NCBI GenBank assembly: GCA_018672315.1 | Contig: CP076053.1 | Coordinates: forward strand, 1,289,827-1,353,826 | Direction of reading: 5' to 3' | DNA: 64,000 nucleotides | DNA from: Nocardioidaceae bacterium | GTDB lineage: Bacteria > Actinomycetota > Actinomycetes > Propionibacteriales > Nocardioidaceae | Part shown: piece after piece, positions 1-64,000 of the stretch | How the letters are laid out: each line of letters starts with the position of its first letter | Position numbering within the stretch: the first letter of the stretch is position 1 | Translations under genes and position numbers: made by a program | The notes under the pieces: generated by a model | Databases searched by the model: none | Seen by the model: only the letters and a program-made list of their open reading frames with translations | Told to the model about the DNA's origin: nothing

Positions 1-18
1 CTAGCACGACCCCCCACC

Positions 19-654
19 ATGGCCCACATGGGCCAGACCTTCCCCACCCGTGCGCGTCAGGCGTTGCTCGCCTGCACCGCCGTCGCGACCACCGCCACCC
101 TGACGCTGATGGGTGGTCCGGCTCATGCCGCGGTGCACCAGCACGGCGACGCGTACGGAGACACCTCCTCGCGCACGATGCCTGCCGCGAAGGGCGCGCT
201 GGCCCGCCAGGCCCCCGCCGACGGCCTGGGCGACATCACCTCGCTGGTGATCGGGCACCAGTACGAGACCGTCGACGTGCAGGTCGGCATGGCTGACCTG
301 CGACCGTCCGGTGACGTGGTGGCCGTGCGCGTACGCCTGAAGACGCCGTCGGGGTCCTGGGCGGTGCGGGTCGCCGACGTGGCGCGCGACGGCGCGTACC
401 ATCGGGTCGTGAAGATGCGTACGCCCTCCTCCCGCGGTGCCGTCGACTGCGACGGTGTGACCGGGGTGCTGGACTACGACCTCGACACCGCCACCGTGCG
501 GGTGCCCCGCACGTGCCTGGGTGGCGACCCCGCCTGGGTCCGCGTCGGTGCGACCAGCCGGCTGCGTGACGGTGGCCAGGTGCAGCTCGACGACGCGCAG
601 CGCGTGGGCCGGGCCCCGAAGCGCACGGCGCTCTCGCCGCGAATCGTCGCCTGA
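19..654 (+). CDS. Secreted protein of unknown function, paralog of the next gene
   Basis: This 211-residue protein has a typical Sec signal peptide: a basic start, a hydrophobic stretch near residues 15-33, and an AHA-type cleavage site near residue 38. The mature part is about 170 residues with no domain I recognise. Two cysteines in the C-terminal half (context VDCDGV and PRTCLGG) probably form a disulfide. The same spacing, and the pattern VxVPRxCxGxPxxVxxGA...L.DG......DDAQR, recurs in the following gene, so the two are paralogs in tandem. An ATG at 28 is an alternative start. The upstream region lies outside the window. No function is inferred beyond export. Confidence 0.75.
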   Translation: MAHMGQTFPTRARQALLACTAVATTATLTLMGGPAHAAVHQHGDAYGDTSSRTMPAAKGALARQAPADGLGDITSLVIGHQYETVDVQVGMADLRPSGDVVAVRVRLKTPSGSWAVRVADVARDGAYHRVVKMRTPSSRGAVDCDGVTGVLDYDLDTATVRVPRTCLGGDPAWVRVGATSRLRDGGQVQLDDAQRVGRAPKRTALSPRIVA

Positions 655-725
655 GCAGGCCCGCTCGCACCTAGACTGCGGTCAGCACGGACCGACCGGT
701 CACGGCTCCCCTCCTCTCGAAAGCC

Positions 726-1358
726 GTGACCGTGAAGAACTCCGTCCTGCGTACGGCGACAGCTGCCCTGATCTGCGCCGCCTCCCTCGCCCTCGGTGCC
801 GCACCGGCCCATGCCGAGACCTTCGACCACGACGACGCGACAGGCGACGTGCGAAGCGTCGACGACACCGGTGACGATGCCGACGACACGCAGCCGGAGC
901 CGCTGGAGGACCGCGCCGACATCGTCCAGCTACGCGTACGCCATGGCATCGCTCGCCTGATCATGCGCGTGGAGGTCGCCGACCTGACGCGCCGCGACAC
1001 CGCGTTCCTCGGCCCGGTCTTCGACATCCGCACACCTCAGCGGCGCTACACCGTCGACCTGACCGCGTTGAACCTCCGCGGAGGCGCCGTCCGCGACGTG
1101 TCCCTCTTCGGACCGCGTGGCAGCGTCCGGTGTCGCGGGATCTTCGCCGACCTGGACTTCACCGGCGACGTCGCGATGGTCTCGGTGCCGCGGCGGTGCA
1201 TCGGGTCGCCGCGACGGGTCGAGATCGGGGCCGGGATGGTCCAGATGCTGCGCGACGGTGAGCGGATCCTCGCCGACGACGCCCAACGGGACGGCACGAT
1301 CCGGAACCAGCTCACGCTCTCCGCGCCGATCCGATCCGGTCCCCGCCGGGCGGCCTGA
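726..1358 (+). CDS. Secreted protein of unknown function, paralog of the preceding gene
   Basis: This 210-residue protein starts at GTG 726; GTG 732 is equally possible. Its signal peptide ends near APAHA (about residue 30). An Asp-rich segment follows at about residues 35-60 (DDATGD, DDTGDDADD) and could bind cations, which is inference only. The C-terminal half aligns with the preceding protein, including the paired cysteines (SVRCRG and PRRCIGSP) and the final L.DG....DDAQRDG motif. The gap between the two genes is 71 bases, so they may be co-transcribed. The gene ends three bases before the convergent DUF2071-like gene. I do not recognise a named family. Confidence 0.75.
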   Translation: MTVKNSVLRTATAALICAASLALGAAPAHAETFDHDDATGDVRSVDDTGDDADDTQPEPLEDRADIVQLRVRHGIARLIMRVEVADLTRRDTAFLGPVFDIRTPQRRYTVDLTALNLRGGAVRDVSLFGPRGSVRCRGIFADLDFTGDVAMVSVPRRCIGSPRRVEIGAGMVQMLRDGERILADDAQRDGTIRNQLTLSAPIRSGPRRAA

Positions 1359-1361
1359 CCG

Positions 1362-2147
1362 TCAGCCGGCCAGCTCCCGCCGGCTGCCCGGCAAGCCGAA
1401 GGTCGTGTGCACCCCGGGACTGAACGCGACCTGGTCAGGCGGACGCTGCGCCAGCTCCCCGAACCCGACGGAGGCGAGCAGCTCGTCGTCGAGGTGCACC
1501 ACCTCCGCGTCGTGGACCGGCCAGTCGCCATGCTGGTTCGGGATGTACGTCGTCCTCCCGAGCACGGCGCTGTGAAGGCCCCAACGAGCGGAGACGAAGA
1601 CGTCCTCCTCGGTCGGCCCATCCTGCTTGGGCCCGAGGTCGCGCACCTCGATGGTGCTGCGTGCGCCGCGTACGCCGGGCCACCGCAGGCGCGCGTCGTA
1701 GCGATGCACCGGACCGCGACGGTCGGGGCGTCGGTGGTGACGCATCCTCGCCCACCGGTAAGGGGTGCCGAACGCCGCTCGCGCACCCATCACGACCGCC
1801 AACCGGTCGGCGTCGAGGCTGACGAAGACGACGCCCCGTCGTCCCTGCTCGTCGACGGAGTAGAGGCGCACGTTGGTCTCGAGGAAGTCCCCGAAGTACG
1901 GCGTGCCGGGCAGGTCGAACGGGCTCGCGTCGACCATCCGGAACGGGATCAGTCCGACGTACGTCTGCCCGTCGAGGGTGTCGGGGCGTACGCCGGGCGG
2001 CATGGAGGACGCGACGCGCTCCGGCGGCACCCGCCAGTGCAGGAAGGTGAGGTCGCGCCAGTCCTGGTTCATCAGCGTGGGCCCGCGGTACGGCGGCGCC
2101 TCACGGGTGACGGGCTCGGGGGCGACGGGGGTGGCACGGTCCTTCAC
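1362..2147 (-). CDS. YqjF/DUF2071-like protein
   Basis: The protein matches the DUF2071 (YqjF) family, which adopts an acetoacetate-decarboxylase-like fold and has no settled reaction. Recognisable features are the opening DWRDLTFLHWRVPPE segment, DGQTYVGLIPFRMVDA, the ETNVRLY(S/T)V strand with the following GVVFVSLDADR, and the late HDAEVVHLDDELLASVGF segment. The open frame extends to 2258, but that extension would cover two inverted repeats and looks non-coding. GTG 2147 gives 261 residues, and an internal ATG just before NQDWRDL is a second candidate. It follows the AbiEi-like gene on the same strand after about 107 bases. Family assignment is by recognition only. Confidence 0.75.
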   Translation of the reverse strand: MKDRATPVAPEPVTREAPPYRGPTLMNQDWRDLTFLHWRVPPERVASSMPPGVRPDTLDGQTYVGLIPFRMVDASPFDLPGTPYFGDFLETNVRLYSVDEQGRRGVVFVSLDADRLAVVMGARAAFGTPYRWARMRHHRRPDRRGPVHRYDARLRWPGVRGARSTIEVRDLGPKQDGPTEEDVFVSARWGLHSAVLGRTTYIPNQHGDWPVHDAEVVHLDDELLASVGFGELAQRPPDQVAFSPGVHTTFGLPGSRRELAG

Positions 2148-2182
2148 GAGATGTACGTGCCCCGCGCACGCCGTCGTCTCAC

Positions 2183-2225
2183 GTGACGCCTGCGTCACCG
2201 GTGGATCACAGTCACCTGGTGACTG
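2183..2225. promoter_or_regulatory. Two adjacent perfect inverted repeats upstream of the DUF2071-like gene
   Basis: GTGACGC-CT-GCGTCAC lies at 2183-2198. CAGTCACC-T-GGTGACTG lies at 2209-2225, with 8-base arms around one base. Both are built from GTGAC/GTCAC half-sites and lie between two minus-strand genes. The lack of a T tract and the short loops favour protein binding over termination. Confidence 0.5.
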
Positions 2226-2254
2226 CAAGGCGCCGGCGAAGACGCTCCACAGTC

Positions 2255-3232
2255 TCATGCAGCGTCAGCTCGCGCGACGAGACAACCCGATGAGCACGGG
2301 TGCATCGGCACGTGCGGCAGCAGGCGCGCCAACCGCGACGCGGTGCGGCATGGTCGCTCGAACACCTGGCCCCAACCCAGCCTCACGGTTCGCTCTCCCG
2401 ACAGCGCGGCATCCAGGTCCCGATCGAGGTCAGCATCCCGGTGGACGGTCTGTGCGTGCTGGAGCCCGTCGAGCTCGACGATCAGGCCGTCGTAGGTGAC
2501 GTCCCGGTAGACGGCACCTGACGCCATGCGGTCGCGCACCTGCCGCCGGGCGCCGGTCAATCCGTGCGGGCGTTCGACCAGCGTGAGGTAGCCGTGCTCG
2601 AGGGCGGAGCACGTGCCTTGTGCCATGTCCTGGAGCACCGACTCGATCCAGCCTCGCCCACTCACCCGGACACGAGCATCCAGCTCGGTGCGCAGCCGAT
2701 CAGCAGTGGTCATGCGGGAGCCGGTGGCCGCAGTCAGCACGGCTATGGCATCGAGAGGATCCAGGCGCGCCGCCACGGACACGGTTGCGTGCTCCACGGT
2801 CGCCCGCGGCGGTCCGAGGTTCCACCGCGCCACGCGATCGAGATCGCCGATCCGTTTGATGACGACACCCTCAGGCGCGGACACATGTCGCTGATCGTCC
2901 GTCAACACCTCGATGGGCGCGCTCGACCAGCGCGACCCCGGACCGCAGTCCGCTCGCAGCGCGGAGTTTCCACCGAGCACTGCGCCGATGCGCTCGGACG
3001 CAGAACCGTCCGTCTCGCACCGGCCGACGGCCAGCAGGCCTGCCCAGGCTTGCTGCATCCACGACGGGCGGCCGGTGTGGTTGACGTAGACGCCGCGATG
3101 GAGCCGCACGAGCCGACGCTGTCTGACGAGGCGTCGCAGGTCGTTGTCGTCGCCTTCCAGGGCGAGCACCTGGTTGCGTGAGATGACGCCGGTCTGGCGT
3201 TCGAGCAGGTCCAGGATGTCGCGAGATCGCAT
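2255..3232 (-). CDS. AbiEi-type antitoxin-domain protein with DUF559-like C-terminus
   Basis: This 325-residue protein opens with a winged-helix segment (about residues 1-55) typical of the AbiEi antitoxin family of type IV toxin-antitoxin systems: R.R.ILDLLERQTGVISRNQ, then RLVRLHRGVYV. The C-terminal part (about residues 225-310) has the strand pattern YDGLIVELDG..H followed by RD.DLDRDL, as in DUF559/PD-(D/E)xK-like endonuclease-fold domains. No AbiEii nucleotidyltransferase toxin lies beside it, so it is an orphan, as is common in Nocardioidaceae. A role in transcription control or defence is inference. Inverted repeats with GTGAC half-sites lie just downstream. Confidence 0.75.
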   Translation of the reverse strand: MRSRDILDLLERQTGVISRNQVLALEGDDNDLRRLVRQRRLVRLHRGVYVNHTGRPSWMQQAWAGLLAVGRCETDGSASERIGAVLGGNSALRADCGPGSRWSSAPIEVLTDDQRHVSAPEGVVIKRIGDLDRVARWNLGPPRATVEHATVSVAARLDPLDAIAVLTAATGSRMTTADRLRTELDARVRVSGRGWIESVLQDMAQGTCSALEHGYLTLVERPHGLTGARRQVRDRMASGAVYRDVTYDGLIVELDGLQHAQTVHRDADLDRDLDAALSGERTVRLGWGQVFERPCRTASRLARLLPHVPMHPCSSGCLVARADAA

Positions 3233-3300
3233 GCCTCGATCCTCGACCCGATCAGCCAGGACGCCGAGCCGTCGCCTTCAGGGGTGTGGATAACGTCCTT

Positions 3301-3354
3301 GAGGCGCCTCGGCGGTGGATTGCAGGCGTGAGATGAGTGCAACCCACCGGTGGG
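3301..3354. terminator. Palindromes after the enoyl-CoA hydratase gene
   Basis: Perfect palindromes occur at 3301-3310 (GAGGCGCCTC) and 3343-3354 (CCCACCGGTGGG). They lie downstream of the minus-strand hydratase gene and upstream of the AbiEi-like gene. They could form a terminator without a T tract, or be binding sites. Confidence 0.35.
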
Positions 3355-3371
3355 GCCGGCGCAGGCTCGCG

Positions 3372-4118
3372 TCAGCCCTTCTTGCCCAGGAACGCGGTCA
3401 TGGCCTCCCGGGCAGCGTCGGAGCCGAACAAACGCGACGACAGGGCTGACAGCTCGGCGCCCCGGGCGTCGCAGTCGGCGATGATCGGCGCGTTGAGCAG
3501 CTTCTTCGACTCGGCCAGCCCCTGCGGCGCACCCTTGCGCAGCTCACCGACCACGCGGTCGACCTCCGCGTCGACCTCGTCGGCGGGCACGGCGGTGGTG
3601 ACGAGCCCGTACGCCTCCGCCTGGGTGCCGTCGAAGGTCGTGCCGGTGAGGATCGTCGAGGCCGCAGCGCGCGAGGTCAGCCGCGGCAGCACGGTCAACG
3701 AGATCATCGCCGCCGCCAGACCCAGCCTGACCTCGGTGAAGGCGAACGTCGCCTCCTCCGCGGTCACGACGATGTCCGCGGCACCGACGATGCCGAGACC
3801 GCCGGCGCGCACGGGTCCGTCGAGGCGTACGACCACCGGCTTCGCGTGCGCCAGGATCTGGCGCTGCAGCGCGACGATCGCGTGCGCCGACTCCTCCATC
3901 GGCACCGTCGAGGCCTCCGACAGGTCGGCGCCCGAGCAGAAGACCCGGTCGGCCGAGCGCAGCAGCACGACCTTCGCCGCGTCGTCGGACTCGGCCTCGC
4001 TCAGCGCCTCGACCAGCTCACCGACCAGCTGCCGCGAGAGGGCGTTGCGGTTGTGGGGCGAGTCGAGCGTGATCGTGGCGACGGAATCGGCGACCTCGAG
4101 GCGTACGAGCTGCCCCAT
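3372..4118 (-). CDS. Enoyl-CoA hydratase/isomerase family protein
   Basis: This 248-residue crotonase-fold protein would hydrate or isomerise enoyl-CoA thioesters in the cytoplasm. The oxyanion-hole strands are visible as RVFCSGADLSEA (residues 59-70) and GPVRAGGLGIVGAADIV (about 101-117), with FAFTEVRLGL around residue 129. E129 matches the second catalytic glutamate of crotonase. The position of the first one is Gly (AGGLGI instead of GGGCEL), so true hydratase activity is uncertain. Its start codon overlaps the stop of the upstream acyl-CoA dehydrogenase by one base, so the pair is translationally coupled and shares the palindromic operator at 5323-5351. Confidence 0.9.
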   Translation of the reverse strand: MGQLVRLEVADSVATITLDSPHNRNALSRQLVGELVEALSEAESDDAAKVVLLRSADRVFCSGADLSEASTVPMEESAHAIVALQRQILAHAKPVVVRLDGPVRAGGLGIVGAADIVVTAEEATFAFTEVRLGLAAAMISLTVLPRLTSRAAASTILTGTTFDGTQAEAYGLVTTAVPADEVDAEVDRVVGELRKGAPQGLAESKKLLNAPIIADCDARGAELSALSSRLFGSDAAREAMTAFLGKKG

Positions 4119-5290
4119 CAGTAGGACTTGGGGAGGCCGAGCGTGTGGTTGCCGACGAAGTTGAGAATCATCTCGCGGCTCACCGGGGCGATGCGCGAGA
4201 GGCGCGACCCCACGAGCAGGGACGCGACGCCGTACTCGCTGGAGACGCCGTGCCCGCCGTGCGCCTGGATGGCGTTGTCGACGGCGTGGCAGACGGCCTC
4301 ACCGGCGGCGTACTTGCACATGTTGGCCGCCTCGCCGGCCCCGGCGTCGTCGCCGGCGTCGTAGAGCGCTGCCGCCTTCTGCGTCATCAGCCGGGCGAGC
4401 TCGACTTCGATGTGGCTGGCGGCGAGCGGGTGCTGCACGGCCTGGTGGGCGCCGATGGGGCCGGAGCCCCAGACCTGGCGCTCCTTGGCGTACGCGACGG
4501 CCTTCTCGAGCGCGAAGCGCGCGGTGCCGGTGGCGAAGGCGGCCGCCATGATGCGCTCGGGGTTCAGACCGGCGAAGAGCTGGCCGATGCCGTGGTCCTC
4601 GTGGCCGACCAGCGCGTCGGACGGCAGCCGGATGTCGTCGAAGAACAGCTGGAACTGCTTCTCGGGGCTGACGATCTCGACCGGGATCTGGGACTTGCTG
4701 AAGCCTTCGGCGTCCGTCGGCACCGCGAAGAGCACGGGCTTGAGGTTGCCGGTCTTCGCGTCCTCGGCACGAGCGACGACGAGCACCGACTTCGCCTCGT
4801 CGACACCGGAGATGTAGGTCTTCTGACCCGACAGGATCCAGTCGTCACCGTCGCGACGGGCGGTGGTGGTGATGCGGTGGGAGTTCGAGCCCGCGTCGGG
4901 CTCGGTGATCGCGAAGGACATGGTGTGGGTGCCGTCGGCGATGCCCGGGATCCACCGCTGCTTCTGTGCCTCGGTGCCGTAGCGGTTGATGATCGTGCCG
5001 CAGATCGCCGGGCTGACGACCATCAGCAGCAGCGGGCAGCCGGCCGCGGCGAGCTCCTCGCAGACGGCGGCGAGGTCGCCGATGCCGCCGCCACCACCGC
5101 CGTACTCCTCGGGCAGGTTGACCCCGAGGTAGCCGTTCTTGCCGATCTCCAGCCACAGGTCGGTCGTCTTCTCACCGGCCTTGGCGCGCTCGACGAACCA
5201 GTCGTGGCCGTACGACTTCTGCGCGAGCTTGCGCACCTGCGCACGCAGCTCGGTGCGCTCGGCGGACTCGGTGAAGGGGACATCGGTCAT
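4118..5290 (-). CDS. Acyl-CoA dehydrogenase
   Basis: This 390-residue FAD enzyme carries out the first oxidation of acyl-CoA in beta-oxidation. The family signature AITEPDAGSNS is at about residues 135-145, and the C-terminal AIQAHGGHGVSSEYG segment is present. The Glu in GLNPERIM sits where isovaleryl-type dehydrogenases carry their catalytic base, suggesting branched or longer substrates (inference). An N-terminal helical domain, a central beta domain and a C-terminal helical domain are all complete at normal length. It is the first gene of a two-gene operon with the hydratase. A 29-base inverted repeat sits 33 bases before the ATG, indicating repression by a TetR-like regulator encoded elsewhere. 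Confidence 0.93.
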   Translation of the reverse strand: MTDVPFTESAERTELRAQVRKLAQKSYGHDWFVERAKAGEKTTDLWLEIGKNGYLGVNLPEEYGGGGGGIGDLAAVCEELAAAGCPLLLMVVSPAICGTIINRYGTEAQKQRWIPGIADGTHTMSFAITEPDAGSNSHRITTTARRDGDDWILSGQKTYISGVDEAKSVLVVARAEDAKTGNLKPVLFAVPTDAEGFSKSQIPVEIVSPEKQFQLFFDDIRLPSDALVGHEDHGIGQLFAGLNPERIMAAAFATGTARFALEKAVAYAKERQVWGSGPIGAHQAVQHPLAASHIEVELARLMTQKAAALYDAGDDAGAGEAANMCKYAAGEAVCHAVDNAIQAHGGHGVSSEYGVASLLVGSRLSRIAPVSREMILNFVGNHTLGLPKSY

Positions 5291-5322
5291 GGCAGCGCTC
5301 CTGGCGGCGGGTGGACGGCGAA

Positions 5323-5351
5323 CGACCGTGACAGCAGCGCTGTCACGGTCG
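5323..5351. promoter_or_regulatory. Perfect 13-base-arm operator upstream of acyl-CoA dehydrogenase
   Basis: CGACCGTGACAGC (5323-5335), spacer AGC, and GCTGTCACGGTCG (5339-5351) form a perfect inverted repeat in the promoter region. The core CGTGACAGC-N3-GCTGTCACG recurs upstream of the alpha-methylacyl-CoA racemase (45557-45577). A degenerate version lies upstream of fadA (43416-43436). It has the size and symmetry of a TetR-family operator. Confidence 0.8.
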
Positions 5352-5413
5352 TCCCATTCTGCACGTCCGAGCGACCGCGCACCAGAGCCGAGGCCCGGTG
5401 TGTCAGCGACCGC

Positions 5414-5974
5414 TCAGCGACGGTTGCCGCGGTCGTCGACCTTGTTCCAGTACCAGTCGCGGTAGGCCACGGCCTTGCCCGTCGGCACGAAGCAGTCCTG
5501 CCGGTAGATCGCCGGCGGCACCGAGTACGACGACAGGTCGGTGCACTGCAGCAGCTCCTGGCCGCCGAGCTCGCGCGGGATGCTCCAGCGGCCGTCCGTA
5601 CGCACCGCGACCGCGTAGTAGCCGCCACCGGGGCACGGCGCGAAGGAGCCGACGTTCGGCAGCCACGCGTAACCGTCCGAGCGCCACTTCTTCAGCACCA
5701 CGGTGCCGCTGCCGGCACACGCCGGGTCGTCGCCGTCGAGAGCCGCGAGCGTACGCGTCAGGAACCGGTTGAACGGCTTGCCCGCGACCTTCACCGCATC
5801 CCCGGTGTGGAGCGTGCGCCCCTCGCCCTTCCAGGTGCGCGTGTCCACCGGAGGGCCGTCGTACATGCCGGCGGAGGCCGGCGCCGCAGATGCCAGGAGG
5901 CCGGCTGCGACCGCGATGGCGGTGACACCGCTGCGGAGGCGGGACGGACGGGGACGGCGGGGCTTCTGGGCCAC
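5414..5974 (-). CDS. Secreted protein of unknown function
   Basis: The reading frame opens upstream at 6049, but GTG 5974 is preceded at good spacing by a strong GAGAGGAG ribosome binding site, so I place the start there (186 residues). The N-terminus is Arg/Pro-rich, then hydrophobic (SGVTAIAVAAGLLAS), with cleavage expected after APASA. The mature protein of about 150 residues contains four cysteines (DPACAGS, FAPCPGG, LLQCTD, RQDCFVP), consistent with two disulfides. It ends with several aromatic residues (YRDWYWNK). I recognise no domain. It stands alone between the acyl-CoA dehydrogenase operator and the divergent dienelactone-hydrolase-like gene. Confidence 0.7.
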   Translation of the reverse strand: MAQKPRRPRPSRLRSGVTAIAVAAGLLASAAPASAGMYDGPPVDTRTWKGEGRTLHTGDAVKVAGKPFNRFLTRTLAALDGDDPACAGSGTVVLKKWRSDGYAWLPNVGSFAPCPGGGYYAVAVRTDGRWSIPRELGGQELLQCTDLSSYSVPPAIYRQDCFVPTGKAVAYRDWYWNKVDDRGNRR

Positions 5975-6054
5975 GGGATGTGCTCCTCTCAAGCACGGGA
6001 TCGGCCGCCGAGCAAGACGTGGGCTCACCCGCTCGGCGACGAGGAGCACGGCAG

Positions 6055-6117
6055 CCGGATACCCGAGGCATCCTCAGCATCGTCGCAGGTCAGAGACGGA
6101 ATGCCGGAGGTATCCGG
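6055..6117. repeat. Spaced inverted repeat between divergent genes
   Basis: CCGGATACC at 6055-6063 is mirrored by GGTATCCGG at 6109-6117, 45 bases apart, in the 268-base region between the secreted protein gene and the hydrolase gene. GGAGGTATCCG (6106-6116) also appears upstream of the second sortase substrate (25754-25764). Function unknown. Confidence 0.35.
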
Positions 6118-6242
6118 TTGCGCTCACAAGTCTACGCCGCGTGACGCCACGCAACCGTTCCCGACAGAACACGGTTCGGTCTCGACACGGCCACCGGATG
6201 ATGTCGGGTTTGGGCGCGCCCCAGCCGACGCAGGAGACCGCC

Positions 6243-6824
6243 ATGGCCGACGTCGTCCTCTTCCACCACGTCCAGGGCCTCACCGACGGGGTGAGGGCCC
6301 TCGCTGACGACATCGCCATCGCGGGTCACACCGTGCACACCCCCGACCTCTTCGAGGGCCGCGTCCACCGCAGCATCGAACGCGGCCTCGAGGCAGCGCG
6401 GGAGACCGGCTCGGAGGTGCTCACCCAGCGTGGCCTCGACGCCGCGGCGGACATCTCGGCGCGCTCGACCGAACCCGGCCTCGTGTACGCCGGCATCTCC
6501 TTCGGCGTCGGCATCGCCCAACGGCTCGCGCAGACGACCCCGGGGGCCCAGGGCGCCCTGCTGCTCGAGTCGTGCTTCCCGGCCTCGGAGTTCGGCGGAT
6601 GGCCCGACGGCCTCCCCGGCCAGGTCCACGGCATGCTCGGCGACGAGTTCTTCGCCGAGGACCTCCCCTCCGCCCAGGCGCTCGCCGACGGCAGCGGCCA
6701 CGTGCAGCTGCACCTCTACGAGGGCGGCACGCACCTCTTCAGCGACCCCTCGCTGGACTCGTACCACCCCCAGGCGTACGCCCAGATGCTCGGTCGCGTG
6801 CTCGCGTTCCTCGGCGGGCTCTGA
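6243..6824 (+). CDS. Dienelactone hydrolase family protein
   Basis: This 193-residue alpha/beta hydrolase starts at ATG 6243, behind a GCAGGAGA ribosome binding site; the longer open frame upstream is not used. A nucleophile elbow GISFGVG places Ser at residue 86, where classical dienelactone hydrolases have Cys. The acid is probably Asp in LGDEFFAED (about residues 132-140), and the histidine is in EGGTHLFSD (residue 164). The family cleaves lactones or esters; the substrate here is unknown. It converges on the biotin carboxylase gene with 24 bases between stops, so it is not part of that operon. Confidence 0.85.
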   Translation: MADVVLFHHVQGLTDGVRALADDIAIAGHTVHTPDLFEGRVHRSIERGLEAARETGSEVLTQRGLDAAADISARSTEPGLVYAGISFGVGIAQRLAQTTPGAQGALLLESCFPASEFGGWPDGLPGQVHGMLGDEFFAEDLPSAQALADGSGHVQLHLYEGGTHLFSDPSLDSYHPQAYAQMLGRVLAFLGGL

Positions 6825-6848
6825 CACCCTGCCGCGTCCGGAGCCGCG

Positions 6849-8909
6849 TCAGTCCGGCTCCACCACCGCCAGCACCTCACCCGCCGCGACCTGGGCACCC
6901 ACGACGACCGGCAGCTCGGCGAGCGTGCCGTCGGCGGGGGCGCTGATGGTGTGCTGCATCTTCATCGCCTCGAGCACGAGCAGCGGCTGGCCGGCGCCCA
7001 CGTGGTCGCCCGCGGCGGCGCGTACGGCCACCACCGTTCCTGGCATCGGTGCGAGCAGCGACCCCTCGGAGACCTGGTCGGCGGGGTCGACGAAGCGGGG
7101 CACGAGACGCAGCGCGAGGTGGACTCCTGCGGCGTGCACGTCGACGGTGTCGACCCTCGTACCCCCATCAGCGACACCGAGGAAGACACGGTGCGGCGTC
7201 ACGACCCCGTCGCGGTCGACGTCGACGCGTACGTGGTCGCCGGCGTCGAGGAGGCGTGTCACGTGTGCCCCGTCGGCCGGGTCGTCCTCGGCGACCGAGG
7301 CGTGCACGTACGCCGTCGTGCCCGCCGTGGCACCCCACCAGCGCACCGGGATCGCCTCACCGTCCAGCTCGAGGACGGTGGTGGCGGGCGCGGAGACGAC
7401 GTTGCGCCAGCCGCTCGGCGCGCCGGCCAGCGCCAGGCGTACGTCGCGGGCGTGCTCGGTGACCGCCGCCGCCGCCGCGAGCAACGCGCAGGTCTGCGCC
7501 GCAGCATCGGCCGGCGCCGGCTCGGCCGTGCCCAGCGCGACCAGGTCGTGCCGGTCGAGGAAGTCGGTGCCGAGCTCACCCGCGACGAACGCCGGGTGCG
7601 TCAGCACCTCGACGAGCAGGTCGCGGTTGGTCCGCAGGCCGTGAAGCTCCGCGCGACGCAGCGTCGCCGCGAGCCGCCGGCAGGCGGCCTCCCGCGAATC
7701 GGCCGTGCAGATGATCTTGGCCAGCATCGCGTCGTAGAACGTGCCGACCTCGTCGCCGGTGCCGAACCCGGAGTCGAGACGCAGGTCGTACGCGTGGTCG
7801 AAGCCGCCGTCGACACCCGGCACCTCGAAGCGGGAGAGCAGCCCGGACTGGGGCTGGTAGTCGGCCGCCGGGTCCTCGGCGTAGAGGCGGACCTCGATCG
7901 AGTGCCGGCCGCCGTCGGTCGAGGGGTTCCGAGCCGCTGAGCCGGTGCCTCGCTGCTCGACCACGTGCGAGCGGCCCTCGGCGACGGCGATCTGCAGCTC
8001 CACCAGGTCGACGCCGGCGACGGCCTCGGTGACCGGGTGCTCGACCTGGAGCCGTGTGTTCATCTCGAGGAAGAAGAACCTCTGCGTCTCGGCGTCGTAG
8101 AGGAACTCGACCGTGCCCGCACCGCGGTAGTCGATCGCCTCGCCCGCCTTGCGGGACGCCTCGTGCAGCGCCTCGCGCACGTCGTCGGGGATCCCCGGCG
8201 CCGGCGCCTCCTCCACCACCTTCTGGTGGCGTCGCTGCACCGAGCAGTCACGGTCGCCGACGACCCACACCGACCCCCGGCCGTCGCCGAGCAGCTGCAC
8301 CTCGACGTGGCGGCCCTGCTCGACGTACGGCTCGACGAAGACGGTGCCGTCGCCGAAGGCCGACGCCGCCTCCTCTCGCGCGGCCTCGACCGTCGCCTCC
8401 AGGTCCTCGAGGCGGCGTACGACCCGCATCCCGCGGCCGCCGCCCCCCGCTGACGCCTTCACCAGCAACGGCAGGTCGGCCTCGGTCGGTTCCGCCGGGG
8501 CGGTGAGGACGGGCACGCCCGCCTCCGCCATCAGCTGCTTGGCGCCGATCTTCGATCCCATCGCCTCGATGGACGCGGGGTCCGGACCGATCCAGGTCAG
8601 GCCGGCCTCCTCCACGGCGCGGGCGAAGTCCGCGTTCTCGGAGAGGAACCCGTAGCCGGGGTGGATCGCGTCGGCGCCCGTGCGTCGGGCGGCGTCGAGG
8701 ATCAGGTCCGCACGCAGGTACGTCTCGCCCGGCGCGTTGCCCGGGAGGCGTACGGCCGCGTCGGCCTCGGTCACGAACGGCAGCGAGGCGTCCGCGTCGG
8801 AGTGCACCGCGACGGTGTCGATGCCGAGACGGCGACAGGTCGCGAAGACGCGGCGGGCGATCTCGCCGCGGTTGGCGACGAGGATTCTCTTGATCGACAA
8901 CGGGCTCAC
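6849..8909 (-). CDS. Acyl-CoA carboxylase alpha subunit (biotin carboxylase with biotin carrier domain)
   Basis: This 686-residue protein carboxylates its own biotin with ATP and bicarbonate, then hands it to the partner carboxyltransferase. It begins with the biotin carboxylase fold (RILVANRGEIARR), followed by ATP-grasp elements KASAGGGGRGMRVV and FFLEMNTRLQVEHPVTE. It ends with a biotinyl domain whose LVLEAMKMQH motif places the modified Lys near residue 650. The GTG start overlaps the stop of the carboxyltransferase gene by four bases (GTGA). It is the last gene of the seven-gene operon. The neighbouring AtuA-like gene suggests a methylcrotonyl- or geranyl-type substrate rather than acetyl- or propionyl-CoA, but sequence alone does not decide this. 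Confidence 0.93.
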   Translation of the reverse strand: MSPLSIKRILVANRGEIARRVFATCRRLGIDTVAVHSDADASLPFVTEADAAVRLPGNAPGETYLRADLILDAARRTGADAIHPGYGFLSENADFARAVEEAGLTWIGPDPASIEAMGSKIGAKQLMAEAGVPVLTAPAEPTEADLPLLVKASAGGGGRGMRVVRRLEDLEATVEAAREEAASAFGDGTVFVEPYVEQGRHVEVQLLGDGRGSVWVVGDRDCSVQRRHQKVVEEAPAPGIPDDVREALHEASRKAGEAIDYRGAGTVEFLYDAETQRFFFLEMNTRLQVEHPVTEAVAGVDLVELQIAVAEGRSHVVEQRGTGSAARNPSTDGGRHSIEVRLYAEDPAADYQPQSGLLSRFEVPGVDGGFDHAYDLRLDSGFGTGDEVGTFYDAMLAKIICTADSREAACRRLAATLRRAELHGLRTNRDLLVEVLTHPAFVAGELGTDFLDRHDLVALGTAEPAPADAAAQTCALLAAAAAVTEHARDVRLALAGAPSGWRNVVSAPATTVLELDGEAIPVRWWGATAGTTAYVHASVAEDDPADGAHVTRLLDAGDHVRVDVDRDGVVTPHRVFLGVADGGTRVDTVDVHAAGVHLALRLVPRFVDPADQVSEGSLLAPMPGTVVAVRAAAGDHVGAGQPLLVLEAMKMQHTISAPADGTLAELPVVVGAQVAAGEVLAVVEPD

Positions 8910-10468
8910 ATCCTGAAGACGCCGAAGCCGTCGGCTCCGCGTACGGGGTTCTGGGCGATCACCGACAGGCAGATGCCGAGCACGGTGCGGGTGTCACGTG
9001 GGTCGATGACGCCGTCGTCGTAGAGCATCCCGCTCAGCGCGAACGGCAGTGACGCCTCCTCGACGGCCGCCTCGACGAAGGAACGCATGCCGGCGTCCGC
9101 CTCCTCGTCGAACGGCTTGCCGCGGGCCTCGGCGCTGGCGCGCGAGACGATCGACATGACGCCGGCGAGCTGCTTGGGGCCCATCACCGCCGACTTCGCG
9201 TTCGGCCACGTGAACAGGAAGCGCGGGTCGAACGCGCGGCCGTTCATGCCGTAGTTGCCCGCCCCGTACGACGCCCCCATGATCACGCTCAGGTGCGGCA
9301 CCTCGGAGTTCGAGACCGCGTTGAGCATCTGGGCGCCGTGCTTGATGATGCCGCCCTGCTCGTACTCGGCCCCGACCATGTAGCCGGTCGTGTTGTGCAG
9401 GAACAGCAGCGGGGTGTGGGACTGGTTCGCCAGCTGGATGAACTGCGCGGCCTTCTGCGCCTCCTCGCTGAAGAGCACGCCCTGGGCGTTGGCGAGGATG
9501 CCGATCGGGTGGCCGTGCAGCGTCGCCCACCCGGTGACGAGCGAGCTGCCGTAGAGCGGCTTGAACTCGTCGAAGACGACCTCGTTGCCCGGCCCGACCC
9601 CGTCGCAGATGCGGGTGATGACCTCGCGCGGGTCGAACGGCTCGGTGAGGTCGACGGGCACGAGGTCGAGGAGGTCGTCGGCGGGGAGGGCGGGCTCCGC
9701 GTACGGGGGCCGGCGGGGGCTCGCGCCTCGATTCAGCCGTGCCACGATCCGCCGCCCGATGCGCAGCGCGTCGCGCTCGTCCTCGGCGAGGTAGTCCGCG
9801 AGCCCGGACGTACGCGCGTGCATCTCCGCGCCACCCAGGGTCTCGTCGTCGGACTCCTCCCCGGTCGCCATCTTGACCAGCGGCGGCCCGCCGAGGAAGA
9901 CCTTGGCCTGCTCTTTCACGAAGACCGTGTAGTCGCTCATGCCCGGGATGTACGCCCCGCCCGCGGTCGAGTTGCCGAAGACCAGCGCGATCGTGGGGTT
10001 GCGTGCCTTCGACGCCCGCGTGAGGTCGCGGAAGGCACGCCCGCCGGGGATGAAGATCTCCTTCTGCGCGGTGAGCTCCGCGCCGCCGGACTCCACCAGC
10101 GAGATCGTCGGCAGTCCGTTCTCGGCCGCGATCTCCGCGGCCCGCCACCCCTTCCTGACCGTCCACGGGTTGCTCGCGCCACCCTTGACGGTCGGGTCGT
10201 TGGCGGTGATCACGCACGCGACACCGGAGACGACCCCGATGCCGGTGACCAGGGAGGCGCCGACCGTGTAGTCCGAGCCCCACCCGGCCAGCGGGGACAA
10301 CTCGAGGAACGGCGACCCCTCGTCGAGCAGCAGCTCGATGCGCTCGCGCGGCAGCAGCTTGCCGCGCTGGTGGTGACGGTCGACGTACTTCTGCCCGCCC
10401 CCCGCGACGGCCTTGGCGTGCTCGCCGTCCAGGTCGGCGAGCTTCTCGAGCATCTCGGCGCGGCTCAT
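8906..10468 (-). CDS. Acyl-CoA carboxylase beta subunit (carboxyltransferase)
   Basis: This 520-residue protein transfers the carboxyl group from biotin to an acyl-CoA. The two crotonase-like halves are clear. The N-half has GIGVVSGVACVITANDPTVKGG and NSTAGGAYIPGMSDYT. The C-half has GHPIGILANAQGVLFSE, FLHNTTGYMVG and MGASYGAGNYGMNGRAFDPRFLFTWPN, typical of the MCC/GCC (3-methylcrotonyl/geranyl) branch. I start at ATG 10468, which overlaps the SRPBCC stop by four bases; the open frame continues upstream without coding character. It overlaps the alpha subunit downstream, as expected for a stoichiometric pair. Confidence 0.93.
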   Translation of the reverse strand: MSRAEMLEKLADLDGEHAKAVAGGGQKYVDRHHQRGKLLPRERIELLLDEGSPFLELSPLAGWGSDYTVGASLVTGIGVVSGVACVITANDPTVKGGASNPWTVRKGWRAAEIAAENGLPTISLVESGGAELTAQKEIFIPGGRAFRDLTRASKARNPTIALVFGNSTAGGAYIPGMSDYTVFVKEQAKVFLGGPPLVKMATGEESDDETLGGAEMHARTSGLADYLAEDERDALRIGRRIVARLNRGASPRRPPYAEPALPADDLLDLVPVDLTEPFDPREVITRICDGVGPGNEVVFDEFKPLYGSSLVTGWATLHGHPIGILANAQGVLFSEEAQKAAQFIQLANQSHTPLLFLHNTTGYMVGAEYEQGGIIKHGAQMLNAVSNSEVPHLSVIMGASYGAGNYGMNGRAFDPRFLFTWPNAKSAVMGPKQLAGVMSIVSRASAEARGKPFDEEADAGMRSFVEAAVEEASLPFALSGMLYDDGVIDPRDTRTVLGICLSVIAQNPVRGADGFGVFRM

Positions 10469-10968
10469 GCGTCTCCCCTCTCCACGACCTGCTTCATGCG
10501 CTCCAGCGTCGTCCGCATGCCCTGCACGTTGGTGTTGCCCCGGGCGCGGCCCATCACGGCCCAGTACGCCTTCATCGCCAGGTTCGGCTCGATGCGGAAG
10601 TACCCGCGTACGCGCGACCCGCCCTCGGGGTGCGGCTCGATCTCGTATCCCCAGTTGTTGACGGTCACCGCGTCGGTGCCGACGGTCCACTCGAAGACCG
10701 CGGGGCCGGCGATGTCCTGGCCGGGCGGCGTGCACGCCGTGACGCGGCAGGGCGACCAGTACACGGGGCCGACCCCGTTGCGCTTCACGTGACCGGCGAA
10801 CGTCGCGCCCACCTCGGGGCCCGTGGAGCCGCGAGTCCACCTGCCCTCGAACGTCTCCGGCGAGAACTCACCGATGCGGGTGACGTCGGAGACGAGGTCC
10901 CACACCTGCTGCGGTGGCGCGTCCATGTGCACCTCGACGGTGCGGGAGTAGTCGGGCATGAGCTTCAT
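10465..10968 (-). CDS. SRPBCC family protein
   Basis: This 167-residue protein has the START/Bet v1-like (SRPBCC) pattern. An N-terminal strand (YSRTVEVHMDAPPQQVWDLVSDVTRIGEFSPET) leads into alternating strands and a long C-terminal helix (MRTTLERMKQVVE). Such proteins form a hydrophobic pocket for lipids or polycyclic ligands. In this operon it could hold or present a hydrophobic substrate, which is inference. It lies 25 bases after the acyl-CoA dehydrogenase and overlaps the carboxyltransferase start by four bases (ATGA). No catalytic residue can be assigned. Confidence 0.85.
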   Translation of the reverse strand: MKLMPDYSRTVEVHMDAPPQQVWDLVSDVTRIGEFSPETFEGRWTRGSTGPEVGATFAGHVKRNGVGPVYWSPCRVTACTPPGQDIAGPAVFEWTVGTDAVTVNNWGYEIEPHPEGGSRVRGYFRIEPNLAMKAYWAVMGRARGNTNVQGMRTTLERMKQVVERGDA

Positions 10969-10993
10969 CGCAGGTCCTCTCGGGAGCCGGTGC

Positions 10994-12160
10994 TCAGGAT
11001 GTCGGCGCGGTGTAGCCGAGCAGCTTGGCGGCGAGGTCGGTCAGCACCTCGGTCGCGCCACCGCCGATCGGCAGGATGCGGGAGTCGCGGTAGTGCCGCT
11101 CCACCTCGGTGCCGTGCAGGTAGCCGGCGCCGCCGTGGATCTGCACGGCCTGGTCGACGACCCGCTCGCAGGCCTCGACGGCGGTCTGCTTGGCCAGGCA
11201 GGCCTCGGCGATGACGTCCCCCGTGCCGCCCGCGGCCTGGTGCCGGCGCACCACGTGCCACGTGTACGCCCGGGCTACCTCGACCTCGCGCCTCATCGCG
11301 ACGAGCTTGTGCTGCACGACCTGTCGGTCGGTGAGCGGCTTGCCGAACGTGGTGCGGTGCCCGGCGTACGCGTGGGTCAGTGCGAGGCTCCGGGCGGCGA
11401 TGCCGTACGCGTGCACCGCCAGGGCGATGCGCTCGACGACGAACTGCTCGGCGATGAGGTAGAAGCCGCCGTTCTCCGGTCCGACGACGTTCTCGACCGG
11501 GACGCGCGCGTCGGCGAAGCTGAGCTCGGCGGTGTCGGAGCAGTGCCACCCCATCTTGCGGAGCCGCCGGTCGACGGTGAACCCGGGCGTGCCCTTCTCG
11601 ATCACCAGCAGGCTCACCCCGGCGTGGCCGGGCTCGCCGGTGCGGACGGCGGTGGTCACGAAGTCGGCGCGGTCACCGGAGGTGATGAACGTCTTGCCGC
11701 CGTTGACGACGAAGTGGTCGCCGTCGCGGACGGCCCTGGTGGTGATGCCCGCGACGTCGGAGCCTCCCCCGGGCTCGGTGACCCCCAGCGCGCCGATCTT
11801 CTCCCCCGCCAGGGTGGGGCGTACGAACCGGTCGACCAGGTCGCTGCTGCCGTGCGCGGCCATGTGCGGCAGGGCGATGCCGTGGGTGAAGAGTCCTGCG
11901 AGCAGACCTGAGGACGCCCCCGCCTCGAGCATCGCCTCGCTGACGGTCACCGAGTGGGCGAGGTCGCCACCCTCCCCGCCGACCTCCTCGGCGAAGGAGA
12001 CCCCGAGGATCCCGGCCTTCGCGGCCGCCGTGTGCAGCTCGCGCGGGATCTCGCCCGCGTCCTCCCACGCATCCATGTGCGGCGCGATCTCGCGCTCGGT
12101 GAACCGGCGGGCCGACTCGGCCAGAGCCGTCAGGTCGGGGTCGTCGTAGGTGAACCTCAT
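10994..12160 (-). CDS. Acyl-CoA dehydrogenase of the Atu-like operon
   Basis: This 388-residue FAD dehydrogenase introduces the double bond required before carboxylation. The signature LGVTEPGGGSDVAGI is at about residues 122-136. The FAD/substrate contact segment VVNGGKTFITSGDRADF follows, and the C-terminal QIHGGAGYLHGTEVERHYRDSRILPIGGG segment is intact. The Glu in FVVERIALA lies where isovaleryl/citronellyl-type enzymes have their base. I use ATG 12160, which overlaps the AtuA-like stop by four bases. By position it would be the counterpart of AtuD/LiuA (citronellyl- or isovaleryl-CoA dehydrogenase); the chain length of the substrate is not known. Confidence 0.92.
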   Translation of the reverse strand: MRFTYDDPDLTALAESARRFTEREIAPHMDAWEDAGEIPRELHTAAAKAGILGVSFAEEVGGEGGDLAHSVTVSEAMLEAGASSGLLAGLFTHGIALPHMAAHGSSDLVDRFVRPTLAGEKIGALGVTEPGGGSDVAGITTRAVRDGDHFVVNGGKTFITSGDRADFVTTAVRTGEPGHAGVSLLVIEKGTPGFTVDRRLRKMGWHCSDTAELSFADARVPVENVVGPENGGFYLIAEQFVVERIALAVHAYGIAARSLALTHAYAGHRTTFGKPLTDRQVVQHKLVAMRREVEVARAYTWHVVRRHQAAGGTGDVIAEACLAKQTAVEACERVVDQAVQIHGGAGYLHGTEVERHYRDSRILPIGGGATEVLTDLAAKLLGYTAPTS

Positions 12161-13989
12161 CGTGGTCCCTCCAGGAGGTCGGTCGGTATGTCGACATGTC
12201 GGCTGCGGGCCCACTCACCCAGCGCCTTGGCCTGCGGGTCGAACCTCGTCGAGGCGGCCACGCCCTCACCGAGCAACCCGTGGATCAGCACGTTCACGCC
12301 GCCGAGATTCGGCAGGGCGTGCACCTCGACCTCGAGCTCGGCGGCCTCGGGCAGCAGGTCGCGGACCCAGTCGGGGGTCACCGTCTCGAGGAGCCAGTCG
12401 ACCCGCGCGCTGTACACGGGCGAACCGTCATCGCTCACCCAGAGTCCGAGGTTCGCATCGCCTCCCTTGTCGCCCGACCGCGCGTGCACGAACGACCCGA
12501 GCGGCACGCGCACGGAGCCGCGCGACGGCCGGGCGTCCGGGGCAGCGGCCGGACCGGGGGTGGTCGTGGGCCGTGGATGGGCCTGGCCCCCCTGGAGCGA
12601 CGAAGGAGCGGAAGGGGTGGTTGGCCCACGGCCACCCCCGGGGAGGCCGCCCCGACGGTCGGCCGTCGCGCGGCCCCGTTCCGACCGCGGCTCACCGTGC
12701 AGCACGACCTCCTCGACCACGTCCGCGCGGTCGACGAACCCGGCACGGTGCACCCCGTACGGGCTCGCCGGTCCGGGCGGGGCCGTGACGTGGAAGCCGG
12801 GGTAGGAGGCCAGTGCCAGCTCGACGCCGGCGGAGGCGAAGGCGCGGCCGACGACCTTGTCGTCCCGGTCGGCGACGGCGCAGCGCAGACGCGCGGACGC
12901 TCCCTCCTGCGTGTCGGCGTCGGGGTGGTCGGTGCGGGCGAGGGTCCAGTCGACGCGGTGCGGGCGGCGGCCCGTCCGGTCCAGGGCCTCCTCGACCTGC
13001 GTACGCACCCAGTCGGCCTTCGCCTCGATGTCGAGGCCGGTGAGGACGAACTCGACGGTGTTGCGGAACCCCCCGAACTCGTTCACCGAGACCTTGAGCT
13101 GCTCCGGCGGGGCGTCGCCGCGGATGCCGGAGAGGCGTACGCGGTCCTCACCGTCACTCGTGACCTCGACGGTGTCGAGCAGCAGCGTCGCGTCGGGGCC
13201 GAGGTAGCGGGCGGACTGCACCTCGTAGACCAGCTGTGCGGTGACCGTGTCGACCGTGACCGCGCCGCCGGTTCCGGGGTGCTTGGTGACGACCGACGAC
13301 CCGTCGTCGTGCAGCTCGGCGAGGGGGAAGCCCAGCGGCGCCGACCGCTGGGCGGGCGTGAGGTCGAGGAAGCCGGAGAAGTTGCCCCCGGTCGCGTGGG
13401 CGCCGCACTCGAGCACGTGCCCGCAGGCCATGGCTCCGGCGATCTCGTCGAGAGCGGATCCGTCGGCGACCCAGCCGTGGGCCCACATGCCGGCGCCGAC
13501 CACGAGGCTGGCGTCGGTGACGCGGCCCGTGACCACCACGTCGGCACCGCGCGCCAGGGCTGAGGCGATGCCGGTGCCGCCGAGGTAGGCGTTCGCGGTC
13601 AGTGCTCCGTCGAAGCCGAGCTCGGCGGCACGCGGCCGCAGGTCGTCGCCGGCGACGTGGGCGATGAGCGGGTCGAGTCCGAGGCCGCCGGCGACCTCAC
13701 CGAGCCTGTCGGCGAGCCCGGCCGGGTTGAGTCCCCCGGCGTTGACGACGAGGCGCACCTGCTTCTCCAGCAGCAGCCCGAGGCAGTCCTCGGCCTGGCG
13801 TACGACCGTCAACGCGTACCCCAGGGAGGGGTCCTTCATCTGGTCGCGTCCGAGGATCAGCATGGTCAGCTCGGCGAGGTAGTCGCCGGTCAGCACGTCC
13901 AGCGGCCCGCCCTCGAGCATCTCCCGCATCGCGGAGAGACGGTCGCCGTAGAAGCCGGAGCAGTTGCCGACGAGGAGGGGGGTGGTCAC
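12157..13989 (-). CDS. Acyclic terpene utilization AtuA-like protein
   Basis: I start this protein at GTG 13989, overlapping the upstream stop by four bases, for 610 residues. The N-terminal DUF1446/AtuA domain (about residues 1-450) begins LLVGNCSGFYGDRLSAM and contains RVTDASLVVG and HATGGNFSGFLDL. A low-complexity Gly/Pro/Arg linker (about residues 460-505) leads to the small C-terminal AtuA-like domain, recognised by HARSGDKGGDANLGLWV and LPNLGGVNVLIHGLLG. In Pseudomonas, AtuA is needed for citronellol/geraniol catabolism but its reaction is unassigned. Its position between TIGR03084-like and acyl-CoA dehydrogenase genes is the main clue to the operon's pathway. Confidence 0.87.
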   Translation of the reverse strand: MTTPLLVGNCSGFYGDRLSAMREMLEGGPLDVLTGDYLAELTMLILGRDQMKDPSLGYALTVVRQAEDCLGLLLEKQVRLVVNAGGLNPAGLADRLGEVAGGLGLDPLIAHVAGDDLRPRAAELGFDGALTANAYLGGTGIASALARGADVVVTGRVTDASLVVGAGMWAHGWVADGSALDEIAGAMACGHVLECGAHATGGNFSGFLDLTPAQRSAPLGFPLAELHDDGSSVVTKHPGTGGAVTVDTVTAQLVYEVQSARYLGPDATLLLDTVEVTSDGEDRVRLSGIRGDAPPEQLKVSVNEFGGFRNTVEFVLTGLDIEAKADWVRTQVEEALDRTGRRPHRVDWTLARTDHPDADTQEGASARLRCAVADRDDKVVGRAFASAGVELALASYPGFHVTAPPGPASPYGVHRAGFVDRADVVEEVVLHGEPRSERGRATADRRGGLPGGGRGPTTPSAPSSLQGGQAHPRPTTTPGPAAAPDARPSRGSVRVPLGSFVHARSGDKGGDANLGLWVSDDGSPVYSARVDWLLETVTPDWVRDLLPEAAELEVEVHALPNLGGVNVLIHGLLGEGVAASTRFDPQAKALGEWARSRHVDIPTDLLEGPR

Positions 13990-14813
13990 GAGCGCGGCTC
14001 CCGTCCGCCCCCGGGCGGGCCCGCGAACGCCTGGGCGAGGTCGAGCCACGCGTCGGCCGCCTCTCCCACCGCCGTCAGGGCCAGGTCGGCGCGGTGCCGC
14101 CGCTGGGTGACGAGCAGGGCGAAGTCGAGGGCGGGGCCGGTGACGCGGTCGGCCGCGTCCTGCGGCGACCCAGGGCCCCAGGTCCAGGTCGAGCCGTCGG
14201 GGGCGGTCAGCTCGACACGCACCTCCCGCTCGGGCACCGGCCGGCCGGCGTTGGCGAAGGAGAAGCCCCGCGTACGCACCCCCAGGTGGCACACCTGCCG
14301 CAGACCGGGCGTGGGGTCGGCGTCCACGCCGAGGGCGTCGTACACGTCCTGTGCGTGGGCCCACGTCTCCATGCAGCGCGCCGTCGCCATCGAGGTCGGG
14401 CTCATGGGCGGGCCGAACCACGGCAGCTTCACCCCGTCCGGCACGGCGCGCAGAGCCTCGGCGAGCTCGCGGCGCGACGTACGCCACCGGTCGACCAGCT
14501 CGCTCGGGGCTGCCGCGCCACCGCCGAGGGCGGCGGCGTCGACGAACCCGTCGGGGTCGCCCATCGCCTCGAGCACGAGCGCGTCCCAGGCGGCCTTTCC
14601 GTCCTCACCCGGGCCGTCGCGATGGGCGCGTGCCGCGAGCACGGCGGCCTCGTCGGTCCAGGCGAGGTGGGCGATCGTGGCAGCGACGTCCCAGCCCTCG
14701 GCCGGGGTGGGCGTACGCCAGTCGTCCTCGGGGCGTCCTTCGAGCGCCGCGGCGAGCTGGTCGCCGAGGGTGTCGAGGTCGGTGAGCACCTGCTCGAGCC
14801 GGTCATCAGCCAT
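13986..14813 (-). CDS. TIGR03084-like (mycothiol maleylpyruvate isomerase-like) protein
   Basis: This 275-residue protein has the DinB/MDMPI-type N-terminal four-helix bundle. It opens with LDTLGDQLAAALEGRPEDDWRTPTP-like sequence, then GWDVAATIAHLAWTDEAAV, whose His would be a metal ligand. A central CMETWAHAQDVYDALG supplies two further conserved metal-binding positions. The remainder matches the TIGR03084 family, whose role is unknown although mycothiol- or metal-dependent chemistry is suspected from the fold. It overlaps the TetR stop by eight bases and the AtuA-like start by four, so it is firmly inside the operon. Confidence 0.83.
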   Translation of the reverse strand: MADDRLEQVLTDLDTLGDQLAAALEGRPEDDWRTPTPAEGWDVAATIAHLAWTDEAAVLAARAHRDGPGEDGKAAWDALVLEAMGDPDGFVDAAALGGGAAAPSELVDRWRTSRRELAEALRAVPDGVKLPWFGPPMSPTSMATARCMETWAHAQDVYDALGVDADPTPGLRQVCHLGVRTRGFSFANAGRPVPEREVRVELTAPDGSTWTWGPGSPQDAADRVTGPALDFALLVTQRRHRADLALTAVGEAADAWLDLAQAFAGPPGGGREPRS

Positions 14814-15465
14814 CGGAGCCTCCTGGTGTCGTGGTGCGGTCGAGTCGGGTGTCGAGCACCTCGGACCAACCGTCGAGGATGCGGGCGCGTCGCGCCGAGT
14901 CGTCGCCGAGCGTCTGGGCGAGGCCCAGACCGCGAACCAGGTCGAGCGTGGCCTGCACGAGCTCGCGTACGCCCGGCCGGGACTCGTCGGCTCCGAGCAG
15001 CTCGACTGCCCGGCGGTGGACGGTGCGGCCGACCTCCTGCTCGAGCGGGGCGACGACGGCCAGCAGCTCGGGGTCGGTACGGGCGGCGACCCACAGCTCC
15101 AGTGCTGCGGTGAAGACGGGGCTGGTGAAGTGCGCGGCGAGCTCCTCCAGCACGGCCCGCGTACGTCCGGCGCCGTCGGGCAGCGACGCGGACGCGGCCG
15201 TCATCTCGGCCTCCCGCTGCTCGGAGAGGTGCGCGACGGCCGCCACGACCAGCTCGCTCTTGCTCGGGAAGTGGTGCAGCTGCGCGCCGCGGCTGACGCC
15301 GGCGCGACGCGAGACCTCGGTGGTCGTGGTACCCGACCAGCCGAGCTCGACGAGGGCCTCGACGCAGGCGTCGAGCAGGCGGCGCCGCATGACGCGCGAG
15401 CGCTCCTCCTGGGGCACGCGCTCGCCGGTGGTGGTCACGTCGCGGACTCTGTCGCACTCGGACAC
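14806..15465 (-). CDS. TetR-family regulator heading the Atu-like operon
   Basis: This 219-residue protein has a TetR helix-turn-helix (about residues 27-72: LLDACVEALVELGWSGTTTTEVSRRAGVSRGAQLHHFPSK, shown in part). A helical ligand-binding domain follows. GTG 15465 gives the full frame; GTG 15438 is an alternative, and neither has a good ribosome binding site. A CAAGC-CT-GCTTG palindrome at 15473-15484 sits right at the start, so autoregulation of the whole operon is likely. The effector is probably an acyl-CoA intermediate (inference from the gene set). Confidence 0.88.
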   Translation of the reverse strand: MSECDRVRDVTTTGERVPQEERSRVMRRRLLDACVEALVELGWSGTTTTEVSRRAGVSRGAQLHHFPSKSELVVAAVAHLSEQREAEMTAASASLPDGAGRTRAVLEELAAHFTSPVFTAALELWVAARTDPELLAVVAPLEQEVGRTVHRRAVELLGADESRPGVRELVQATLDLVRGLGLAQTLGDDSARRARILDGWSEVLDTRLDRTTTPGGSDG

Positions 15466-15472
15466 AAACAGT

Positions 15473-15484
15473 CAAGCCTGCTTG
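15473..15484. promoter_or_regulatory. Candidate TetR operator CAAGC-CT-GCTTG
   Basis: A perfect 12-base inverted repeat lies 8 bases before the first possible TetR start codon, inside a partly symmetric segment (ACAAACAGT...TTGTAAGCG). It lies in the divergent region between the operon and the secreted-protein gene at 15595, so it could affect both. Confidence 0.55.
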
Positions 15485-15594
15485 TAAGCGGGTCGGGCCG
15501 CTGGGAGTGATGCGGCCTGTGCCTGATCAATCACGATGAGATAACGCCGCCCCCCTCTCGTCAACGAGGCCGTCACGGCGGGCGTGGGGCAGAC

Positions 15595-16737
15595 ATGCAC
15601 ACCTTCACCGACCGCAGTTCCACCACCACGAACCGCTCGACCCACGTACGCGCCGGCGCCTTCGCCCGCACGTCAGGTCGTCTCGCCCTGGCCGCCGCGA
15701 TGGCGCTGCCGCTCGGGGCGGCGACGGCGCCGGCCCACGCCGCACCGACGCGCACGACCCCGAACACCGCGGGGCAGAACGCCCCGGCGCCGAACATCCC
15801 CGTCATCGTCGGCAAGCGCCTGCAGCAGGGGCCCGTCACGATCGACCTGGATCCGCGCATGGCCGCTGCGCTCAGCGTGACGGCGATCAAGCTGAGGGGC
15901 GACCAGACCCCGGCCTGGGTCGTCAGCGAGTTCTTCCGCGGCGACAACCCCGCCATCCGCATCAGCCGCTACGACGCGGACGGCAACCGCACCACCCTGG
16001 CGCGCACCGAGAGCCAGGACGTGGTGGTCTCCGACGACGGCGAGTCGCTGGCCTACCTCACCTACCTGCCGAAGGCCCGCAACCGCGTGACGGTGCTGCG
16101 GACGACGGACGGCTCGACGATCGCGCAGCGCACGTTCACCCTCGCGACTCCGCTCGACATCGGCCAGGGCAAGGTCGTCATGGGGCGACTGACGCCGGGA
16201 CGCAAGACTCCGAGCATCACGGTGTCGTGGAACTACCGCGCCGACAGGGTCGACTTCCTCACCCGCGCTGCCGGCCTCGAGGCCGACATCTCCGCCGACC
16301 GGCTGGTCACCGAACGCCGCAGCCGCAAGGTCCCGTACGCGGCCGCCACCCGCCGGATCTCCGAGCCTCGCAAGGTCATCGCCCGCACCGGCCGCAACTA
16401 CGCCGTCGCGTGGAACCCGGCCGGGCACCGGCTGCTGCAGGCATTCACCGGCGCCGCGGAGCAGCAGGGCCTGGTGCAGGTCACGGTGCGGCGCGACCCG
16501 AAGAACACGGTCGTCAGCCGTCTCGACGGGCGCCTGACCGACGTCGACTTCACCGACGCCGCCTGGGAGACGAACCGCCGCTGGATCACCGTGGCGTACG
16601 GCGCCGACGAGGGCGCGAGCACCGCTCGCCTGCTGCGGTGCGACCTGCGGTCGCGCTGTGAGCAGGCAGGGCCGACCTTCCCGGTCACCGTCGAGTTCGG
16701 GTACGTCATCGACCCCGCGGTGGTCCTCGGCGACTGA
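15595..16737 (+). CDS. Exported beta-strand-rich protein, paralog family member 1
   Basis: This 380-residue protein has a long signal region: a polar N-terminus, hydrophobic GRLALAAAMALPLGAAT at about 29-45, and cleavage after APAHA. The mature protein is rich in short strands and turns (SRYDADGNRTTLAR, RVTVLRTTDGSTIAQRTF), resembling a beta-propeller, although I see no named repeat. It ends with ARLLRCDLRSRCEQAG and a GYVIDPAVVLG tail. These are shared nearly unchanged with the next gene and loosely with the lipoprotein at 17966. The upstream segment ATCAATCAC...GATAACG is also shared with the next gene's promoter. Function unknown. Confidence 0.75.
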   Translation: MHTFTDRSSTTTNRSTHVRAGAFARTSGRLALAAAMALPLGAATAPAHAAPTRTTPNTAGQNAPAPNIPVIVGKRLQQGPVTIDLDPRMAAALSVTAIKLRGDQTPAWVVSEFFRGDNPAIRISRYDADGNRTTLARTESQDVVVSDDGESLAYLTYLPKARNRVTVLRTTDGSTIAQRTFTLATPLDIGQGKVVMGRLTPGRKTPSITVSWNYRADRVDFLTRAAGLEADISADRLVTERRSRKVPYAAATRRISEPRKVIARTGRNYAVAWNPAGHRLLQAFTGAAEQQGLVQVTVRRDPKNTVVSRLDGRLTDVDFTDAAWETNRRWITVAYGADEGASTARLLRCDLRSRCEQAGPTFPVTVEFGYVIDPAVVLGD

Positions 16738-16853
16738 GTCGTCGACTCCGGTCACGGCAGCGTTGCGTTCGCGTCTCGCTCTATCTGACCGTTCTGTCCT
16801 GATGACTCGCTGTTGCAGACTGCAATCAATCACTCGATAACGAAGGAATCCAC

Positions 16854-17948
16854 ATGGCTCGCACCGTGTCCTCCGCACGCTTCGGTCGCGCCACGGGCCG
16901 ATTCGCCGTGGCGGCCGCGCTCGCACTGCCCCTGGCGGCCACGACTGCCACGCCTGCTACCGCCGCGACCCGCACCACCCCGGCGGCCGACGAGAAGACC
17001 GCGTCCGCGCCCCGCCTCCCCTACATCGTCGGCGATGTGCTCACCGACGGCGACGCGAGCATCACTCTCGACGGCGCCCCGGTCACGCCTCTCTCTGTCA
17101 CCCGCGTCGCCACCCCCGGCGACGGCCGGAACTGGGTCGTCACCGAGCTCATGCGGTCCGAGCCGCAGGTCGACGACCTCCGCATCAGCCGGTACGTCGA
17201 GGACGGATCGCGCGTGACCCTGGCGCGCACCAACACCTTCGAGGAGGTCGGGATCTCCGACCGGAGCACCCGGCTCGCGTACGCGACGGACCTGCCGCGT
17301 CAGCGCAGCCGCGTCACCGTGATCGACAGCTACACCGGCGAGGTCCTCGCGGCACGCCGCTTTCCGCGCGCCCAGGTGCTCGACGTCGACGAGAACCAGG
17401 TGGTCCTCAGCCGGCGGGCACCGAAGGCGAGGGCACACACGTTCGCCGTGTCGTGGGACTACCGGCGCAGCACTGTCGACGTGCTGCTGCGCCGGGACAC
17501 CTACGGCGCTGACATCAACGCCGACCGCCTCACCGTCGCACGGGGCGGGCGCATCGCCAACGACGACGTGCAGGTCCGCCGACTCTCCGACCCGCGCGAC
17601 GTCGTGATCAAGAGAATCCCCTTCGGCCGCGCCCAGCTCGGCTGGAACTCCTCCGGCCGACGGTTCCTCGAGGGCTTCTCCGGTGCCAGCCTGGGGCAGA
17701 TCACCGTGCGCAGGGACCCGCAGTACACCGTCGCCAGCCGGCTCGACGGGCGTCGCACGGACAGCAGCTTCAGCCAGGCCGTCTGGGAGTCGAAGCGCCG
17801 CTACGTCACCGTCGAGTTCGACGAGGACTCCGCGCGCCTGCTCCGTTGCGACCTGCGTTCGCGCTGCACGCAGGTCACGGACTCGTTCCCGGTGGAGGCG
17901 CCGAACGGCTACGTCATCGATGAGCCGACCGTGCTCCTCGGGTCCTGA
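16854..17948 (+). CDS. Exported beta-strand-rich protein, paralog family member 2
   Basis: This 364-residue paralog of the preceding gene has a signal peptide (FAVAAALALPLAATTA, cleavage after ATPATA, about residue 37). The mature part is similar: IVGDVLTDGDASITLDG early, ISRYVEDGSRVTLART, SWDYRRSTVDVLLRR with GADINADRLTV, and the closing ARLLRCDLRSRCTQV and NGYVIDEPTVLLG. The two cysteines in LRCDLRSRC probably pair. Its stop is 17 bases before the lipoprotein gene, so the two are likely one transcript. The good spacing of GAAGGAAT before ATG 16854 supports this start. Surface or envelope location is expected; the role is unknown. Confidence 0.77.
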   Translation: MARTVSSARFGRATGRFAVAAALALPLAATTATPATAATRTTPAADEKTASAPRLPYIVGDVLTDGDASITLDGAPVTPLSVTRVATPGDGRNWVVTELMRSEPQVDDLRISRYVEDGSRVTLARTNTFEEVGISDRSTRLAYATDLPRQRSRVTVIDSYTGEVLAARRFPRAQVLDVDENQVVLSRRAPKARAHTFAVSWDYRRSTVDVLLRRDTYGADINADRLTVARGGRIANDDVQVRRLSDPRDVVIKRIPFGRAQLGWNSSGRRFLEGFSGASLGQITVRRDPQYTVASRLDGRRTDSSFSQAVWESKRRYVTVEFDEDSARLLRCDLRSRCTQVTDSFPVEAPNGYVIDEPTVLLGS

Positions 17949-17965
17949 GGGTCGAGGATGCCGCT

Positions 17966-19054
17966 GTGGCCATTGTGAACGCCCCGCGCACGGCTCGCGC
18001 TGCGGCAGCCGCGGCACTCGTGGTGCTGGCAGCGTGCCAGGCGCAGACCGGCGCCGGGTCGAGCGTGCCGACGCCCCCCGTCGAGACCACGTCGCTGCCC
18101 GACTCGGCACGCGCCTTTGCTGACGGCACCGTCTATCCCCAAGGTCCGGAGCCCCGTCTGCCGTACGCGGTCGGCAGCACGCTGCACCTCGACGGCGCCG
18201 AGGTCGACGTCGGTCAGGCCCTGAACGATCTCGCCCGCACCGGCATCCCCGGCACCCTGGTGGCGCGAGGCGATGCCGTGACGGGAGCGAGCGAGCAGGT
18301 GCTGCTGCTCGACCGCTCCGGCGCTCGACGCATCGGCACGATCGACGGGCGCACCCTGGCGGCTTCACCCACCAGCAGCCTGATCGCGTGGGCCAGCAGC
18401 TCCTGGACCTCTCGTGGGCAGGACCGGGACACGACGGTGGAAGTCGTCGACGCAGCATCCGGCGAGACCGTCGCCACCCGAGGCTTCGCCTTCGGCGAGG
18501 TGGTCGCGGTTGACGGAGACCGCGTGCTGCTCGAGGAGGGACGGGCGGACGCGCGACTGGTCTGGTGGCGACCCTCCGACGGTTCGGTCGAGCATCTGGT
18601 CGCAGGCAACTTCGCGATCGCTGACCCGGGGGCCGACCGTCTCCAGTACTACGACGCGGACTCCCAGCGTCTGACGACCTCGCTCCTGCGCGACCCCGGT
18701 CGCGTCCTCTACACCGGCGACATCGGGCTCACGTCGTGCGTGCAGGACTGGAGCGGCTCGGGTCGCGCGCTGCTGACCTACTGCGAGGTGGACAGCGCGG
18801 ACCTCGCAGCCACCCGGGTCGTCGGCACCGAGGGGCAGGCCACCGGCACGATCGAGTACCGCACCCGCGACGCCGTCTGGGAGAGCGACGACGCCTTCCT
18901 CGTCGTCCGCCTGGACGAGGAGACCGTGCAGGTGCTCCGCTGCGACCCCACGGCCTCCTGCACCGGCGCAGGCGAGGCGTACGCGGTGCGCACCTTCGAG
19001 GAGATCCCGGCGTTCGGCTACTCCGTCGCGCCCCTGGTCGAGCTCGCACGCTGA
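17966..19054 (+). CDS. Lipoprotein, distant paralog family member 3
   Basis: This 362-residue protein has a lipobox (VVLAAC, Cys 24), so it should be diacylglyceryl-anchored on the outer face of the membrane. GTG 17966 is used; GTG 17975 is an alternative. The mature sequence has the same layout as the two genes before it: RLPYAVGSTLHLDGAEV, repeated strand/turn units, VLRCDPTASC near the end in place of LRCDLRSRC, and a final FGYSVAPLVEL. Four extra cysteines (TSCVQDW, LTYCEVD and the terminal pair) are consistent with disulfides. It is probably co-transcribed with the gene at 16854, suggesting a soluble and an anchored member acting together. Confidence 0.77.
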   Translation: MAIVNAPRTARAAAAAALVVLAACQAQTGAGSSVPTPPVETTSLPDSARAFADGTVYPQGPEPRLPYAVGSTLHLDGAEVDVGQALNDLARTGIPGTLVARGDAVTGASEQVLLLDRSGARRIGTIDGRTLAASPTSSLIAWASSSWTSRGQDRDTTVEVVDAASGETVATRGFAFGEVVAVDGDRVLLEEGRADARLVWWRPSDGSVEHLVAGNFAIADPGADRLQYYDADSQRLTTSLLRDPGRVLYTGDIGLTSCVQDWSGSGRALLTYCEVDSADLAATRVVGTEGQATGTIEYRTRDAVWESDDAFLVVRLDEETVQVLRCDPTASCTGAGEAYAVRTFEEIPAFGYSVAPLVELAR

Positions 19055-19134
19055 GCCGGGCCCGTGACGCATGGTCGTGGGGTCCGTCGGGCAGTGGCCC
19101 GCGCGGACCACACGACGAGCCCCAGGAGCCTCCG

Positions 19135-19236
19135 ATGAGCCGCCGCACTGTCAGCCCCCGCCGCCCGTTCCGCGCCCGCGTCAAGACCGGCGCCCTGCTG
19201 GTCATGGCCCTCGCGGCGTCCGGCCGTCGCCGCTGA
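19135..19236 (+). CDS. Very short ORF resembling a truncated signal peptide
   Basis: ATG 19135 follows a good CCAGGAG ribosome binding site and encodes only 33 residues. They run from a basic N-terminus (SRRTVSPRRPFRARVK) to a short hydrophobic run (TGALLVMALAAS), then RRR and stop. It looks like the export signal of a secreted protein that has lost its body. A one-base shift would read SAVAADRDQEP, a natural cleavage site. Degenerate remnant or real micropeptide cannot be decided from sequence. Confidence 0.3.
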   Translation: MSRRTVSPRRPFRARVKTGALLVMALAASGRRR

Positions 19237-19262
19237 CCGCGATCAGGAACCGACGTCGTACG

Positions 19263-19288
19263 GGCGGGTCACCGGGAGGTGGCCCGCC
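19263..19288 (-). terminator. Hairpin overlapping the end of the ABC permease gene
   Basis: GGCGGGTCACC (19263-19273), loop GGGA, and GGTGGCCCGCC (19278-19288) pair at 10 of 11 positions, with one G-U. The stop codon of the minus-strand permease lies within the arm. There is no T tract. Confidence 0.5.
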
Positions 19289-20144
19289 TGTACTGCATCC
19301 GGGCCAGCGGCACGAACACCGCGAGGATGATGACGATCCAGATCAGGGTGTAGAGCTCGGGGTTCGCCAGCGACCACGGCAGGTCCTCCACACGCAGTCC
19401 CGCGGGGTCCGGGTTCCCGAAGCGGTCACGGGCGGCCTGGGTGATCGAGGAGACCGGGTTCCACTCCGCGATGGTGCGCAGGAAGCTCGGCAGTCCGGCC
19501 AGGGGGACGAACGTGTTGGCGATGAAGGTGACCGGGAAGATCACCACGAAGCTGACCTGCTGGATCACCTCGGGGCTCGGGGCCAGCATGCCGACGTAGG
19601 CCATGATCCAGCTGAACGCGTACGCGAAGAGCAGCAGCAGCCCGAAGCCGATCACCGCGTCGAGCACCCCGTTGCGGATGCGCCATCCGACCAGGAGTCC
19701 GGTCAGGCTCATCACCGCCAGCAGGATGACGTTGTTGAGCACGTCGGCCAACGTGCGGCCCGCGAGCACCGCTGACGGCGACATCGGCAGCGTGCGCAGA
19801 CGGTCGATGACGCCCGACTGGATGTCCTGGGCCAACGCCGCGCCCGTGGTCGTCGAGCCGAAGATGACGTTCTGCGCGAAGATGCCGGCGATGAGGAACT
19901 CGCGGTAGCCCGCGCCCCCGCCGGAGGGGTCGATCGCGCCGCCGAAGACGTAGGCGAACAGCAGGATGAACATGATCGGCGCGACCGTGGTGCCGACGAG
20001 GATCTCCGGCACCCGCTTGATCTTGATCAGGTTGCGCTTGGCCACCGTCGCCGAGTCGACGAAGGCGCCCCGCCACCCGGCGAGCTGCTGCGGTGTCAGG
20101 TCGAGCCGGCTGCCCCCGCGGGACCGCACCGTCTGCTCGCTCAT
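19269..20144 (-). CDS. ABC-2 type transporter permease, DrrB-like
   Basis: This 291-residue membrane protein has about six transmembrane segments, for example VGTTVAPIMFILLFAYVFGG, LLAVMSLTGLLVGW, AVIGFGLLLLFAYAFSWIMAYVG and LYTLIWIVIILAVFVPLA. The ABC-2 signature region includes LPMSPSAVLAGRTLADVLNN and the NTFVPLAGLPSFLRTIAEWNPVS segment typical of DrrB-type exporters. The start overlaps the ATP-binding gene stop by four bases. With its partner it would export a hydrophobic compound or lipid; daunorubicin-resistance naming reflects family only. Confidence 0.9.
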   Translation of the reverse strand: MSEQTVRSRGGSRLDLTPQQLAGWRGAFVDSATVAKRNLIKIKRVPEILVGTTVAPIMFILLFAYVFGGAIDPSGGGAGYREFLIAGIFAQNVIFGSTTTGAALAQDIQSGVIDRLRTLPMSPSAVLAGRTLADVLNNVILLAVMSLTGLLVGWRIRNGVLDAVIGFGLLLLFAYAFSWIMAYVGMLAPSPEVIQQVSFVVIFPVTFIANTFVPLAGLPSFLRTIAEWNPVSSITQAARDRFGNPDPAGLRVEDLPWSLANPELYTLIWIVIILAVFVPLARMQYRRATSR

Positions 20145-21118
20145 GCGGGGACCTCCTGGTCGTCCTGGTCGGCCTCGGCGGTCGACCGCCCGGTCAGGCT
20201 GAGGAACACGTCGTCGAGCGTCGGACGGAGCAGGCCGACCTCGTCCAGGGCCACATCGGCGTCGTCGAGCTCGCGCAGCGCGCGCGTCAGGGTGCCGGCG
20301 CCGCCCTCGACGGGCGCCCGCAGCGTACGTCTCTCGGCGTCCACCACGACCTCGCCCACGGCGTACGTCGCCAGCACCGACCGCGTCTGCTCCACCTGGT
20401 CGGGCCGGCCGACGACGATCTCGATGCGCTCACCGCCGACCTCGCTCTTCAGCTCGTCGGCGGTGCCCTCCGCGATCGCACGGCCGGCGTCGATGACGAG
20501 GATCGAGTCGGCGAGCTGGTCGGCCTCCTCGAGGTACTGCGTCGTCAGGAACACCGTCGTGCCCCCGCCGACGAGGTCGCGCACGACGTCCCACATCTCG
20601 GTGCGGCTGCGCGGGTCCAGGCCGGTGGTCGGCTCGTCCAGGAAGATCACCGGCGGCTGGGCCACGATCGCGCCGGCCAGGTCGAGCCGGCGGCGCATGC
20701 CGCCGGAGTAGCCCTTGGCCGGCCGGTCGGCGGCGTCGGTCAGCGAGAACTGCTCCAGCAGCTCGCGCGCCCGGGCCCGCGCCGTGTCACGCCCCAGGTG
20801 GTAGAGCCGACCGACCATCTCGAGGTTCTCGAAGCCCGTCAGGTACTCGTCGACGGCCGCGTACTGCCCCGACACCCCGATCTTGAGCCGCACCCCGACG
20901 GGGTCGCGCACCACGTCGATGCCGGAGACCTCGGCGTGTCCCGAGTCCGGCTTGATGAGGGTCGTCAGCACCTTCACCGCCGTCGACTTGCCCGCACCGT
21001 TGGGGCCCAGCACACCCAGGACGGAGCCCCGGGGCACCTCCAGGTCGAGCCCGTCGAGAGCCCGTAACGAGCCGTAGGTCTTCACCAGTCCGTGCGCGCG
21101 CACGGCCATCTCGTCCAT
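20141..21118 (-). CDS. ABC transporter ATP-binding protein, DrrA-like
   Basis: This 325-residue ATPase has Walker A GPNGAGKST (38-46), signature YSGGMRRRLDLA, Walker B VIFLDEPTTGLD, and the switch His replaced by Gln in FLTTQYLEEADQLADSI, as is usual for DrrA-type proteins. The C-terminal 100 residues (after about 220) are the family-specific tail ending LRPTLDDVFLSLTGR, characteristic of the drug-resistance ABC subfamily. It energises the overlapping permease. The gene starts 64 bases after the sortase gene on the same strand, so read-through from the sortase cluster is possible. Confidence 0.93.
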   Translation of the reverse strand: MDEMAVRAHGLVKTYGSLRALDGLDLEVPRGSVLGVLGPNGAGKSTAVKVLTTLIKPDSGHAEVSGIDVVRDPVGVRLKIGVSGQYAAVDEYLTGFENLEMVGRLYHLGRDTARARARELLEQFSLTDAADRPAKGYSGGMRRRLDLAGAIVAQPPVIFLDEPTTGLDPRSRTEMWDVVRDLVGGGTTVFLTTQYLEEADQLADSILVIDAGRAIAEGTADELKSEVGGERIEIVVGRPDQVEQTRSVLATYAVGEVVVDAERRTLRAPVEGGAGTLTRALRELDDADVALDEVGLLRPTLDDVFLSLTGRSTAEADQDDQEVPA

Positions 21119-21182
21119 GGCTCAAGACAAGCAGAGGGCACTGACACTCCGCTACGGGATATCGGCCCGTGCCCTGTGACCC

Positions 21183-21890
21183 TCAGCCCCGCCGCACCGG
21201 CTTCGCCATGACGACGACGTTGGACTCCCAGTCGCTGCCGTTCCAGTCCTCGCAGGTGATCAGCACCAGCCGGCCCCGACCGCGGTCCTGGGCGAAGATC
21301 TGCTCGTTGCGCTCGGCCAGCTCCGCCTTGGACCACGTCCGCACCGAGGTCACCCGGTAGCGCGCCATCGCGCCGTCGTGGAACGTCTTCACGCGGTCTC
21401 CGCGGGTCAGCTGCTCGAGGTCGTCCATCACGCCCCCGCCGTCGTGCACGGAGTGACCGGTGAGGACCGTCTGCCCCCGACGTGCGGCCACGGGCGAGGA
21501 GCGCTCCCACCATCCGACCGCGGAGACGTCACCGGGCGGGTCCAGCACACCGTCGGGAGAGACCTCGATCGGCAGCACCCGGGCCTTCAGGCTCAGAGCC
21601 GGGATCGTGAGTCCCGTCGGGGGCGCCGCCTTGCGCAGAGCCGTGCGCTCCGGCCCGTCGGCGATGCGTACGGCCGCGGTGCGGGAGCTTCCTGCGTCGT
21701 CGGCACCGTCGTCACCCAGACCGAACAGCCCTGTGCCGATCGCGACCATGCCGGCCCCGAGCACGACGAGACCCGCGACGGCGCCGCGGAACGCCCCGCG
21801 CCCCGCTCGACGCGCAGCGTCGCTTCCGCCTCCCCGCGACGCACGCGAGGCGGTGTGCTCGGCCACGTGACGACCGCCCTGACGACCCAT
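21183..21890 (-). CDS. Class F sortase (first copy)
   Basis: I start at ATG 21890, overlapping the substrate gene stop by one base (235 residues). The protein has a cytoplasmic basic N-terminus, one membrane helix (AVAGLVVLGAGMVAIGTGLFGL, in part, about 38-58), and an extracellular sortase barrel. The catalytic His is in TVLTGHSVHDGGGV (H146) and the Cys in LVLITCEDWNG (C213). The third sortase residue, Arg, is expected between the Cys and the final strand (SNVVVMA) but is absent; the only later Arg residues are at the extreme C-terminus. The enzyme should link a cleaved surface protein to the cell envelope, most plausibly the product of the adjacent upstream gene. Confidence 0.88.
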   Translation of the reverse strand: MGRQGGRHVAEHTASRASRGGGSDAARRAGRGAFRGAVAGLVVLGAGMVAIGTGLFGLGDDGADDAGSSRTAAVRIADGPERTALRKAAPPTGLTIPALSLKARVLPIEVSPDGVLDPPGDVSAVGWWERSSPVAARRGQTVLTGHSVHDGGGVMDDLEQLTRGDRVKTFHDGAMARYRVTSVRTWSKAELAERNEQIFAQDRGRGRLVLITCEDWNGSDWESNVVVMAKPVRRG

Positions 21891-23275
21891 CAGACGCGCT
21901 GCCTCCGCAGACCGCGCGCCCGACCGAGACCAGCGAGACCGGCCGCGCCGGCCAGGGCGGTGAGACCGCCCCACAGCCAGGCACCGTCGACGGGACCGGA
22001 GGCGGCGACGTCACCGGCGCTGACGGCGGTGGGCAGCTCGGGCACGTCGGCCGGCGGCGCCGGGGCGGCCGGCTCCTGCGGTGCCACGCGCGCGTTCGGG
22101 CCGCAGCCCACCATGCCGATCTGCACGGCCGCGAGGCTGTCGGGACCACCGAACGCGGCGGCGGCGGGCAGCAGGCGCAGGTCCAGGGCCGTCACCTCGA
22201 TGCGATCCTGGGAGGGCTGCTCCTGCTTGTTGAGCACGACCTCGAGCACGTTGTCCTCGAGCGGCGCGAGCTGACCCTGCACCTGGTCGAGGACGGCGTC
22301 GACGACCTGCTCCTGGACGGCGTCGGTCAGCACCGTCAGCTGCTCCGCCTGGCCCTGGAGGGCGTTCTGCAGATTGGTGCGCAACCCGGCGAACACGGCG
22401 TCGGTGACGCCGCCGAGGTCGGTGACCAGCCGCGTGTTCGGCGCGGGGTCGACCGGGAGGTCCAGCAGGGTCACCTCGCCCGCGGGTCCACCGGCCAGCG
22501 TGACCTCGGCGTCCGTCAGGGTCGCGGCGCCCTCGGCCGCGCCCGGCTCGGCAGCGCAGATCGCCTCGACGGCACCGAAGGAGGCGGTGAGGCCGAGGTC
22601 GCCCAGCTGCGACTCGGCCGCGTCGACCACACCCTGCAGGGGACCGGTGATCTGGTCGAGCACCTCGTCGAGGGGCATCGTGACCGGGTCGAGCGCGTCG
22701 TCGACGGTGTCACCGACCTCGTCGAGCGCCCCGCCACCGTCCTCGACCCCCGTGTCGCCGCCCTGGGTCGGGTCCTCCAGGGAGCCACCGACGTCGCCCA
22801 GCGAGCCGAGGTCGAGGTCACCCAGCACCGACGTCACGTCGGCCAGGTCGAGATCGTTCAGGTCCAGGGAGCCCAGCCCGAGGTCGACGTTGTCGCCCGG
22901 CTCGAGGCAGCCGGTCTCGCCGATCTCGACGACCGACCCCCCGTCGCCGGCGACACCGGCGCACGCGGCCGAGAGACCGTCGCGGTTCTCGATGCGGGTC
23001 GTCGCGTCCTGGGCGAGCACGCCGACGGCGGCCAGCGACTGGTCGCCGAGCACGCTCAGCGGCGGGTTCGCCTGACCGGTCTTGGTCTCACGCTCGCCGT
23101 CGTTGGTCACCTGCACGGCGCCGGCGTCGACGGTCTGGGTGCCGGCGATCGTGGCGGTGAGCGCCGAGGCGTCGGCCCGGGCGACCACGTCCGCCGCGCT
23201 CGCGGACACCGCGGACAGCAGCGTCAGGACGGCGGCGCCGGCGATGGCGAGGCTGGGGTGGCGCAGCTTCTTCAC
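21890..23275 (-). CDS. Cell-wall-anchored surface protein, probable sortase F substrate (first copy)
   Basis: This 461-residue protein has a signal peptide (LAIAGAAVLTLLSAVSASA). A domain with paired cysteines follows (LSAACAGVAGDGG, GETGCLEPGD), then an Asp/Leu/Gly-rich middle (about 130-250), then a second conserved domain from ICAAEPGAAEGAATLTDAEV to VQIGMVGCGPNARV. The C-terminus carries ELPTAVSAG (414-421 for LPTAVSAG), a spacer, a hydrophobic helix and RARGLRRQRV. That is the order of a sorting signal, but with PTAV in place of LPxTG. A paralog with the same layout lies at 24103. It resembles the actinobacterial choice-of-anchor proteins that sit beside class F sortases; the ligand is unknown. 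Confidence 0.82.
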   Translation of the reverse strand: MKKLRHPSLAIAGAAVLTLLSAVSASAADVVARADASALTATIAGTQTVDAGAVQVTNDGERETKTGQANPPLSVLGDQSLAAVGVLAQDATTRIENRDGLSAACAGVAGDGGSVVEIGETGCLEPGDNVDLGLGSLDLNDLDLADVTSVLGDLDLGSLGDVGGSLEDPTQGGDTGVEDGGGALDEVGDTVDDALDPVTMPLDEVLDQITGPLQGVVDAAESQLGDLGLTASFGAVEAICAAEPGAAEGAATLTDAEVTLAGGPAGEVTLLDLPVDPAPNTRLVTDLGGVTDAVFAGLRTNLQNALQGQAEQLTVLTDAVQEQVVDAVLDQVQGQLAPLEDNVLEVVLNKQEQPSQDRIEVTALDLRLLPAAAAFGGPDSLAAVQIGMVGCGPNARVAPQEPAAPAPPADVPELPTAVSAGDVAASGPVDGAWLWGGLTALAGAAGLAGLGRARGLRRQRV

Positions 23276-23342
23276 GAGAGATCTCCCGAGTCGTCAGTCG
23301 ACCCGCGTCCGTCAGGGCGCGGGCAGGCGAAGGCCGTGCGCT

Positions 23343-23367
23343 CCCACGCACGACCGGTACGGACCAC
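23343..23367. other. Intergenic hairpin between the two sortase units
   Basis: Within the 123-base gap (23276-23398) CGTGCG...CGCACG pair around a short CTCCCA loop. The gap may hold the terminator of the upstream pair and the promoter of the downstream pair. I could not place -35 and -10 boxes with confidence. Confidence 0.3.
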
Positions 23368-23398
23368 GGTGTCATGGACTGCCAAGACACGCGACCCC

Positions 23399-24106
23399 TC
23401 AGACGGGATCGGCGGTAACGACGACGTTGGACTCCCAGTCCGACCCGTTCCAGTCCTCACAGGTGACGAGGACCAGCCGGTCGGGGTCACGGTCCTGACC
23501 GAAGATCTCCAGAGCCCGCTCTGCGAGCTCCGCCTTGCTCCAGACCTCGACGTCCGCGACGCGGTAGCGCGCGAGCGCACCCTCGCTGAAGACCCGTACC
23601 CGGTCACCGGTCTCGAGCTGCTCGAGGTCGTCCATGACGCCGCCACCGTCGTGCACCGAGTGGCCCGTGAGCACGGTCTGTCCGGACTCCACCCCCAGCG
23701 GGGCCGAGCGCTGCCACCAGCCGACCAGCGAGACGTCGGAGGGCGGGTCGAGTACCCCGTCGGGTGAGACCTCCACGGGGACCACGCGGGCCTTCATGCC
23801 GAGCGCGGGCACCGTGATGCCCGTGGGTGGCGCGGCCTCGCCCACCGGCGTACGTCGTCCGATGCGGCTCGCGTCGCCCTGAGCCGGGGACGGCGATGCC
23901 GCCGCGACGGCATCGGAGGACGACGTCGGTGACGCCGGTGTCGCCGGTGTCGCCAACCCGGGCGGAGCGCTGTCGCGGGTCCCGTCGGACCACACGTCGT
24001 GCGCGGCCGCGGTCGTGCCGTACACCGTCATCGCCAGCCCGGCGGGCAGCAGCACCAGGCCGACCGTCCGGGCGAGGCGACGTGACGGCGGACGGGCCGG
24101 GCTCAT
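23399..24106 (-). CDS. Class F sortase (second copy)
   Basis: This 235-residue paralog of the sortase at 21183 has a membrane helix near residues 12-30 (ARTVGLVLLPAGLAMTVYG), a Ser/Thr/Pro/Ala-rich stalk (45-80), and then the catalytic barrel. H149 is in VLTGHSVHDGGG and C216 in LVTCEDWNGSDWESNVVV. No Arg follows the Cys at all, because the protein ends TADPV, so the usual third catalytic residue is not where expected. The barrel is very close to the first copy while the stalk differs completely. The start overlaps the second substrate stop by four bases, pairing enzyme and substrate. Confidence 0.88.
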   Translation of the reverse strand: MSPARPPSRRLARTVGLVLLPAGLAMTVYGTTAAAHDVWSDGTRDSAPPGLATPATPASPTSSSDAVAAASPSPAQGDASRIGRRTPVGEAAPPTGITVPALGMKARVVPVEVSPDGVLDPPSDVSLVGWWQRSAPLGVESGQTVLTGHSVHDGGGVMDDLEQLETGDRVRVFSEGALARYRVADVEVWSKAELAERALEIFGQDRDPDRLVLVTCEDWNGSDWESNVVVTADPV

Positions 24107-25698
24107 CGGCCGGCGGCGAGCTGGTCCCGGCGGCGGAGTCGCGCCAGCAGGCCCGCGGCCCCCGCGGCCAGCGCGAGGAGGACGGCAGCGGCTCCGGTCA
24201 CCGGGCCCGAGGTCGGCACGGTGCCGACGCCCGCGTCGACGGCGGTCGGCACGTCACCGGGTCCGCCCTGCGGCGCACCCGGGTCGGTGGGGTCGGTGGG
24301 GTCGCTCGGGGTCCCCGGCGTCTGCGGGTCCGTCGGGCCCTCGGGCTCCTCGGGCTCCTCGACCACGGGCGCGCCCGCACGCTCGTTCGGCCCGCACGCG
24401 ACGGTGCCGATGGTGACCGCGGCCAGGTTGCTCGGACCACCGAGGGCAGCCGCCGCCGGCAGCACCTCCGCCGACAGGGCGGTCACCTCGAGCGCGCCCG
24501 ACTCGGGCGTGGTCTGACGGTTGAGGGTCAGCCGCAGCACGTTCTCGCTCAGCGGCGCCAGCTGCGGGGCGACCTGGGCGAGCACGGTGTCGACGATCTG
24601 CGCCTGCAGGGCATCGGTGAGGAGGGTCAGGTCGGCGGCGACGCCGCCGAGGGAGTTCTCGAGGTCGGTCCGCAGTCCGTCCAGCAGGTCGGTGACGACC
24701 TCGTCGAGGTCGACGACGACATCGGTGTTCGGAGCGGGCAGCACCGGCAGGTCGACCAGCGTCAGCTCCCCGGCGGGGCCCCCTGCCAGCACGACGCCCG
24801 CATCGGTCAGCGTGCTCGCGCCGTCCGCGCGGGTGCCGTCGGCGGTGCAGCTCGCCTCGACCGCCCGGAGCCTGAGGCCGAGGCCCAGCTCCGGCAGCGA
24901 GGCCTCCAGCTGGTCGACCACGGCCTGCACGGGCGTGGTGACCTGGTCGAGCACCGCCTGGAGCGGATCGGTGACCGGGTCGAGGACCCCGTCGACCACG
25001 GAATCGACGACGCCGTCGACCACGTCGTCCACGACACCGCCGAGCCCGCCGCCGAGGTCACCGACCGCACCGCCCGTCACGTCGTCGAGGGTTCCGCCGC
25101 CGGGCGTCGGGGTGTTGCCCAGGTTGCCGAGCAGGTCGCCGAGCACGTCGGTCAGCAGGGAGTCGACGGTGTCGCTCACGTCGCTGATCTGCAGGGCGGT
25201 GAGGTCGAGGCTGGTCAGCAGGCCGAGCACGTCGGCTCCGGGCTCGATGCAGCCCGCGTCGCCGATCCCGATGACCGAGGCGCCTTCCCCGGCCACCCCG
25301 GCGCACGCGGCGGAGAGGGCCCTGTTGCTGTCCACCTCGGCCAGCGCGTCCTGCACCAGCAGCGAGACCGGCAGGATCCCCTGCGCGCCCAGCACGTCGA
25401 GCGGAGGGAGCACCTGGCCCGTCACCTCCTCGCCGGAGCCGGAGTCGCGCGCCGAGGTCGTCCCCGTGCTGACCAGCGGGGTGCCCGCCAGCGTGATCCC
25501 GAGGGCCGAGGCGTCGGCCTGGGCGAGACCCCGGCTCCGGTCCGAACCCCCCGACCCGTCCGTGGTGGCCGCCTGCACCGGCAGGGCCATCGCCAGCAGC
25601 GTGGCCGTGCTCATGGCGGCGATCCCAGCCTTCACCGCACGGACACGTCGGTCCTTCGGTGCGCGGTCGATCTCGTCCTCGCGGCGGCGCAGGCTCAT
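24103..25698 (-). CDS. Cell-wall-anchored surface protein, probable sortase F substrate (second copy)
   Basis: This 531-residue paralog of the protein at 21890 has a charged N-terminus (LRRREDEIDRAPKDRRVR) before its signal segment (AGIAAMSTATLLAMALPVQA). Shared landmarks are LSAACAGVAGEG and GDAGCIEPGADV, a Val/Asp/Gly-rich middle with near-repeats of DPVTDPLQAVLDQVTTPVQ, and the C-terminal domain up to VTIGTVACGPNERA. A Pro/Glu/Asp/Thr-rich stalk (about 435-480) then precedes VPTAVDAG (483-490), a hydrophobic helix and RLRRRDQ. The stalk and signal differ from copy one, suggesting separate display heights. It is first in the two-pair array. Confidence 0.82.
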   Translation of the reverse strand: MSLRRREDEIDRAPKDRRVRAVKAGIAAMSTATLLAMALPVQAATTDGSGGSDRSRGLAQADASALGITLAGTPLVSTGTTSARDSGSGEEVTGQVLPPLDVLGAQGILPVSLLVQDALAEVDSNRALSAACAGVAGEGASVIGIGDAGCIEPGADVLGLLTSLDLTALQISDVSDTVDSLLTDVLGDLLGNLGNTPTPGGGTLDDVTGGAVGDLGGGLGGVVDDVVDGVVDSVVDGVLDPVTDPLQAVLDQVTTPVQAVVDQLEASLPELGLGLRLRAVEASCTADGTRADGASTLTDAGVVLAGGPAGELTLVDLPVLPAPNTDVVVDLDEVVTDLLDGLRTDLENSLGGVAADLTLLTDALQAQIVDTVLAQVAPQLAPLSENVLRLTLNRQTTPESGALEVTALSAEVLPAAAALGGPSNLAAVTIGTVACGPNERAGAPVVEEPEEPEGPTDPQTPGTPSDPTDPTDPGAPQGGPGDVPTAVDAGVGTVPTSGPVTGAAAVLLALAAGAAGLLARLRRRDQLAAGR

Positions 25699-25828
25699 CG
25701 CACGGTCCCTTCCTCGGATCCCGACGCGCGGACCGCGCCGTGCGTACGAGTCTGGAGGTATCCGACTCGACCGCGAGGCGTCTCGCCGGATCCTTAACCC
25801 CGGGGCGACCTGCTCGTACGCTGACCTC

Positions 25829-26476
25829 GTGACCCACCCCCCGGCTCCCTGGCACCTGCGCGGAGACCTGTGGTGCTCGACCTTCTGGCTCAGCCGCTCG
25901 CACGAGACCCGGGGACCGGGCGGTGAGCGCCCGCGTGGCCTGTACGGGTGCGCGCTCGTCGACTACCGCTCGGGCGGCGTGCTGACCTACCGCGAGCTGC
26001 TGGTGGCCCGACTGCGACGTCCCTTGCCGACGCGGGTGACCATCACCGACATCTGGGTGGACTCGGAGGTCTCGCTCGCGGGCGGCCGGAGGCTGTGGGC
26101 CATCCCGAAGGGCATGGCCGACCTGCAGTTCGAGGGCGCCGGCGACGGCGGCTCCGGTATGCGCCTGGACGCCGAGGTGACGCTGCCGTCCAGCGAGCCC
26201 GTGCCGGGGTCGGTCGTCTCGGTCACCGCTCGCACCGTCGGGCCCCTCGCCGTCCCGGCCCCGTTCTCCTTCGGCACCCGGCAGCAGCGCGAGCACGTGC
26301 CGGACGCGACACCGCAGGACCGCGGCGAGGTGGTCACGACCGTGGCGGGGCGCGCCCGGGTCGCCCCGGCACGCTCGACCTGGGAGTTCGCGCCCGACGG
26401 AGCCCTGGCCTGGCTCCGGGACGCCCGACAGGTCGCCTCGTTCGTCGCCGCCGACTTCTCGATGTCTTTCGGCTGA
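25829..26476 (+). CDS. Acetoacetate decarboxylase-like family protein
   Basis: I start at GTG 25829 (215 residues), the first start after the divergent intergenic region; the much longer open frame upstream is antisense to the surface-protein gene. The core resembles the acetoacetate decarboxylase superfamily. RELLVARLRRPLPTRVTITDIWVDSEVSL is followed by RRLWAIPKGMADLQFE, where the Lys would correspond to the Schiff-base lysine. The remaining strands end DFSMSFG. Many such actinobacterial proteins are of unknown activity. Divergent from the sortase array, with 130 bases between. Confidence 0.75.
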   Translation: MTHPPAPWHLRGDLWCSTFWLSRSHETRGPGGERPRGLYGCALVDYRSGGVLTYRELLVARLRRPLPTRVTITDIWVDSEVSLAGGRRLWAIPKGMADLQFEGAGDGGSGMRLDAEVTLPSSEPVPGSVVSVTARTVGPLAVPAPFSFGTRQQREHVPDATPQDRGEVVTTVAGRARVAPARSTWEFAPDGALAWLRDARQVASFVAADFSMSFG

Positions 26477-26491
26477 CCCGAGAGGTCACAA

Positions 26492-26522
26492 CTCGCGAGG
26501 GGTCATTTCTCGCGAGGGGTCA
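26492..26522. repeat. Short tandem direct repeat CTCGCGAGGGGTCA
   Basis: Two identical 14-base copies at 26492-26505 and 26509-26522 (period 17) contain the palindrome CTCGCGAG, with a degenerate third copy at about 26526-26537. The second copy includes the stop codon of the minus-strand small gene, and the array sits between convergent genes. Confidence 0.55.
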
Positions 26523-26783
26523 CTTCCCGCGGGGGTCCTCGCCGCAGTCGTCCTTGGCGCGCCGTGAGGCGTCCCGGATCTCGAACAGGTCGGTCGCGAG
26601 ACCGCCCACGGACCTGGCCACGTCGCCGACCGCCTTCACGACGATGCCCATGACGTCGCCGACGGCGCCGGTGGTCGCGGTGACCGCGTCCTGCACGGCG
26701 TCCTTGTTGATCTCGGCACGGCTGAGGCGATCACCGCGGCGCCCACCGGGTCGCTCGGGGCTTCCGGTCACGTCGTCTGCCAT
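26520..26783 (-). CDS. Small helical protein of unknown function
   Basis: This 87-residue protein starts at ATG 26783; an upstream ATG at 26819 would add 12 unconvincing residues. The N-terminal 35 residues are charged (SPERPGGRRGDRLSRAEINKDAV). A predicted amphipathic or weakly hydrophobic helix follows (TGAVGDVMGIVVKAVGDVARSVGGLATDLFEI), then a charged tail with one Cys. The pattern resembles small membrane-associated actinobacterial proteins, but I recognise no family. It converges on the decarboxylase-like gene across the short direct repeat. Confidence 0.5.
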   Translation of the reverse strand: MADDVTGSPERPGGRRGDRLSRAEINKDAVQDAVTATTGAVGDVMGIVVKAVGDVARSVGGLATDLFEIRDASRRAKDDCGEDPRGK

Positions 26784-26858
26784 GGCGGCATTGTGCGCGT
26801 ACGCCGGGGCGGGGCACAACGTGGGTGCCCCGCCCCGGGTGCGCTCGGGCGGGCGTCC

Positions 26859-28208
26859 TCAGGCCGCCGAGGCGCGTACGCGCGTCTCACCGTCGACGTC
26901 CTCGGGGACGAGCGGCTGACCCGTGCCGGGCGCGGTCGGGCCTGCCACGGTCTCCTTCTTGGCGCTGCCCGGCAGTGCGAGCCGCGCGATCTTCTTGAAG
27001 ACCGAGCCGAGCTGGCTGAAGATGCCGCCGGTGTTGTACTGCAGGCCGTACTTCTCGCACAGCTCCTGGATCTCCGGGGCGATCTCGGCGTAGCGCCGTG
27101 CCGGCATGTCCGGGAACAGGTGGTGCTCGATCTGGAACGACAGGTTGCCGCTCATCATGTGCAGCAGCGGGCCGCCCTCGAAGTTCGCGGAGCCGAGGAT
27201 CTGGCGGAAGTACCAGTGGCCGCGGGTCTCGTCCTCGGTCTCGGCCTCGGTGAAGGTCTCGACACCGGCCGGGAAGTGGCCGCAGAAGATGATGTTGTAC
27301 GCCCACACGTTGCGCACCAGGTTGGCGGTCGCGTTGCCGACGAACGTCAGCGGTGCGAACGGCCCGGTGAGCAGCGGGAAGAGCACGTAGTCCTTCAGTG
27401 CCTGCTTCTTGACCTTGCGCATGATGCCCGCGTGGAGCGGCTTGTTCTGCTCGATCGAGCGCGTGCCGTTCACGATGTTCTCGACCTCGAGGTCGTGCAG
27501 GGCGACGCCCCACTCGAAGAAGACCATGAGCAGGAACGCGTACACCGGGTTGCCCAGATAGTACGGGTGCCACGGCTGCTCCTCGTCCATCCGGAGGATG
27601 CCGTAGCCGATGTCGCGGTCCTTGCCGAGGATGTTGGTGAAGGTGTGGTGGATGTAGTTGTGGCTGTACTTCCACTGCTCACCGGGGCAGACGTTGTCCC
27701 AGTCGAACATCTTCGAGTTCAGGGCCGGGTCGCCCATCCAGTCGTACTGGCCGTGCATGACGTTGTGGCCGATCTCCATGTTGTCGAGGATCTTGGAGAC
27801 CGACAGCGACGCGACGGCCAGCGGCCAGAACGGCGGCAGGTAGAACAGGGCGCGCCCGGCGACCTCGAAGCCGCGCTGGTACTTCACGACCTTGCGGATG
27901 TACGCCGCGTCGGTCTCGCCGAGGTCGTCCATGACGCGCTTGCGGATGGCCTCGACCTCGGCGCCGAACTCCTCGACCTGGCGCGGCGTGAGGCCGTAGC
28001 GGCCCGCGACCGTCGTGGGGTCGACGGTGTCCATGTCGATGACACGGCCGGCGGCGACCTGCTCGGTCTCGGTCGCGTCGGGGGCCGAGGGGGTGCCCGA
28101 GGTCGAGCCCTCGGGGAGCTCGGTGGTGGCGAGCGGACCCTTGAGGTCGCCCTTGCCGGTGGGGGCCTTGCTGCGGACCGGCTTGCTGAGGGGGTTGGTG
28201 ATGCTCAT
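26859..28208 (-). CDS. Membrane fatty acid/acyl-CoA desaturase, DesA3-like
   Basis: This 449-residue integral membrane diiron desaturase should introduce a cis double bond (delta-9 by analogy with mycobacterial DesA3) into acyl-CoA. All three histidine boxes are present: GHNVMHGQ (H148, H152), HNYIHHTF (H183, H187, H188) and SFQIEHHLFPDMP near residue 370. Hydrophobic segments flank them (LFYLPPFWPLAVASLSV, PVYAFLLMVFFEWGVAL). A Pro/Thr-rich N-terminal extension of about 60 residues precedes the domain. It lies 49 bases downstream of the reductase gene that would feed it electrons, in a two-gene operon divergent from a FabR-like repressor. Confidence 0.93.
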   Translation of the reverse strand: MSITNPLSKPVRSKAPTGKGDLKGPLATTELPEGSTSGTPSAPDATETEQVAAGRVIDMDTVDPTTVAGRYGLTPRQVEEFGAEVEAIRKRVMDDLGETDAAYIRKVVKYQRGFEVAGRALFYLPPFWPLAVASLSVSKILDNMEIGHNVMHGQYDWMGDPALNSKMFDWDNVCPGEQWKYSHNYIHHTFTNILGKDRDIGYGILRMDEEQPWHPYYLGNPVYAFLLMVFFEWGVALHDLEVENIVNGTRSIEQNKPLHAGIMRKVKKQALKDYVLFPLLTGPFAPLTFVGNATANLVRNVWAYNIIFCGHFPAGVETFTEAETEDETRGHWYFRQILGSANFEGGPLLHMMSGNLSFQIEHHLFPDMPARRYAEIAPEIQELCEKYGLQYNTGGIFSQLGSVFKKIARLALPGSAKKETVAGPTAPGTGQPLVPEDVDGETRVRASAA

Positions 28209-28257
28209 GCGTGCCTCCTGATGGTGGCTGATGGCTGAGGTGGTGGGGTCGGCCCGG

Positions 28258-29397
28258 TCAGAGCTGGACCTGGCAGGAGCCGACGGGCTGGGAGATGCAG
28301 ATGCGGATGTCCTCGTCCGGCGCGGCCGAGGTCTCACCGGAGACGACGTCGCGGACGGTGCCGCTGGACTTCGTGGCGACGCAGCTGAAGCAGATGCCCA
28401 TGCGGCACCCGTACTGCGGGGAGAGGCCGAGGGCCTCGGCCTGCTCGAGCAGGGTCGCGCCGGTGTTCTCGCCCTCCGCGCCCGGGGCGCCGGAGGACTG
28501 GGAGAAGGAGACCGTGCCCTCGGCGTCGGCGGTGTCGAGGACGGGGGTCTTGAAGTACTCGACGGCGAGCAGCGGCTCGCCACCCCGGTCCGCAGGCGTG
28601 CCGTCGACCGTGAGGTCGTCGTACGCCTCCTGCACGAGCTCGATCATGGCCGCCGGTCCGCACGCCCAGGCGCGGACGCTGCGGTGGTCGGGCACGAGGG
28701 CCTCGAGCCGCTCGGCGGTGAACAGCTCGCCGTGCACCAGGTGCACGTCGACGCCGTTGTCGGCGGCGCTGATCGCGGCGAGCTCGTCGGCCGCGATCTG
28801 GTGGTCCGGGCTCTGTGCGAAGTGCACGAAGCTGACGCGACCGGGGTAGCGCTGGCGCAGCAGCGTACGAACCATCGACAGGGCCGGCGTGATGCCGGAG
28901 CCGCCGGTGACCATCACCAGGCGCATCGGCACCGGGTCGCCCCGGTCCGGGGTGACGGTGAAGTCGCCCTGCGCCTGCGACAGGTGCACGATCTCGCCCG
29001 GCATGGCGTCATGCACCAGGTGCTTGGACACCGTGCCCTCGGGGTTGGCGCGCACCGTGATGGTGAAGCGCTCCCCGGGGCCGGACTCGGCGCTGGAGAC
29101 GGAGAACGCGCGGGTCGTACGACGGGCGCCGCCGACCCCTCTGCCGATCTCGACGCCGAGCTGCACGTGCTGGCCGGCGCGGTGACCGCGCCAGGTGGAG
29201 GTGGGCTGGAGCGTGATGGTCGCGACGGGGGCCGGGTCGTCGAGAGCGTGCGTCTCACGCTCGATCGAGACGATCCGGGCGCGCACCTCGTGCGCGGCCC
29301 ACATCGGGTTGATCTGCTCCAGGTAGCGGTCGACGCCATGGGGCGCGGTGAGCGCCGCGGCGGCCCTGGACCGCAGCAGGGTCTGAGCGATGCTCAT
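28258..29397 (-). CDS. Ferredoxin reductase-type electron donor for the desaturase
   Basis: This 379-residue modular oxidoreductase has an FAD domain (RTTRAFSVSSAE), an NAD(P)H domain (VMVTGGSGITPALSMVRTL and WACGPAAMIELV), and a C-terminal plant-type [2Fe-2S] domain with YGCRMGICFSCV and the fourth Cys in ICISQP. It matches the oxidoreductase partner of DesA3 in mycobacteria (Rv3230c type), passing electrons from NADPH through FAD and the cluster to the desaturase. Gene order reductase then desaturase agrees. The promoter region carries a GTGAAC-N4-GTACAC element probably bound by the divergent regulator. Confidence 0.92.
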   Translation of the reverse strand: MSIAQTLLRSRAAAALTAPHGVDRYLEQINPMWAAHEVRARIVSIERETHALDDPAPVATITLQPTSTWRGHRAGQHVQLGVEIGRGVGGARRTTRAFSVSSAESGPGERFTITVRANPEGTVSKHLVHDAMPGEIVHLSQAQGDFTVTPDRGDPVPMRLVMVTGGSGITPALSMVRTLLRQRYPGRVSFVHFAQSPDHQIAADELAAISAADNGVDVHLVHGELFTAERLEALVPDHRSVRAWACGPAAMIELVQEAYDDLTVDGTPADRGGEPLLAVEYFKTPVLDTADAEGTVSFSQSSGAPGAEGENTGATLLEQAEALGLSPQYGCRMGICFSCVATKSSGTVRDVVSGETSAAPDEDIRICISQPVGSCQVQL

Positions 29398-29439
29398 GGT
29401 GGCCTGCCTTTCGTGGAGGGGGGCCAGACATCTTATTGA

Positions 29440-29455
29440 GTGAACGCCTGTACAC
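29440..29455. promoter_or_regulatory. Candidate FabR/DesT-type operator, site 1
   Basis: GTGAAC-GCCT-GTACAC is an imperfect inverted repeat 43 bases upstream of the reductase ATG. Its complement contains TACAGGCGTTC (29442-29452). It lies between a possible -35 (CTTCAA on plus, 29456-29461) and an AT-rich -10-like segment (29430-29435) of the minus-strand promoter, with non-ideal spacing. Confidence 0.5.
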
Positions 29456-29531
29456 CTTCAACGATAGCGTGGCCGCCCGGTCACGCGTCAAACCCTTGTC
29501 GGACTTTCTCCGCGACGCACCTCACAAGCGC

Positions 29532-29542
29532 TACAGGTGTTC
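29532..29542. promoter_or_regulatory. Candidate FabR/DesT-type operator, site 2
   Basis: TACAGGTGTTC at 29532-29542 repeats the core of site 1 in inverted orientation with one change. It sits upstream of the regulator's own -10-like TACGAT, where binding would block that promoter. Confidence 0.45.
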
Positions 29543-29568
29543 TGTGAATGACGCTGGTCTGGTGGTCT

Positions 29569-29574
29569 TACGAT
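29569..29574 (+). promoter_or_regulatory. -10-like box giving a leaderless regulator transcript
   Basis: TACGAT ends six bases before GTG 29581. Transcription would begin at about the start codon, consistent with the absence of any ribosome binding site. Leaderless starts are common in actinobacteria; the -35 is not evident. Confidence 0.4.
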
Positions 29575-29580
29575 GTGTAG

Positions 29581-30219
29581 GTGTCCGACCCGTCCGCGCC
29601 TGCCGAGGGCATCACCCGCGCTGAGCGCAAGCAGCGCACGCGGGACGCCTTGATGGCAGCGGCCCTGGACCTGCTCGAGCACGAGAGCTTCAGCTCCCTG
29701 TCGCTGCGACGCCTGGCCAAGGAGGTCGGCATCGTGCCGACCGCCTTCTACCGGCACTTCGCCAGCGTCGACGAGCTCGGCCTCGCGCTGGTCGACGAGT
29801 CGTTCGCCGCCGTCCGCGAGATGGTGCGGGCCGTGCGCCGCGAGGATCCACCGGTCGAGGAGATCCTCGACCGCTCCGTCGCGGTCGTCGCGGAGTTCTC
29901 GCGGACGCAGCGTCCCCACTTCCGTTTCATCGGCCGCGAGATGTACGGCGGGATCGCGGAGATCCGCGAGGCCATCAGCCGCGGCCTCGACCAGTTCGAG
30001 CGGGAGCTCTCCACCGACCTCGCCCGCATGGAGCCGTTGCGCCGGTGGTCCGGGGCCGACCTGGCGCTGCTGTCGAACCTGATGGTGCAGCTGATGGTCC
30101 ACACCGCCGGCGAGCTGATCAACTCACCCGCGGAGCGCGAGGCCGAGATCATGCGACGTGCCCGCAAGCAGATGGGCATGATCGTCGTCGGGGTCGTCGG
30201 CTGGAAGCCGCAGGTCTGA
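29581..30219 (+). CDS. TetR-family repressor, FabR-like
   Basis: This 212-residue regulator's DNA-binding half closely follows E. coli FabR: R.RTRDALMAAALDLLEHESFSSLSLRRLAKE, then PTAFYRHFASVDELGLALVDES. FabR and Pseudomonas DesT repress unsaturated fatty acid genes and sense acyl-CoA or acyl-ACP composition. Here it is divergent from the desaturase/reductase operon, which is the same arrangement as desT-desCB. The GTG start has no ribosome binding site and lies just after a -10-like box, suggesting a leaderless message. Effector specificity is inferred from the family, not seen. Confidence 0.88.
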   Translation: MSDPSAPAEGITRAERKQRTRDALMAAALDLLEHESFSSLSLRRLAKEVGIVPTAFYRHFASVDELGLALVDESFAAVREMVRAVRREDPPVEEILDRSVAVVAEFSRTQRPHFRFIGREMYGGIAEIREAISRGLDQFERELSTDLARMEPLRRWSGADLALLSNLMVQLMVHTAGELINSPAEREAEIMRRARKQMGMIVVGVVGWKPQV

Positions 30220-30240
30220 CGGTCTTCCGACGGGCCCGCG

Positions 30241-31647
30241 TCAGGCGTCGAGCTCGATGCGTCGCGGGAGGCCGACCCAGGCCAGCACCCCACCGCCGGC
30301 GAGCACCGCGGCCCCGATCAGCTGAGCGGCGCGGTAGCCCTCGGTCAGGGCGTCGGGGTCTGCGTAGTCGCCACCGCGCAGGCCCACCAGCGAGGGCAGG
30401 GCGGCGACCGCGAGCAGGCTGCCCGTACGCGCCAGGGCGTTGTTGACCCCGCTCGCCGATCCCGCGTGCTCGTCGGGCGCGGCGGCCAGGACGCTCGAGG
30501 TCAGGGGTGGGACGAGCGCGACGAGACCGGCACCGAAGACCAGCACGCCGGGGAGCACGCCGGTGAGGTAGGCCGTGTCCGCATCGACCCCGGCGAGCAA
30601 CCAGGTGCCCGCGGCGGCGAGCAGCGGGCCGAGCGTCAGCTGCAGACGGGGCCCGTGGGCCGCGGCGTACGCACCGGACCGGCCGGCCCCCAGCAGCATC
30701 ATCGCGGTGATGGGCACCGTCGCCAGCCCGGCCTCGACCGCCGACCAGCCCGTCGTGGTCTGCAGCTGCAGCACGAGGAAGAACGTCAGCGAGCCGAGTG
30801 CGCCGTACACCAGGAGGGTCAGGCCGTTCGCCACCGCGAACGTGCGGTCGGCGAAGAGCTCGACCGGGATCAGCGGGGTGCGTACGCGACGCTCGACGAG
30901 AACGAGCGCGCCCAGTCCCAGCGCGGCGAGCACGGCGGCGGGGAGCGTCAGCGGGGTGCCGGTCTCGATGAGCGCGTACGTCGCCGCACCCAGCGCCACC
31001 ACGCTGGCCGCCGCACCGCCCCCGTCGAGTCCACGCAGGCCGGGGTGCACGTCGGGATCCCGCGACTCCGGCACGTGCCTCGCGCTGACCCAGACCACCA
31101 GTGCCGCCAGCGGGAGGTTGACGGCGAAGATCCAGCGCCAGGAGACGAGCTCGACGAGCGCACCCCCGGCCAGGGGCCCGATGACCATGGCGATGCCCCC
31201 CAGCCCCGTCCACCAGCCGATGGCCGCGGAACGGTCGGCCGGACGGAACGACGCCTGGATCAGGCTGAGGCTGCCCGGCACCAGGAGCGCCGCGCCGATG
31301 CCCTGGAGAGCCCGAGCCGCGATGAGCACCACCGGACTCGGGGCGAGCGCGCACGCCAACGAGGCCACGGCGAACCACACGGTGCCGATCGTGAAGACAC
31401 GGCGACGGCCGAACCTGTCACCCAGTGACCCGCCCGCCAGCACCAGGGAGGCGAGGGTGAGCAGGTAGGCGTTGACCACCCACTGCAGCTGACTGGTCGA
31501 GGCTCCGAGGTCCTCACCCAGGGTGGGCAGCGCGACGTTGACCACGGTCTGGTCGAGGAACGCCAACCCCGTGCCGAGCGAGGCGGCAGCCAGCACCCAC
31601 CGGCCGGCCCCGGAGGTGAGTGCCAGGCCGGGCTGCTGCTGCGTCAC
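30241..31647 (-). CDS. MFS exporter, DHA2 (EmrB/QacA) type
   Basis: This 468-residue transporter has about 14 predicted membrane segments. Motif LAFLDQTVVNVALPTLGEDL in the first helix and QLQWVVNAYLLTLASLVLAGGSLGDRFGRRRVF in helix 2/loop 2-3 are diagnostic of the drug:H+ antiporter-2 family. GALVELVSWRWIFAVNLPLA corresponds to the motif C/D region. Substrates are probably hydrophobic toxic compounds; none can be named. It converges with the FabR-like gene (21 bases between) and its upstream side carries the 52-base tandem repeats. Confidence 0.9.
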   Translation of the reverse strand: MTQQQPGLALTSGAGRWVLAAASLGTGLAFLDQTVVNVALPTLGEDLGASTSQLQWVVNAYLLTLASLVLAGGSLGDRFGRRRVFTIGTVWFAVASLACALAPSPVVLIAARALQGIGAALLVPGSLSLIQASFRPADRSAAIGWWTGLGGIAMVIGPLAGGALVELVSWRWIFAVNLPLAALVVWVSARHVPESRDPDVHPGLRGLDGGGAAASVVALGAATYALIETGTPLTLPAAVLAALGLGALVLVERRVRTPLIPVELFADRTFAVANGLTLLVYGALGSLTFFLVLQLQTTTGWSAVEAGLATVPITAMMLLGAGRSGAYAAAHGPRLQLTLGPLLAAAGTWLLAGVDADTAYLTGVLPGVLVFGAGLVALVPPLTSSVLAAAPDEHAGSASGVNNALARTGSLLAVAALPSLVGLRGGDYADPDALTEGYRAAQLIGAAVLAGGGVLAWVGLPRRIELDA

Positions 31648-31673
31648 GCAGCAAGCGTGGCAGGCGACCTGCA

Positions 31674-31786
31674 GGTTGTGACACCCAGGCAGGGCGTGCT
31701 CATGTCACGACGGCGCATGGTGAGCGGTTGTGACACCCAGGCAGGGCGTGCTCACGTCACGGCGGCGCACCATGAACGGTTGTGAC
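31674..31786. repeat. 52-base tandem repeat, two full copies and a partial third
   Basis: Units begin GGTTGTGACACCCAGGCAGG at 31674 and 31726; the third start at 31778 keeps only GGTTGTGAC. The two full units differ at about six positions. They lie between the MFS gene start and the end of the broken AbiEi-like gene. Confidence 0.85.
31768..31786 (+). repeat. Left member of an inverted repeat bracketing the AbiEi-like gene
   Basis: CACCATGAACGGTTGTGAC matches the complement of 32777-32795 with one mismatch (14 uninterrupted bases). The pair encloses about 1 kb containing only the frameshifted AbiEi/DUF559-type gene. Confidence 0.65.
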
Positions 31787-31795
31787 CCCGCCGGG

Positions 31796-32700
31796 TCATC
31801 GGACGAAGTGCGGCCGCCAATCGGCGAGGGCGCGCGACGGCACGCCCGGCTCTCCGCGCTGACGCAGTGCGTCCATCACCAGGGCGACCGTCGCTGCCGG
31901 GTCACGGTAGATCCCGTGCGCCGTGACGACGATGAGCCGCCATCCGTCGTTCTCGATCGCATGACGCCGGTCGATGTCCCGCTGCCACTGTGGCTCCCGT
32001 CGATGTGATGACGGCCGTCGTACTCCACGATCAGGCGTGCGGTGTTCCAGCTCAGGTCGTAGCGGCGGAGGACCTCTCCGTCGCCCCCTCTCAGCGTCGC
32101 GTTGACCTGTGGCTCGGGGCATCCCGCGAGAACCAGGAGCAACCGCAGCCGGGTCTCCATCGGGGAGTCCACGCCCTCTCGGATCAGGGCCGCCGCCGAA
32201 CAGGCGAGACGTCCCACGACTCCGCGGGCGGATCTCGCCGCCTCCGAGAGCGACTCACGCGAAGCACGACCCGTCCGCACGAGATTGTCTCCGACCACCA
32301 CCAGGTCGACCAGCTCGAGCAGCTCCGCGAGCTCGACGAACATGACCTCCGGCGTCGACACGCGGACGCCTCGGGTGAGGCGTGAGTCGCCGGGCGAGAC
32401 ATGGCAGACGATGCCTTCTCGGTGACGGCGCTCCTCGGCGCGTCCCACAGAGACGTGCTCCTGCGCGATCGTCGGCACGGGGACCTCGTAGATGCGGGCA
32501 GCGCTCGTGTGCGATGCCCGCGCCGAATCGGGGAAGATCAGCAGCGCTGCCTCGGTGCGCTCGCGAGTGGATGCCATGACCGCCGCGTCGACGTACACGC
32601 CTCGGAAGATCTTGCGGAACCGCGAGCCGCGCAACAGGGAGGCGGGAACGCCGGCCGCGAGCGCGTCCGAGCGGGTGAAAGGGCGGCGAGTGTCGAGCAT
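31796..32700 (-). pseudogene. Frameshifted AbiEi-like/DUF559 protein
   Basis: The first frame starts at ATG 32700 (LDTRRPFTRSDALAAGVPASLL) with the AbiEi-like winged helix and RKIFRGVYVDAAV. It runs through a helical middle to the nuclease-like strand RLIVEYDGRHHID. There it should continue with QWQRDIDRRHAIENDGWRLIVVTAHGIYRDP, but that sequence is in another frame and ends at 31796. Restoring one base at about 31999-32000 joins the two perfectly (HHI-x-REPQWQRD), so a single base has been lost. Either the gene is recently broken or the assembly has an error. The rejoined protein would be about 300 residues, a distant relative of the protein at 2255. Repeats lie on both sides. Confidence 0.8.
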
Positions 32701-32776
32701 GACGCCATCGTGCGCGGTATCGGCACGTGTCGCTCGCGTCATCCACAGGCCTGCCCGCGCCCGAGAAAGGGCCGCC

Positions 32777-32851
32777 GTCACAACCGTTCACGGTGAGCCA
32801 TTGCGACCGTTTTCACTCGCTGAGGACGTCGCAACCGTTCATCGTGAACGG
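32777..32851. repeat. Right-hand copies of the CAACCGTTCA repeat
   Basis: GTCACAACCGTTCACGGTG (32777-32795) is the inverted partner of 31768-31786. A second copy, GTCGCAACCGTTCATCGTG (32828-32846), contains the hairpin CCGTTCA-TCG-TGAACGG (32835-32851), and a degenerate copy lies between them. They occupy the region upstream of the AbiEi-like gene and downstream of the SDR gene. Confidence 0.65.
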
Positions 32852-32883
32852 CCCCGTCGAAGGCCCGGAGAACAGCGGACGCC

Positions 32884-33621
32884 TCAGACCAGGCGTCGCG
32901 CGATCGCGCGCGGCGCGTGCTCGAGCACCCGACCGAGCACCGACCACGGCAGTGCGGGCACGACGGCGTGGTCGGTGCCCTTCTCCATCGCGGCGACCAT
33001 GGCGCGGACGCCCTTCTCGGTCGAGACCATCAGCGGGCTGGTGTTGCCGTGGTTCATCTCGGAGTCGATGTAGCCGGGGTAGAGCACCGTCACCGAGATG
33101 TCCGTGCCGTGCAGCTCCATCTGCAGTCCCTCGCCGAGGTGGGCGAGCGCGGCCTTGGAGGCGGCGTACGCGGTCTGGGCCCGTGGCAGGCCTCGCAGCG
33201 CGGCGACCGAGGAGACGAGCACGAGGTGACCGCGCTCCTGGGCGCGGAAGACCTCCAGCGCCGCCTCGATCTGGGCCAGTGCACCGACGACGTTGGTCAG
33301 CAGCGTGTCGCGGTTGGCGTCGAAGCGTCCCGTGCCGAGCTTCGCGCCCTTGCCGATGCCGGCGTTGACCACGACACGGTCCAGGCCGCCGAAGTCGGCG
33401 GCGAAGGCCTGCACGACCTCGCGTACGGCGTCGTGGTCGTCGACGTCGAGCGCGCGGTGCTCCACGCGGACGTCGTGGGCGGCGGTGATCTCCGCCGTCA
33501 GCTCCTCGAGCCGGTCGGTACGCCGCGCGCACAGCGCGAGGTCGTGTCCCTTCGCGGCGAGCTGACGCGCCGTCTCGGCGCCGAGCCCGGAGGACGCGCC
33601 GGTGATCAGGGTGACGGTCAT
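32884..33621 (-). CDS. Short-chain dehydrogenase/reductase
   Basis: This 245-residue NAD(P)-dependent SDR has the cofactor motif TGASSGLG (8-15), the NAG element (VVVNAGIGKGAKLG), catalytic Ser in LVLVSSVAAL, and Tyr/Lys in TAYAASKAAL. The CARRTDRLEEL segment after the second strand suggests NADP preference. It is the last gene of the five-gene lipid-metabolism operon, 28 bases after the histidine phosphatase. The substrate is unknown; an acyl or alcohol intermediate is likely from context. The C-terminal tail ends with arginines. Confidence 0.9.
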   Translation of the reverse strand: MTVTLITGASSGLGAETARQLAAKGHDLALCARRTDRLEELTAEITAAHDVRVEHRALDVDDHDAVREVVQAFAADFGGLDRVVVNAGIGKGAKLGTGRFDANRDTLLTNVVGALAQIEAALEVFRAQERGHLVLVSSVAALRGLPRAQTAYAASKAALAHLGEGLQMELHGTDISVTVLYPGYIDSEMNHGNTSPLMVSTEKGVRAMVAAMEKGTDHAVVPALPWSVLGRVLEHAPRAIARRLV

Positions 33622-33649
33622 GGCAGCTCCTGCGTCGATCTGTGGGGAC

Positions 33650-34312
33650 TCAGCGGTAGGTGACCTGCTCGGTCGGCAGGTGCGGGTGCTCGTTGAAGGT
33701 GATCAGCGACAGGCCCGAGGCGCCGGAGACGACGGTGGTCACCGACGAGTTCACGGTGACGCGGTTCAGCGGCTGCCACGAGCCCGACCCGGCGCCGATC
33801 AGGTGCGCCACGGCCCAGGCGATCGGGCCGCCGGAGGTGGAGACGATCGCGGTGCCCTTGGGGTCGAGCTGGGCTAGACGTTCGGCCGTACGCCGCAGCG
33901 CCACCTCCACGCGGGCGGTGAAGTCGGCGTAGGACTCCGCGTCCACGCTGCCGTCCCCGTCCATCCACTTCGTGAGGGCCTCGGTGAACCAGGACCCGAA
34001 CGCCTCCTTCGACGGCGGACGGTCCTCCCCCCAGGGCGCCCGGTGGGCGGCGAGCACCGCGACGTGGTCGAACTCCGCCCAGCCGTCGTCGTGCTCCACC
34101 TCGGCGTTCCAGGGCGCGCACTCGAGCATGCCGTCGAGGGTCTGACGGTGCCGCTTCATGCCGCCGTGCACCAGCAGCGAGGGCTTCACGCCGTGGCGGG
34201 TGAGCCAGCCGCCCACCTGGCGCGCCTGCTTCTCGCCGGTGCCGGAGAGCTGGTCGTAGTCCGCCGCTCCCCACGAGGCCTGGCCGTGCCGGACCAGGAG
34301 CAGTCGCCCCAT
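33650..34312 (-). CDS. Histidine phosphatase family protein
   Basis: This 220-residue protein has the phosphoglycerate-mutase-like RHG motif at the N-terminus (LLLVRHGQASWG, nucleophilic His 9). HGGMKRHRQTLDGML supplies the second basic site, and the late TSGGPIAWAVAHLIG replaces the common second-His segment. It starts at ATG 34312, overlapping the phosphotransferase stop by one base, so the two are coupled. In mycobacteria and relatives this phosphatase commonly travels with an aminoglycoside-phosphotransferase-like gene and an acyl-CoA dehydrogenase, as here; the physiological substrate is not known. Confidence 0.88.
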   Translation of the reverse strand: MGRLLLVRHGQASWGAADYDQLSGTGEKQARQVGGWLTRHGVKPSLLVHGGMKRHRQTLDGMLECAPWNAEVEHDDGWAEFDHVAVLAAHRAPWGEDRPPSKEAFGSWFTEALTKWMDGDGSVDAESYADFTARVEVALRRTAERLAQLDPKGTAIVSTSGGPIAWAVAHLIGAGSGSWQPLNRVTVNSSVTTVVSGASGLSLITFNEHPHLPTEQVTYR

Positions 34313-35457
34313 CAGTGGCCCGTGCCCGCGGTCGAGGAGCCGTCGATGATCTTCTCGCACCGCTGCTCGAGGTAGCGGGCGACGGGACCGAAGTGCGCGT
34401 ACGCCTCGTTGTGGGTCTGCCCGTGGAAGTAGCGGTAGTAGATCTGCTGCGCGATCACCCCGAGGCGGAACAGGCCGAAGACCTCGTACCAGCGCCACCG
34501 CTCCTCGGTCATGTCGTAGCCGGCCCGGTCGCAGTAGTAGGCGACGACCTCGGAGCGCGTCATCATGCCCCGCAGGTGCGTGGGCTGGCGACGGAACTGC
34601 TGGAAGACCTCGTCGTCGTCGTCCTGGATCCAGTACGCGACCAGACCGCCGAGGTCCATCAGCGGGTCGCCGACGGTCGCCATCTCCCAGTCGAGCAGCG
34701 CGCGGATGCGAGGCTCGCGGTCCTCACCGTCGACCCCCGAGGTGTCGAGCACCAGGTTGTCGAAGCGGTAGTCGTTGTGGATCATCGTCTGCGCCACGTC
34801 ATCGGGCTGGTGCTCGGCGAGCCAGCCCATCACGCGTTCGTAGTCGCCGGCGTCGTCGGTGATGGCGTTGCGGTAGCGCTTGGACCAGCCGGAGACCTGT
34901 CGCTCGACGTACCCCCAGCCCTTGGCGAGGTCGTCGAGGCCGGCGGCCTCGTGGTCGACGCCGTGCAGCTCCACGAGGGTGTCGAGCATGCGCTCGCACA
35001 GGGCGCGGGCCTGCTGCTCGTCCAGCGTCATGCCCTCGGGCAGGTCGCGGCGCAGGATGACGCCGTCGACGCGCTCCATGACGTAGAAGTCCGAGCCGAT
35101 GACGTCGTGGTCCTGGCAGAGGCCGATCATGGGCGCGACCTTGCTGAAGTGGTCGCGCAGCCGGTGCTGCACCGTGAACTCGCGCACCATGTCGTGCGCT
35201 CCCGACGCCTTCGCCCCGACCGGTGGGCGGCGCAGGATCAGGGACCGTACCTGGCTGGGCTCGCCACCCTCGGGGCCGAAGTCGAGCTGGTAGGTGAGGT
35301 TGGAGGCGCCGCCGCCGAACTGGCGTACGCGCGGCTCGTCCTCGAGCCACGCCTGGGCGCCGACGACACCGCGGAGCCACTCGACGACCGCGGCGACGTC
35401 GAAGGCGTCCTCCTCGCGGAGCTCGCCGGCCGGGTTGTTGTCCACCTGCGCAGCCAC
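34312..35457 (-). CDS. Phosphotransferase family protein (APH/choline kinase-like)
   Basis: This 381-residue kinase-fold protein has the catalytic loop MIHNDYRFDNLVLD and metal-binding RALLDWEMATVGDPLMDLGG. Its N-terminal lobe carries LEDEPRVRQFGGGASNLTYQLDF as the nucleotide loop. This subgroup usually accompanies acyl-CoA dehydrogenases, and the human ACAD10/11 proteins fuse the same two domains and act on 4-hydroxyacyl-CoA by phosphorylating the hydroxyl. By that analogy it may phosphorylate a hydroxyacyl-CoA (inference). It lies four bases after the SDR stop and overlaps the phosphatase start. Confidence 0.9.
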   Translation of the reverse strand: MAAQVDNNPAGELREEDAFDVAAVVEWLRGVVGAQAWLEDEPRVRQFGGGASNLTYQLDFGPEGGEPSQVRSLILRRPPVGAKASGAHDMVREFTVQHRLRDHFSKVAPMIGLCQDHDVIGSDFYVMERVDGVILRRDLPEGMTLDEQQARALCERMLDTLVELHGVDHEAAGLDDLAKGWGYVERQVSGWSKRYRNAITDDAGDYERVMGWLAEHQPDDVAQTMIHNDYRFDNLVLDTSGVDGEDREPRIRALLDWEMATVGDPLMDLGGLVAYWIQDDDDEVFQQFRRQPTHLRGMMTRSEVVAYYCDRAGYDMTEERWRWYEVFGLFRLGVIAQQIYYRYFHGQTHNEAYAHFGPVARYLEQRCEKIIDGSSTAGTGH

Positions 35458-35461
35458 GCCG

Positions 35462-36283
35462 TCAGGCCTTCTCGCCGGCCCGCTCGCGCAGGCTGGCGGC
35501 CTGCTTGGCCATCTGCTTCTCGTACGCCTCGGGGTCGTCGTGCTTCATCGCGACGGCCCGCTTGGCGTCCTCGTCGGGCAGCAGCAGCGTCTCGCCGGCG
35601 TCGAGGGCGCGCACCACCTCGGCGGCGATCTCGTCGGCCTTCTCCTCCGACTTCGTCATCAGGTCGGCGGCGATGCCGGCCACGACGTCGTCGGCGTCGC
35701 TCAAGGTGCTCGACAGCGCGGTCTTGAAGTAGCTGGGGCACACCGCCATCGCGTGCACGCCGGCGTGGCCGAACTCGTGCCGGATGGTCTCGGTCAGCGC
35801 CAGCACCGCGGCCTTCGAGGCGGAGTAGCAGGCCATGCCCGCGGGGTGCACGATGCCGGCGAGCGAGGCGATGTTGATGATCGCCGTGTCGCCGTCGGAG
35901 TCCTTGAGCATGCCGCCGAAGGCCTTGATGCCGCGGACGGCGCCCAGCAGGTTGATGTCGAGCACCCGGTACCACTCGTCCTCGCCGACCACGTCGAGGC
36001 GTCCACCGCCGGCGACCCCGGCGTTGTTGACGAGCACGTCGAGGCCGCCCCAGGTCTCCTCGACGTGCGTCCTCGCGTAGTCCCAGGCGTCCTGGTCGGA
36101 GACGTCGAGCAGCAGGTAGGAGGTGTCGCCCTCGGGGGTGTCGGCCGCAGCGGTCATGTCGGTGAGCAGCACCCGGTCGCCGTTCGCGGCGAAGGCGCGC
36201 GCGAGGGCGGCGCCGAGGCCGGAGGCGGCGCCGGTGATGAGGACCCGACGGCCCTGGGGGTTGGTCGTGGCTGGCTCGGTCAC
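35462..36283 (-). CDS. Short-chain dehydrogenase/reductase of the acyl-CoA operon
   Basis: I start this SDR at GTG 36283 (273 residues); the longer open frame runs antisense over the next gene. Motifs present are VLITGAASGLGAALA, DVLVNNAGVAGGG, catalytic Ser in INIASLAGIVHPAG and ACYSASKAAV with Tyr and Lys. LLTDMTAAAD after strand 2 fits an NAD-type acidic residue. The C-terminal extension (EAYEKQMAKQAASLRERAG) is charged and helical. It sits between the decayed acyl-CoA dehydrogenase and the phosphotransferase. Oxidation of a hydroxyacyl-CoA is plausible but unproven. Confidence 0.9.
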   Translation of the reverse strand: MTEPATTNPQGRRVLITGAASGLGAALARAFAANGDRVLLTDMTAAADTPEGDTSYLLLDVSDQDAWDYARTHVEETWGGLDVLVNNAGVAGGGRLDVVGEDEWYRVLDINLLGAVRGIKAFGGMLKDSDGDTAIINIASLAGIVHPAGMACYSASKAAVLALTETIRHEFGHAGVHAMAVCPSYFKTALSSTLSDADDVVAGIAADLMTKSEEKADEIAAEVVRALDAGETLLLPDEDAKRAVAMKHDDPEAYEKQMAKQAASLRERAGEKA

Positions 36284-36347
36284 GCGGTGTCCTTCTGCCT
36301 CGGGGATGTCTCGGGGATGTCTCGGGGGATGTCTGGTTGTCCGTACG

Positions 36348-37356
36348 TCAGGCGCCGGCGTACTTGCCGAGCTCGATCTTCGCGACGACGCCCTGGTGGA
36401 CCTCGTCGGGACCGTCGGCCAGCCGCAGGCTACGGGCACCGGCCCACGCCTCGGCGAGCGGGAAGTCGGTGGAGACACCGCCGCCGCCGTGCAGCTGCAT
36501 CGCCATGTCGATGACCTGCTGCGCCATGCGGGGCACGACGACCTTGATCGCGGAGACCTCGGCGACCGATCCACGGGACCCGGCGGTGTCGAGCTTCCAG
36601 GCCGCGTGCAGCACCAGCAGGCGGGCCTGGTCGATGGCCATGCGGGCGTCGGCGATGCGCTCGCGGTTGCCGCCGAGGCGCACGATCGGGCGTCCGAACG
36701 CCTCGCGGGAGGTCGACCGGGTGATCGCCAGCTCGAGCGCACGCTCGGCGGTCGGCGAGCCCCATGAAGACGAGGATCTCGTTCTGCGGGTGCCCGATGC
36801 CGGTGGTCCACCACTTGCGGCCGCTGACGACCAGCTCGTCCCCGTCGGGCACCACGGTGGCCGCCATGTTGGTGGCGTCGGAGGAGGCCACGGCCGGCTC
36901 GGTCATCGCGAAGCCCGACCGGATCTCACCGCGCAGCAGCGGCTCGAGCCACTGCTCGCGCTGGGCGTCGGTGCCGTACTTGAGCAGCACCTCCATGTTG
37001 CCCGTGTCGGGAGCGTTGCAGTTGAAGACGAGCGGGGCCAGCGAGCTGCGGCCCATCTGCTCGGCGACCGGTGCGTAGTCGGCGTTGGAGAGGCCGGTGC
37101 CGCCGTCGGTGCCGAACCGTTCGGCGTAGTCGCGCTCGTGACCGGCGGGAAGGAAGAGGTTCCACAGGCCCTGGTCGCGGGCCTCGGTCTTCAGCTCCTC
37201 GACGAGCGGGTGGACGTACCAGGTGTCCTTGCCCGCCGCCCTGGCCTCGCGCAGGTCGGCGGTGATGGTCTCCTCGGCCGGCTCGACCTTCTCGACGACG
37301 AACCGGCGTACGCGATCGGCGAGGTCCTGGGCACGGTCGGAGTGGGCGAAGTCCAT
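36348..37356 (-). pseudogene. Acyl-CoA dehydrogenase with internal deletion and frameshift
   Basis: Translation from ATG 37356 gives a normal N-terminal half: MDFAHSDRAQDLADRVR, NAPDTGNMEVL, FAMTEPAVASSDATN and SGRKWWTTGIGHPQNEILVFMGLAD. At about 36750 the frame is lost. The C-terminal half resumes in another frame with AERALELAITRSTSREAFG, IDQARLLVLHAAWKLDTAG and DMAMQLHGGGGVSTDFPLAEA, ending at 36348. In intact relatives roughly 80-85 residues lie between GL(A/T)D and AERALEL, so about 250 bases covering the end of the beta domain and the start of the C-terminal helices are missing. The sequence GCTCGCCGA-like at both borders suggests deletion by recombination between short repeats, or an assembly collapse. 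Confidence 0.82.
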
Positions 37357-37407
37357 GGACCGACCCTAGTAGCAGGGGTGGCTGCGGTCACACGACGTCG
37401 CAGGCGG

Positions 37408-39018
37408 TCAGCCCGCGACGACGGCGACGATCTCCGTACGCCGGTCGGCGTCGGCCCACACGGCCCGCGCGGCCTCCCAACGACGCAGCGCCAGCAGCAC
37501 GAAGGGAACCCCGAACACCACCGGGTAGGACCACGAGCCGAGCATCGCGACGCTCGCGAGCAGCACGCCGGTGAGGGTGGTGATGAGGGCGAGGCGGGCG
37601 GAGTACCCCACCATCAGCGCCGGCGGCGCCGGCGTCGCCCGCGCCGAGCGCATGTCGACCGCGAACGGGCGGCGTCCCGACCACTGCATCGAGGTCGCCA
37701 CCACCTGCAGCGGCAGCACGACCAGGGTCACCGCCGTCGCGACCAGGATCGGTGCGGTGACGGGACCGGCGCGCCAGACCGCCAGCGCCATGGTCGTGAG
37801 CTCGGCGACCAGGAGCACCTCGAGCAGCACCCAGGAGCGCACCGCGTACGCCAGCCCCGGCGAGACCGGCAGACTCTCGCGCCAGATCGCCCCGCGACCG
37901 TCCAGGCACCACGTGTTGACGCCGAAGAGCAGGGCGCCGCCGGCGCAGACGAGGCCGGGGAGGATCGGCAGCACGTCCCAGCCGACGCCGCCCGCCAGGG
38001 CGACGAGCCCCGGGGTCACGGCCAGCACGGCGAGCCCGCGTCGCAGCGGCACCGACCGCCACACGGTTGCCCGGTCGGTGCGCAGCATGGCCACGACGTC
38101 GGAGGTGGGCGTACGCCGCGGCGCGAAGCGCCGGGACTCCAGCCCGGCCTCGTCACGCGGCGCACGCCGCAGCGCCAACCGGGCCACGAAGGCCCCGAAG
38201 GCGACGGCGGCGACCGTCAGCGCCAGCAGGCGGGTCAGGGTGACCAGCCAGCCGAGCCACGCGGTGTCCGCGCCCTGCACCACACCGATGGCGACCTGCA
38301 CCGTCGGGGAACGGTCCAGCGTGCTGGTCACCTGTCCGGTGAGCACGAGCCAGGCACCCGCCGCGCCGACGACGAGCAGCAGCCCGCGCAGGAGCCACGG
38401 CCCGTGACGACCGCGCCGCAGCCACTCCAACGCCCAGGCGAGCACTTGCGCGATCGCGGTCGCCGCCAGCACCCACACCAGCACGAGCACCTGGGCGGCG
38501 ACGAGACCGAGGTTGCCGAGGAGGCCGTCGCCGGGGCCGAGCGCGTACGCGGTCAACCCCAGCACCGTCCAGGTCTGCAGCAGCCACGCGATGTTGAGCG
38601 GGGCCATGAGCAGGGCACCGAGGTGGTCGGCGGTCGGGCTGACCGGGAACGCGACCGCGAGGTCGCGCGCGACCAGCTCGCGGCCGCCGCCGGAGGCCGC
38701 CGCGGTGACGAGAGCAACCAGGAGCACGGCGAGGTACGCGGTCGGCAGCAGCAGGAGCACGTCGGAGGCCGAGTCGCTGGTGGCGGCGTCGGCGCCGGAT
38801 ACCTGGGCCGGCACGAACGCGACCAGCAGGGTCAGCAGACCCACACCCAGGGCGGCGAGCCGCAGCCGGCGGCGCCCGGCGGGCGGGATGACCCCGACCC
38901 GGAACCTGACCAGGGTGCGCACGTCACCGACGGCGCGCACGACCTGGCCGAGGTCGAAGGCGTACGCCCGCGGCGGCCTGTCGGTCCCGGGATCAGGTGA
39001 GGAGGCTGCGGTAGACAC
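37408..39018 (-). CDS. Multi-spanning membrane protein, ABC transporter permease
   Basis: This 536-residue protein is dominated by hydrophobic helices, about twelve. Examples are LRLAALGVGLLTLLVAFVPAQ, LLLLPTAYLAVLLVALVTAA, LVAAQVLVLVWVLAATAIAQVLAWALEW and WLLRGLLLVVGAAGAWLVLTG. I prefer GTG 39018 because GAGGAGG then sits six bases upstream; GTG 39024 would leave no space. The start overlaps the ATP-binding gene, so it is the membrane partner of that ATPase. The two halves resemble each other in layout and end in short cytoplasmic loops. It belongs to no named exporter group that I can identify; the substrate is unknown. Confidence 0.82.
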   Translation of the reverse strand: MSTAASSPDPGTDRPPRAYAFDLGQVVRAVGDVRTLVRFRVGVIPPAGRRRLRLAALGVGLLTLLVAFVPAQVSGADAATSDSASDVLLLLPTAYLAVLLVALVTAAASGGGRELVARDLAVAFPVSPTADHLGALLMAPLNIAWLLQTWTVLGLTAYALGPGDGLLGNLGLVAAQVLVLVWVLAATAIAQVLAWALEWLRRGRHGPWLLRGLLLVVGAAGAWLVLTGQVTSTLDRSPTVQVAIGVVQGADTAWLGWLVTLTRLLALTVAAVAFGAFVARLALRRAPRDEAGLESRRFAPRRTPTSDVVAMLRTDRATVWRSVPLRRGLAVLAVTPGLVALAGGVGWDVLPILPGLVCAGGALLFGVNTWCLDGRGAIWRESLPVSPGLAYAVRSWVLLEVLLVAELTTMALAVWRAGPVTAPILVATAVTLVVLPLQVVATSMQWSGRRPFAVDMRSARATPAPPALMVGYSARLALITTLTGVLLASVAMLGSWSYPVVFGVPFVLLALRRWEAARAVWADADRRTEIVAVVAG

Positions 39019-39700
39019 CCGCACCCTCCTCGCCGCGCAGCTCCTGGGCCGTCAGCGAGGCGACCACCTCACCGCCACGGAGCACCAGCGCCTCGCCGCA
39101 CCCCTCGAGCGCGAGGTCGCGCAGGTGGGTCGAGACCAGCACGGCGGCGCCGCGGGCGCGGGCGTCGGCGATGACCTCGAGCGTCGCCTCGACGCCGGTG
39201 GGGTCCACGCCGTCGAAGGGCTCGTCGAGCAGGAGCACCTCGGGCTCGTGCAGGGCGGCGAGCGCGACCGAGAGGCGGCGTCCCATGCCGTGGGAGAAGC
39301 CGGCGGTCACCCGGTGCGCGGCGTCGCCGAGGTCGAACCGGTCGAGCAGGGCGCGGCCGCGCTCCTCCCAGTCGCTCAGGCGGCGCAGCCGGGCGGAGAG
39401 CTGCAGGTGCTCCCACGGTGTCGCTCGCGGCACCAGGCCGCCGACGTCGGGGCAGTAGCCGATCGCCCGCTTGACCACCATCGGCTGCAGCCGCGGGTCG
39501 GCCCCGGCGACGCGTACGTGCCCGCCTGTCGCGGGCACCACCCCGGCCAGCACCCGCATGGTCGTGGACTTGCCGGCACCGTTGCGCCCGAGCAGGGCGA
39601 GCCCCTGGCCCGCGTACGCCGTGAGGTCGACGCTGCTGACGGCCACGACGCCGTCGAAGCGCACGCCCAGGCCGCGTACGTCGATCAACGGGTTGCTCAC
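38993..39700 (-). CDS. ABC transporter ATP-binding protein
   Basis: This 235-residue ATPase starts at GTG 39700 and begins NPLIDVRGLGVRFDGVVAV. Walker A is LLGRNGAGKSTT, the signature is degenerate (FSHGMGRRLSVALA instead of LSGGQ), Walker B is VLLLDEPFDGVDPTG, and the switch His is in LVSTHLRDLALEG. The Q-loop region carries IGYCPDVGGLVPRATPWEHLQL. Together with the overlapping 12-helix protein it forms an exporter. The altered signature (SHGMG) still resembles ABC-2-type transporter ATPases. Confidence 0.92.
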   Translation of the reverse strand: MSNPLIDVRGLGVRFDGVVAVSSVDLTAYAGQGLALLGRNGAGKSTTMRVLAGVVPATGGHVRVAGADPRLQPMVVKRAIGYCPDVGGLVPRATPWEHLQLSARLRRLSDWEERGRALLDRFDLGDAAHRVTAGFSHGMGRRLSVALAALHEPEVLLLDEPFDGVDPTGVEATLEVIADARARGAAVLVSTHLRDLALEGCGEALVLRGGEVVASLTAQELRGEEGAGVYRSLLT

Positions 39701-39807
39701 CCGACCAGTCTCCCCTGCGGGGCGGCCCGCCGCCGGGGTTCGCGCACGGTGACGGCAAAGCCCCGCCGCCCAACCCCCCTGCCGGCCCCTGGGCCGCCCC
39801 CCTGAAC

Positions 39808-39894
39808 GCCCGCGTACGCGGGCCTCCCCGTGCTTGTGCGGGCGTACAGACCCGCAGAAGCACCTGGACGCCCGCATGTGCGGGCGTCCAGGTG
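39808..39894. terminator. Strong hairpin cluster after fadB
   Basis: A perfect 34-base hairpin has arms CACCTGGACGCCCGCA (39861-39876) and TGCGGGCGTCCAGGTG (39879-39894) around TG. Nearby is the 16-base palindrome GCCCGCGTACGCGGGC (39808-39823), and a further GCGGGCGT copy lies between them. The cluster begins 44 bases after the fadB stop, read on the minus strand, and lacks a T tract. It is a likely intrinsic terminator and occupies most of the 237-base gap 39701-39937. Confidence 0.7.
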
Positions 39895-39937
39895 TCGGGA
39901 CAGGTGCGGGGACCGGCGTCGGGGACCGGTGGGCGGG

Positions 39938-42130
39938 TCAGTCGCGGTAGGTGCGACCCGCCTCGGCGCGCTCGACGAGGTCCGACGGCGGACGGAACCG
40001 CTCGCCGTACTGATCGGCGAGCTCGTTCGCCCGGGCGACGAATCCCTGCAGACCGCCCTCGTGGCCCTCCATGTACTGCACGCAGCCACCGGTCAGGGCC
40101 GGGTAGCCGATGCCGAAGATCGAGCCGATGTTGGCCGCGGCGGCCGACTGGATGACGCCCTCGGCGAAGCAGCGGGCGGTCTCGACGGCCTCGATGACGA
40201 GCAGGCGCTCCTTGAGGTCCGCGAACGGGACTTGCCGCTCGGCCGTCGGGAACTCCTCCGTCACGCCCGACCACAGGCCGGCACGCCTGCCGTCCTCGTC
40301 GTAGTCGTAGAAGCCCGCGCCCTTGAGCCGGCTCGACCGCTCGAGCTCGATCATCTTCGAGATGACCGACTCGGCGGCGTGGGGCGTGTACTCCCCGCCC
40401 TCGCGCTCGACCGCGTCGCGGTTGGCCTTGCCGATCTTGGCCATGAGCTCCATGTTGAGCTCGTCGGAGAGCTGCAGCGGGCCGACCGGGTAGCCGGCCT
40501 GTGTCGCCGCCCGCTCGATCGACATCGGCGCGACGCCCTCGGCGAGCATCGCGAGGCCCTCGTTGACCATCGTGCCGATGACGCGGCTGGTGTAGAAGCC
40601 GCGACTGTCGTTGACCACGATCGGGGTCTTCTTCAGCAGCATCACCAGGTCCAGCGCCTTCGCGGTGGTGGCGTCGGAGGTCTTCTCGCCGCGGATGATC
40701 TCCACCAGCGGCATCTTGTCGACGGGACTGAAGAAGTGCAGACCCACGAAGTCCTCGGGACGGTCCACCCCGGTCGCCAGCTCGGTGATCGGCAGCGTCG
40801 AGGTGTTGGAGCAGATCAGGGCGTCGGAGCCGACGACCTCGAGCACCTCGGCGAAGACCTTGTGCTTCAGCGACGGGTCCTCGAAGACGGCCTCGACGAT
40901 CGTGTCGCAGCCCGCGAGGTCAGCGACAGAGTCGGTGGCGGTGATGCGAGCGAGCACCTCGCCCTTGGCCTCCTCGGTCATCTTGCCGCGGGAGACGGCC
41001 TTGTCGAGGATCTTCGTCGAGTACGCCTTGCCGCGCTCGGCCGACTCGATCGAGACGTCGCGCAGCACGACCTCGATGCCGGACCGTGCGAAGGAGTACG
41101 CGATGCCCGCGCCCATCATGCCCGCGCCGAGCACCCCGACCTTGGCCGGCTTGTAGACGTCGTAGCCCTCGGGCCGCAGCGCGCCGGAGTTGATGGCCTG
41201 CAGGTCGAAGAAGAACGCCTGGATCATGTTCTTCGCGTTCGGGCCGGTGATCAGGCCCGCGAGGTAGCGCGACTCGATGCGGCTCGCGGTGTCGAAGTCG
41301 ACCTGCGCGCCCTCGATGGCCGCGGACATGATGGCCCGCGGGGCGGGGTAGTTCGCGCCCTTGAGCTGCTTGCGCAGGTTGGCCGGGAAGGCCGGCAGGA
41401 ACTGCGCGAGCTTCGGGTTGCTCGGGGTGCCGCCAGGCATCTTGTAGCCCGGCTTGTCCCAGGGCTGCATGGCCGCGTCCTCGTTGCCGGCGTTGGCGAT
41501 TACCCAGGCGCGGGCGGCCGGGACGAGCTCGTCGAGGCTGCCGACCAGCTCGTCGACGAGGCCCTTCTCCAGCGCCTGCGCCGGCTTCATGCGCGGGCCC
41601 TGCAGCAGCACGCCCATGAGGGCGTCGGAGAGACCGAACATGCGGACCGTACGCGTCACGCCGCCGCCGCCGGGCAGCAGGCCGAGGGTGACCTCGGGGA
41701 GACCGATCTGCACCGACGAGGAGTCGAGGCAGAAGCGGCGGTTGCAGGCGAGAGCGATCTCGAGGCCGCCGCCCAGCGCGGCGCCGTTGATGGCCGCGGC
41801 GACAGGGACCGGCATCTTCTCGAGGCGGCGCAGGTCCGCCTTCATGCCCTCGACCTGCTCGAAGACGGCCTCGGCGTCCGCGGGCGTGGTCCTCATCATG
41901 CCCTTGAGGTCGCCGCCGGCGAAGAAGGTCTTCTTCGCGCTGGTGATGACGATGCCCTTGACGGCGTCGCCGGCAGCCTCGAGCTCGTCCACCGCGGCCC
42001 TCATCGACTCGCGGTAGAGGTCGTTCATCGTGTTCGCCGACGCGTTCGGGTCGTCCAGCGTGAGGACGGCGACGCCGTCCTCACCGATCTCGACGCGTAC
42101 GGAGCTCTGCTTCTCAGTCGTGGTGCTCAT
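39938..42130 (-). CDS. fadB: 3-hydroxyacyl-CoA dehydrogenase/enoyl-CoA hydratase fusion (FadB-like)
   Basis: This 730-residue bifunctional beta-oxidation enzyme starts at ATG 42130. Residues 1 to about 200 are a crotonase domain ([47 protein letters not shown]) with both catalytic glutamates in place. After a linker the NAD-binding domain begins [18 protein letters not shown] (about 340), continues through [10 protein letters not shown] and [19 protein letters not shown] with catalytic His, and two C-terminal helical dehydrogenase domains complete it. It lies 14 bases after the thiolase stop, so fadA-fadB form the trifunctional-type pair on one transcript. A strong hairpin cluster follows. 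Confidence 0.95.
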
Positions 42131-42144
42131 GTCGGGGAGGTTCC

Positions 42145-43365
42145 TCAGATCCGCTCGATGATGGTCGCGATGCCCATGCCGCCGCCCACGCACAGGGTGG
42201 CGAGGCCGCGCTGCTTGTCCTGGCGCTCGAGCTCGTCGAGCAGGGTGCCGAGGATCATCGCGCCGGTGGCGCCGAGCGGGTGGCCCATGGCGATCGCGCC
42301 GCCGTTGACGTTGGTGATGTCGTGGCTGATGCCCATGTCCTTCATGAAGCGCATGGCCACGGCCGCGAAGGCCTCGTTGATCTCGAAGAGGTCGATGTCG
42401 CCCACCTCGAGGCCGGCCTTCTCCAGCGCCTTGCGCGAGGCGGGAGCGGGGCCGGTCAGCATGATCGTCGGGTCGGCGCCGGACACCGCGACGCTGAGCA
42501 CCTTCGCGCGGGGGGTCATGCCCAGCCGCTCGCCGGCCTCGCGGCTGCCCATGACCACCAGGGCGGCGCCGTCGACGATGCCGGAGGAGTTGCCGGCGTG
42601 GTGGACGTGGTCGATCTTCTCGACCCAGTGGTACTTCTCGAGGGCGACCGAGTCGAAGCCTCCCTGGTCGCCGATCTGGGCGAAGCTCGGCTTGAGCTTG
42701 GCCAGACCGTCCGCGGTGGTGCCCTCGCGGATGAACTCGTCGTGGTCGAGGATCGTCACGCCGTTGGCGTCGACGACCGGGATCACGGACTTGTCGAAGA
42801 AGCCGTTCGCGCGCGCCTTGGCGGCGCGGGCCTGGCTCTCGGCGGCGAACTCGTCGACGTCGCGGCGGCTGAAGCCCTCGACGGTGGCGATCAGGTCGGC
42901 GCCGATGCCCTGGGGCACGAAGTCGGTCGCCAGCGCGGTGGCGGGGTCCATCGCCCAGGCGCCGCCGTCGGAGGCCATCGGCACGCGGCTCATCGACTCC
43001 ACGCCGCCGGCGAGGATCAGGTCCTCGAAGCCGGACGCGACGCGGGAGGCGGCCTGGTTCACGGCCTCGAGGCCGGAGGCGCAGAAGCGGTTGAGCTGGA
43101 CGCCCGACACGGTCTCGGGCAGGCCCGCGGCGAGTGCGGCGGTCTTGGCGATGTCGGCGCCCTGGTCACCGACCGGGCTGACGCAGCCGAGCACCACGTC
43201 GTCGATCTGGTCGACGTCGAGCTCGGGGTTGCGCTTGCGCACCTCGTCGATCAGGCCGACGACCAGGTCGACCGGCTTGACCTCGTGCAGGGAGCCGTCC
43301 TTCTTGCCCTTGCCGCGGGGCGTACGGACGGCGTCGTAGATGAGGGCCTCGGGCTGTGGCGTCAT
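42145..43365 (-). CDS. fadA: Acetyl-CoA C-acyltransferase (thiolase, FadA-like)
   Basis: This 406-residue thiolase cleaves 3-ketoacyl-CoA. The nucleophilic Cys is in [13 protein letters not shown] (C95). The conserved [11 protein letters not shown] and [17 protein letters not shown] segments supply the catalytic His residues, and [12 protein letters not shown] the second Cys. The N-terminus ([25 protein letters not shown]) is that of the beta-oxidation partner rather than a biosynthetic thiolase. It is the first gene of the fadA-fadB operon. A degenerate copy of the TGACAGC-type palindrome lies 51-71 bases upstream (43416-43436), linking it to the acyl-CoA dehydrogenase and racemase loci. Confidence 0.95.
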
Positions 43366-43415
43366 GGACTGCCACCCTTCTCGTGTCGGCTGCGTGGGTT
43401 CTGCTGCGCAGCCAT

Positions 43416-43436
43416 CATGACACCAGCACTGTCACG
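43416..43436. promoter_or_regulatory. Degenerate copy of the TGACAGC operator upstream of fadA
   Basis: CATGACACC-AGC-ACTGTCACG keeps the 9-3-9 layout of the perfect sites at 5323-5351 and 45557-45577. The right half differs at one position and the left at two. Confidence 0.6.
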
Positions 43437-43468
43437 GTTGGAAGGTGCGACCCGGTCCCGTACGCCCC

Positions 43469-43978
43469 TCAGCGCGTGACGTCGCTCTCCTCGTGCTGCC
43501 GCGACGTGCCGAGGAACCGGTCGGCGGCACCGCGTACGCGCCGGCGCCCCACGGTGGCCGCGAGCAGCACGAGCAGCACGAGCAGCGCGGCGTCCGCCCC
43601 CAGCACCCAGGTCGGGGCGTCGGGGTCGCTGGTGCGGCCCACGGCGTACGCGACCTCCGGCTCGCCCTCGGGGTAGCGCACCTCGACGGTGCGCTCGTTC
43701 TCCGCGACCCGGTAGGTCTCCTCGTCCACCTCCGAGCGTCGCTCGCCGCCGGCCTCGCCCAGCTGCCAGACGACCGCGTACGTCTCCTCGCCCGCCTCAC
43801 CCTGCACCTCGGTCGTCAGGACGGAGGCGCTGCTGACCACGCCGGTCTGCTCGAGCACCCGCTGGTCACGCACGTGGTCGTAGAGCGGGTAGTTCAGCGC
43901 CGCCAGCCCGACGACGAGCAGCAGCAACGCGAGGAGGGGAGCCACGGCGCCGGCGCCGGTCTCGGGACGTCGGGTCAT
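43469..43978 (-). CDS. Two-helix membrane protein with DUF3592-like extracellular domain
   Basis: This 169-residue protein has a first membrane helix at about residues 11-30 (AVAPLLALLLLVVGLAALNY). An extracytoplasmic beta-rich segment follows (VVSSASVLTTEVQGE, AVVWQLGEAGG, ERTVEVRYPEGEPEVAY), then a second helix near 125-142 (VLGADAALLVLLVLLAATVG) and a basic tail. The topology and the V.VRY.P..P metric resemble DUF3592 proteins. Function is unknown. It is 43 bases downstream of the small membrane protein gene on the same strand, so the two may be co-transcribed. Confidence 0.7.
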   Translation of the reverse strand: MTRRPETGAGAVAPLLALLLLVVGLAALNYPLYDHVRDQRVLEQTGVVSSASVLTTEVQGEAGEETYAVVWQLGEAGGERRSEVDEETYRVAENERTVEVRYPEGEPEVAYAVGRTSDPDAPTWVLGADAALLVLLVLLAATVGRRRVRGAADRFLGTSRQHEESDVTR

Positions 43979-44021
43979 GGCCGCAGCCTGCCCCCCGAGG
44001 CCGACCTGCGCACGGACCCGC

Positions 44022-44261
44022 TCAGATGACCGTGTCGGTCGCCAGCACGACGGCGACCACCACGGCGGACGCCAGGGCCATCATCCAGACGGCGTGCACC
44101 AGGCCGGCGAAGAAACGCACCGGGTCCTCCACCGAGATGCCCAGCGACGCGAGGTCCTCGTGGTCGCCGCCGCGTTGCGGAGGGACGACCGCACGGGGCC
44201 CGGTCGGCGCGAACGGCACCACCATCGCACCCTCGGCACGGACGCCGTCGTCGTGCGTCAT
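44022..44261 (-). CDS. Small single-helix membrane protein
   Basis: ATG 44261 has a GAGGAGG ribosome binding site at proper spacing, giving 79 residues; the longer frame to 44438 is not supported. The N-terminal half is polar, and residues 50-75 form one hydrophobic helix (VHAVWMMALASAVVVAVVLATD). I recognise no family. A promoter-like pair, TTGTCC and TAGGTT on the minus strand with 18 bases between (plus 44324-44329 and 44300-44305), lies about 40 bases upstream. Confidence 0.6.
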   Translation of the reverse strand: MTHDDGVRAEGAMVVPFAPTGPRAVVPPQRGGDHEDLASLGISVEDPVRFFAGLVHAVWMMALASAVVVAVVLATDTVI

Positions 44262-44380
44262 GTCCCCTCCTCGGTCAGGCCCCCCGGCCCAGGTCTCACA
44301 ACCTAGGTCTTCGGTCCCGAACAGGACAACGGGTCTATACGGATCCTCACCCCCCGGGGTGGGACGCGGATCCGAGCTCG

Positions 44381-45538
44381 TCAGGCCTGGTGGGCAGCCC
44401 CCTCGGCGACGAGCTGCTCGGGGGACTCCACGCCCCACGCGCGCAGCGCCGCCAGCGTGTCGGCGCCGACGGCGCCGGGGTTGCGGGTCAGGGAGGCCTG
44501 CGTACGCGAGAAGCGTGGCGCCGGCGCGGGCTGGCGCAGGCCCTCGTGCGGTGCGTACACGCCCCGGGCGGTCAGGTGCGGGTGGTCGACCGCCTCACCG
44601 AAGCGCAGGACCGGCGCGACGCACGCGTCCGTGCCGTCGAACACCCCGGCCCACTCGGCCTGCGTACGCTCCGCGAACCGCCGCGTGAGCGTCTCGCGCA
44701 GCTCCCCCCAGCGCTCCAGCTCGAACTGTCCCGGCGCGTCGTCCGGCAGCTCGAGCAGGCGCGCGAACTCGGCGAAGAACTGCGGTTCCAACGGGCCGAC
44801 GCTCATGTGGCGGCCGTCGGAGGTCGCGTACACGTCGTAGAAGGGCGCGCCACCGTCGAGCAGACCGCGTCCGCGCTTCTCCGTCAGGGCACCCTCGACG
44901 AGCTGTGCGACGGTCATCGCGGCGAGGTGCGCGGTGCCGTCGACGATGGCGGCGTCGACGACCTGCCCCTCACCGGAGCGCTGCGCCTCCAGCAGGGCGG
45001 CGAGCACCCCGACGACCAGGTAGAGCGACCCGCCGCCGAAGTCGCCGAGCAGGTTGGCGGGGAAGTGCGGGCGCCCACGGTCCTGACCGAGGCCGTCGAG
45101 GATGCCGGTGAGGCCGATGTAGTTCATGTCGTGGCCCGCCATCTGAGCCCACGGGCCGTCCTGGCCCCAGCCGGTCATGCGGCCGTACACCAGTCGCGGG
45201 TTGCGACCCAGGCAGGCGTCGGGTCCGATGCCCATGCGCTCGGCGGCACCGGGACGCATGCCCTCGATCAGCACGTCGGCGTCGTCGACGAGCTCGAGCA
45301 CGGTCTCCAGCGCCCTGGGGTGCTTCAGGTCGAGCGCGACGCTGGGCCGACCGCGCAGCAGCAGGTCGCCCTCTCGGCTGGTCACGCTCATCGCCCCACC
45401 GGGACGCTCCACGCGGATGACGTCGGCGCCGAGGTCGGCGAGCAGCATGCACGCGTGCGGCCCGGGTCCGATGCCCGCGATCTCGACGACCTTGATGCCT
45501 GCGAGGGGGCCGGTGCCCCGACCGAGTTCGATGCTCAT
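44381..45538 (-). CDS. Alpha-methylacyl-CoA racemase (CaiB/BaiF family)
   Basis: This 385-residue family III CoA-transferase-fold protein epimerises 2-methyl-branched acyl-CoAs so that beta-oxidation enzymes can act. The racemase-type catalytic set seen in M. tuberculosis MCR is preserved: His in MAGHDMNYIGLTG (H136), Asp in NLLGDFGGGSL (D166) and Glu in VGPLEPQFFAEF (E251). The N-terminal KVVEIAGIGPGPHACMLLADLGADVIRVERP is classic. A perfect TGACAGC-type palindrome lies 19 bases before the ATG, shared with other fatty-acid loci. Sterol-side-chain, phytanyl or isoprenoid substrates are all possible. Confidence 0.92.
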   Translation of the reverse strand: MSIELGRGTGPLAGIKVVEIAGIGPGPHACMLLADLGADVIRVERPGGAMSVTSREGDLLLRGRPSVALDLKHPRALETVLELVDDADVLIEGMRPGAAERMGIGPDACLGRNPRLVYGRMTGWGQDGPWAQMAGHDMNYIGLTGILDGLGQDRGRPHFPANLLGDFGGGSLYLVVGVLAALLEAQRSGEGQVVDAAIVDGTAHLAAMTVAQLVEGALTEKRGRGLLDGGAPFYDVYATSDGRHMSVGPLEPQFFAEFARLLELPDDAPGQFELERWGELRETLTRRFAERTQAEWAGVFDGTDACVAPVLRFGEAVDHPHLTARGVYAPHEGLRQPAPAPRFSRTQASLTRNPGAVGADTLAALRAWGVESPEQLVAEGAAHQA

Positions 45539-45556
45539 CCGCGCAGCATGGCAGAT

Positions 45557-45577
45557 CGTGACAGCAGTGCTGTCACG
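45557..45577. promoter_or_regulatory. Perfect TGACAGC operator upstream of the racemase gene
   Basis: CGTGACAGC-AGT-GCTGTCACG, with perfect 9-base arms, lies 19 bases upstream of the racemase ATG. It is identical in both arms to the core of the site before the acyl-CoA dehydrogenase at 5323-5351. Confidence 0.78.
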
Positions 45578-45610
45578 GTGCCGGCGTCCGCGTGGCGGGC
45601 CGCAGTCCTC

Positions 45611-46345
45611 TCAGAGGACCCGGGCGAGGAAGCGCTGCGTACGCGCCTCGCGGGGGTTGCCCAGCACGTCGGCCGGCGTCCCACGCTCGACGATGCGCCC
45701 GGCGTCGAGGAAGCAGACGGTGCTGGCGACCTCGCGGGCGAAGGACATCTCGTGGGTGGCGAGCACCATCGTCATGCCCTCGGCGGCGAGCTCGCGGAGC
45801 ACGTCGAGCGTCTCGCCGACCAGCTCGGGGTCCAGCGCGGAGGTCACCTCGTCGAGCAGCAGCAGCGACGGGGCGGGCACCAGGGCCCGGACGAGCGCGA
45901 CCCGTTGCTGCTGCCCGCCGGAGAGGCGGTCGGGGTGGGCGTCCATCACCTCGCCCAGGCCGAACCGCGTGAGGAGCTCCTGCGCGCGCCGCTCGGCCTC
46001 GTCACGGGAGGTGCCGTGCACCTTGACCGGCGCGAGCACGAGGTTCTCCCGCACGGTCATGTGAGGGAAGAGGTTGTAGGCCTGGAACACCATGCCCATG
46101 CGCCGGCGCACGGCACGCAGGTCCCCGCGCGGGTCGAGCAGGTCCTGCCCGTCCAGGTGCACCTCGCCGTCGTCCACGTCCTCGAGCAGGTTCAGGCAGC
46201 GCAGCAGCGTCGACTTGCCGGACCCCGAGGCGCCGATGAGGCAGACGACCTCGTGCGCGGAGACGTCGAGGTCGATCCCGTCGAGCACGACGCGGTCGCC
46301 GTAGGTCTTGCGCAGGCCGCGCACCTGCAGCAGCGGCGTCACCAC
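45611..46345 (-). CDS. Polar amino acid ABC transporter ATP-binding protein
   Basis: This 244-residue ATPase has Walker A IGASGSGKSTLLRCLNLLE (the LNLLE continuation is typical of amino acid importers), signature RLSGGQQQRVALVRAL, Walker B LLLLDEVTSALDPELVGE and switch His VLATHEMSFAREV. It starts seven bases inside the permease gene end. With the permease and binding protein upstream it forms a GlnQ/HisP-type importer. The C-terminus (RTQRFLARVL) is also family-typical. Confidence 0.95.
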   Translation of the reverse strand: MVTPLLQVRGLRKTYGDRVVLDGIDLDVSAHEVVCLIGASGSGKSTLLRCLNLLEDVDDGEVHLDGQDLLDPRGDLRAVRRRMGMVFQAYNLFPHMTVRENLVLAPVKVHGTSRDEAERRAQELLTRFGLGEVMDAHPDRLSGGQQQRVALVRALVPAPSLLLLDEVTSALDPELVGETLDVLRELAAEGMTMVLATHEMSFAREVASTVCFLDAGRIVERGTPADVLGNPREARTQRFLARVL

Positions 46346-47202
46346 GACCCCGCCACCTCACGCCGTCGGGCGCGTGCGCTCAGCCAGTCGGTGAACCGAG
46401 CCAGCGGCACCGTCAGCGCGATGAACAGCAGCGCGGCCACGACGTACGGCGTGTAGTTGAAGTTGTAAGCGCCGTAGTCGCGGGCGGTGTAGACGGCGTC
46501 GAAGATCGCCACCACGGAGACCAGTGCCGTGTCCTTCTGCAGTGAGACGAAGTCGTTGAGGAGCGGCGGGATCACCCGGCGTACGCCCTGCGGCACGATG
46601 ACGTGCCGCAGGGTCTGGGTCCGCGAGAGGCCCAACGTGCGCGCACTCGCGATCTGCGAGGGGTGGATCGACTCGATGCCCGCGCGGAGCACCTCCGCGA
46701 CGTACGCCGAGTAGGAGAGCACCAGCGCCGTCAGCGCCCAGAAGTAGAGGGAGGTCGGCACGCCCTGCAGTCCCAGCGCCGGCATCCCGAAGCCGAGCAG
46801 CAGCACCAGCAGGATGGTCGGGATGCCACGCAGCATGTCGGTGAACAGCACCGCCAGGAGACGCACCGGGAACAGCACCGGCGCCCGGGTGCCCCGCACG
46901 ACGGCGATCAGCAGGGCCAGGACCAGGATGATCGGTTCGGCGATGAGGAACATCGAGACGTTGACCCAGAACGCGCTCAGGACGTCTCGCCACGACGCCG
47001 CGAAGTGGAAGCCGCTGAAGAACGTGCTCTGCACGCGCGGCCACCCCGGCGAGGAGACGACCACGAGTGCGAGGCCGCCGAGCAGCACGACGGTCGCCAG
47101 GGTCGCGACGCTCGCGTCGCGCCGGGAGCGGCGGCGACGGTACGCGTCACGGTCACGCTGCGCGGGGCTCGGGACCCACGCCGCCTCGGGGGGCTGGCTC
47201 AC
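46339..47202 (-). CDS. Polar amino acid ABC transporter permease
   Basis: This 287-residue permease of the HisMQ type has an extended cytoplasmic N-terminus and about five to six membrane helices, including ATVVLLGGLALVVVSSP, FLIAEPIILVLALLIAVV and LYFWALTALVLSYSAYVAEVLRAGIESI. The EAA loop is visible as SARTLGLSRTQTLRHVIVPQGVRRVIPPLLNDFVSLQKDTAL. Only one permease gene is present, implying a homodimer. It lies 12 bases after the binding-protein stop and overlaps the ATPase start. Confidence 0.94.
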   Translation of the reverse strand: MSQPPEAAWVPSPAQRDRDAYRRRRSRRDASVATLATVVLLGGLALVVVSSPGWPRVQSTFFSGFHFAASWRDVLSAFWVNVSMFLIAEPIILVLALLIAVVRGTRAPVLFPVRLLAVLFTDMLRGIPTILLVLLLGFGMPALGLQGVPTSLYFWALTALVLSYSAYVAEVLRAGIESIHPSQIASARTLGLSRTQTLRHVIVPQGVRRVIPPLLNDFVSLQKDTALVSVVAIFDAVYTARDYGAYNFNYTPYVVAALLFIALTVPLARFTDWLSARARRREVAGSW

Positions 47203-47214
47203 AGGTGCCGTCGG

Positions 47215-48108
47215 TCAGTCCAGGACGGGCACGTCGACGACGTCGGAGAGCCACTGCTGCTCGATGTCGTCGAGGGTGCCGTCCTGCTCGAGCGTGGCGA
47301 GGGCCTCGTCCACGCACGGCACGAGGGTCGAGCCCTTCTCGAAGAGCATCCCGAACGCGTCGGCGTTCGCCTCGTCCTCGAACTGCCCCACGATCGTCGC
47401 CCGCGGGATCTCGACCGCGGTGATGTAGAACGCCGTCGGAAGGTCGGCCACGACGGCGTCGACCTGGCCGTTGAGCAGCGCCTGCTTCGCGGAGTTGGTG
47501 TCCTCGAAGACCAGGGGGTCGGTGCTCGGCTGCACCTGCTCGCGGATCGCGGTCAGCGACGTGGTGCCGGTCTGGGCGCCGAGCGTGAACTCCTGGAGGT
47601 CCTCGATGCTGGTCGCGTCGGCGACCGGGGAGTCCTCCAGGGCGATCAGGCCCTGGCTGGCGACGTAGTAGGGCTCGGAGAAGTCGACGACCTCGGCACG
47701 CGCCGGGGTGATCGAGATCTGGTTGATGTCGAAGTCGAAGCGCTTCGGCCCGGGCGCGTAGCTGTTGTTGAACGGCACGGTCACCCACTCGACCTCGCCC
47801 CGGGCGTAGCCGAGCTCCTCGGCGACCGCGTACGCCACCGCCGACTCGAAGCCCTCGCCGTTGGTCGGGTCGTTGTCGGCGAACCACGGCTCGTACGCCG
47901 GGGAGTCGGTGCCGACCGTGAGCGTGCCGGGCGTGATGGTCCCCAGCTGCTGCGGCGTGCACGTCGCCTCGGGCGCGGACGACGAGGCGGTCGAGGACGA
48001 CCCGGTCCCCGTCGCGGGTGACTCCTCCTCCACCGGGGCGCAGCCCAGGACGGTCGTCGCGACCAGCGGGACGAGGGCGGCAGACAGCAGGCGGGCACGC
48101 GTACGCAT
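47215..48108 (-). CDS. Amino acid ABC transporter substrate-binding lipoprotein
   Basis: This 297-residue protein starts at ATG 48108; the frame upstream is not coding. The lipobox VLGC places the acylated Cys at 23, followed by a Ser/Thr/Ala linker. The type 3 solute-binding domain shows TPGTLTVGTDSPAYEPW, GFESAVAYAVAEELGY, FDFDINQISITPARAEVVDFSEPYYVA and QTGTTSL, all expected for polar amino acid binding. It is the first gene of the importer operon and divergent from padR across 73 bases that contain TGCATATGCA. Ligand identity is not predictable here. Confidence 0.93.
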   Translation of the reverse strand: MRTRARLLSAALVPLVATTVLGCAPVEEESPATGTGSSSTASSSAPEATCTPQQLGTITPGTLTVGTDSPAYEPWFADNDPTNGEGFESAVAYAVAEELGYARGEVEWVTVPFNNSYAPGPKRFDFDINQISITPARAEVVDFSEPYYVASQGLIALEDSPVADATSIEDLQEFTLGAQTGTTSLTAIREQVQPSTDPLVFEDTNSAKQALLNGQVDAVVADLPTAFYITAVEIPRATIVGQFEDEANADAFGMLFEKGSTLVPCVDEALATLEQDGTLDDIEQQWLSDVVDVPVLD

Positions 48109-48143
48109 GAGCAGAAGCGTAAGAGAGGGACCCGTGTGCACGC

Positions 48144-48166
48144 CGTTGCATATGCACCTCGTTGCA
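48144..48166. promoter_or_regulatory. Candidate PadR operator in the divergent gap
   Basis: Direct repeats CGTTGCA at 48144-48150 and 48160-48166 flank the palindrome TGCATATGCA (48147-48156). GTGTGC (48134-48139) and GCACAC (48168-48173) form a wider inverted repeat. The site lies upstream of both padR-fadH and the amino acid importer. Confidence 0.5.
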
Positions 48167-48181
48167 GGCACACTCCGGTGT

Positions 48182-48742
48182 ATGGCCCTCGAGCACGCCC
48201 TCCTTGTGTCGCTGCAGGAGCGACCCGCGGCCGGGCTCGAGCTGACCCGCCGCTTCGAGAAGTCCATCGGGCTCTTCTGGCAGGCCAGGCACCAGCAGAT
48301 CTACCGGGTGCTGGCCCGCATGGAGGCCGACGGCTGGATCACCGCCGAGACCGTCGCCCAGCGGGGCCGCCCGGACAAGCGGGTCTACTCCCTCACCGCC
48401 GACGGCCGGGAGGCCCTCGCCGAGTGGATCGCCACCCCGAGCGAGACCGAGCCGATGCGCAGCGACCTCGCGGTCAAGATGCGGGGAGCGGCGTACGGGG
48501 ACCGTGAGGCCCTGCTCGACCACGTCGCCGAGACCCGCGCCGAGCACGCCGCGAGGCTGCGGTCGTACGAGTCCATGAGCCTGCGCGACTACCCCGACCC
48601 CGACGCTCTCGAGGGCGCCGACCTCGACCGCTACCTGGTGCTGCGCGGCGGCGTACGCCTCGAGCGGTTCTGGGTCGACTGGCTCGACGAGTACCTGGAG
48701 GCGTGGCAGCGCGTCTCCCCCGAGAAGAAGGACACGGCATGA
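48182..48742 (+). CDS. PadR-family transcriptional regulator
   Basis: This 186-residue protein starts at ATG 48182. It has the PadR winged helix: LEHALLVSLQERPAAGLELTRRFEKSIGLFW, then HQQIYRVLARMEADGWITAE and the wing RGRPDKRVYSLTADGREAL. A C-terminal helical dimerisation domain follows, with a conserved RLERFWVDWLDEYLEAW end. The stop overlaps the dienoyl-CoA reductase start by four bases (ATGA), so it almost certainly controls that gene and itself, probably sensing an unsaturated or aromatic acid derivative (inference from family). Confidence 0.9.
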   Translation: MALEHALLVSLQERPAAGLELTRRFEKSIGLFWQARHQQIYRVLARMEADGWITAETVAQRGRPDKRVYSLTADGREALAEWIATPSETEPMRSDLAVKMRGAAYGDREALLDHVAETRAEHAARLRSYESMSLRDYPDPDALEGADLDRYLVLRGGVRLERFWVDWLDEYLEAWQRVSPEKKDTA

Positions 48743-50802
48743 GCACCCCCACCGATGCGCACGGCGAGACGAACCACCCGACGTACCCGCACCTGTTCAC
48801 TCCCCTGACCGTCGGCGGCGTCACCCTGCGCAACCGCTCGGTGATGGGGTCGATGCACACCGGGCTCGAGGACCACCCCTGGCAGATCCCGCGGCTGGCC
48901 GCGTTCTTCGCCGAGCGGGCGCGCGGCGGGGCGGGCCTGATCGTCACCGGCGGGTACGCCCCCACCAAGCGCGGGTGGCTCAAGCCGTTCGCCTCGGAGA
49001 TGAGCAACCGGCTGCACGCGATGCGCCACCACGCGGTCACCGATGCCGTGCACGCGGAGGGGGGCGCGATCGCGCTGCAGGTGCTGCACGCGGGCCGCTA
49101 CGGCTACCACCCGCTCAACCAGTCGGCCTCGACACGCAAGTCGCCCATCAGCCCCTTCAAGCCCTCGCGCATGAGCACGGCACAGGTCGACCGGACCGCG
49201 TCGGCGTTCGCGAAATCGGTGGGTCTGGCGAAGAAGGCCGGGTACGACGGCGTAGAGATCATGGGATCCGAGGGCTACCTCATCAACCAGTTCCTCGCCG
49301 CTCGCACCAACGACCGCGACGACCGCTGGGGCGGCACGGCGGAGAAGCGGATGCGGTTCCCGATCGAGATCGTGCGTCGCGCGCGCGAGGAGGTCGGCGA
49401 CGGCTTCGCGATCATGTACCGCATCTCGCTGCTCGACCTCGTCGAGGACGGGCAGACCTGGGAGGAGGTCGTGGAGCTCGCGAAGCACCTCGAGGCGGCC
49501 GGGGTCTCGATCTTCAACACGGGCATCGGCTGGCACGAGGCGCGGATCCCCACGATCATCACGCAGGTCCCGCGGGGCATCTGGGCCGACTCCACCCGCC
49601 GTCTGCGCCCCGAGGTCGGTGTGCCGGTGTGCACCTCGAACCGCATCAACACCCCCGAGCTCGCCGAGGAGCTGCTCGCCGACGGCACGGCCGACCTGGT
49701 GTCGATGGCGCGGCCGTTCCTCGCCGACGCCGACATCATCAACAAGGCCCGCGACGAGCGCAGCGACGAGATCAACACCTGCATCGCCTGCAACCAGGCG
49801 TGCCTGGACCACGTGTTCGCCAACAAGCCGGCGTCGTGCCTGGTGAACCCGCGCGCGTGCCGTGAGACCTCGCTGAACCTGCTGCCGATCCCGACCCAGC
49901 GCGTACGCCGCCTCGCCGTCGTCGGTGCCGGCCCCGCCGGCCTCGCCGCGGCCGTCAGCGCGGCCGAGCGGGGCTACGAGGTGACCGTCTTCGAGAAGAA
50001 CCCCGAGATCGGGGGTCAGTTCAGGCTGGCGATGGCCGTGCCCGGCAAGGAGGAGTTCGCCGAGACGCTGCGCTACTACGCCCGGCGCATGGAGGTGCTC
50101 GGCGTCGACGTGCGCACCGGCACCGAGGCCTCCGCGGACGACCTCGCCGCGTACGACGAGGTCGTGGTCGCCACCGGGGTGACCCCCCGGGTGCCGGGTC
50201 TGCAGGGCATCGACCACGAGAAGGTCGTGCTCTACAACCACGTGCTCGACGGCACCGTCACCCCGGGCAAGAGGGTCGCCGTCATCGGCGCCGGCGGCAT
50301 CGGTGTCGACATGTCGACGTACCTGGTGCACGACCCCGACGAGACGCCGGAGGACTGGCTGGCCTACTGGGGCGTCGGCGACCCGTCGAACTACCGCGGC
50401 GGACTGGCCCCGAAGAAGGACCGTCCGGCGCAGCGCGAGGTGTGGCTGTGCCAGCGCAAGACCTCCGCGATCGGCAAGGACCTGGGCAAGACGTCGGGCT
50501 GGGCGCACCGGGCCGTGCTGAAGGACTCCGGGGTGCACCGGGTGCCGGGCGTGGAGTACGTCAGGGTCGACGACGCCGGCCTCCACCTCGAGGTGGACGG
50601 TGAGGCGAAGGTGCTCGACGTCGACCACGTCATCGTCTGCGCGGGCCAGGAGTCCGAGCGCGGCCTCTACGACGCGCTCGCCGACCTCGGTGAGGGTGAG
50701 GGCCGCCCACGGGTCCACCTGATCGGAGGCGCTGACGTGGCCGCCGAGCTCGATGCCAAGCGGGCCATCAAGCAGGCCACGGAGGTCGTCGCCGCTCTCT
50801 GA
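48739..50802 (+). CDS. fadH: 2,4-dienoyl-CoA reductase (NADPH), FadH-like
   Basis: This 687-residue flavoprotein needed for polyunsaturated fatty acid oxidation starts at ATG 48739, overlapping padR. Residues 15-340 form an old-yellow-enzyme FMN barrel (FTPLTVGGVTLRNRSVMGSMHTG, GYDGVEIMGSEGYLINQFLAARTNDRDDRWGG). The [4Fe-4S] cysteines are in CIACNQACLDH and PASC (C348, C351, C355, C367). The FAD/NADPH half starts VAVVGAGPAGLAAAVSAAERG and includes VAVIGAGGIGVDMSTYLVH. Length and domain order match E. coli FadH (672 residues). Confidence 0.94.
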   Translation: MSTPTDAHGETNHPTYPHLFTPLTVGGVTLRNRSVMGSMHTGLEDHPWQIPRLAAFFAERARGGAGLIVTGGYAPTKRGWLKPFASEMSNRLHAMRHHAVTDAVHAEGGAIALQVLHAGRYGYHPLNQSASTRKSPISPFKPSRMSTAQVDRTASAFAKSVGLAKKAGYDGVEIMGSEGYLINQFLAARTNDRDDRWGGTAEKRMRFPIEIVRRAREEVGDGFAIMYRISLLDLVEDGQTWEEVVELAKHLEAAGVSIFNTGIGWHEARIPTIITQVPRGIWADSTRRLRPEVGVPVCTSNRINTPELAEELLADGTADLVSMARPFLADADIINKARDERSDEINTCIACNQACLDHVFANKPASCLVNPRACRETSLNLLPIPTQRVRRLAVVGAGPAGLAAAVSAAERGYEVTVFEKNPEIGGQFRLAMAVPGKEEFAETLRYYARRMEVLGVDVRTGTEASADDLAAYDEVVVATGVTPRVPGLQGIDHEKVVLYNHVLDGTVTPGKRVAVIGAGGIGVDMSTYLVHDPDETPEDWLAYWGVGDPSNYRGGLAPKKDRPAQREVWLCQRKTSAIGKDLGKTSGWAHRAVLKDSGVHRVPGVEYVRVDDAGLHLEVDGEAKVLDVDHVIVCAGQESERGLYDALADLGEGEGRPRVHLIGGADVAAELDAKRAIKQATEVVAAL

Positions 50803-50947
50803 GCGATGCGACCTCACGGTCGCGACCGGGCACGCGAGAGGAAGGCGTTACGCAGGCCTCACGCGTGCCGGGTCGGGCCGAAACATCTGATTCCTAGCGT
50901 CCTGCGCAGACGGTCCCGCTCGGGGACCTCGTCCCGCAGGAGCCCCC
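50803..50947. other. Intergenic leader of the nitrate operon
   Basis: This 145-base gap precedes narK. It contains GTTAC at about 50848 and GAAAC at about 50880, which recall GlnR half-sites but are not at the correct spacing. TAGCGT (50895-50900) is a possible -10 box and GCAGGAG before ATG 50948 a good ribosome binding site. Confidence 0.35.
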
Positions 50948-52327
50948 ATGACCATCGCCCCGGAGGCCGCAGGCGCCTCGCAGAAGACCGCGCCCGGACA
51001 GGTGCCGCCAACACGCGACGACCGCGGGTGGATCACCGACTGGCGTCCCGAGGACGAGCAGTTCTGGGAGTCCACCGGCAAGGCCGTCGCACGCCGCAAC
51101 CTGGTCTTCTCCATCCTCGCCGAGCACCTCGGCTTCTCGGTCTGGGTGATCTGGTCGATCGTGGCCGTCCGCCTCAACGAGGTCGGCTTCGCGTTCACCG
51201 ACTCCCAGCTGTTCTGGCTGGTCGCGCTGCCGGGCCTGGTCGGAGCGACGCTCCGCCTGCCGTACACCTTCGCCGTGCCGGCCTTCGGCGGCCGCAACTG
51301 GACGATCGTCTCCGCGCTGCTGCTGATCGTGCCCGGCGCCGGTCTGGCCTGGGCGGTCAACGACCCCACCACCTCCTTCGGGACCATGCTGTTCGTCGCG
51401 GCGCTCGCCGGCGTCGGCGGCGGCAACTTCGCCAGCTCGATGACCAACATCACCTGGTTCTTCCCCGAGCGCGAGAAGGGCTGGGCGCTCGGCCTCAACG
51501 CCGCCGGCGGCAACATCGGCGTCGCCGTCGTGCAGGCGCCGTTCATCGTCGCGGCGGTGATCGGCATCGGCGGCGGCATCGCCCTGTGGCGTGCCGGTGC
51601 GATGTGGATCCCCCTGGCGCTGGTCGCGGCCTTCCTGGCCTGGAAGTACATGGACAACCTCACCGTCGCCAAGACCGACTTCGCCCCCAGCGCCCGGGTG
51701 GCGAAGCGCCGGCACACCTGGGTGATGAGCTTCCTCTACATCGGCACCTTCGGGTCCTTCATCGGCTACTCCGCCGCGTTCCCACTGCTCATAAAGACGA
51801 CCTTCGAGGACGTCGACCCCGTCTCGTACGCCTTCCTCGGAGCCCTCGTGGGCTCGCTGATCCGACCCGTCGGGGGTCGGCTCGCCGACCGCATCGGCGG
51901 CGCGCTGATCACCTTCGCGAGCTTCGCGGCCATGGGTCTCGGCGTGCTCGGTGTCGTCTACGCCCTGAGCATCGAGAGCTTCTGGCTGTTCTTCGCCTGC
52001 TTCATGGTGCTCTTCGTCGCCACCGGCGTCGGCAACGGTTCGACGTACCGCATGATCCCCGCGATCTTCCGCCACGGCGTGGACACCGGCGACGCGAGGG
52101 CCACACTCACCGCCAAGCGCGAGGCGGCCGCGGCGATCGGCATCATCTCTGCGATCGGCGCGTACGGAGGCTTCATCGTGCCGCGCACCTACGGCTGGTC
52201 CGACGGCGCGTTCGACTCGATCGTGCCGGCGCTGTACCTCTACGTCGGGCTGTACGCCGTCATGTGCGCCGTGACCTGGGTCTTCTACCTGCGCAGGGGC
52301 GCCACGATGGCCCAGGCCGGCGTCTGA
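50948..52327 (+). CDS. narK: Nitrate/nitrite MFS transporter NarK
   Basis: This 459-residue 12-helix transporter shows both nitrate signature motifs: GVGGGNFASSMTNITWFFPEREKGWALGLNAAGGNIG and the later VATGVGNGSTYRMIPAIF. Early ENLVFS-like segment KAVARRNLVFSILAEHLGFSVWVIWS is typical. It opens the nitrate assimilation operon; its stop is three bases before the reductase start. Uptake of nitrate (and possibly nitrite efflux) at the cytoplasmic membrane is the expected role, consistent with the assimilatory rather than respiratory gene set that follows. Confidence 0.95.
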   Translation: MTIAPEAAGASQKTAPGQVPPTRDDRGWITDWRPEDEQFWESTGKAVARRNLVFSILAEHLGFSVWVIWSIVAVRLNEVGFAFTDSQLFWLVALPGLVGATLRLPYTFAVPAFGGRNWTIVSALLLIVPGAGLAWAVNDPTTSFGTMLFVAALAGVGGGNFASSMTNITWFFPEREKGWALGLNAAGGNIGVAVVQAPFIVAAVIGIGGGIALWRAGAMWIPLALVAAFLAWKYMDNLTVAKTDFAPSARVAKRRHTWVMSFLYIGTFGSFIGYSAAFPLLIKTTFEDVDPVSYAFLGALVGSLIRPVGGRLADRIGGALITFASFAAMGLGVLGVVYALSIESFWLFFACFMVLFVATGVGNGSTYRMIPAIFRHGVDTGDARATLTAKREAAAAIGIISAIGAYGGFIVPRTYGWSDGAFDSIVPALYLYVGLYAVMCAVTWVFYLRRGATMAQAGV

Positions 52328-52329
52328 GC

Positions 52330-54501
52330 ATGACCGAGCTGAGGGACGCCCCCGGCACGCGCGGCGTCGACACGCACTGTCCGTACTGCGCACTGCAGTG
52401 CGCGATGACGCTGACGGCGACCGAGGAGGGGACGGTCGAGGTCGCCCCGCGCGACTTCCCCACCAACCAGGGCGGCCTGTGCCAGAAAGGGTGGACCTCC
52501 GCCGCGCTGCTCGACCACCCCCGCCGGCTCACCCACCCGCTGGTGCGCGGCGCGGACGGCGAGCTGCGCCGGGCCTCCTGGGAGGAGGCCATGGACCTCG
52601 TCGTCACCCGCCTGCACGGGATCCGCGAGGCCGACGGCCCCGACGCGATCGGCGTCTTCGGCGGCGGCGGGCTGACGAATGAGAAGGCGTACACCCTGGG
52701 CAAGTTCGCCCGTCTCGCGCTGCGCACGGCGATGATCGACTACAACGGACGCTTCTGCATGAGCTCGGCCGCCGCCGCCGGCAACCGCGCGTTCGGGGTC
52801 GACCGGGGCCTCCCCTTCCCCCTCCCGGACCTGCAGGGCGCGGACGCCGTGCTGCTGGTCGGCTCCAACGTCGCCGACACGATGCCGCCGTTCGTGGCGC
52901 ACCTCGACGGCGTGCGGCGCCGCCGCGGACTCGTCGTGGTGGACCCGCGCTTCTCGGCCACCGCAGGCCTCACCTCTGACGGGCAGGGCCTGCACCTGCG
53001 GGCCCTGCCCGGCAGCGACCAGGTGCTGCTGCTGGGACTGCTGCACCTGCTCGTCGCCGAGGGACGTGTCGACCACGACTACCTCGCGCAGCGCACCAGC
53101 GGGTGGGACGACGTACGCCGTGCCGTCGCCGCCTGGTGGCCGCAGCGCGTCGCCGACCGCACCGGGGTCCCCGAGTCGCAGCTGCGGGCCGCCGCCCGGC
53201 TGTTGGCGGCGGCGTCGCCCGCGGGCGGTGGCCGCGGGGCCTACGTGCTGACCGGACGCGGCGCCGAGCAGCACGTCGACGGCACCGACACCGTCACCAC
53301 GGCCGTCAACCTCGCCCTCGCGCTCGGGCTGCCCGGCCGCGTAGGCAGCGGGTACGGCTGCCTCACCGGTCAGGGCAACGGCCAGGGGGGTCGCGAGCAC
53401 GGACAGAAGAGCGACCAGCTGCCCGGTTACCGGATGATCACCGACCCGGCTGCCCGCGAGCACGTCGCCCGGGTCTGGGGAGTCGCTCCCGATGTCATCC
53501 CCGGTGCCGGCGTGCCGGCTGTCGAGCTGCTGCGACGTCTCGGGCGTCCGGCCGACCAGGGGGGCGTCCGCGCACTCATGGTGCACGGCTCCAACCCTGC
53601 CGTCTCGGCCCCCGACGCAGGCGCTGTCACCTCGGCGCTGCGGTCGCTCGACCTGCTCGTGGTCTGCGACCTCGTGCCCAACGAGACCACCGCGCTCGCC
53701 GATGTCGTGCTGCCCGTTGCGCAGTGGGCCGAGGAGGACGGCACCATGACCAACCTCGAGGGGCGCATCCTGCGTCGTCGCCGTGCAGTCGATCCTCCGG
53801 GGGAGGTGCGCGACGAGCTCGCCGTGCTCGCCGACCTGGCTGCACGCCTCGGCTGCCCCGTGCCCCTGGCGCGCGACGCGGCCGCCGTGACCGCCGAGCT
53901 GGCTGCGGCGAGCGCGGGCGGGCGCGCCGACTACGGCGCCCTGACCCTTGAGCGGGCCGGCGACGAGCCGGACCTGCACTGGCCGGTCGGCGCCGACGCC
54001 CCACAGGGCACACCGCGCCTGTTCACCGAGCGGTTCGCGCACCCGGACGGTCTCGCGCGCATGGTCGCCACCACACCGCCCACCGGCCCCGCCGACGACG
54101 TGCGCGCCGCCCGGCCGTACTACCTCGTGACCGGCCGGGTGCTCGCCCACTACCAGTCGGGCGCCCAGACCCGCCTCGTCGACGCGCTCGCCCGCAGCGC
54201 CGACGGGGCGCACGTCGAGATCCACCCGCGGACCGCCCGCACCGTTGGCGTCGGGGACGGCGACCGCATCGAGGTCACCTCCGACCGCGGCCGCGTGGTC
54301 GCCCCGGCGCGACTCACCCGCTCGATCCGGCCGGACACCGTCTTCGTGCCGTTCCACTGGCCCGGCGAGGGCCGTGCGAACTCCCTGACCACGAGCGCGA
54401 CGGACCCGGTCTCGGGCATGCCCGAGTTCAAGACCTGCGCCGTCAGTCTGGCCCCCGCCCCAGCACCCGCCCCTGACCCCGTCGCCGAGGAGATCCCGTG
54501 A
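52330..54501 (+). CDS. nasA: Assimilatory nitrate reductase catalytic subunit (molybdopterin)
   Basis: This 723-residue bis-MGD enzyme reduces nitrate to nitrite in the cytoplasm. The N-terminal [4Fe-4S] motif uses C17, C20, C24 (HCPYCALQC) and C51 (GGLCQKG). Family segments include YNGRFCMSSAAAAGNRAFG with the putative Mo-ligand Cys, NLALALGLPGRVGSGYGCLTGQGNGQGGREHGQKSDQLPGYR (assimilatory hallmark, shown in part elsewhere), VHGSNPAVSAPD and EDGTMTNLEGRI. The C-terminal MopB domain ends in an Ala/Pro-rich tail. I start at ATG 52330; the frame continues upstream antisense-like over narK. It overlaps the FAD-protein start by four bases (GTGA). Confidence 0.95.
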   Translation: MTELRDAPGTRGVDTHCPYCALQCAMTLTATEEGTVEVAPRDFPTNQGGLCQKGWTSAALLDHPRRLTHPLVRGADGELRRASWEEAMDLVVTRLHGIREADGPDAIGVFGGGGLTNEKAYTLGKFARLALRTAMIDYNGRFCMSSAAAAGNRAFGVDRGLPFPLPDLQGADAVLLVGSNVADTMPPFVAHLDGVRRRRGLVVVDPRFSATAGLTSDGQGLHLRALPGSDQVLLLGLLHLLVAEGRVDHDYLAQRTSGWDDVRRAVAAWWPQRVADRTGVPESQLRAAARLLAAASPAGGGRGAYVLTGRGAEQHVDGTDTVTTAVNLALALGLPGRVGSGYGCLTGQGNGQGGREHGQKSDQLPGYRMITDPAAREHVARVWGVAPDVIPGAGVPAVELLRRLGRPADQGGVRALMVHGSNPAVSAPDAGAVTSALRSLDLLVVCDLVPNETTALADVVLPVAQWAEEDGTMTNLEGRILRRRRAVDPPGEVRDELAVLADLAARLGCPVPLARDAAAVTAELAAASAGGRADYGALTLERAGDEPDLHWPVGADAPQGTPRLFTERFAHPDGLARMVATTPPTGPADDVRAARPYYLVTGRVLAHYQSGAQTRLVDALARSADGAHVEIHPRTARTVGVGDGDRIEVTSDRGRVVAPARLTRSIRPDTVFVPFHWPGEGRANSLTTSATDPVSGMPEFKTCAVSLAPAPAPAPDPVAEEIP

Positions 54502-56174
54502 CGTACGCGCCAGAGGTCCACCCCGTCACCCGTCCCGCCCCGGGCCCGACGCGCGTGGTCGTCGTCGGCGCCGGCATGGTCGGGCACCGGGTCGTCGAGG
54601 AGCTGCTGCGGCGCCACGAGGACGGGTCGACCGGTGGCGCGTCGGGTCCGTCCGGTCTCGCCGTCCACTGGGTCGGGGCGGAGGCGTACGGCGCGTACAA
54701 CCGCATCCTGCTCTCCGAGGTGCTCGCCGGCCGGCACGACCTCGCTGCGCTGGAGCTGCCACGGCTCACGGATCCGCGGCTGACCACCCATCTCGGCGTC
54801 CCGGTGCGCCGCCTGGACCGCACGGGCCGCCGGGTCGAGCTGGCCGACGGTCGCCGCCTCGCCTACGACCACCTCGTGCTCGCGACCGGCGCCGACGCCG
54901 TGGTGCCCCCGATCCCGGGACTGACGGCCGGCCTCCCGCGCCACGCGCACGTGCTGCGCGGCGTGGACGACGCCCGCGACGTGCTCGCGCGCAGCCTGTC
55001 CGCGCGTCACGCGGTGGTGCTCGGTGGCGGCCTGCTCGGGCTCGAGGCCGCTACCGCGCTGCGCTGCCGGGGTCTCGACGTCACGCTCCTCCAGCTCGAC
55101 GACCGGCTCGCGGGCGCCCAGCTCGAGGAACGCCCCGCCGCCCTGCTGGCCGACACCCTGCGCGACCAGGGCATCGACGTGCGCTGCGGCGACGGCATCA
55201 GCGAGGTGCTCAGCGACGACGGTGTGCTGCGCGGGGTGCGTACGCGCGGCGGCGACGTGCTCGACTGCGACCTGCTGCTGCTCTCGGTCGGGGCCCGGGC
55301 CCGCGTCGAGCTCGCCGAGACGGCGGGGCTGCCGACCGACCGGGGGATCACGGTGGACGCCGACCTGCGCAGTCCGGCGGACGCTCGCGTCCGCGCCGTC
55401 GGCGACTGCGCCGCACCGCCCGAGGGCGGCACCGGTCTCCTCGGCCCGGGCTGGGCCCAGGCCTCCTGGCTGGCAGGCGACCTGCTGGCCCCGGGGACGG
55501 AGCGTCCGACCGTCGGGAACGGGTCCGGCGCGCCGTCGCGTCCGCTCACCCGGCTCAAGGCGGCCGGCGTCGACCTGGTCGTCATGGGGGTCCGGTCCGA
55601 CGCGGACCGCCCGGACGCAGCGGGCGGCCCCGACGTCCCGGGCCCGCGCACCCGCGTCGTCACCGTCGACGATCCGCACGCCCGACGGTCGGTCAGCCTG
55701 GTGCTCGCGGAGGGACGGCTCGTCGGTGTCACCGCGCTCGGCGCCCCCGACCTCTCGTCGTCCCTCTCCGTGGCCTGGGAGCGGCGTACGCCCGCGCCGC
55801 TCGACCCCCTGGCACTGCTGCTTCCCGAGACCGCCGACGAGGAGGGCAACCCCGCTCTCATGCCGGGCGACGTCGCGGTGTGCCGCTGCAACGGGGTGGC
55901 CAAGCGCGACGTCGTCGCCGCCTGGGACGCGGGCGCCGACTCCGTCGAGGACGTCGCCGTCGCCACCCGCGCGACCACCGGGTGCGGGGGCTGCCGGTCC
56001 CTGGTGTGCGGCCTCGTCGACTGGCTGCGCGAGGTCGACCCCCACGACGCCGCGGGTGCCCCGGGCCGCGGGACGGGGACCTCACAGCCACGGTCGGCGA
56101 CGGGTGAGCACCCCGTTCCGAGCCCGCAACACGAGGGGACGGCGCCTGTGACGTCCGGTTCCTACGGTGCCTGA
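54498..56174 (+). CDS. FAD-dependent electron-transfer subunit for nitrate reductase, with BFD domain
   Basis: This 558-residue protein resembles the N-terminal part of NirB. A first Rossmann segment is RVVVVGAGMVGHRVVEELL, ATGADAVVPPIPG follows, and a second nucleotide motif is AVVLGGGLLGLEAATALR. AVGDCAAPP binds FAD. Near residues 460-510 a BFD-like [2Fe-2S] domain has CRCNGVAKRDVV and TTGCGGCRSLVCG. It should pass electrons from NAD(P)H to the nitrate reductase encoded just upstream, as NasB does. The last 50 residues are low-complexity. Overlap or near overlap on both sides places it inside the operon. Confidence 0.9.
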   Translation: MTYAPEVHPVTRPAPGPTRVVVVGAGMVGHRVVEELLRRHEDGSTGGASGPSGLAVHWVGAEAYGAYNRILLSEVLAGRHDLAALELPRLTDPRLTTHLGVPVRRLDRTGRRVELADGRRLAYDHLVLATGADAVVPPIPGLTAGLPRHAHVLRGVDDARDVLARSLSARHAVVLGGGLLGLEAATALRCRGLDVTLLQLDDRLAGAQLEERPAALLADTLRDQGIDVRCGDGISEVLSDDGVLRGVRTRGGDVLDCDLLLLSVGARARVELAETAGLPTDRGITVDADLRSPADARVRAVGDCAAPPEGGTGLLGPGWAQASWLAGDLLAPGTERPTVGNGSGAPSRPLTRLKAAGVDLVVMGVRSDADRPDAAGGPDVPGPRTRVVTVDDPHARRSVSLVLAEGRLVGVTALGAPDLSSSLSVAWERRTPAPLDPLALLLPETADEEGNPALMPGDVAVCRCNGVAKRDVVAAWDAGADSVEDVAVATRATTGCGGCRSLVCGLVDWLREVDPHDAAGAPGRGTGTSQPRSATGEHPVPSPQHEGTAPVTSGSYGA

Positions 56175-58824
56175 CATGAGGCCTGACCCGACGCCTGATT
56201 CGATGCCCGACCCGACGCCCGGCACCGACCGGTCCGACACCGCCGCAGCACCCCGCCGCGTCGCCGTCGTCGGCGGCGGCATGGTCGCGCACCGGTTCGT
56301 CGAGGCCCTGCGCGACCGTGACACCGAGGGCACGTACGCCGTCGACCTGTGGTGCGAGGAGCCCTCCGCGCCGTACGACCGGGTGGCGCTGTCCTCCTTC
56401 TTCGACGGCCGCACGCCGACCGACCTGCTGATGGGCGACGCGTCCCTGTGGGACGACCCGCTGGTCACCCTGCGCACCGGCGCACGCGTCGACGAGATCG
56501 GGTCCGGCACCGTGCGAGCCGGTGAGGAGACCCACGCGTACGACGAGGTCGTGCTCGCCACGGGGTCCTCGGCCTTCGTACCGCCGGTGCCCGGGGCCGA
56601 CCTCGCGGGTTGCTTCGTCTACCGCACCACCGACGACGTGGTGCGCCTGACCGACTGGGTGCGCACGCGGTCGGAGCAGCTCGGGCGACCGCTCACCGGC
56701 GCGGTCGTCGGCGGCGGGCTGCTCGGTCTCGAGGCCGCGGGGGCCCTGCACGGCCTGGGAGTGACCACGACGGTGGTCGAGTTCGCCCCGCGGCTGATGC
56801 CCCTGCAGGTCGACGAGGGTGGCGGCGAGGCGCTCGCCCGCATCGTCGGCCGCCTCGGGGTCGTCGTCGCCACCGGGGTGGCGACGCAGCGGGTCCTCGG
56901 CGACCCGGACGACCCGGCCGGTCCCTGCACCGCGATGACGTACGCGGCGCCCGGCGCCGAGGAGCCGACCGAGATCCCCGTCGACGTCGTCGTGTGGGCG
57001 ACCGGCGTACGCCCGCGCGACGAGCTCGCCCGGGTCGCGGGTCTGGCCATCGGCGAGCGCGGCGGCGTGGTCGTCGACGAGTCGTGCCGGGCCGTGGACG
57101 GGGTGTGGGCCATCGGCGAGGTCGCCTGTGCGCAGGGTCGTACGTGGGGGCTCGTCGGTCCGGGCAACACGATGGCCGAGGTCGTGGTCGACCGGCTGCT
57201 GGGCGGCGACGCGTCCTTCTCGGGCGCGGACGTCTCGACGAAGCTGAAGCTGCTGGGGGTCGACGTCGCGTCGTTCGGCGACGCGTTCGCCACCGCACCG
57301 GGAGCGGTCGAGGTGACCTTCGCCGACCCGGTGGCGGGCACCTACAAGAAGCTCGTGGTCTCCGACGACGCCGCCACGCTGCTCGGCGGCATCCTGGTGG
57401 GCGACGCCGACGCGTACGCCTCGCTCCGCCCGCTGGTCGGCCTCGAGCTGGGTGGCGACCCCGCGGCCTGGCTTCTCCCCGAGGGGATGGAGGGGGCCGC
57501 CGAGCAGCGCGGCGAGCTGCCCGACGCCGCCCCGGTCTGCTCGTGCAACAACGTCACCGCCGGGGCCGTGCGGTGCGCGGTCACCGACGGGGGCTGCACG
57601 GACCTGACCGCGGTCAAGGCGTGCACCCAGGCCGGCACCAGCTGCGGGTCCTGCCTGCCGCTGGTCAAGAAGCTGATGACGACCGAGCTGATCGAGGCCG
57701 GCGTCGAGGTGGACCACGCGCTGTGCGAGCACATCCCGCTCTCACGGGCCCAGCTCTTCGACGGCGTGCGCGTCACGGGCCTGCGTACCTTCTCCGAGAT
57801 CATGCAACGCTTCGGCACCGGCCGGGGCTGTGACATCTGCCGTCCGACGATCGCCTCGATCCTGTCCTCGCTCGGCACGGGCCACGTGCTCGACCCCGAC
57901 CAGGCGAGGCTCCAGGACACCAACGACCACGTCATGGCGAACATGCAGAAGGACGGCACGTACTCCGTCGTGCCGCGGATCCCCGGCGGGGAGGTGACGC
58001 CGGAGGGCCTCATCGTGATCGGCGAGGTCGCGAAGGAGTTCGACCTCTACACGAAGATCACCGGCGGGCAGCGCATCGACCTCTTCGGTGCGCGGTTGGA
58101 GCAGCTGCCCGCGATCTGGCGCAGGCTGGTGGACGCGGGCTTCGAGTCCGGCCACGCGTACGGCAAGTCGCTGCGCACCGTGAAGAGCTGTGTCGGGTCG
58201 ACCTGGTGCCGCTTCGGCGTGCAGGACTCGGTCGGCCTGGCGATCGAGCTGGAGAACCGCTACCGCGGCCTGCGCGCCCCGCACAAGATCAAGCTGGGCG
58301 TATCGGGCTGCGCGCGCGAGTGCGCCGAGGCGCGCGGCAAGGACGTCGGCGTCATCGCCACCGACGCGGGCTGGAACGTCTACGTCGGCGGCAACGGTGG
58401 CTTCACCCCGCGGCACGCACAGCTGCTGGCCGAGGACCTCGACACCGAGACGCTGGTCAGGGTCATCGACCGGTTCCTGATGTTCTACGTACGCACCGCC
58501 GACCGGCTCCAGCGCACCGCCGCGTGGGTCGAGGCGTACGACGGTGGCCTCGACGCCCTGCGCGACGTCGTGCTGGAGGACTCCCTGGGCATCAACGCCG
58601 ACCTCGAGACGCAGATGGTCGACCACGTCGCCGGCTACACCGACGAGTGGGCAGCCACCCTCGCCGACCCGGCGAAGCTGGCCCAGTTCGTCACCTTCGT
58701 GAACGCCCCGGACGTGCCCGACCCCGACCTGGCGTACGTGCCCGAGCGCGGTCAGCGCAGGCCCGCGACCGCCGAGGAGCGCACCGTGATGCTGTCCGGC
58801 CCGACCCTGGAGGTCCGACGATGA
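56167..58824 (+). CDS. nirB: Nitrite reductase large subunit NirB
   Basis: This 885-residue siroheme enzyme reduces nitrite to ammonium with NADH. The order is FAD/NAD domains (RVAVVGGGMVAHRFVEAL, GAVVGGGLLGLEAAGAL), a BFD [2Fe-2S] domain (VCSCNNVTAGAV, TSCGSCLPLV), and a second Cys motif (GRGCDICRPTI). The sulfite/nitrite reductase domain has siroheme/[4Fe-4S] ligands C675, C681 (CVGSTWCRFG) and C715, C719 (GCARECAEA). GTG 56167 overlaps the preceding stop; ATG 56176 or ATG 56203 are alternative starts with no decisive ribosome binding site. The stop overlaps nirD by four bases. Confidence 0.95.
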   Translation: MPDMRPDPTPDSMPDPTPGTDRSDTAAAPRRVAVVGGGMVAHRFVEALRDRDTEGTYAVDLWCEEPSAPYDRVALSSFFDGRTPTDLLMGDASLWDDPLVTLRTGARVDEIGSGTVRAGEETHAYDEVVLATGSSAFVPPVPGADLAGCFVYRTTDDVVRLTDWVRTRSEQLGRPLTGAVVGGGLLGLEAAGALHGLGVTTTVVEFAPRLMPLQVDEGGGEALARIVGRLGVVVATGVATQRVLGDPDDPAGPCTAMTYAAPGAEEPTEIPVDVVVWATGVRPRDELARVAGLAIGERGGVVVDESCRAVDGVWAIGEVACAQGRTWGLVGPGNTMAEVVVDRLLGGDASFSGADVSTKLKLLGVDVASFGDAFATAPGAVEVTFADPVAGTYKKLVVSDDAATLLGGILVGDADAYASLRPLVGLELGGDPAAWLLPEGMEGAAEQRGELPDAAPVCSCNNVTAGAVRCAVTDGGCTDLTAVKACTQAGTSCGSCLPLVKKLMTTELIEAGVEVDHALCEHIPLSRAQLFDGVRVTGLRTFSEIMQRFGTGRGCDICRPTIASILSSLGTGHVLDPDQARLQDTNDHVMANMQKDGTYSVVPRIPGGEVTPEGLIVIGEVAKEFDLYTKITGGQRIDLFGARLEQLPAIWRRLVDAGFESGHAYGKSLRTVKSCVGSTWCRFGVQDSVGLAIELENRYRGLRAPHKIKLGVSGCARECAEARGKDVGVIATDAGWNVYVGGNGGFTPRHAQLLAEDLDTETLVRVIDRFLMFYVRTADRLQRTAAWVEAYDGGLDALRDVVLEDSLGINADLETQMVDHVAGYTDEWAATLADPAKLAQFVTFVNAPDVPDPDLAYVPERGQRRPATAEERTVMLSGPTLEVRR

Positions 58825-59261
58825 GCATGATCCCGTTCACCCGCCTCTCGGCCGGGCTCGCGTTCGTGCGCGCCTGCCGCGTCGATCAGCTCATCGCCGA
58901 GCGGGGGGTGGCCGTGCTGCTGGGCGACCGGCAGGTCGCGGTCTTCCTGGTGCCCGAGACGGGTCCGGACGGCTCCGGCCGCCCTCACGTCTACGCCGTC
59001 GACCACCACGACCCGTTCAGCGGCGCCAACGTGATCGCGCGCGGCATCGTGGGCAGCCGCGGCGAGGCGACGACGGTGGCGTCACCGGTCTACAAGCAGG
59101 TGTTCGACCTGGCGACCGGCGAGTGCCTCACCGAGGAGGGCCGCCTCGACACGTGGCCGGTGCGGGTGCGGGACGGGGAGGTCTTCCTCGGCGTGGACCC
59201 CGTCCGCGCCGGTCCGGTCACATCGGTGACGTTCCCGCGGGCGGGTGTGCTGGCGGGGTGA
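58821..59261 (+). CDS. nirD: Nitrite reductase small subunit NirD
   Basis: This 146-residue Rieske-fold protein starts at ATG 58821. The segment VYAVDHHDPFSGANVIARGIVGS and ASPVYKQVFDLATGECL is diagnostic of NirD. The Cys-x-His pairs that hold a Rieske cluster are absent, as is normal for this subunit, so it is structural. It pairs with the overlapping NirB. Confidence 0.94.
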   Translation: MSMIPFTRLSAGLAFVRACRVDQLIAERGVAVLLGDRQVAVFLVPETGPDGSGRPHVYAVDHHDPFSGANVIARGIVGSRGEATTVASPVYKQVFDLATGECLTEEGRLDTWPVRVRDGEVFLGVDPVRAGPVTSVTFPRAGVLAG

Positions 59262-59334
59262 GCGGCGTACGCATCCTCACGCGCCCGTCACGCCCCGACG
59301 CCGAGGCGCGACCGCCACGACCCATGCTGTTCGC

Positions 59335-60447
59335 ATGAGTCCCGTGCCACCGGTGCTGACCGGTACCCGCATCGTGATCACCGCCCAGCGGCGGGCCGAG
59401 GAGCTCGGCGCCGCGCTGGTGCGCCGTGGCGCCGCGGTGGTGCACGCACCGACGCTGGGCGTCGGCAGCACCGTCGACGAGGCCGGCCTGCTCGAGCACT
59501 CGGCCGCCCTGGTCGCCGACCCGCCCGACATCGTCGTCGTTACCACCGGCATCGGGTTCCGCAGCTGGATGGACGTCGCCGAGACCGGCGGACTCGCCGA
59601 GCAGGTCGTCGCAGCACTGGCACGGTGCCGGCTCATCGCCCGCGGCCCCAAGGCGCGCGGCGCCCTGCAGGCGGTCGGCCTGGTTGCCGACTGGGTCGCG
59701 GAGTCCGAGACCTCCGCCGAGATCGCCGAGTTCCTCCTCGCCGAAGGGGTGAGGGGCACGCGCATCGCGGTGCAGCACCACGGGGCCGGCGACGACGCCC
59801 TCGACCGGTCCCTCTCCGAGGGAGGGGCGCTGGTCACGGGTCTCGAGGTCTACCGCTGGGGCCCCATGCCCGACCCCGCGGCCGTGCGGGCCTCGGTCGA
59901 GCAGGTCGCCCTGGGTGGTATCGACGCGGTGCTGTTCACCTCGGCCCCGGGTGCCCTGGCGTGGCTCGGCGTCGTGGACGAGCTCGGGGTGCGGCCCCGG
60001 GTCGAGTCCCTGGCCCGCGACGGTCGGCTGCTGCTCGCGGCGGTCGGACCCGTGACGGCCGAACCGCTCGGGACCGCGGGACTGCCGACGGTGCAACCCG
60101 AGCGCTCGCGCATGGGTGCGCTGGTGCGGCTCGTCATCATGCAGCTCGGCGACCAGCACGACGGCATCCCCACGGTCGCCGGCGACCTGCGGCTGCACGC
60201 GGCCGCGGCGACCCTGGACCACCGGGTGCTGCCGCTCTCACCCAGCGGGCTCGCCGTGCTGAGGCGTCTGGCCCACGAGCCCGGCGAGGTCGTGTCACGC
60301 GCCGCGCTCCTCCAGATGCTGCCCGGCGCCTCCGACGACGCGCACGCCGTCGAGGTGGCGGTCGCGCGACTGCGCGACAACGCCGGTCGCAAGGACCTCG
60401 TCCGCACCGTGGTGAAGCGGGGGTACACCCTCGGCCTGCCCCTCTGA
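59335..60447 (+). CDS. nnaR: NnaR-type regulator: uroporphyrinogen-III synthase domain fused to winged helix
   Basis: This 370-residue protein starts at ATG 59335. Residues 1-265 form a HemD-like two-lobe domain: TRIVITAQRRAEELGAALVRRGAAVVHAPT, VVTTGIGFRSWMD and AVLFTSAPGALAWLG. The last 95 residues are an OmpR-type DNA-binding domain: LSPSGLAVLRRLAHEPGEVVSRAALLQML, then AVEVAVARLRDNAGRKDLVRTVVKRGYTL. The same fusion is the nitrate/nitrite assimilation regulator NnaR of Streptomyces and Rv0260c in M. tuberculosis. Its place after nirD fits both siroheme synthesis and regulation; true synthase activity is doubtful. Confidence 0.9.
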   Translation: MSPVPPVLTGTRIVITAQRRAEELGAALVRRGAAVVHAPTLGVGSTVDEAGLLEHSAALVADPPDIVVVTTGIGFRSWMDVAETGGLAEQVVAALARCRLIARGPKARGALQAVGLVADWVAESETSAEIAEFLLAEGVRGTRIAVQHHGAGDDALDRSLSEGGALVTGLEVYRWGPMPDPAAVRASVEQVALGGIDAVLFTSAPGALAWLGVVDELGVRPRVESLARDGRLLLAAVGPVTAEPLGTAGLPTVQPERSRMGALVRLVIMQLGDQHDGIPTVAGDLRLHAAAATLDHRVLPLSPSGLAVLRRLAHEPGEVVSRAALLQMLPGASDDAHAVEVAVARLRDNAGRKDLVRTVVKRGYTLGLPL

Positions 60448-60484
60448 GGCCGGTCCCCTCCTCACGCCTGGGAGACTTGCGCGC

Positions 60485-61189
60485 ATGAGCGCCCCCGTGC
60501 TGATCGCCTGCGGCCACGGCACCCGCTCCGGGGCCGGTCGGGCGGCGGTGTCCGCGCTCATCGGTGCCCTCGCGCTGCGCACGGGCGACCGGGCCGAGGT
60601 GACCGAGGCGTACGTCGACGTGCACGGTCCCGCACTCCCCGACGTGGTGGCGCGCGTCGCCGGCTCGGGCGCCCGTGACGTCGTCGTGGTGCCCCTGCTG
60701 CTGAGTGCCGGATTCCACGTGAAGGTCGACATGGCGGGTGCCGTCGCACCGCACGTACGCGCCCGGGTCGCCCCGGCGATGGGCCCGGACCCGCGGCTGA
60801 CCTCCCTGCTCGACGACCGGCTGCACGAGGTCGGCGCGACCCCCGCCGACCTGGTGCTGATGGGGGCCGCCGGCTCCAGCGACGCCGACGCGGTGGCCGA
60901 CGTCGAGGCGCAGGCCGACCTGCTCCGCGCACGGTGGCCGGGGCTGCGACTGGGATACGGCGCCTCGGCCCGTCCGCGCCTGGGGTGCGAGTCGGCCCGC
61001 GTACGCCTCGAGCACGACACGAGGCTCGTCGCCCTGTCGTACCTGCTGGCGCCCGGCTTCTTCCACGGTCGCGTGGAGAAGTGCGGTGCGGCGGAGGTGA
61101 CCCGGCCGCTCGTCGAGCCGGACCGCGAGGTCGACGAGCGTCTCGTCGACCTGCTCGAGGCGCGCTTCGACGCGACCCTGCCGGCCTGA
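60485..61189 (+). CDS. Sirohydrochlorin ferrochelatase-like protein (CbiX/SirB family)
   Basis: This 234-residue chelatase has the two metal-site histidines in LIACGHGTRSG (H11) and LLLSAGFHVKVD (H78). The C-terminal half repeats the fold with ADLVLMGAAGSSDADAV and LLAPGFFHGRVEKCG. It would insert iron into sirohydrochlorin to make the siroheme needed by NirB, closing the operon. The gap from nnaR is 37 bases, with GGGAGACTT-type spacing before ATG 60485. The nnaR-cbiX pairing is also found in mycobacteria (Rv0260c-Rv0259c). Confidence 0.9.
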   Translation: MSAPVLIACGHGTRSGAGRAAVSALIGALALRTGDRAEVTEAYVDVHGPALPDVVARVAGSGARDVVVVPLLLSAGFHVKVDMAGAVAPHVRARVAPAMGPDPRLTSLLDDRLHEVGATPADLVLMGAAGSSDADAVADVEAQADLLRARWPGLRLGYGASARPRLGCESARVRLEHDTRLVALSYLLAPGFFHGRVEKCGAAEVTRPLVEPDREVDERLVDLLEARFDATLPA

Positions 61190-61206
61190 CCCCCGCTCCC
61201 GCCCTG

Positions 61207-61821
61207 TCAGGGGGAGAAGAGCCGGCCCAGCATCGACCCGGGCGACGGCGCGAGCACCGGTCGGTGCACGGCGGGCTGCGGCAGCTCGGTGACGCCGAAC
61301 AGCGGCACCAGCTCGACCTCGCTGCGCACCGTGCGGGCGCGCGCCCCGTGCTGCACGTCCACGACGCACACGGCCGTGCTGGTGCCGGCACCGGCGCGGC
61401 GTACGGCCCGGATGCCGCTGGTCATCGTCGCGCCGGAGTCCGTGAGCACGTCCACCACGACCACGTGCCGGCCCCGCACGTCCGTCCCCTCGACGCGGGC
61501 GGCGTCGGGGTCGGCGACGACGGCGCGGCGTACGAACGCCGCCGGCAGCCCGGTGCGGTAGGACAGGGCGGCTGCGAGGGGGATCCCGGCGAGCTCGAGC
61601 CCCGCGATCACCTCGGTGCGGTCGGGCAGGTGCTGCACCATCGCGTCCGCGACCCGGTGCAGCAGCCCGGGTCGGGAGACCAGCCCGTACGGGTCGAGCC
61701 GGCTGATGGTGCCGTCGGCGAACCGCACCCGGCTGCCCTGGGTGTCCGCGGGGCCGAAGATCGCCGCCGCGAGGTCGCGCACGAGGGTCGCGTCACCAGG
61801 TGTCCGCGGTCCGCTGCTCAC
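61207..61821 (-). CDS. Phosphoribosyltransferase, orotate PRTase-like
   Basis: I start at GTG 61821 (204 residues), where the divergent promoter region ends. The PRPP-binding motif is VVVVDVLTDSGATM (residues 120-133), preceded by GRHV. AGLELAGIPLAAALSYRTGLPAAFVRR corresponds to the orotate PRTase segment before the catalytic loop. It could be PyrE or a salvage/regulatory paralog, because the usual catalytic-loop Lys/Glu pattern is not evident. It converges with the chelatase gene (17 bases) and is divergent from csbD. Confidence 0.75.
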   Translation of the reverse strand: MSSGPRTPGDATLVRDLAAAIFGPADTQGSRVRFADGTISRLDPYGLVSRPGLLHRVADAMVQHLPDRTEVIAGLELAGIPLAAALSYRTGLPAAFVRRAVVADPDAARVEGTDVRGRHVVVVDVLTDSGATMTSGIRAVRRAGAGTSTAVCVVDVQHGARARTVRSEVELVPLFGVTELPQPAVHRPVLAPSPGSMLGRLFSP

Positions 61822-61912
61822 ACTGCGGAGCCTAGGAAGCCGGCGGCCCGGCCGGAGCCCTTTCGGCCGGATCCGAGGCGGCACGCGCGGGATCCACCTC
61901 ACGTGCGCGGCT

Positions 61913-61937
61913 GTTTCCGTGGTCTGGACACGGGTAT
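61913..61937 (+). promoter_or_regulatory. Sigma-B/SigF-type promoter of the CsbD-like gene
   Basis: GTTT (61913-61916), exactly 15 bases, then GGGTAT (61932-61937) is a perfect match to the actinobacterial general-stress sigma consensus. Transcription would start about 60 bases before ATG 62003. Confidence 0.82.
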
Positions 61938-62002
61938 CTCACTGGTGGTGCCCCCGGGCATCGCCTGAGAGCAGGCACCACCCCCGACGAGAGGAGATCA
62001 CC

Positions 62003-62158
62003 ATGGGCAGCATGGGAGACGACATCAAGGGCAAGGCCAAGGAGACCGAGGGCAAGGTCACGGGCGACAAGTCGCGCGAGACCGAAGGCAAGGTCGACCA
62101 GGCCAAGTCCGACCTCAAGGACGGCGTCAAGAAGGTCAAGGACGCGTTCAAGAACTGA
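62003..62158 (+). CDS. CsbD-like general stress protein
   Basis: This 51-residue, very hydrophilic, Lys/Asp/Glu-rich protein has the CsbD pattern DDIKGKAKETEGKVTGDK, then ETEGKVDQAKSDLKDGVKKVKDAF. It is probably helical and without membrane segments. GAGGAGATCACC before ATG 62003 is a strong ribosome binding site; ATG 62012 is a second candidate. CsbD proteins are classical sigma-B regulon members of unknown biochemical role, and the consensus stress promoter here agrees. A hairpin terminator follows immediately. Confidence 0.9.
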   Translation: MGSMGDDIKGKAKETEGKVTGDKSRETEGKVDQAKSDLKDGVKKVKDAFKN

Positions 62159-62166
62159 GACTCACG

Positions 62167-62225
62167 AGGTGCCGCCTCGCGCGGCACCTGCTCGAGGGGC
62201 CGTGGCGCAGGTGCGCGACGGCCCC
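62167..62225. terminator. Two hairpins between csbD-like and P450 genes
   Basis: AGGTGCCGC (62167-62175) pairs with GCGGCACCT (62181-62189) over a 5-base loop. GGGGCCGT (62197-62204) pairs with ACGGCCCC (62218-62225) and is followed by TTCGTGT. The pair lies between convergent genes and can serve both. Confidence 0.65.
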
Positions 62226-62238
62226 TTCGTGTGTCCGC

Positions 62239-63585
62239 TCAGGCCGGCTCACCCAGCGTCACCGGCAGGTGCGACCAGCCGCGGAGGATGCGGGTGGGTC
62301 GCCGCCGACGACCGGGTGCCAGCTCGAGGTCGGGGTAACGGTCGAACAGCACCTTCAGGCCGACCTCGCCCTCCATGCGTGCCAGCGCCGCACCGAGGCA
62401 GTAGTGGCGGCCCGAGGAGAAGGCCACGTGGTCCTTGGCGTTCTCCCGACGTACGTCGAAGGTGCCGGGGTCGTCGAAGACCTGCGGGTCGCGATTGGCG
62501 CCGGCCAGGGCGGTGGTGACGAACCAGCCGGCCGGCACGGTGTGGCCGGCGATCTCGGTGTCGCGTACGCAGAGCCGCCCCGTCAGCAGCACCGGCGGGT
62601 CGATGCGCAGCATCTCGTCGACGGCGTTGCCCCACAGCGCCGGGTCCTCGCGCAGCGCCTGCAGCTGCTCGGGGTGCTCACGCAGCAGCACGGCGCCGTT
62701 GCCGAGCAGGTTGACCGTGGTCTCGAAGCCGGCGGCGAGCACGAGGCCGGCGGTGGACTTCAGCTCGGTGTCGGTGAGCCCGACACCCTCCTCCTGCGCA
62801 ACGGCGAGCTGGCTGAGCAGGTCCTCGCCGGGGTGAGCCGCCAGCTGGGCGAGGTGCTCGCCGAGCCACGCGTCGAACTCCGCGAGCGACCGCTCGACCC
62901 GACGCAGCTCGCCCCACGACAGCCCGAGGTCGAGGCTGGGCGCGGCCCCCTGACCGAAGTCGAGCACGCGGTGCCGGTCGGACTCGGGGACCCCGAGGAT
63001 CTCGGCGATCATCGTGACGGGCAGCTGGGAGCAGTACGCCTCGACCAGCTCGACGGTCTCGCCCGCCCGCGCCCGGGCCTCGAGGTCGTCGAGCAGCTGG
63101 TGGGCGATCTGCTCGGCGCGCTCGCGCAGCTTCTCGACCGCCTTGACCGTGAAGACCCGGGTGACGAGCTTGCGGTAGCGGGTGTGGTCCGGCGGTTCGG
63201 TCACCAGCAGCGACGGCGGGATCAGCGGCCCCAGGAGGCGGTCGTCCTCGGCCCAGCGTGACACCTTCGCGAGCAGCCCGTTGCCGTCGGTGGGGAACCC
63301 GGTGACGAAGTCGGCCGAGGTCAGCACCTCCTTGCACGCCGCGAGGTCGGTGGTGACGAAGCCGAACATGCCCTGGTGCAGCGTGCCCTTGGCGCGCACC
63401 TGCTCGAAGACGTCGAGCACGGCCCAGTGGTCCTCGCTCTTGCCGGCGAGGATCATCTGCCCCTGCAGGTCGCCGTTGCGGGCGGACCGCGCGACCAACG
63501 TACGCGGGATCGCGTGGTTCACGCCCCAGCGCACCGGCTGGCGTACGCGGTCGACGACACGGGCGGCGGGATCGAGCAGAGCCAT
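62239..63585 (-). CDS. Cytochrome P450
   Basis: This 448-residue soluble P450 has the heme-binding segment AFSSGRHYCLGAALARMEG with thiolate Cys about 396. The I-helix LAAGFETTVNLLGNG carries the acid-alcohol pair, and the K-helix ExxR is in VDEMLRIDPP. TEPPDHTRYRKLVTRVFT is the C-helix motif. It is a monooxygenase needing a ferredoxin, none of which is encoded nearby, so partners are elsewhere. The start ATG 63585 is 26 bases from a palindrome (63611-63629) shared with the divergent acetyltransferase. Substrate unknown. Confidence 0.93.
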   Translation of the reverse strand: MALLDPAARVVDRVRQPVRWGVNHAIPRTLVARSARNGDLQGQMILAGKSEDHWAVLDVFEQVRAKGTLHQGMFGFVTTDLAACKEVLTSADFVTGFPTDGNGLLAKVSRWAEDDRLLGPLIPPSLLVTEPPDHTRYRKLVTRVFTVKAVEKLRERAEQIAHQLLDDLEARARAGETVELVEAYCSQLPVTMIAEILGVPESDRHRVLDFGQGAAPSLDLGLSWGELRRVERSLAEFDAWLGEHLAQLAAHPGEDLLSQLAVAQEEGVGLTDTELKSTAGLVLAAGFETTVNLLGNGAVLLREHPEQLQALREDPALWGNAVDEMLRIDPPVLLTGRLCVRDTEIAGHTVPAGWFVTTALAGANRDPQVFDDPGTFDVRRENAKDHVAFSSGRHYCLGAALARMEGEVGLKVLFDRYPDLELAPGRRRRPTRILRGWSHLPVTLGEPA

Positions 63586-63610
63586 GGACCCGATCGTAGG
63601 AGACCGGACA

Positions 63611-63629
63611 CACTGACGGTATGTCAGTG
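63611..63629. promoter_or_regulatory. Palindromic operator spanning the GNAT start codon
   Basis: CACTGAC-GGTAT-GTCAGTG, with perfect 7-base arms, covers ATG 63621. The P450 gene starts 26 bases away on the other strand, so one regulator could control both. Size and symmetry fit a TetR-type site. Confidence 0.55.
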
Positions 63630-64000
63630 AGCGAGCACACGGACGTACGCCTGGCGCGGCCCGCGACCGACGACGTCGAGGCGCTCGCCGAGCTGCTGGC
63701 GGCGTTCGACGACGAGTTCGGCACCGCCCACGACGACCAGCCGGTGCTGGCCGCGCGGTTCCGGCGGATCCTCACCGGGGACGCCGCGTTCGCCCTCCTC
63801 GCGCACGGTGTCGGCGGTGCCGCGCGGGCGGCCCCGGTCGGCTTCGCGCTCGTGACGCTGCGCCCCGCTATCTGGTTCGACGGCCCCGTGGCGACCCTCG
63901 ACGAGCTGTACGTCGCGCCCGAGGAGCGGGGTGCCGGCCACGGCACCGGACTGCTCGCCGCGGTCCGCGCGGAGCTGCGCCACCGCGGCTGCCCCGAGCT
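63621..64000 (+). CDS. GNAT-family N-acetyltransferase (cut by window end)
   Basis: From ATG 63621 the frame stays open to the last base, giving 126 complete codons. DVRLARPATDDVEALAELLAAFDDEF is the N-terminal GNAT strand-helix. VGFALVTLRPAIW and LDELYVAPEERGAGHGTGLLAAVRAEL form strands 4-5 with the acetyl-CoA loop (ERGAGHGTG matches R-x-x-G-x-G/A). About 20-40 residues should follow outside the window. The start codon lies inside the palindrome at 63611-63629. No ribosome binding site is obvious, so a leaderless or alternative start is possible. Acceptor substrate unknown. Confidence 0.85.
   Translation, partial: MSVSEHTDVRLARPATDDVEALAELLAAFDDEFGTAHDDQPVLAARFRRILTGDAAFALLAHGVGGAARAAPVGFALVTLRPAIWFDGPVATLDELYVAPEERGAGHGTGLLAAVRAELRHRGCPE

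Follow-up and report, generated by a model that had tools for sequence, protein, structure and literature searches.

A putative tandemly duplicated surface-display module with class F-like sortases and a PTxVxAG sorting signal in a Nocardioidaceae bacterium

The window analysed here, a stretch of 64,000 nucleotides from contig CP076053.1 of a Nocardioidaceae bacterium (GCA_018672315.1), very probably carries, judging from its sequence, a tandemly duplicated surface-display module in which each copy encodes a sortase and a substrate with a PTxVxAG signal. The first-pass annotation had suggested a dedicated display system whose recognition sequence is unusual, and this is well supported by the conservation of the motif and by its linkage to sortase genes.

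Four genes lie on the minus strand in the order substrate B, sortase B, substrate A and sortase A (25698-21183), and all four open reading frames, two sortases alternating with two large exported proteins, were found where they had been placed at first. Substrate B (24103..25698) is a predicted exported protein of 531 aa with a signal peptide, a body with conserved Cys, a Pro-rich stalk and a C-terminal sorting signal, in which VPTAVDAG (residues 483-490, 24229..24252) is followed by a hydrophobic stretch (24142-24192, bounds set by eye) and an Arg-rich end. Sortase B (23399..24106) has 235 aa, an N-terminal hydrophobic anchor and the residues His149, Cys216 and Asn227. Substrate A (21890..23275, 461 aa, GTG start) is a paralogue of substrate B and carries LPTAVSAG at residues 414-421 (22013..22036), again followed by a hydrophobic stretch (21923-21982, bounds likewise set by eye) and an Arg-rich end. 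Each sortase start codon overlaps the stop codon of its substrate gene, as ATGA in pair B and as TGATG, with GGAGG upstream, in pair A. The start of sortase A (21183..21890) was re-assigned and is most likely ATG 21890, not GTG 21974, which gives a length of 235 aa, equal to that of sortase B. A scan for promoters and terminators found none.

Comparison of the sequences points to the two gene pairs being sister copies of one two-gene module that was duplicated in tandem. The sortases share 74% identity over 151 catalytic residues and diverge at their N-termini, while the substrates share 48% identity and diverge in the stalk and signal regions, in agreement with the earlier description of conserved barrels and diverging stalks and signal regions. 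In quick trees the two copies were sisters (SH-aLRT 99 and 98).

The tails of both substrates have the architecture of a sorting signal, namely a motif, a spacer, a hydrophobic helix and arginines, with [VL]PTAV[DS]AG standing in the place of an LPxTG-type pentapeptide, as had been claimed. Two residues set the motifs apart, the first (L in A, V in B) and that at one x position (S in A, D in B). The P, T and G of the motif are invariant in 12 aligned substrates, the rest of the tail being variable. In place of the form first proposed, PTAV[SD]AG, we prefer PTx[VI]x[AS]G, a variant of the GVDTG-type signal associated with class F. A motif derived de novo, VPT[AE]V[DE]AG, was found in 20 of 22 held-out tails and in none of 61 control tails, the latter counted after 11 of 89 control tails had been taken out and both sets had then been thinned for similarity. 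Nine of these 11 carried the loose motif and were judged sortase-associated (second neighbours or overlaps); the other two lacked it and were caught by the exclusion pattern. With none removed, the loose pattern matched 12 of 89 control tails. The held-out figures supersede in-sample counts of 23/23 and 65/71 (controls 2 and 3 of 61). Furthermore, in sortase-enriched loci with 1162 coding-like ORFs that do not overlap (385,919 residues in all), PTx[VI]x[AS]G occurred 62 times in a tail before the C-terminal helix and twice elsewhere. In the organism's own genome, a tail-profile search found the motif only in the pair of proteins encoded in the window, at E 2.1e-10 and 5.3e-9; the match ranked after them (E 0.0026) spans profile positions 13-45 and lacks the motif. 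The substrate bodies gave nothing convincing in Pfam or NCBIfam, and an AF2 model of the substrate, for which two sequences were used, was of poor quality (mean pLDDT 40.7).

The motif also travels with sortase genes in relatives. Homologues of substrate B in other genomes of the family were encoded beside a sortase in all 29 cases examined, and 28 of the 29 kept PTx[VI]x[AS]G within an otherwise variable tail. Tail-profile matches covering the motif numbered 59 across 197 family genomes, and 52 of them lay within 2.5 kb of a related sortase, as against none of 20 helix-only matches, the sortases being the first 128 among the matches listed. When loci were located through sortases alone, 31 tails with P[TNS]x[VI]xAG were found at 24 of 26. 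Among the matches listed, 20 sortase loci (L182-L201, of which L201 is cut by a contig end) had a motif-bearing neighbour in 13 cases. No such neighbour was found at L188, L189, L193 and L196, even in a wider stretch, and L190 and L194 (L027/L039 type) have a helix-tailed neighbour with APTNEASTG instead. The motif is missing from the neighbour of an outlying sortase, L164, and by the filter used no tail ORF lies next to 30 of 130 class F-type sortases. Conversely, no sortase was found in the approximately 9 kb examined around each of three motif tails (L221-L223). The first-pass annotation would have given way had the motif been absent near other sortases or common in non-anchored proteins; it stands beside most of the related sortases examined and is almost absent elsewhere. 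Its conservation and its linkage to sortases go beyond chance, though linkage of this kind is no proof of cleavage.

Both enzymes match the sortase family PF04203 (E 6.6e-19 and 2.4e-19; 68.3 and 69.7 bits, above the Pfam gathering score of 26.6). In an AF2 model of sortase B, residues 91-235 reached block pLDDT values of 78-97, and the listed Foldseek and VIA matches were all sortases (best Z 16.2, rmsd 2.8, 130 residues), so that the model predicts a beta-barrel sortase fold. His149 and Cys216 are invariant in 23 of 23 sequences. No conserved Arg follows the Cys in the same 23 aligned sequences, and Asn227, conserved in at least 90% of the aligned sortases, probably replaces the catalytic Arg, given its position on the last strand. 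Sequence searches of solved structures returned distant sortases, and the alignments listed end at or just past the Cys and therefore do not place the Arg. As to class, the initial label of class F stands in so far as NF033748 is the best-scoring NCBIfam sortase model (E 6.2e-21 and 2.2e-21; the next, TIGR01076, gave 8.8e-7 and 1e-8), but the plain label had to be qualified, with scores of 74.6 and 76.1 bits under a curated cut-off of 166 bits, which is strict (36 of 296 phylum genomes pass it vs 176 at E 0.001). The class E model NF033747 (cut-off 160 bits) gave 21.7 bits for sortase B, and sortase A was unlisted. In a quick tree the window sortases branched separately from canonical class F (SH-aLRT 93), and 68 of 72 branch sequences have a Cys-Asn spacing of 10 residues, where 93 of 102 others have 12 or 13. 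The window sortases are best described, from these comparisons, as a class F-like branch with a shortened loop and without a conserved catalytic Arg.

We propose that each substrate would be exported via its signal peptide and retained in the membrane by the C-terminal helix and arginines, where a class F-like sortase from the overlapping next gene would recognise P-T-x-[VI]-x-[AS]-G. Set against LPxTG, the core would read A-V-D-A-G, with Val at the Pro position. Cleavage by Cys216 and His149 would most likely fall between [AS] and G, a site we consider rather likely, and the new C-terminus would be joined to a peptidoglycan precursor, an attachment we hold to be likely with somewhat greater assurance. 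Enzyme activity on the motif is presumed throughout. Beyond the window, we lean towards the view that Actinomycetota sortases of class F type without the usual Arg have a separate recognition code, P-x-x-[VI]-x-[TAS]-G, with Val/Ile at P3, the upstream Pro kept and the cut before Gly; the window branch, with its shortened beta7-beta8 loop, would have become specialised for PT-x-[VI]-x-[AS]-G, forming an enzyme-signal pair orthogonal to LPxTG/LAxTG.

Either substrate may be acted on by each sortase. The first-pass annotation had each sortase serving its neighbour, and strict private pairing was set aside as unproven, given that one consensus covers both window tails and that in relatives one sortase can be accompanied by two motif-bearing proteins (7 of 26 loci) or by three (L227). 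Whether both sortases process both substrates, so that the duplication would reflect dosage or redundancy and not two private channels, seems to us evenly balanced. Genome G322, in which a motif tail without a nearby sortase (L221) coexists with a distant related sortase without a motif neighbour (L188/L230), fits action in trans; on the other hand, duplication took in the entire module and the pairs were preserved, as private pairing would account for too, and the tails differ at the two residues noted above. Pilus-like polymerisation, with the sortases linking substrates together before or instead of wall anchoring, is improbable: the two large paralogous substrates have stalks, and class C (pilus) sortases give both the best Foldseek match (2xwg) and the best sequence match, but in a second aligner the scores of class A and E structures are as good as those of class C, and the homologous modules examined mostly have one substrate per sortase.

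Among the points that count against the display reading are that the usual catalytic Arg is not conserved, that some related sortases lack a motif neighbour, and that deletion of all four class F genes in Actinoplanes missouriensis is reported to have given no phenotype (PMC13251363). The first two would also suit a tail that is a mere membrane anchor with a conserved linker beside sortases made inactive by loss of the Arg, and the tail alone would keep the protein in the membrane. We regard this as very unlikely, given the invariant His and Cys, the preservation of a short motif within a variable tail tied to sortase genes, and the Arg-to-Asn change reported for actinobacterial class F sortases (PMC6998099). 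Least credible of all is that another protease or modifying enzyme, of the exosortase or rhombosortase type, reads PTxVxAG while the neighbouring sortase has another role; the departure from LPxTG would agree with it, but the linkage to this sortase branch (52/59 vs 0/20 helix-only, among the matches listed) argues against it.

In the literature searched, we found no established recognition signal for actinobacterial class F sortases, though other sortase papers may describe one, and none of the 7 papers in which 'GVDTG' occurs deals with sortases, judged by title. A 2026 mBio study set aside two class F-adjacent proteins because no pentapeptide motif was found, while remarking that they were possible substrates (PMC13251363). 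With a defined signal and a matched enzyme branch, class F recognition becomes testable with short peptides, and annotators could flag exported proteins in Nocardioides, Kribbella and relatives as probably wall-anchored. The pair may also offer a ligation tool orthogonal to LPxTG.

Among known systems, the GVDTG sorting domain (NF058571), whose carriers neighbour class F sortases, led us to reject a wholly new signal; PTxVxAG is a variant, as yet uncatalogued, of a signal type already known. Both types have a C-terminal V-x-[TA]-G, a helix and a basic end, but the window tails keep PT before the core and lack the subsequent G-x-G-G. NF058571 (cut-off 29 bits) did not match either window substrate in searches listing E values up to 1 and up to 0.1, nor did it match three PTxVxAG proteins from relatives or 10 window-substrate homologues, and its three listed places in the own genome lie outside the window; on PTxVxAG tails of genomes G298, G404 and G483 it gave weak matches that began at model position 6 or 7 and stayed under the cut-off. 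Like class F proper (NF033748; Cutibacterium acnes SrtF), the window sortases have a sortase domain with His and Cys and an N-terminal anchor, and their Asn near the domain end resembles the reported actinobacterial replacement (PMC6998099), but they differ in low score, separate branch and shorter Cys-Asn spacing; C. acnes SrtF is reported to recognise LPXTG, unlike the window signal (PMC13257024). Streptomyces SrtE1, of class E, acts on LAXTG substrates with a non-Pro residue at P3, as reported in PMC5148588. The window system differs in that Val/Ile would occupy P3, in the absence of a conserved Arg and in its low class E score, but it is likewise an actinobacterial sortase system with a non-canonical signal in which Pro would be replaced at P3.

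Four genes follow one another on the minus strand of the window, in a genome of 3.6 Mb on a single contig: substrate B (25698-24103, 531 aa), sortase B (24106-23399, 235 aa), substrate A (23275-21890, 461 aa) and sortase A (21890-21183, 235 aa from the preferred start). The overlap between substrate B and sortase B reads ATGA. The gene boundaries of the first-pass annotation were reproduced except for the start of sortase A, where ATG 21890 is better, as it has one base in common with the substrate A stop codon (TGATG) and GGAGG upstream. Substrate B ends with VPTAVDAG, 12 residues, a hydrophobic stretch and arginines, and substrate A with LPTAVSAG, 10 residues and the same two elements (helix bounds were set by eye). 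On the same strand, genes for a DrrA-like ABC ATPase and an ABC-2 permease (19269-21118) start about 65 bases past the end of sortase A and possibly belong to one operon with it. The surroundings also hold two adjoining exported proteins on the plus strand (16854-17948 and 17966-19054), which had no Pfam match and are possibly paralogues, with similar N-terminal stretches (LPYIVGD.. and LPYAVGS..); a minus-strand fatty acid desaturase and ferredoxin/FAD oxidoreductase, followed by a plus-strand TetR regulator (26859-30219); and a minus-strand protein (12157-14487) combining AtuA and AtuA ferredoxin-like domains (acyclic terpene utilisation family).

The tail motif is closely linked to these sortases. 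A starting search with the sortase only gave 26 loci from Nocardioides, Kribbella and Nocardioidaceae MAGs, and P[TNS]x[VI]xAG was found 25-75 residues before the C-terminus in 31 tails from 24 of them, with two tails per locus in seven. Of 197 family genomes, 51 (own genome counted) had matches to the whole of substrate B. A sortase ORF adjoined the substrate in all 29 homologue loci read in other genomes, and PTx[VI]x[AS]G was kept in 28, the exception being PPAVVDSG. The family sample includes loci that read like named Nocardioidaceae records (L184 equals L024 in its sortase end and tails). Among 12 aligned window-type substrates, the motif's P, T and G did not vary, unlike the rest of the tail.

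We then scored tails irrespective of gene position, using a profile built from 17 tails over the 197 whole genomes (E 0.001). It gave 79 matches; those starting at profile positions 1-3 include the motif, and later starts cover mainly the helix and arginines. Among the sortase matches listed, at least 52 of 59 motif-including matches had a sortase-profile match no more than 2.5 kb away, as against 0 of 20 later-starting ones, in a test that is not fully independent because the tail profile was made from sortase-adjacent tails, some from sampled genomes. Two further motif tails (L224 and L226) adjoin a sortase absent from the matches used in this count, for a third (L227) the nearest such match listed is 4.8 kb away and its sortase ORF reaches the tail gene, and L225 is a chance match to a multi-helix protein. 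No sortase was found in the roughly 9 kb read around L221 (3055-4290, PTAVDAG), L222 (3730-4521, PTRVDAG) and L223 (4868-5509, PTRVHAG), whose proteins are possibly substrates handled in trans. In L227 (3670-12000), one sortase has three exported paralogues beside it, their tails reading TPTVVHAG or APTVVHAG, and a 1226-aa ORF there has a Pro/Lys-rich C-terminal extension. The only motif-including matches in the own genome were the two window proteins. Across coding-like ORFs of the fetched loci (385,919 residues), the motif occurred 62 times in C-terminal-helix tails versus twice elsewhere.

Counted per sortase rather than per substrate or tail, the linkage is weaker. A motif-bearing neighbour was present in 13 of 20 loci from the sortase profile search (L182-L201) and was found in none of L188, L189, L193 and L196, wider stretches included; a contig end cuts L201. 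The helix-tailed neighbour of the L190 and L194 sortases reads APTNEASTG, and likewise for the window-type sortases of L027 and L039, the two sortase-found loci lacking the motif tail, APTNEASTG replaces PTxVxAG before the helix. One genome holds both the L188 sortase and the distant L221 tail, and the two might act together in trans; this is a lead only, since that genome has at least six sortase matches.

To place the motif among class F signals more widely, we surveyed 100 stretches around matches to the NCBIfam class F sortase model NF033748 (found in 176 of 296 phylum genomes, in 36 above the model cut-off); the window itself and the 26 named loci were included as well. These 127 sources yielded 130 sortase ORFs. 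Next to 100 of them, on the same strand, lies an ORF whose C-terminus has a helix and a basic end. P.{1,5}[VIM].[TAS]G occurred in 84 of 104 sortase-adjacent tail ORFs (a set including a few clearly spurious ones) and in 12 of 89 other tail ORFs of the same loci, nine of the 12 being judged sortase-associated. De novo motifs were VPT[AE]V[DE]AG for window-type tails and P-x-[GT]-[GAR]-[VI]-x-[TA]-G-x-G-G for other class F neighbours. With five-fold held-out scoring and a threshold reached by 1% of shuffled tails, the former passed in 20 of 22 tails versus 0 of 61 controls, and the latter in 53 of 71 versus 3 of 61. The wider signal is carried by unrelated bodies (DUF4397 and ice-binding domains), as expected of a sorting signal. 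Elsewhere in the own genome, a canonical class F-type sortase gene (G000:C1:894186-894620) overlaps that of a DUF4397 protein with the GVDTG-type tail PAQGTGVDTGGG.

Both window sortases scored 75-76 bits against NF033748 (cut-off 166). A quick tree with 174 sortases placed them in a 72-member branch (support 93), separate from canonical class F; the spacing from Cys to the last-strand Asn was 10 residues in 68 of the 72, and 12 or 13 in 93 of the 102 others. Across 23 aligned sequences, His149 and Cys216 were invariant, Asn227 was at least 90% conserved, and no conserved Arg followed the Cys; in a few relatives (L164, L243) an Arg stands two positions ahead of this Asn. Asn227 lies near the beginning of the last strand and probably takes the place of Arg, a replacement reported for actinobacterial class F sortases (PMC6998099, in the part available). 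In the AF2 model the catalytic domain is confident, and solved sortases of classes A, C and E match it to about the same degree (Z 14-16).

The two sortases share 74% identity over 151 catalytic residues compared and the two substrates 48%. Given that the sortases are sisters (SH-aLRT 99) and so are the substrates (SH-aLRT 98) in quick trees, the duplication most likely copied both genes of the module together. Between copies, the catalytic domain is kept and N-termini and stalks are divergent. A second pair of related sortases was seen 1.8 kb apart in another genome (L228, 3355-7196), with one substrate seen (tail PTSIPAG) and, between the sortases, an ORF presumably resembling a short-chain dehydrogenase. 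We infer cleavage site, activity and attachment alike: most likely, the sortase would cut ahead of the PTxVxAG glycine, and the cleaved protein would be joined to peptidoglycan. It is possible that each sortase serves only its own neighbour.

In the accessible parts of the reports, LPXTG recognition is described for C. acnes SrtF (PMC13257024), and in Actinoplanes proteins adjoining two class F sortases were noted and left aside because the pentapeptide was not found, deletion of all four class F genes giving no phenotype (PMC13251363). Our literature search on the PTxVxAG or GVDTG signal, with key subscription papers outside its reach, found no paper. The wider class F neighbour signal already has a model, NF058571 (NCBIfam 'GVDTG sorting domain'). 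Among ten proteins tested, it matched six of seven canonical class F neighbours, all under the cut-off of 29 (18-28 bits), and none of three PTxVxAG proteins; nor did it match any of the 12 aligned window-type substrates or, in an own-genome search, the window tails. Weak matches to PTxVxAG tails of three relatives (G298, G404 and G483) began at model position 6 or 7, which fits a V-x-A-G core common to both signals. Given this existing model, PTxVxAG is a new form of an already known signal type, and its main interest is that the specificity question becomes directly testable. Set against L-P-x-T-G, A-V-D-A-G has its last positions in register, with Val at the Pro position, where LAXTG has Ala (PMC5148588, in the part available).
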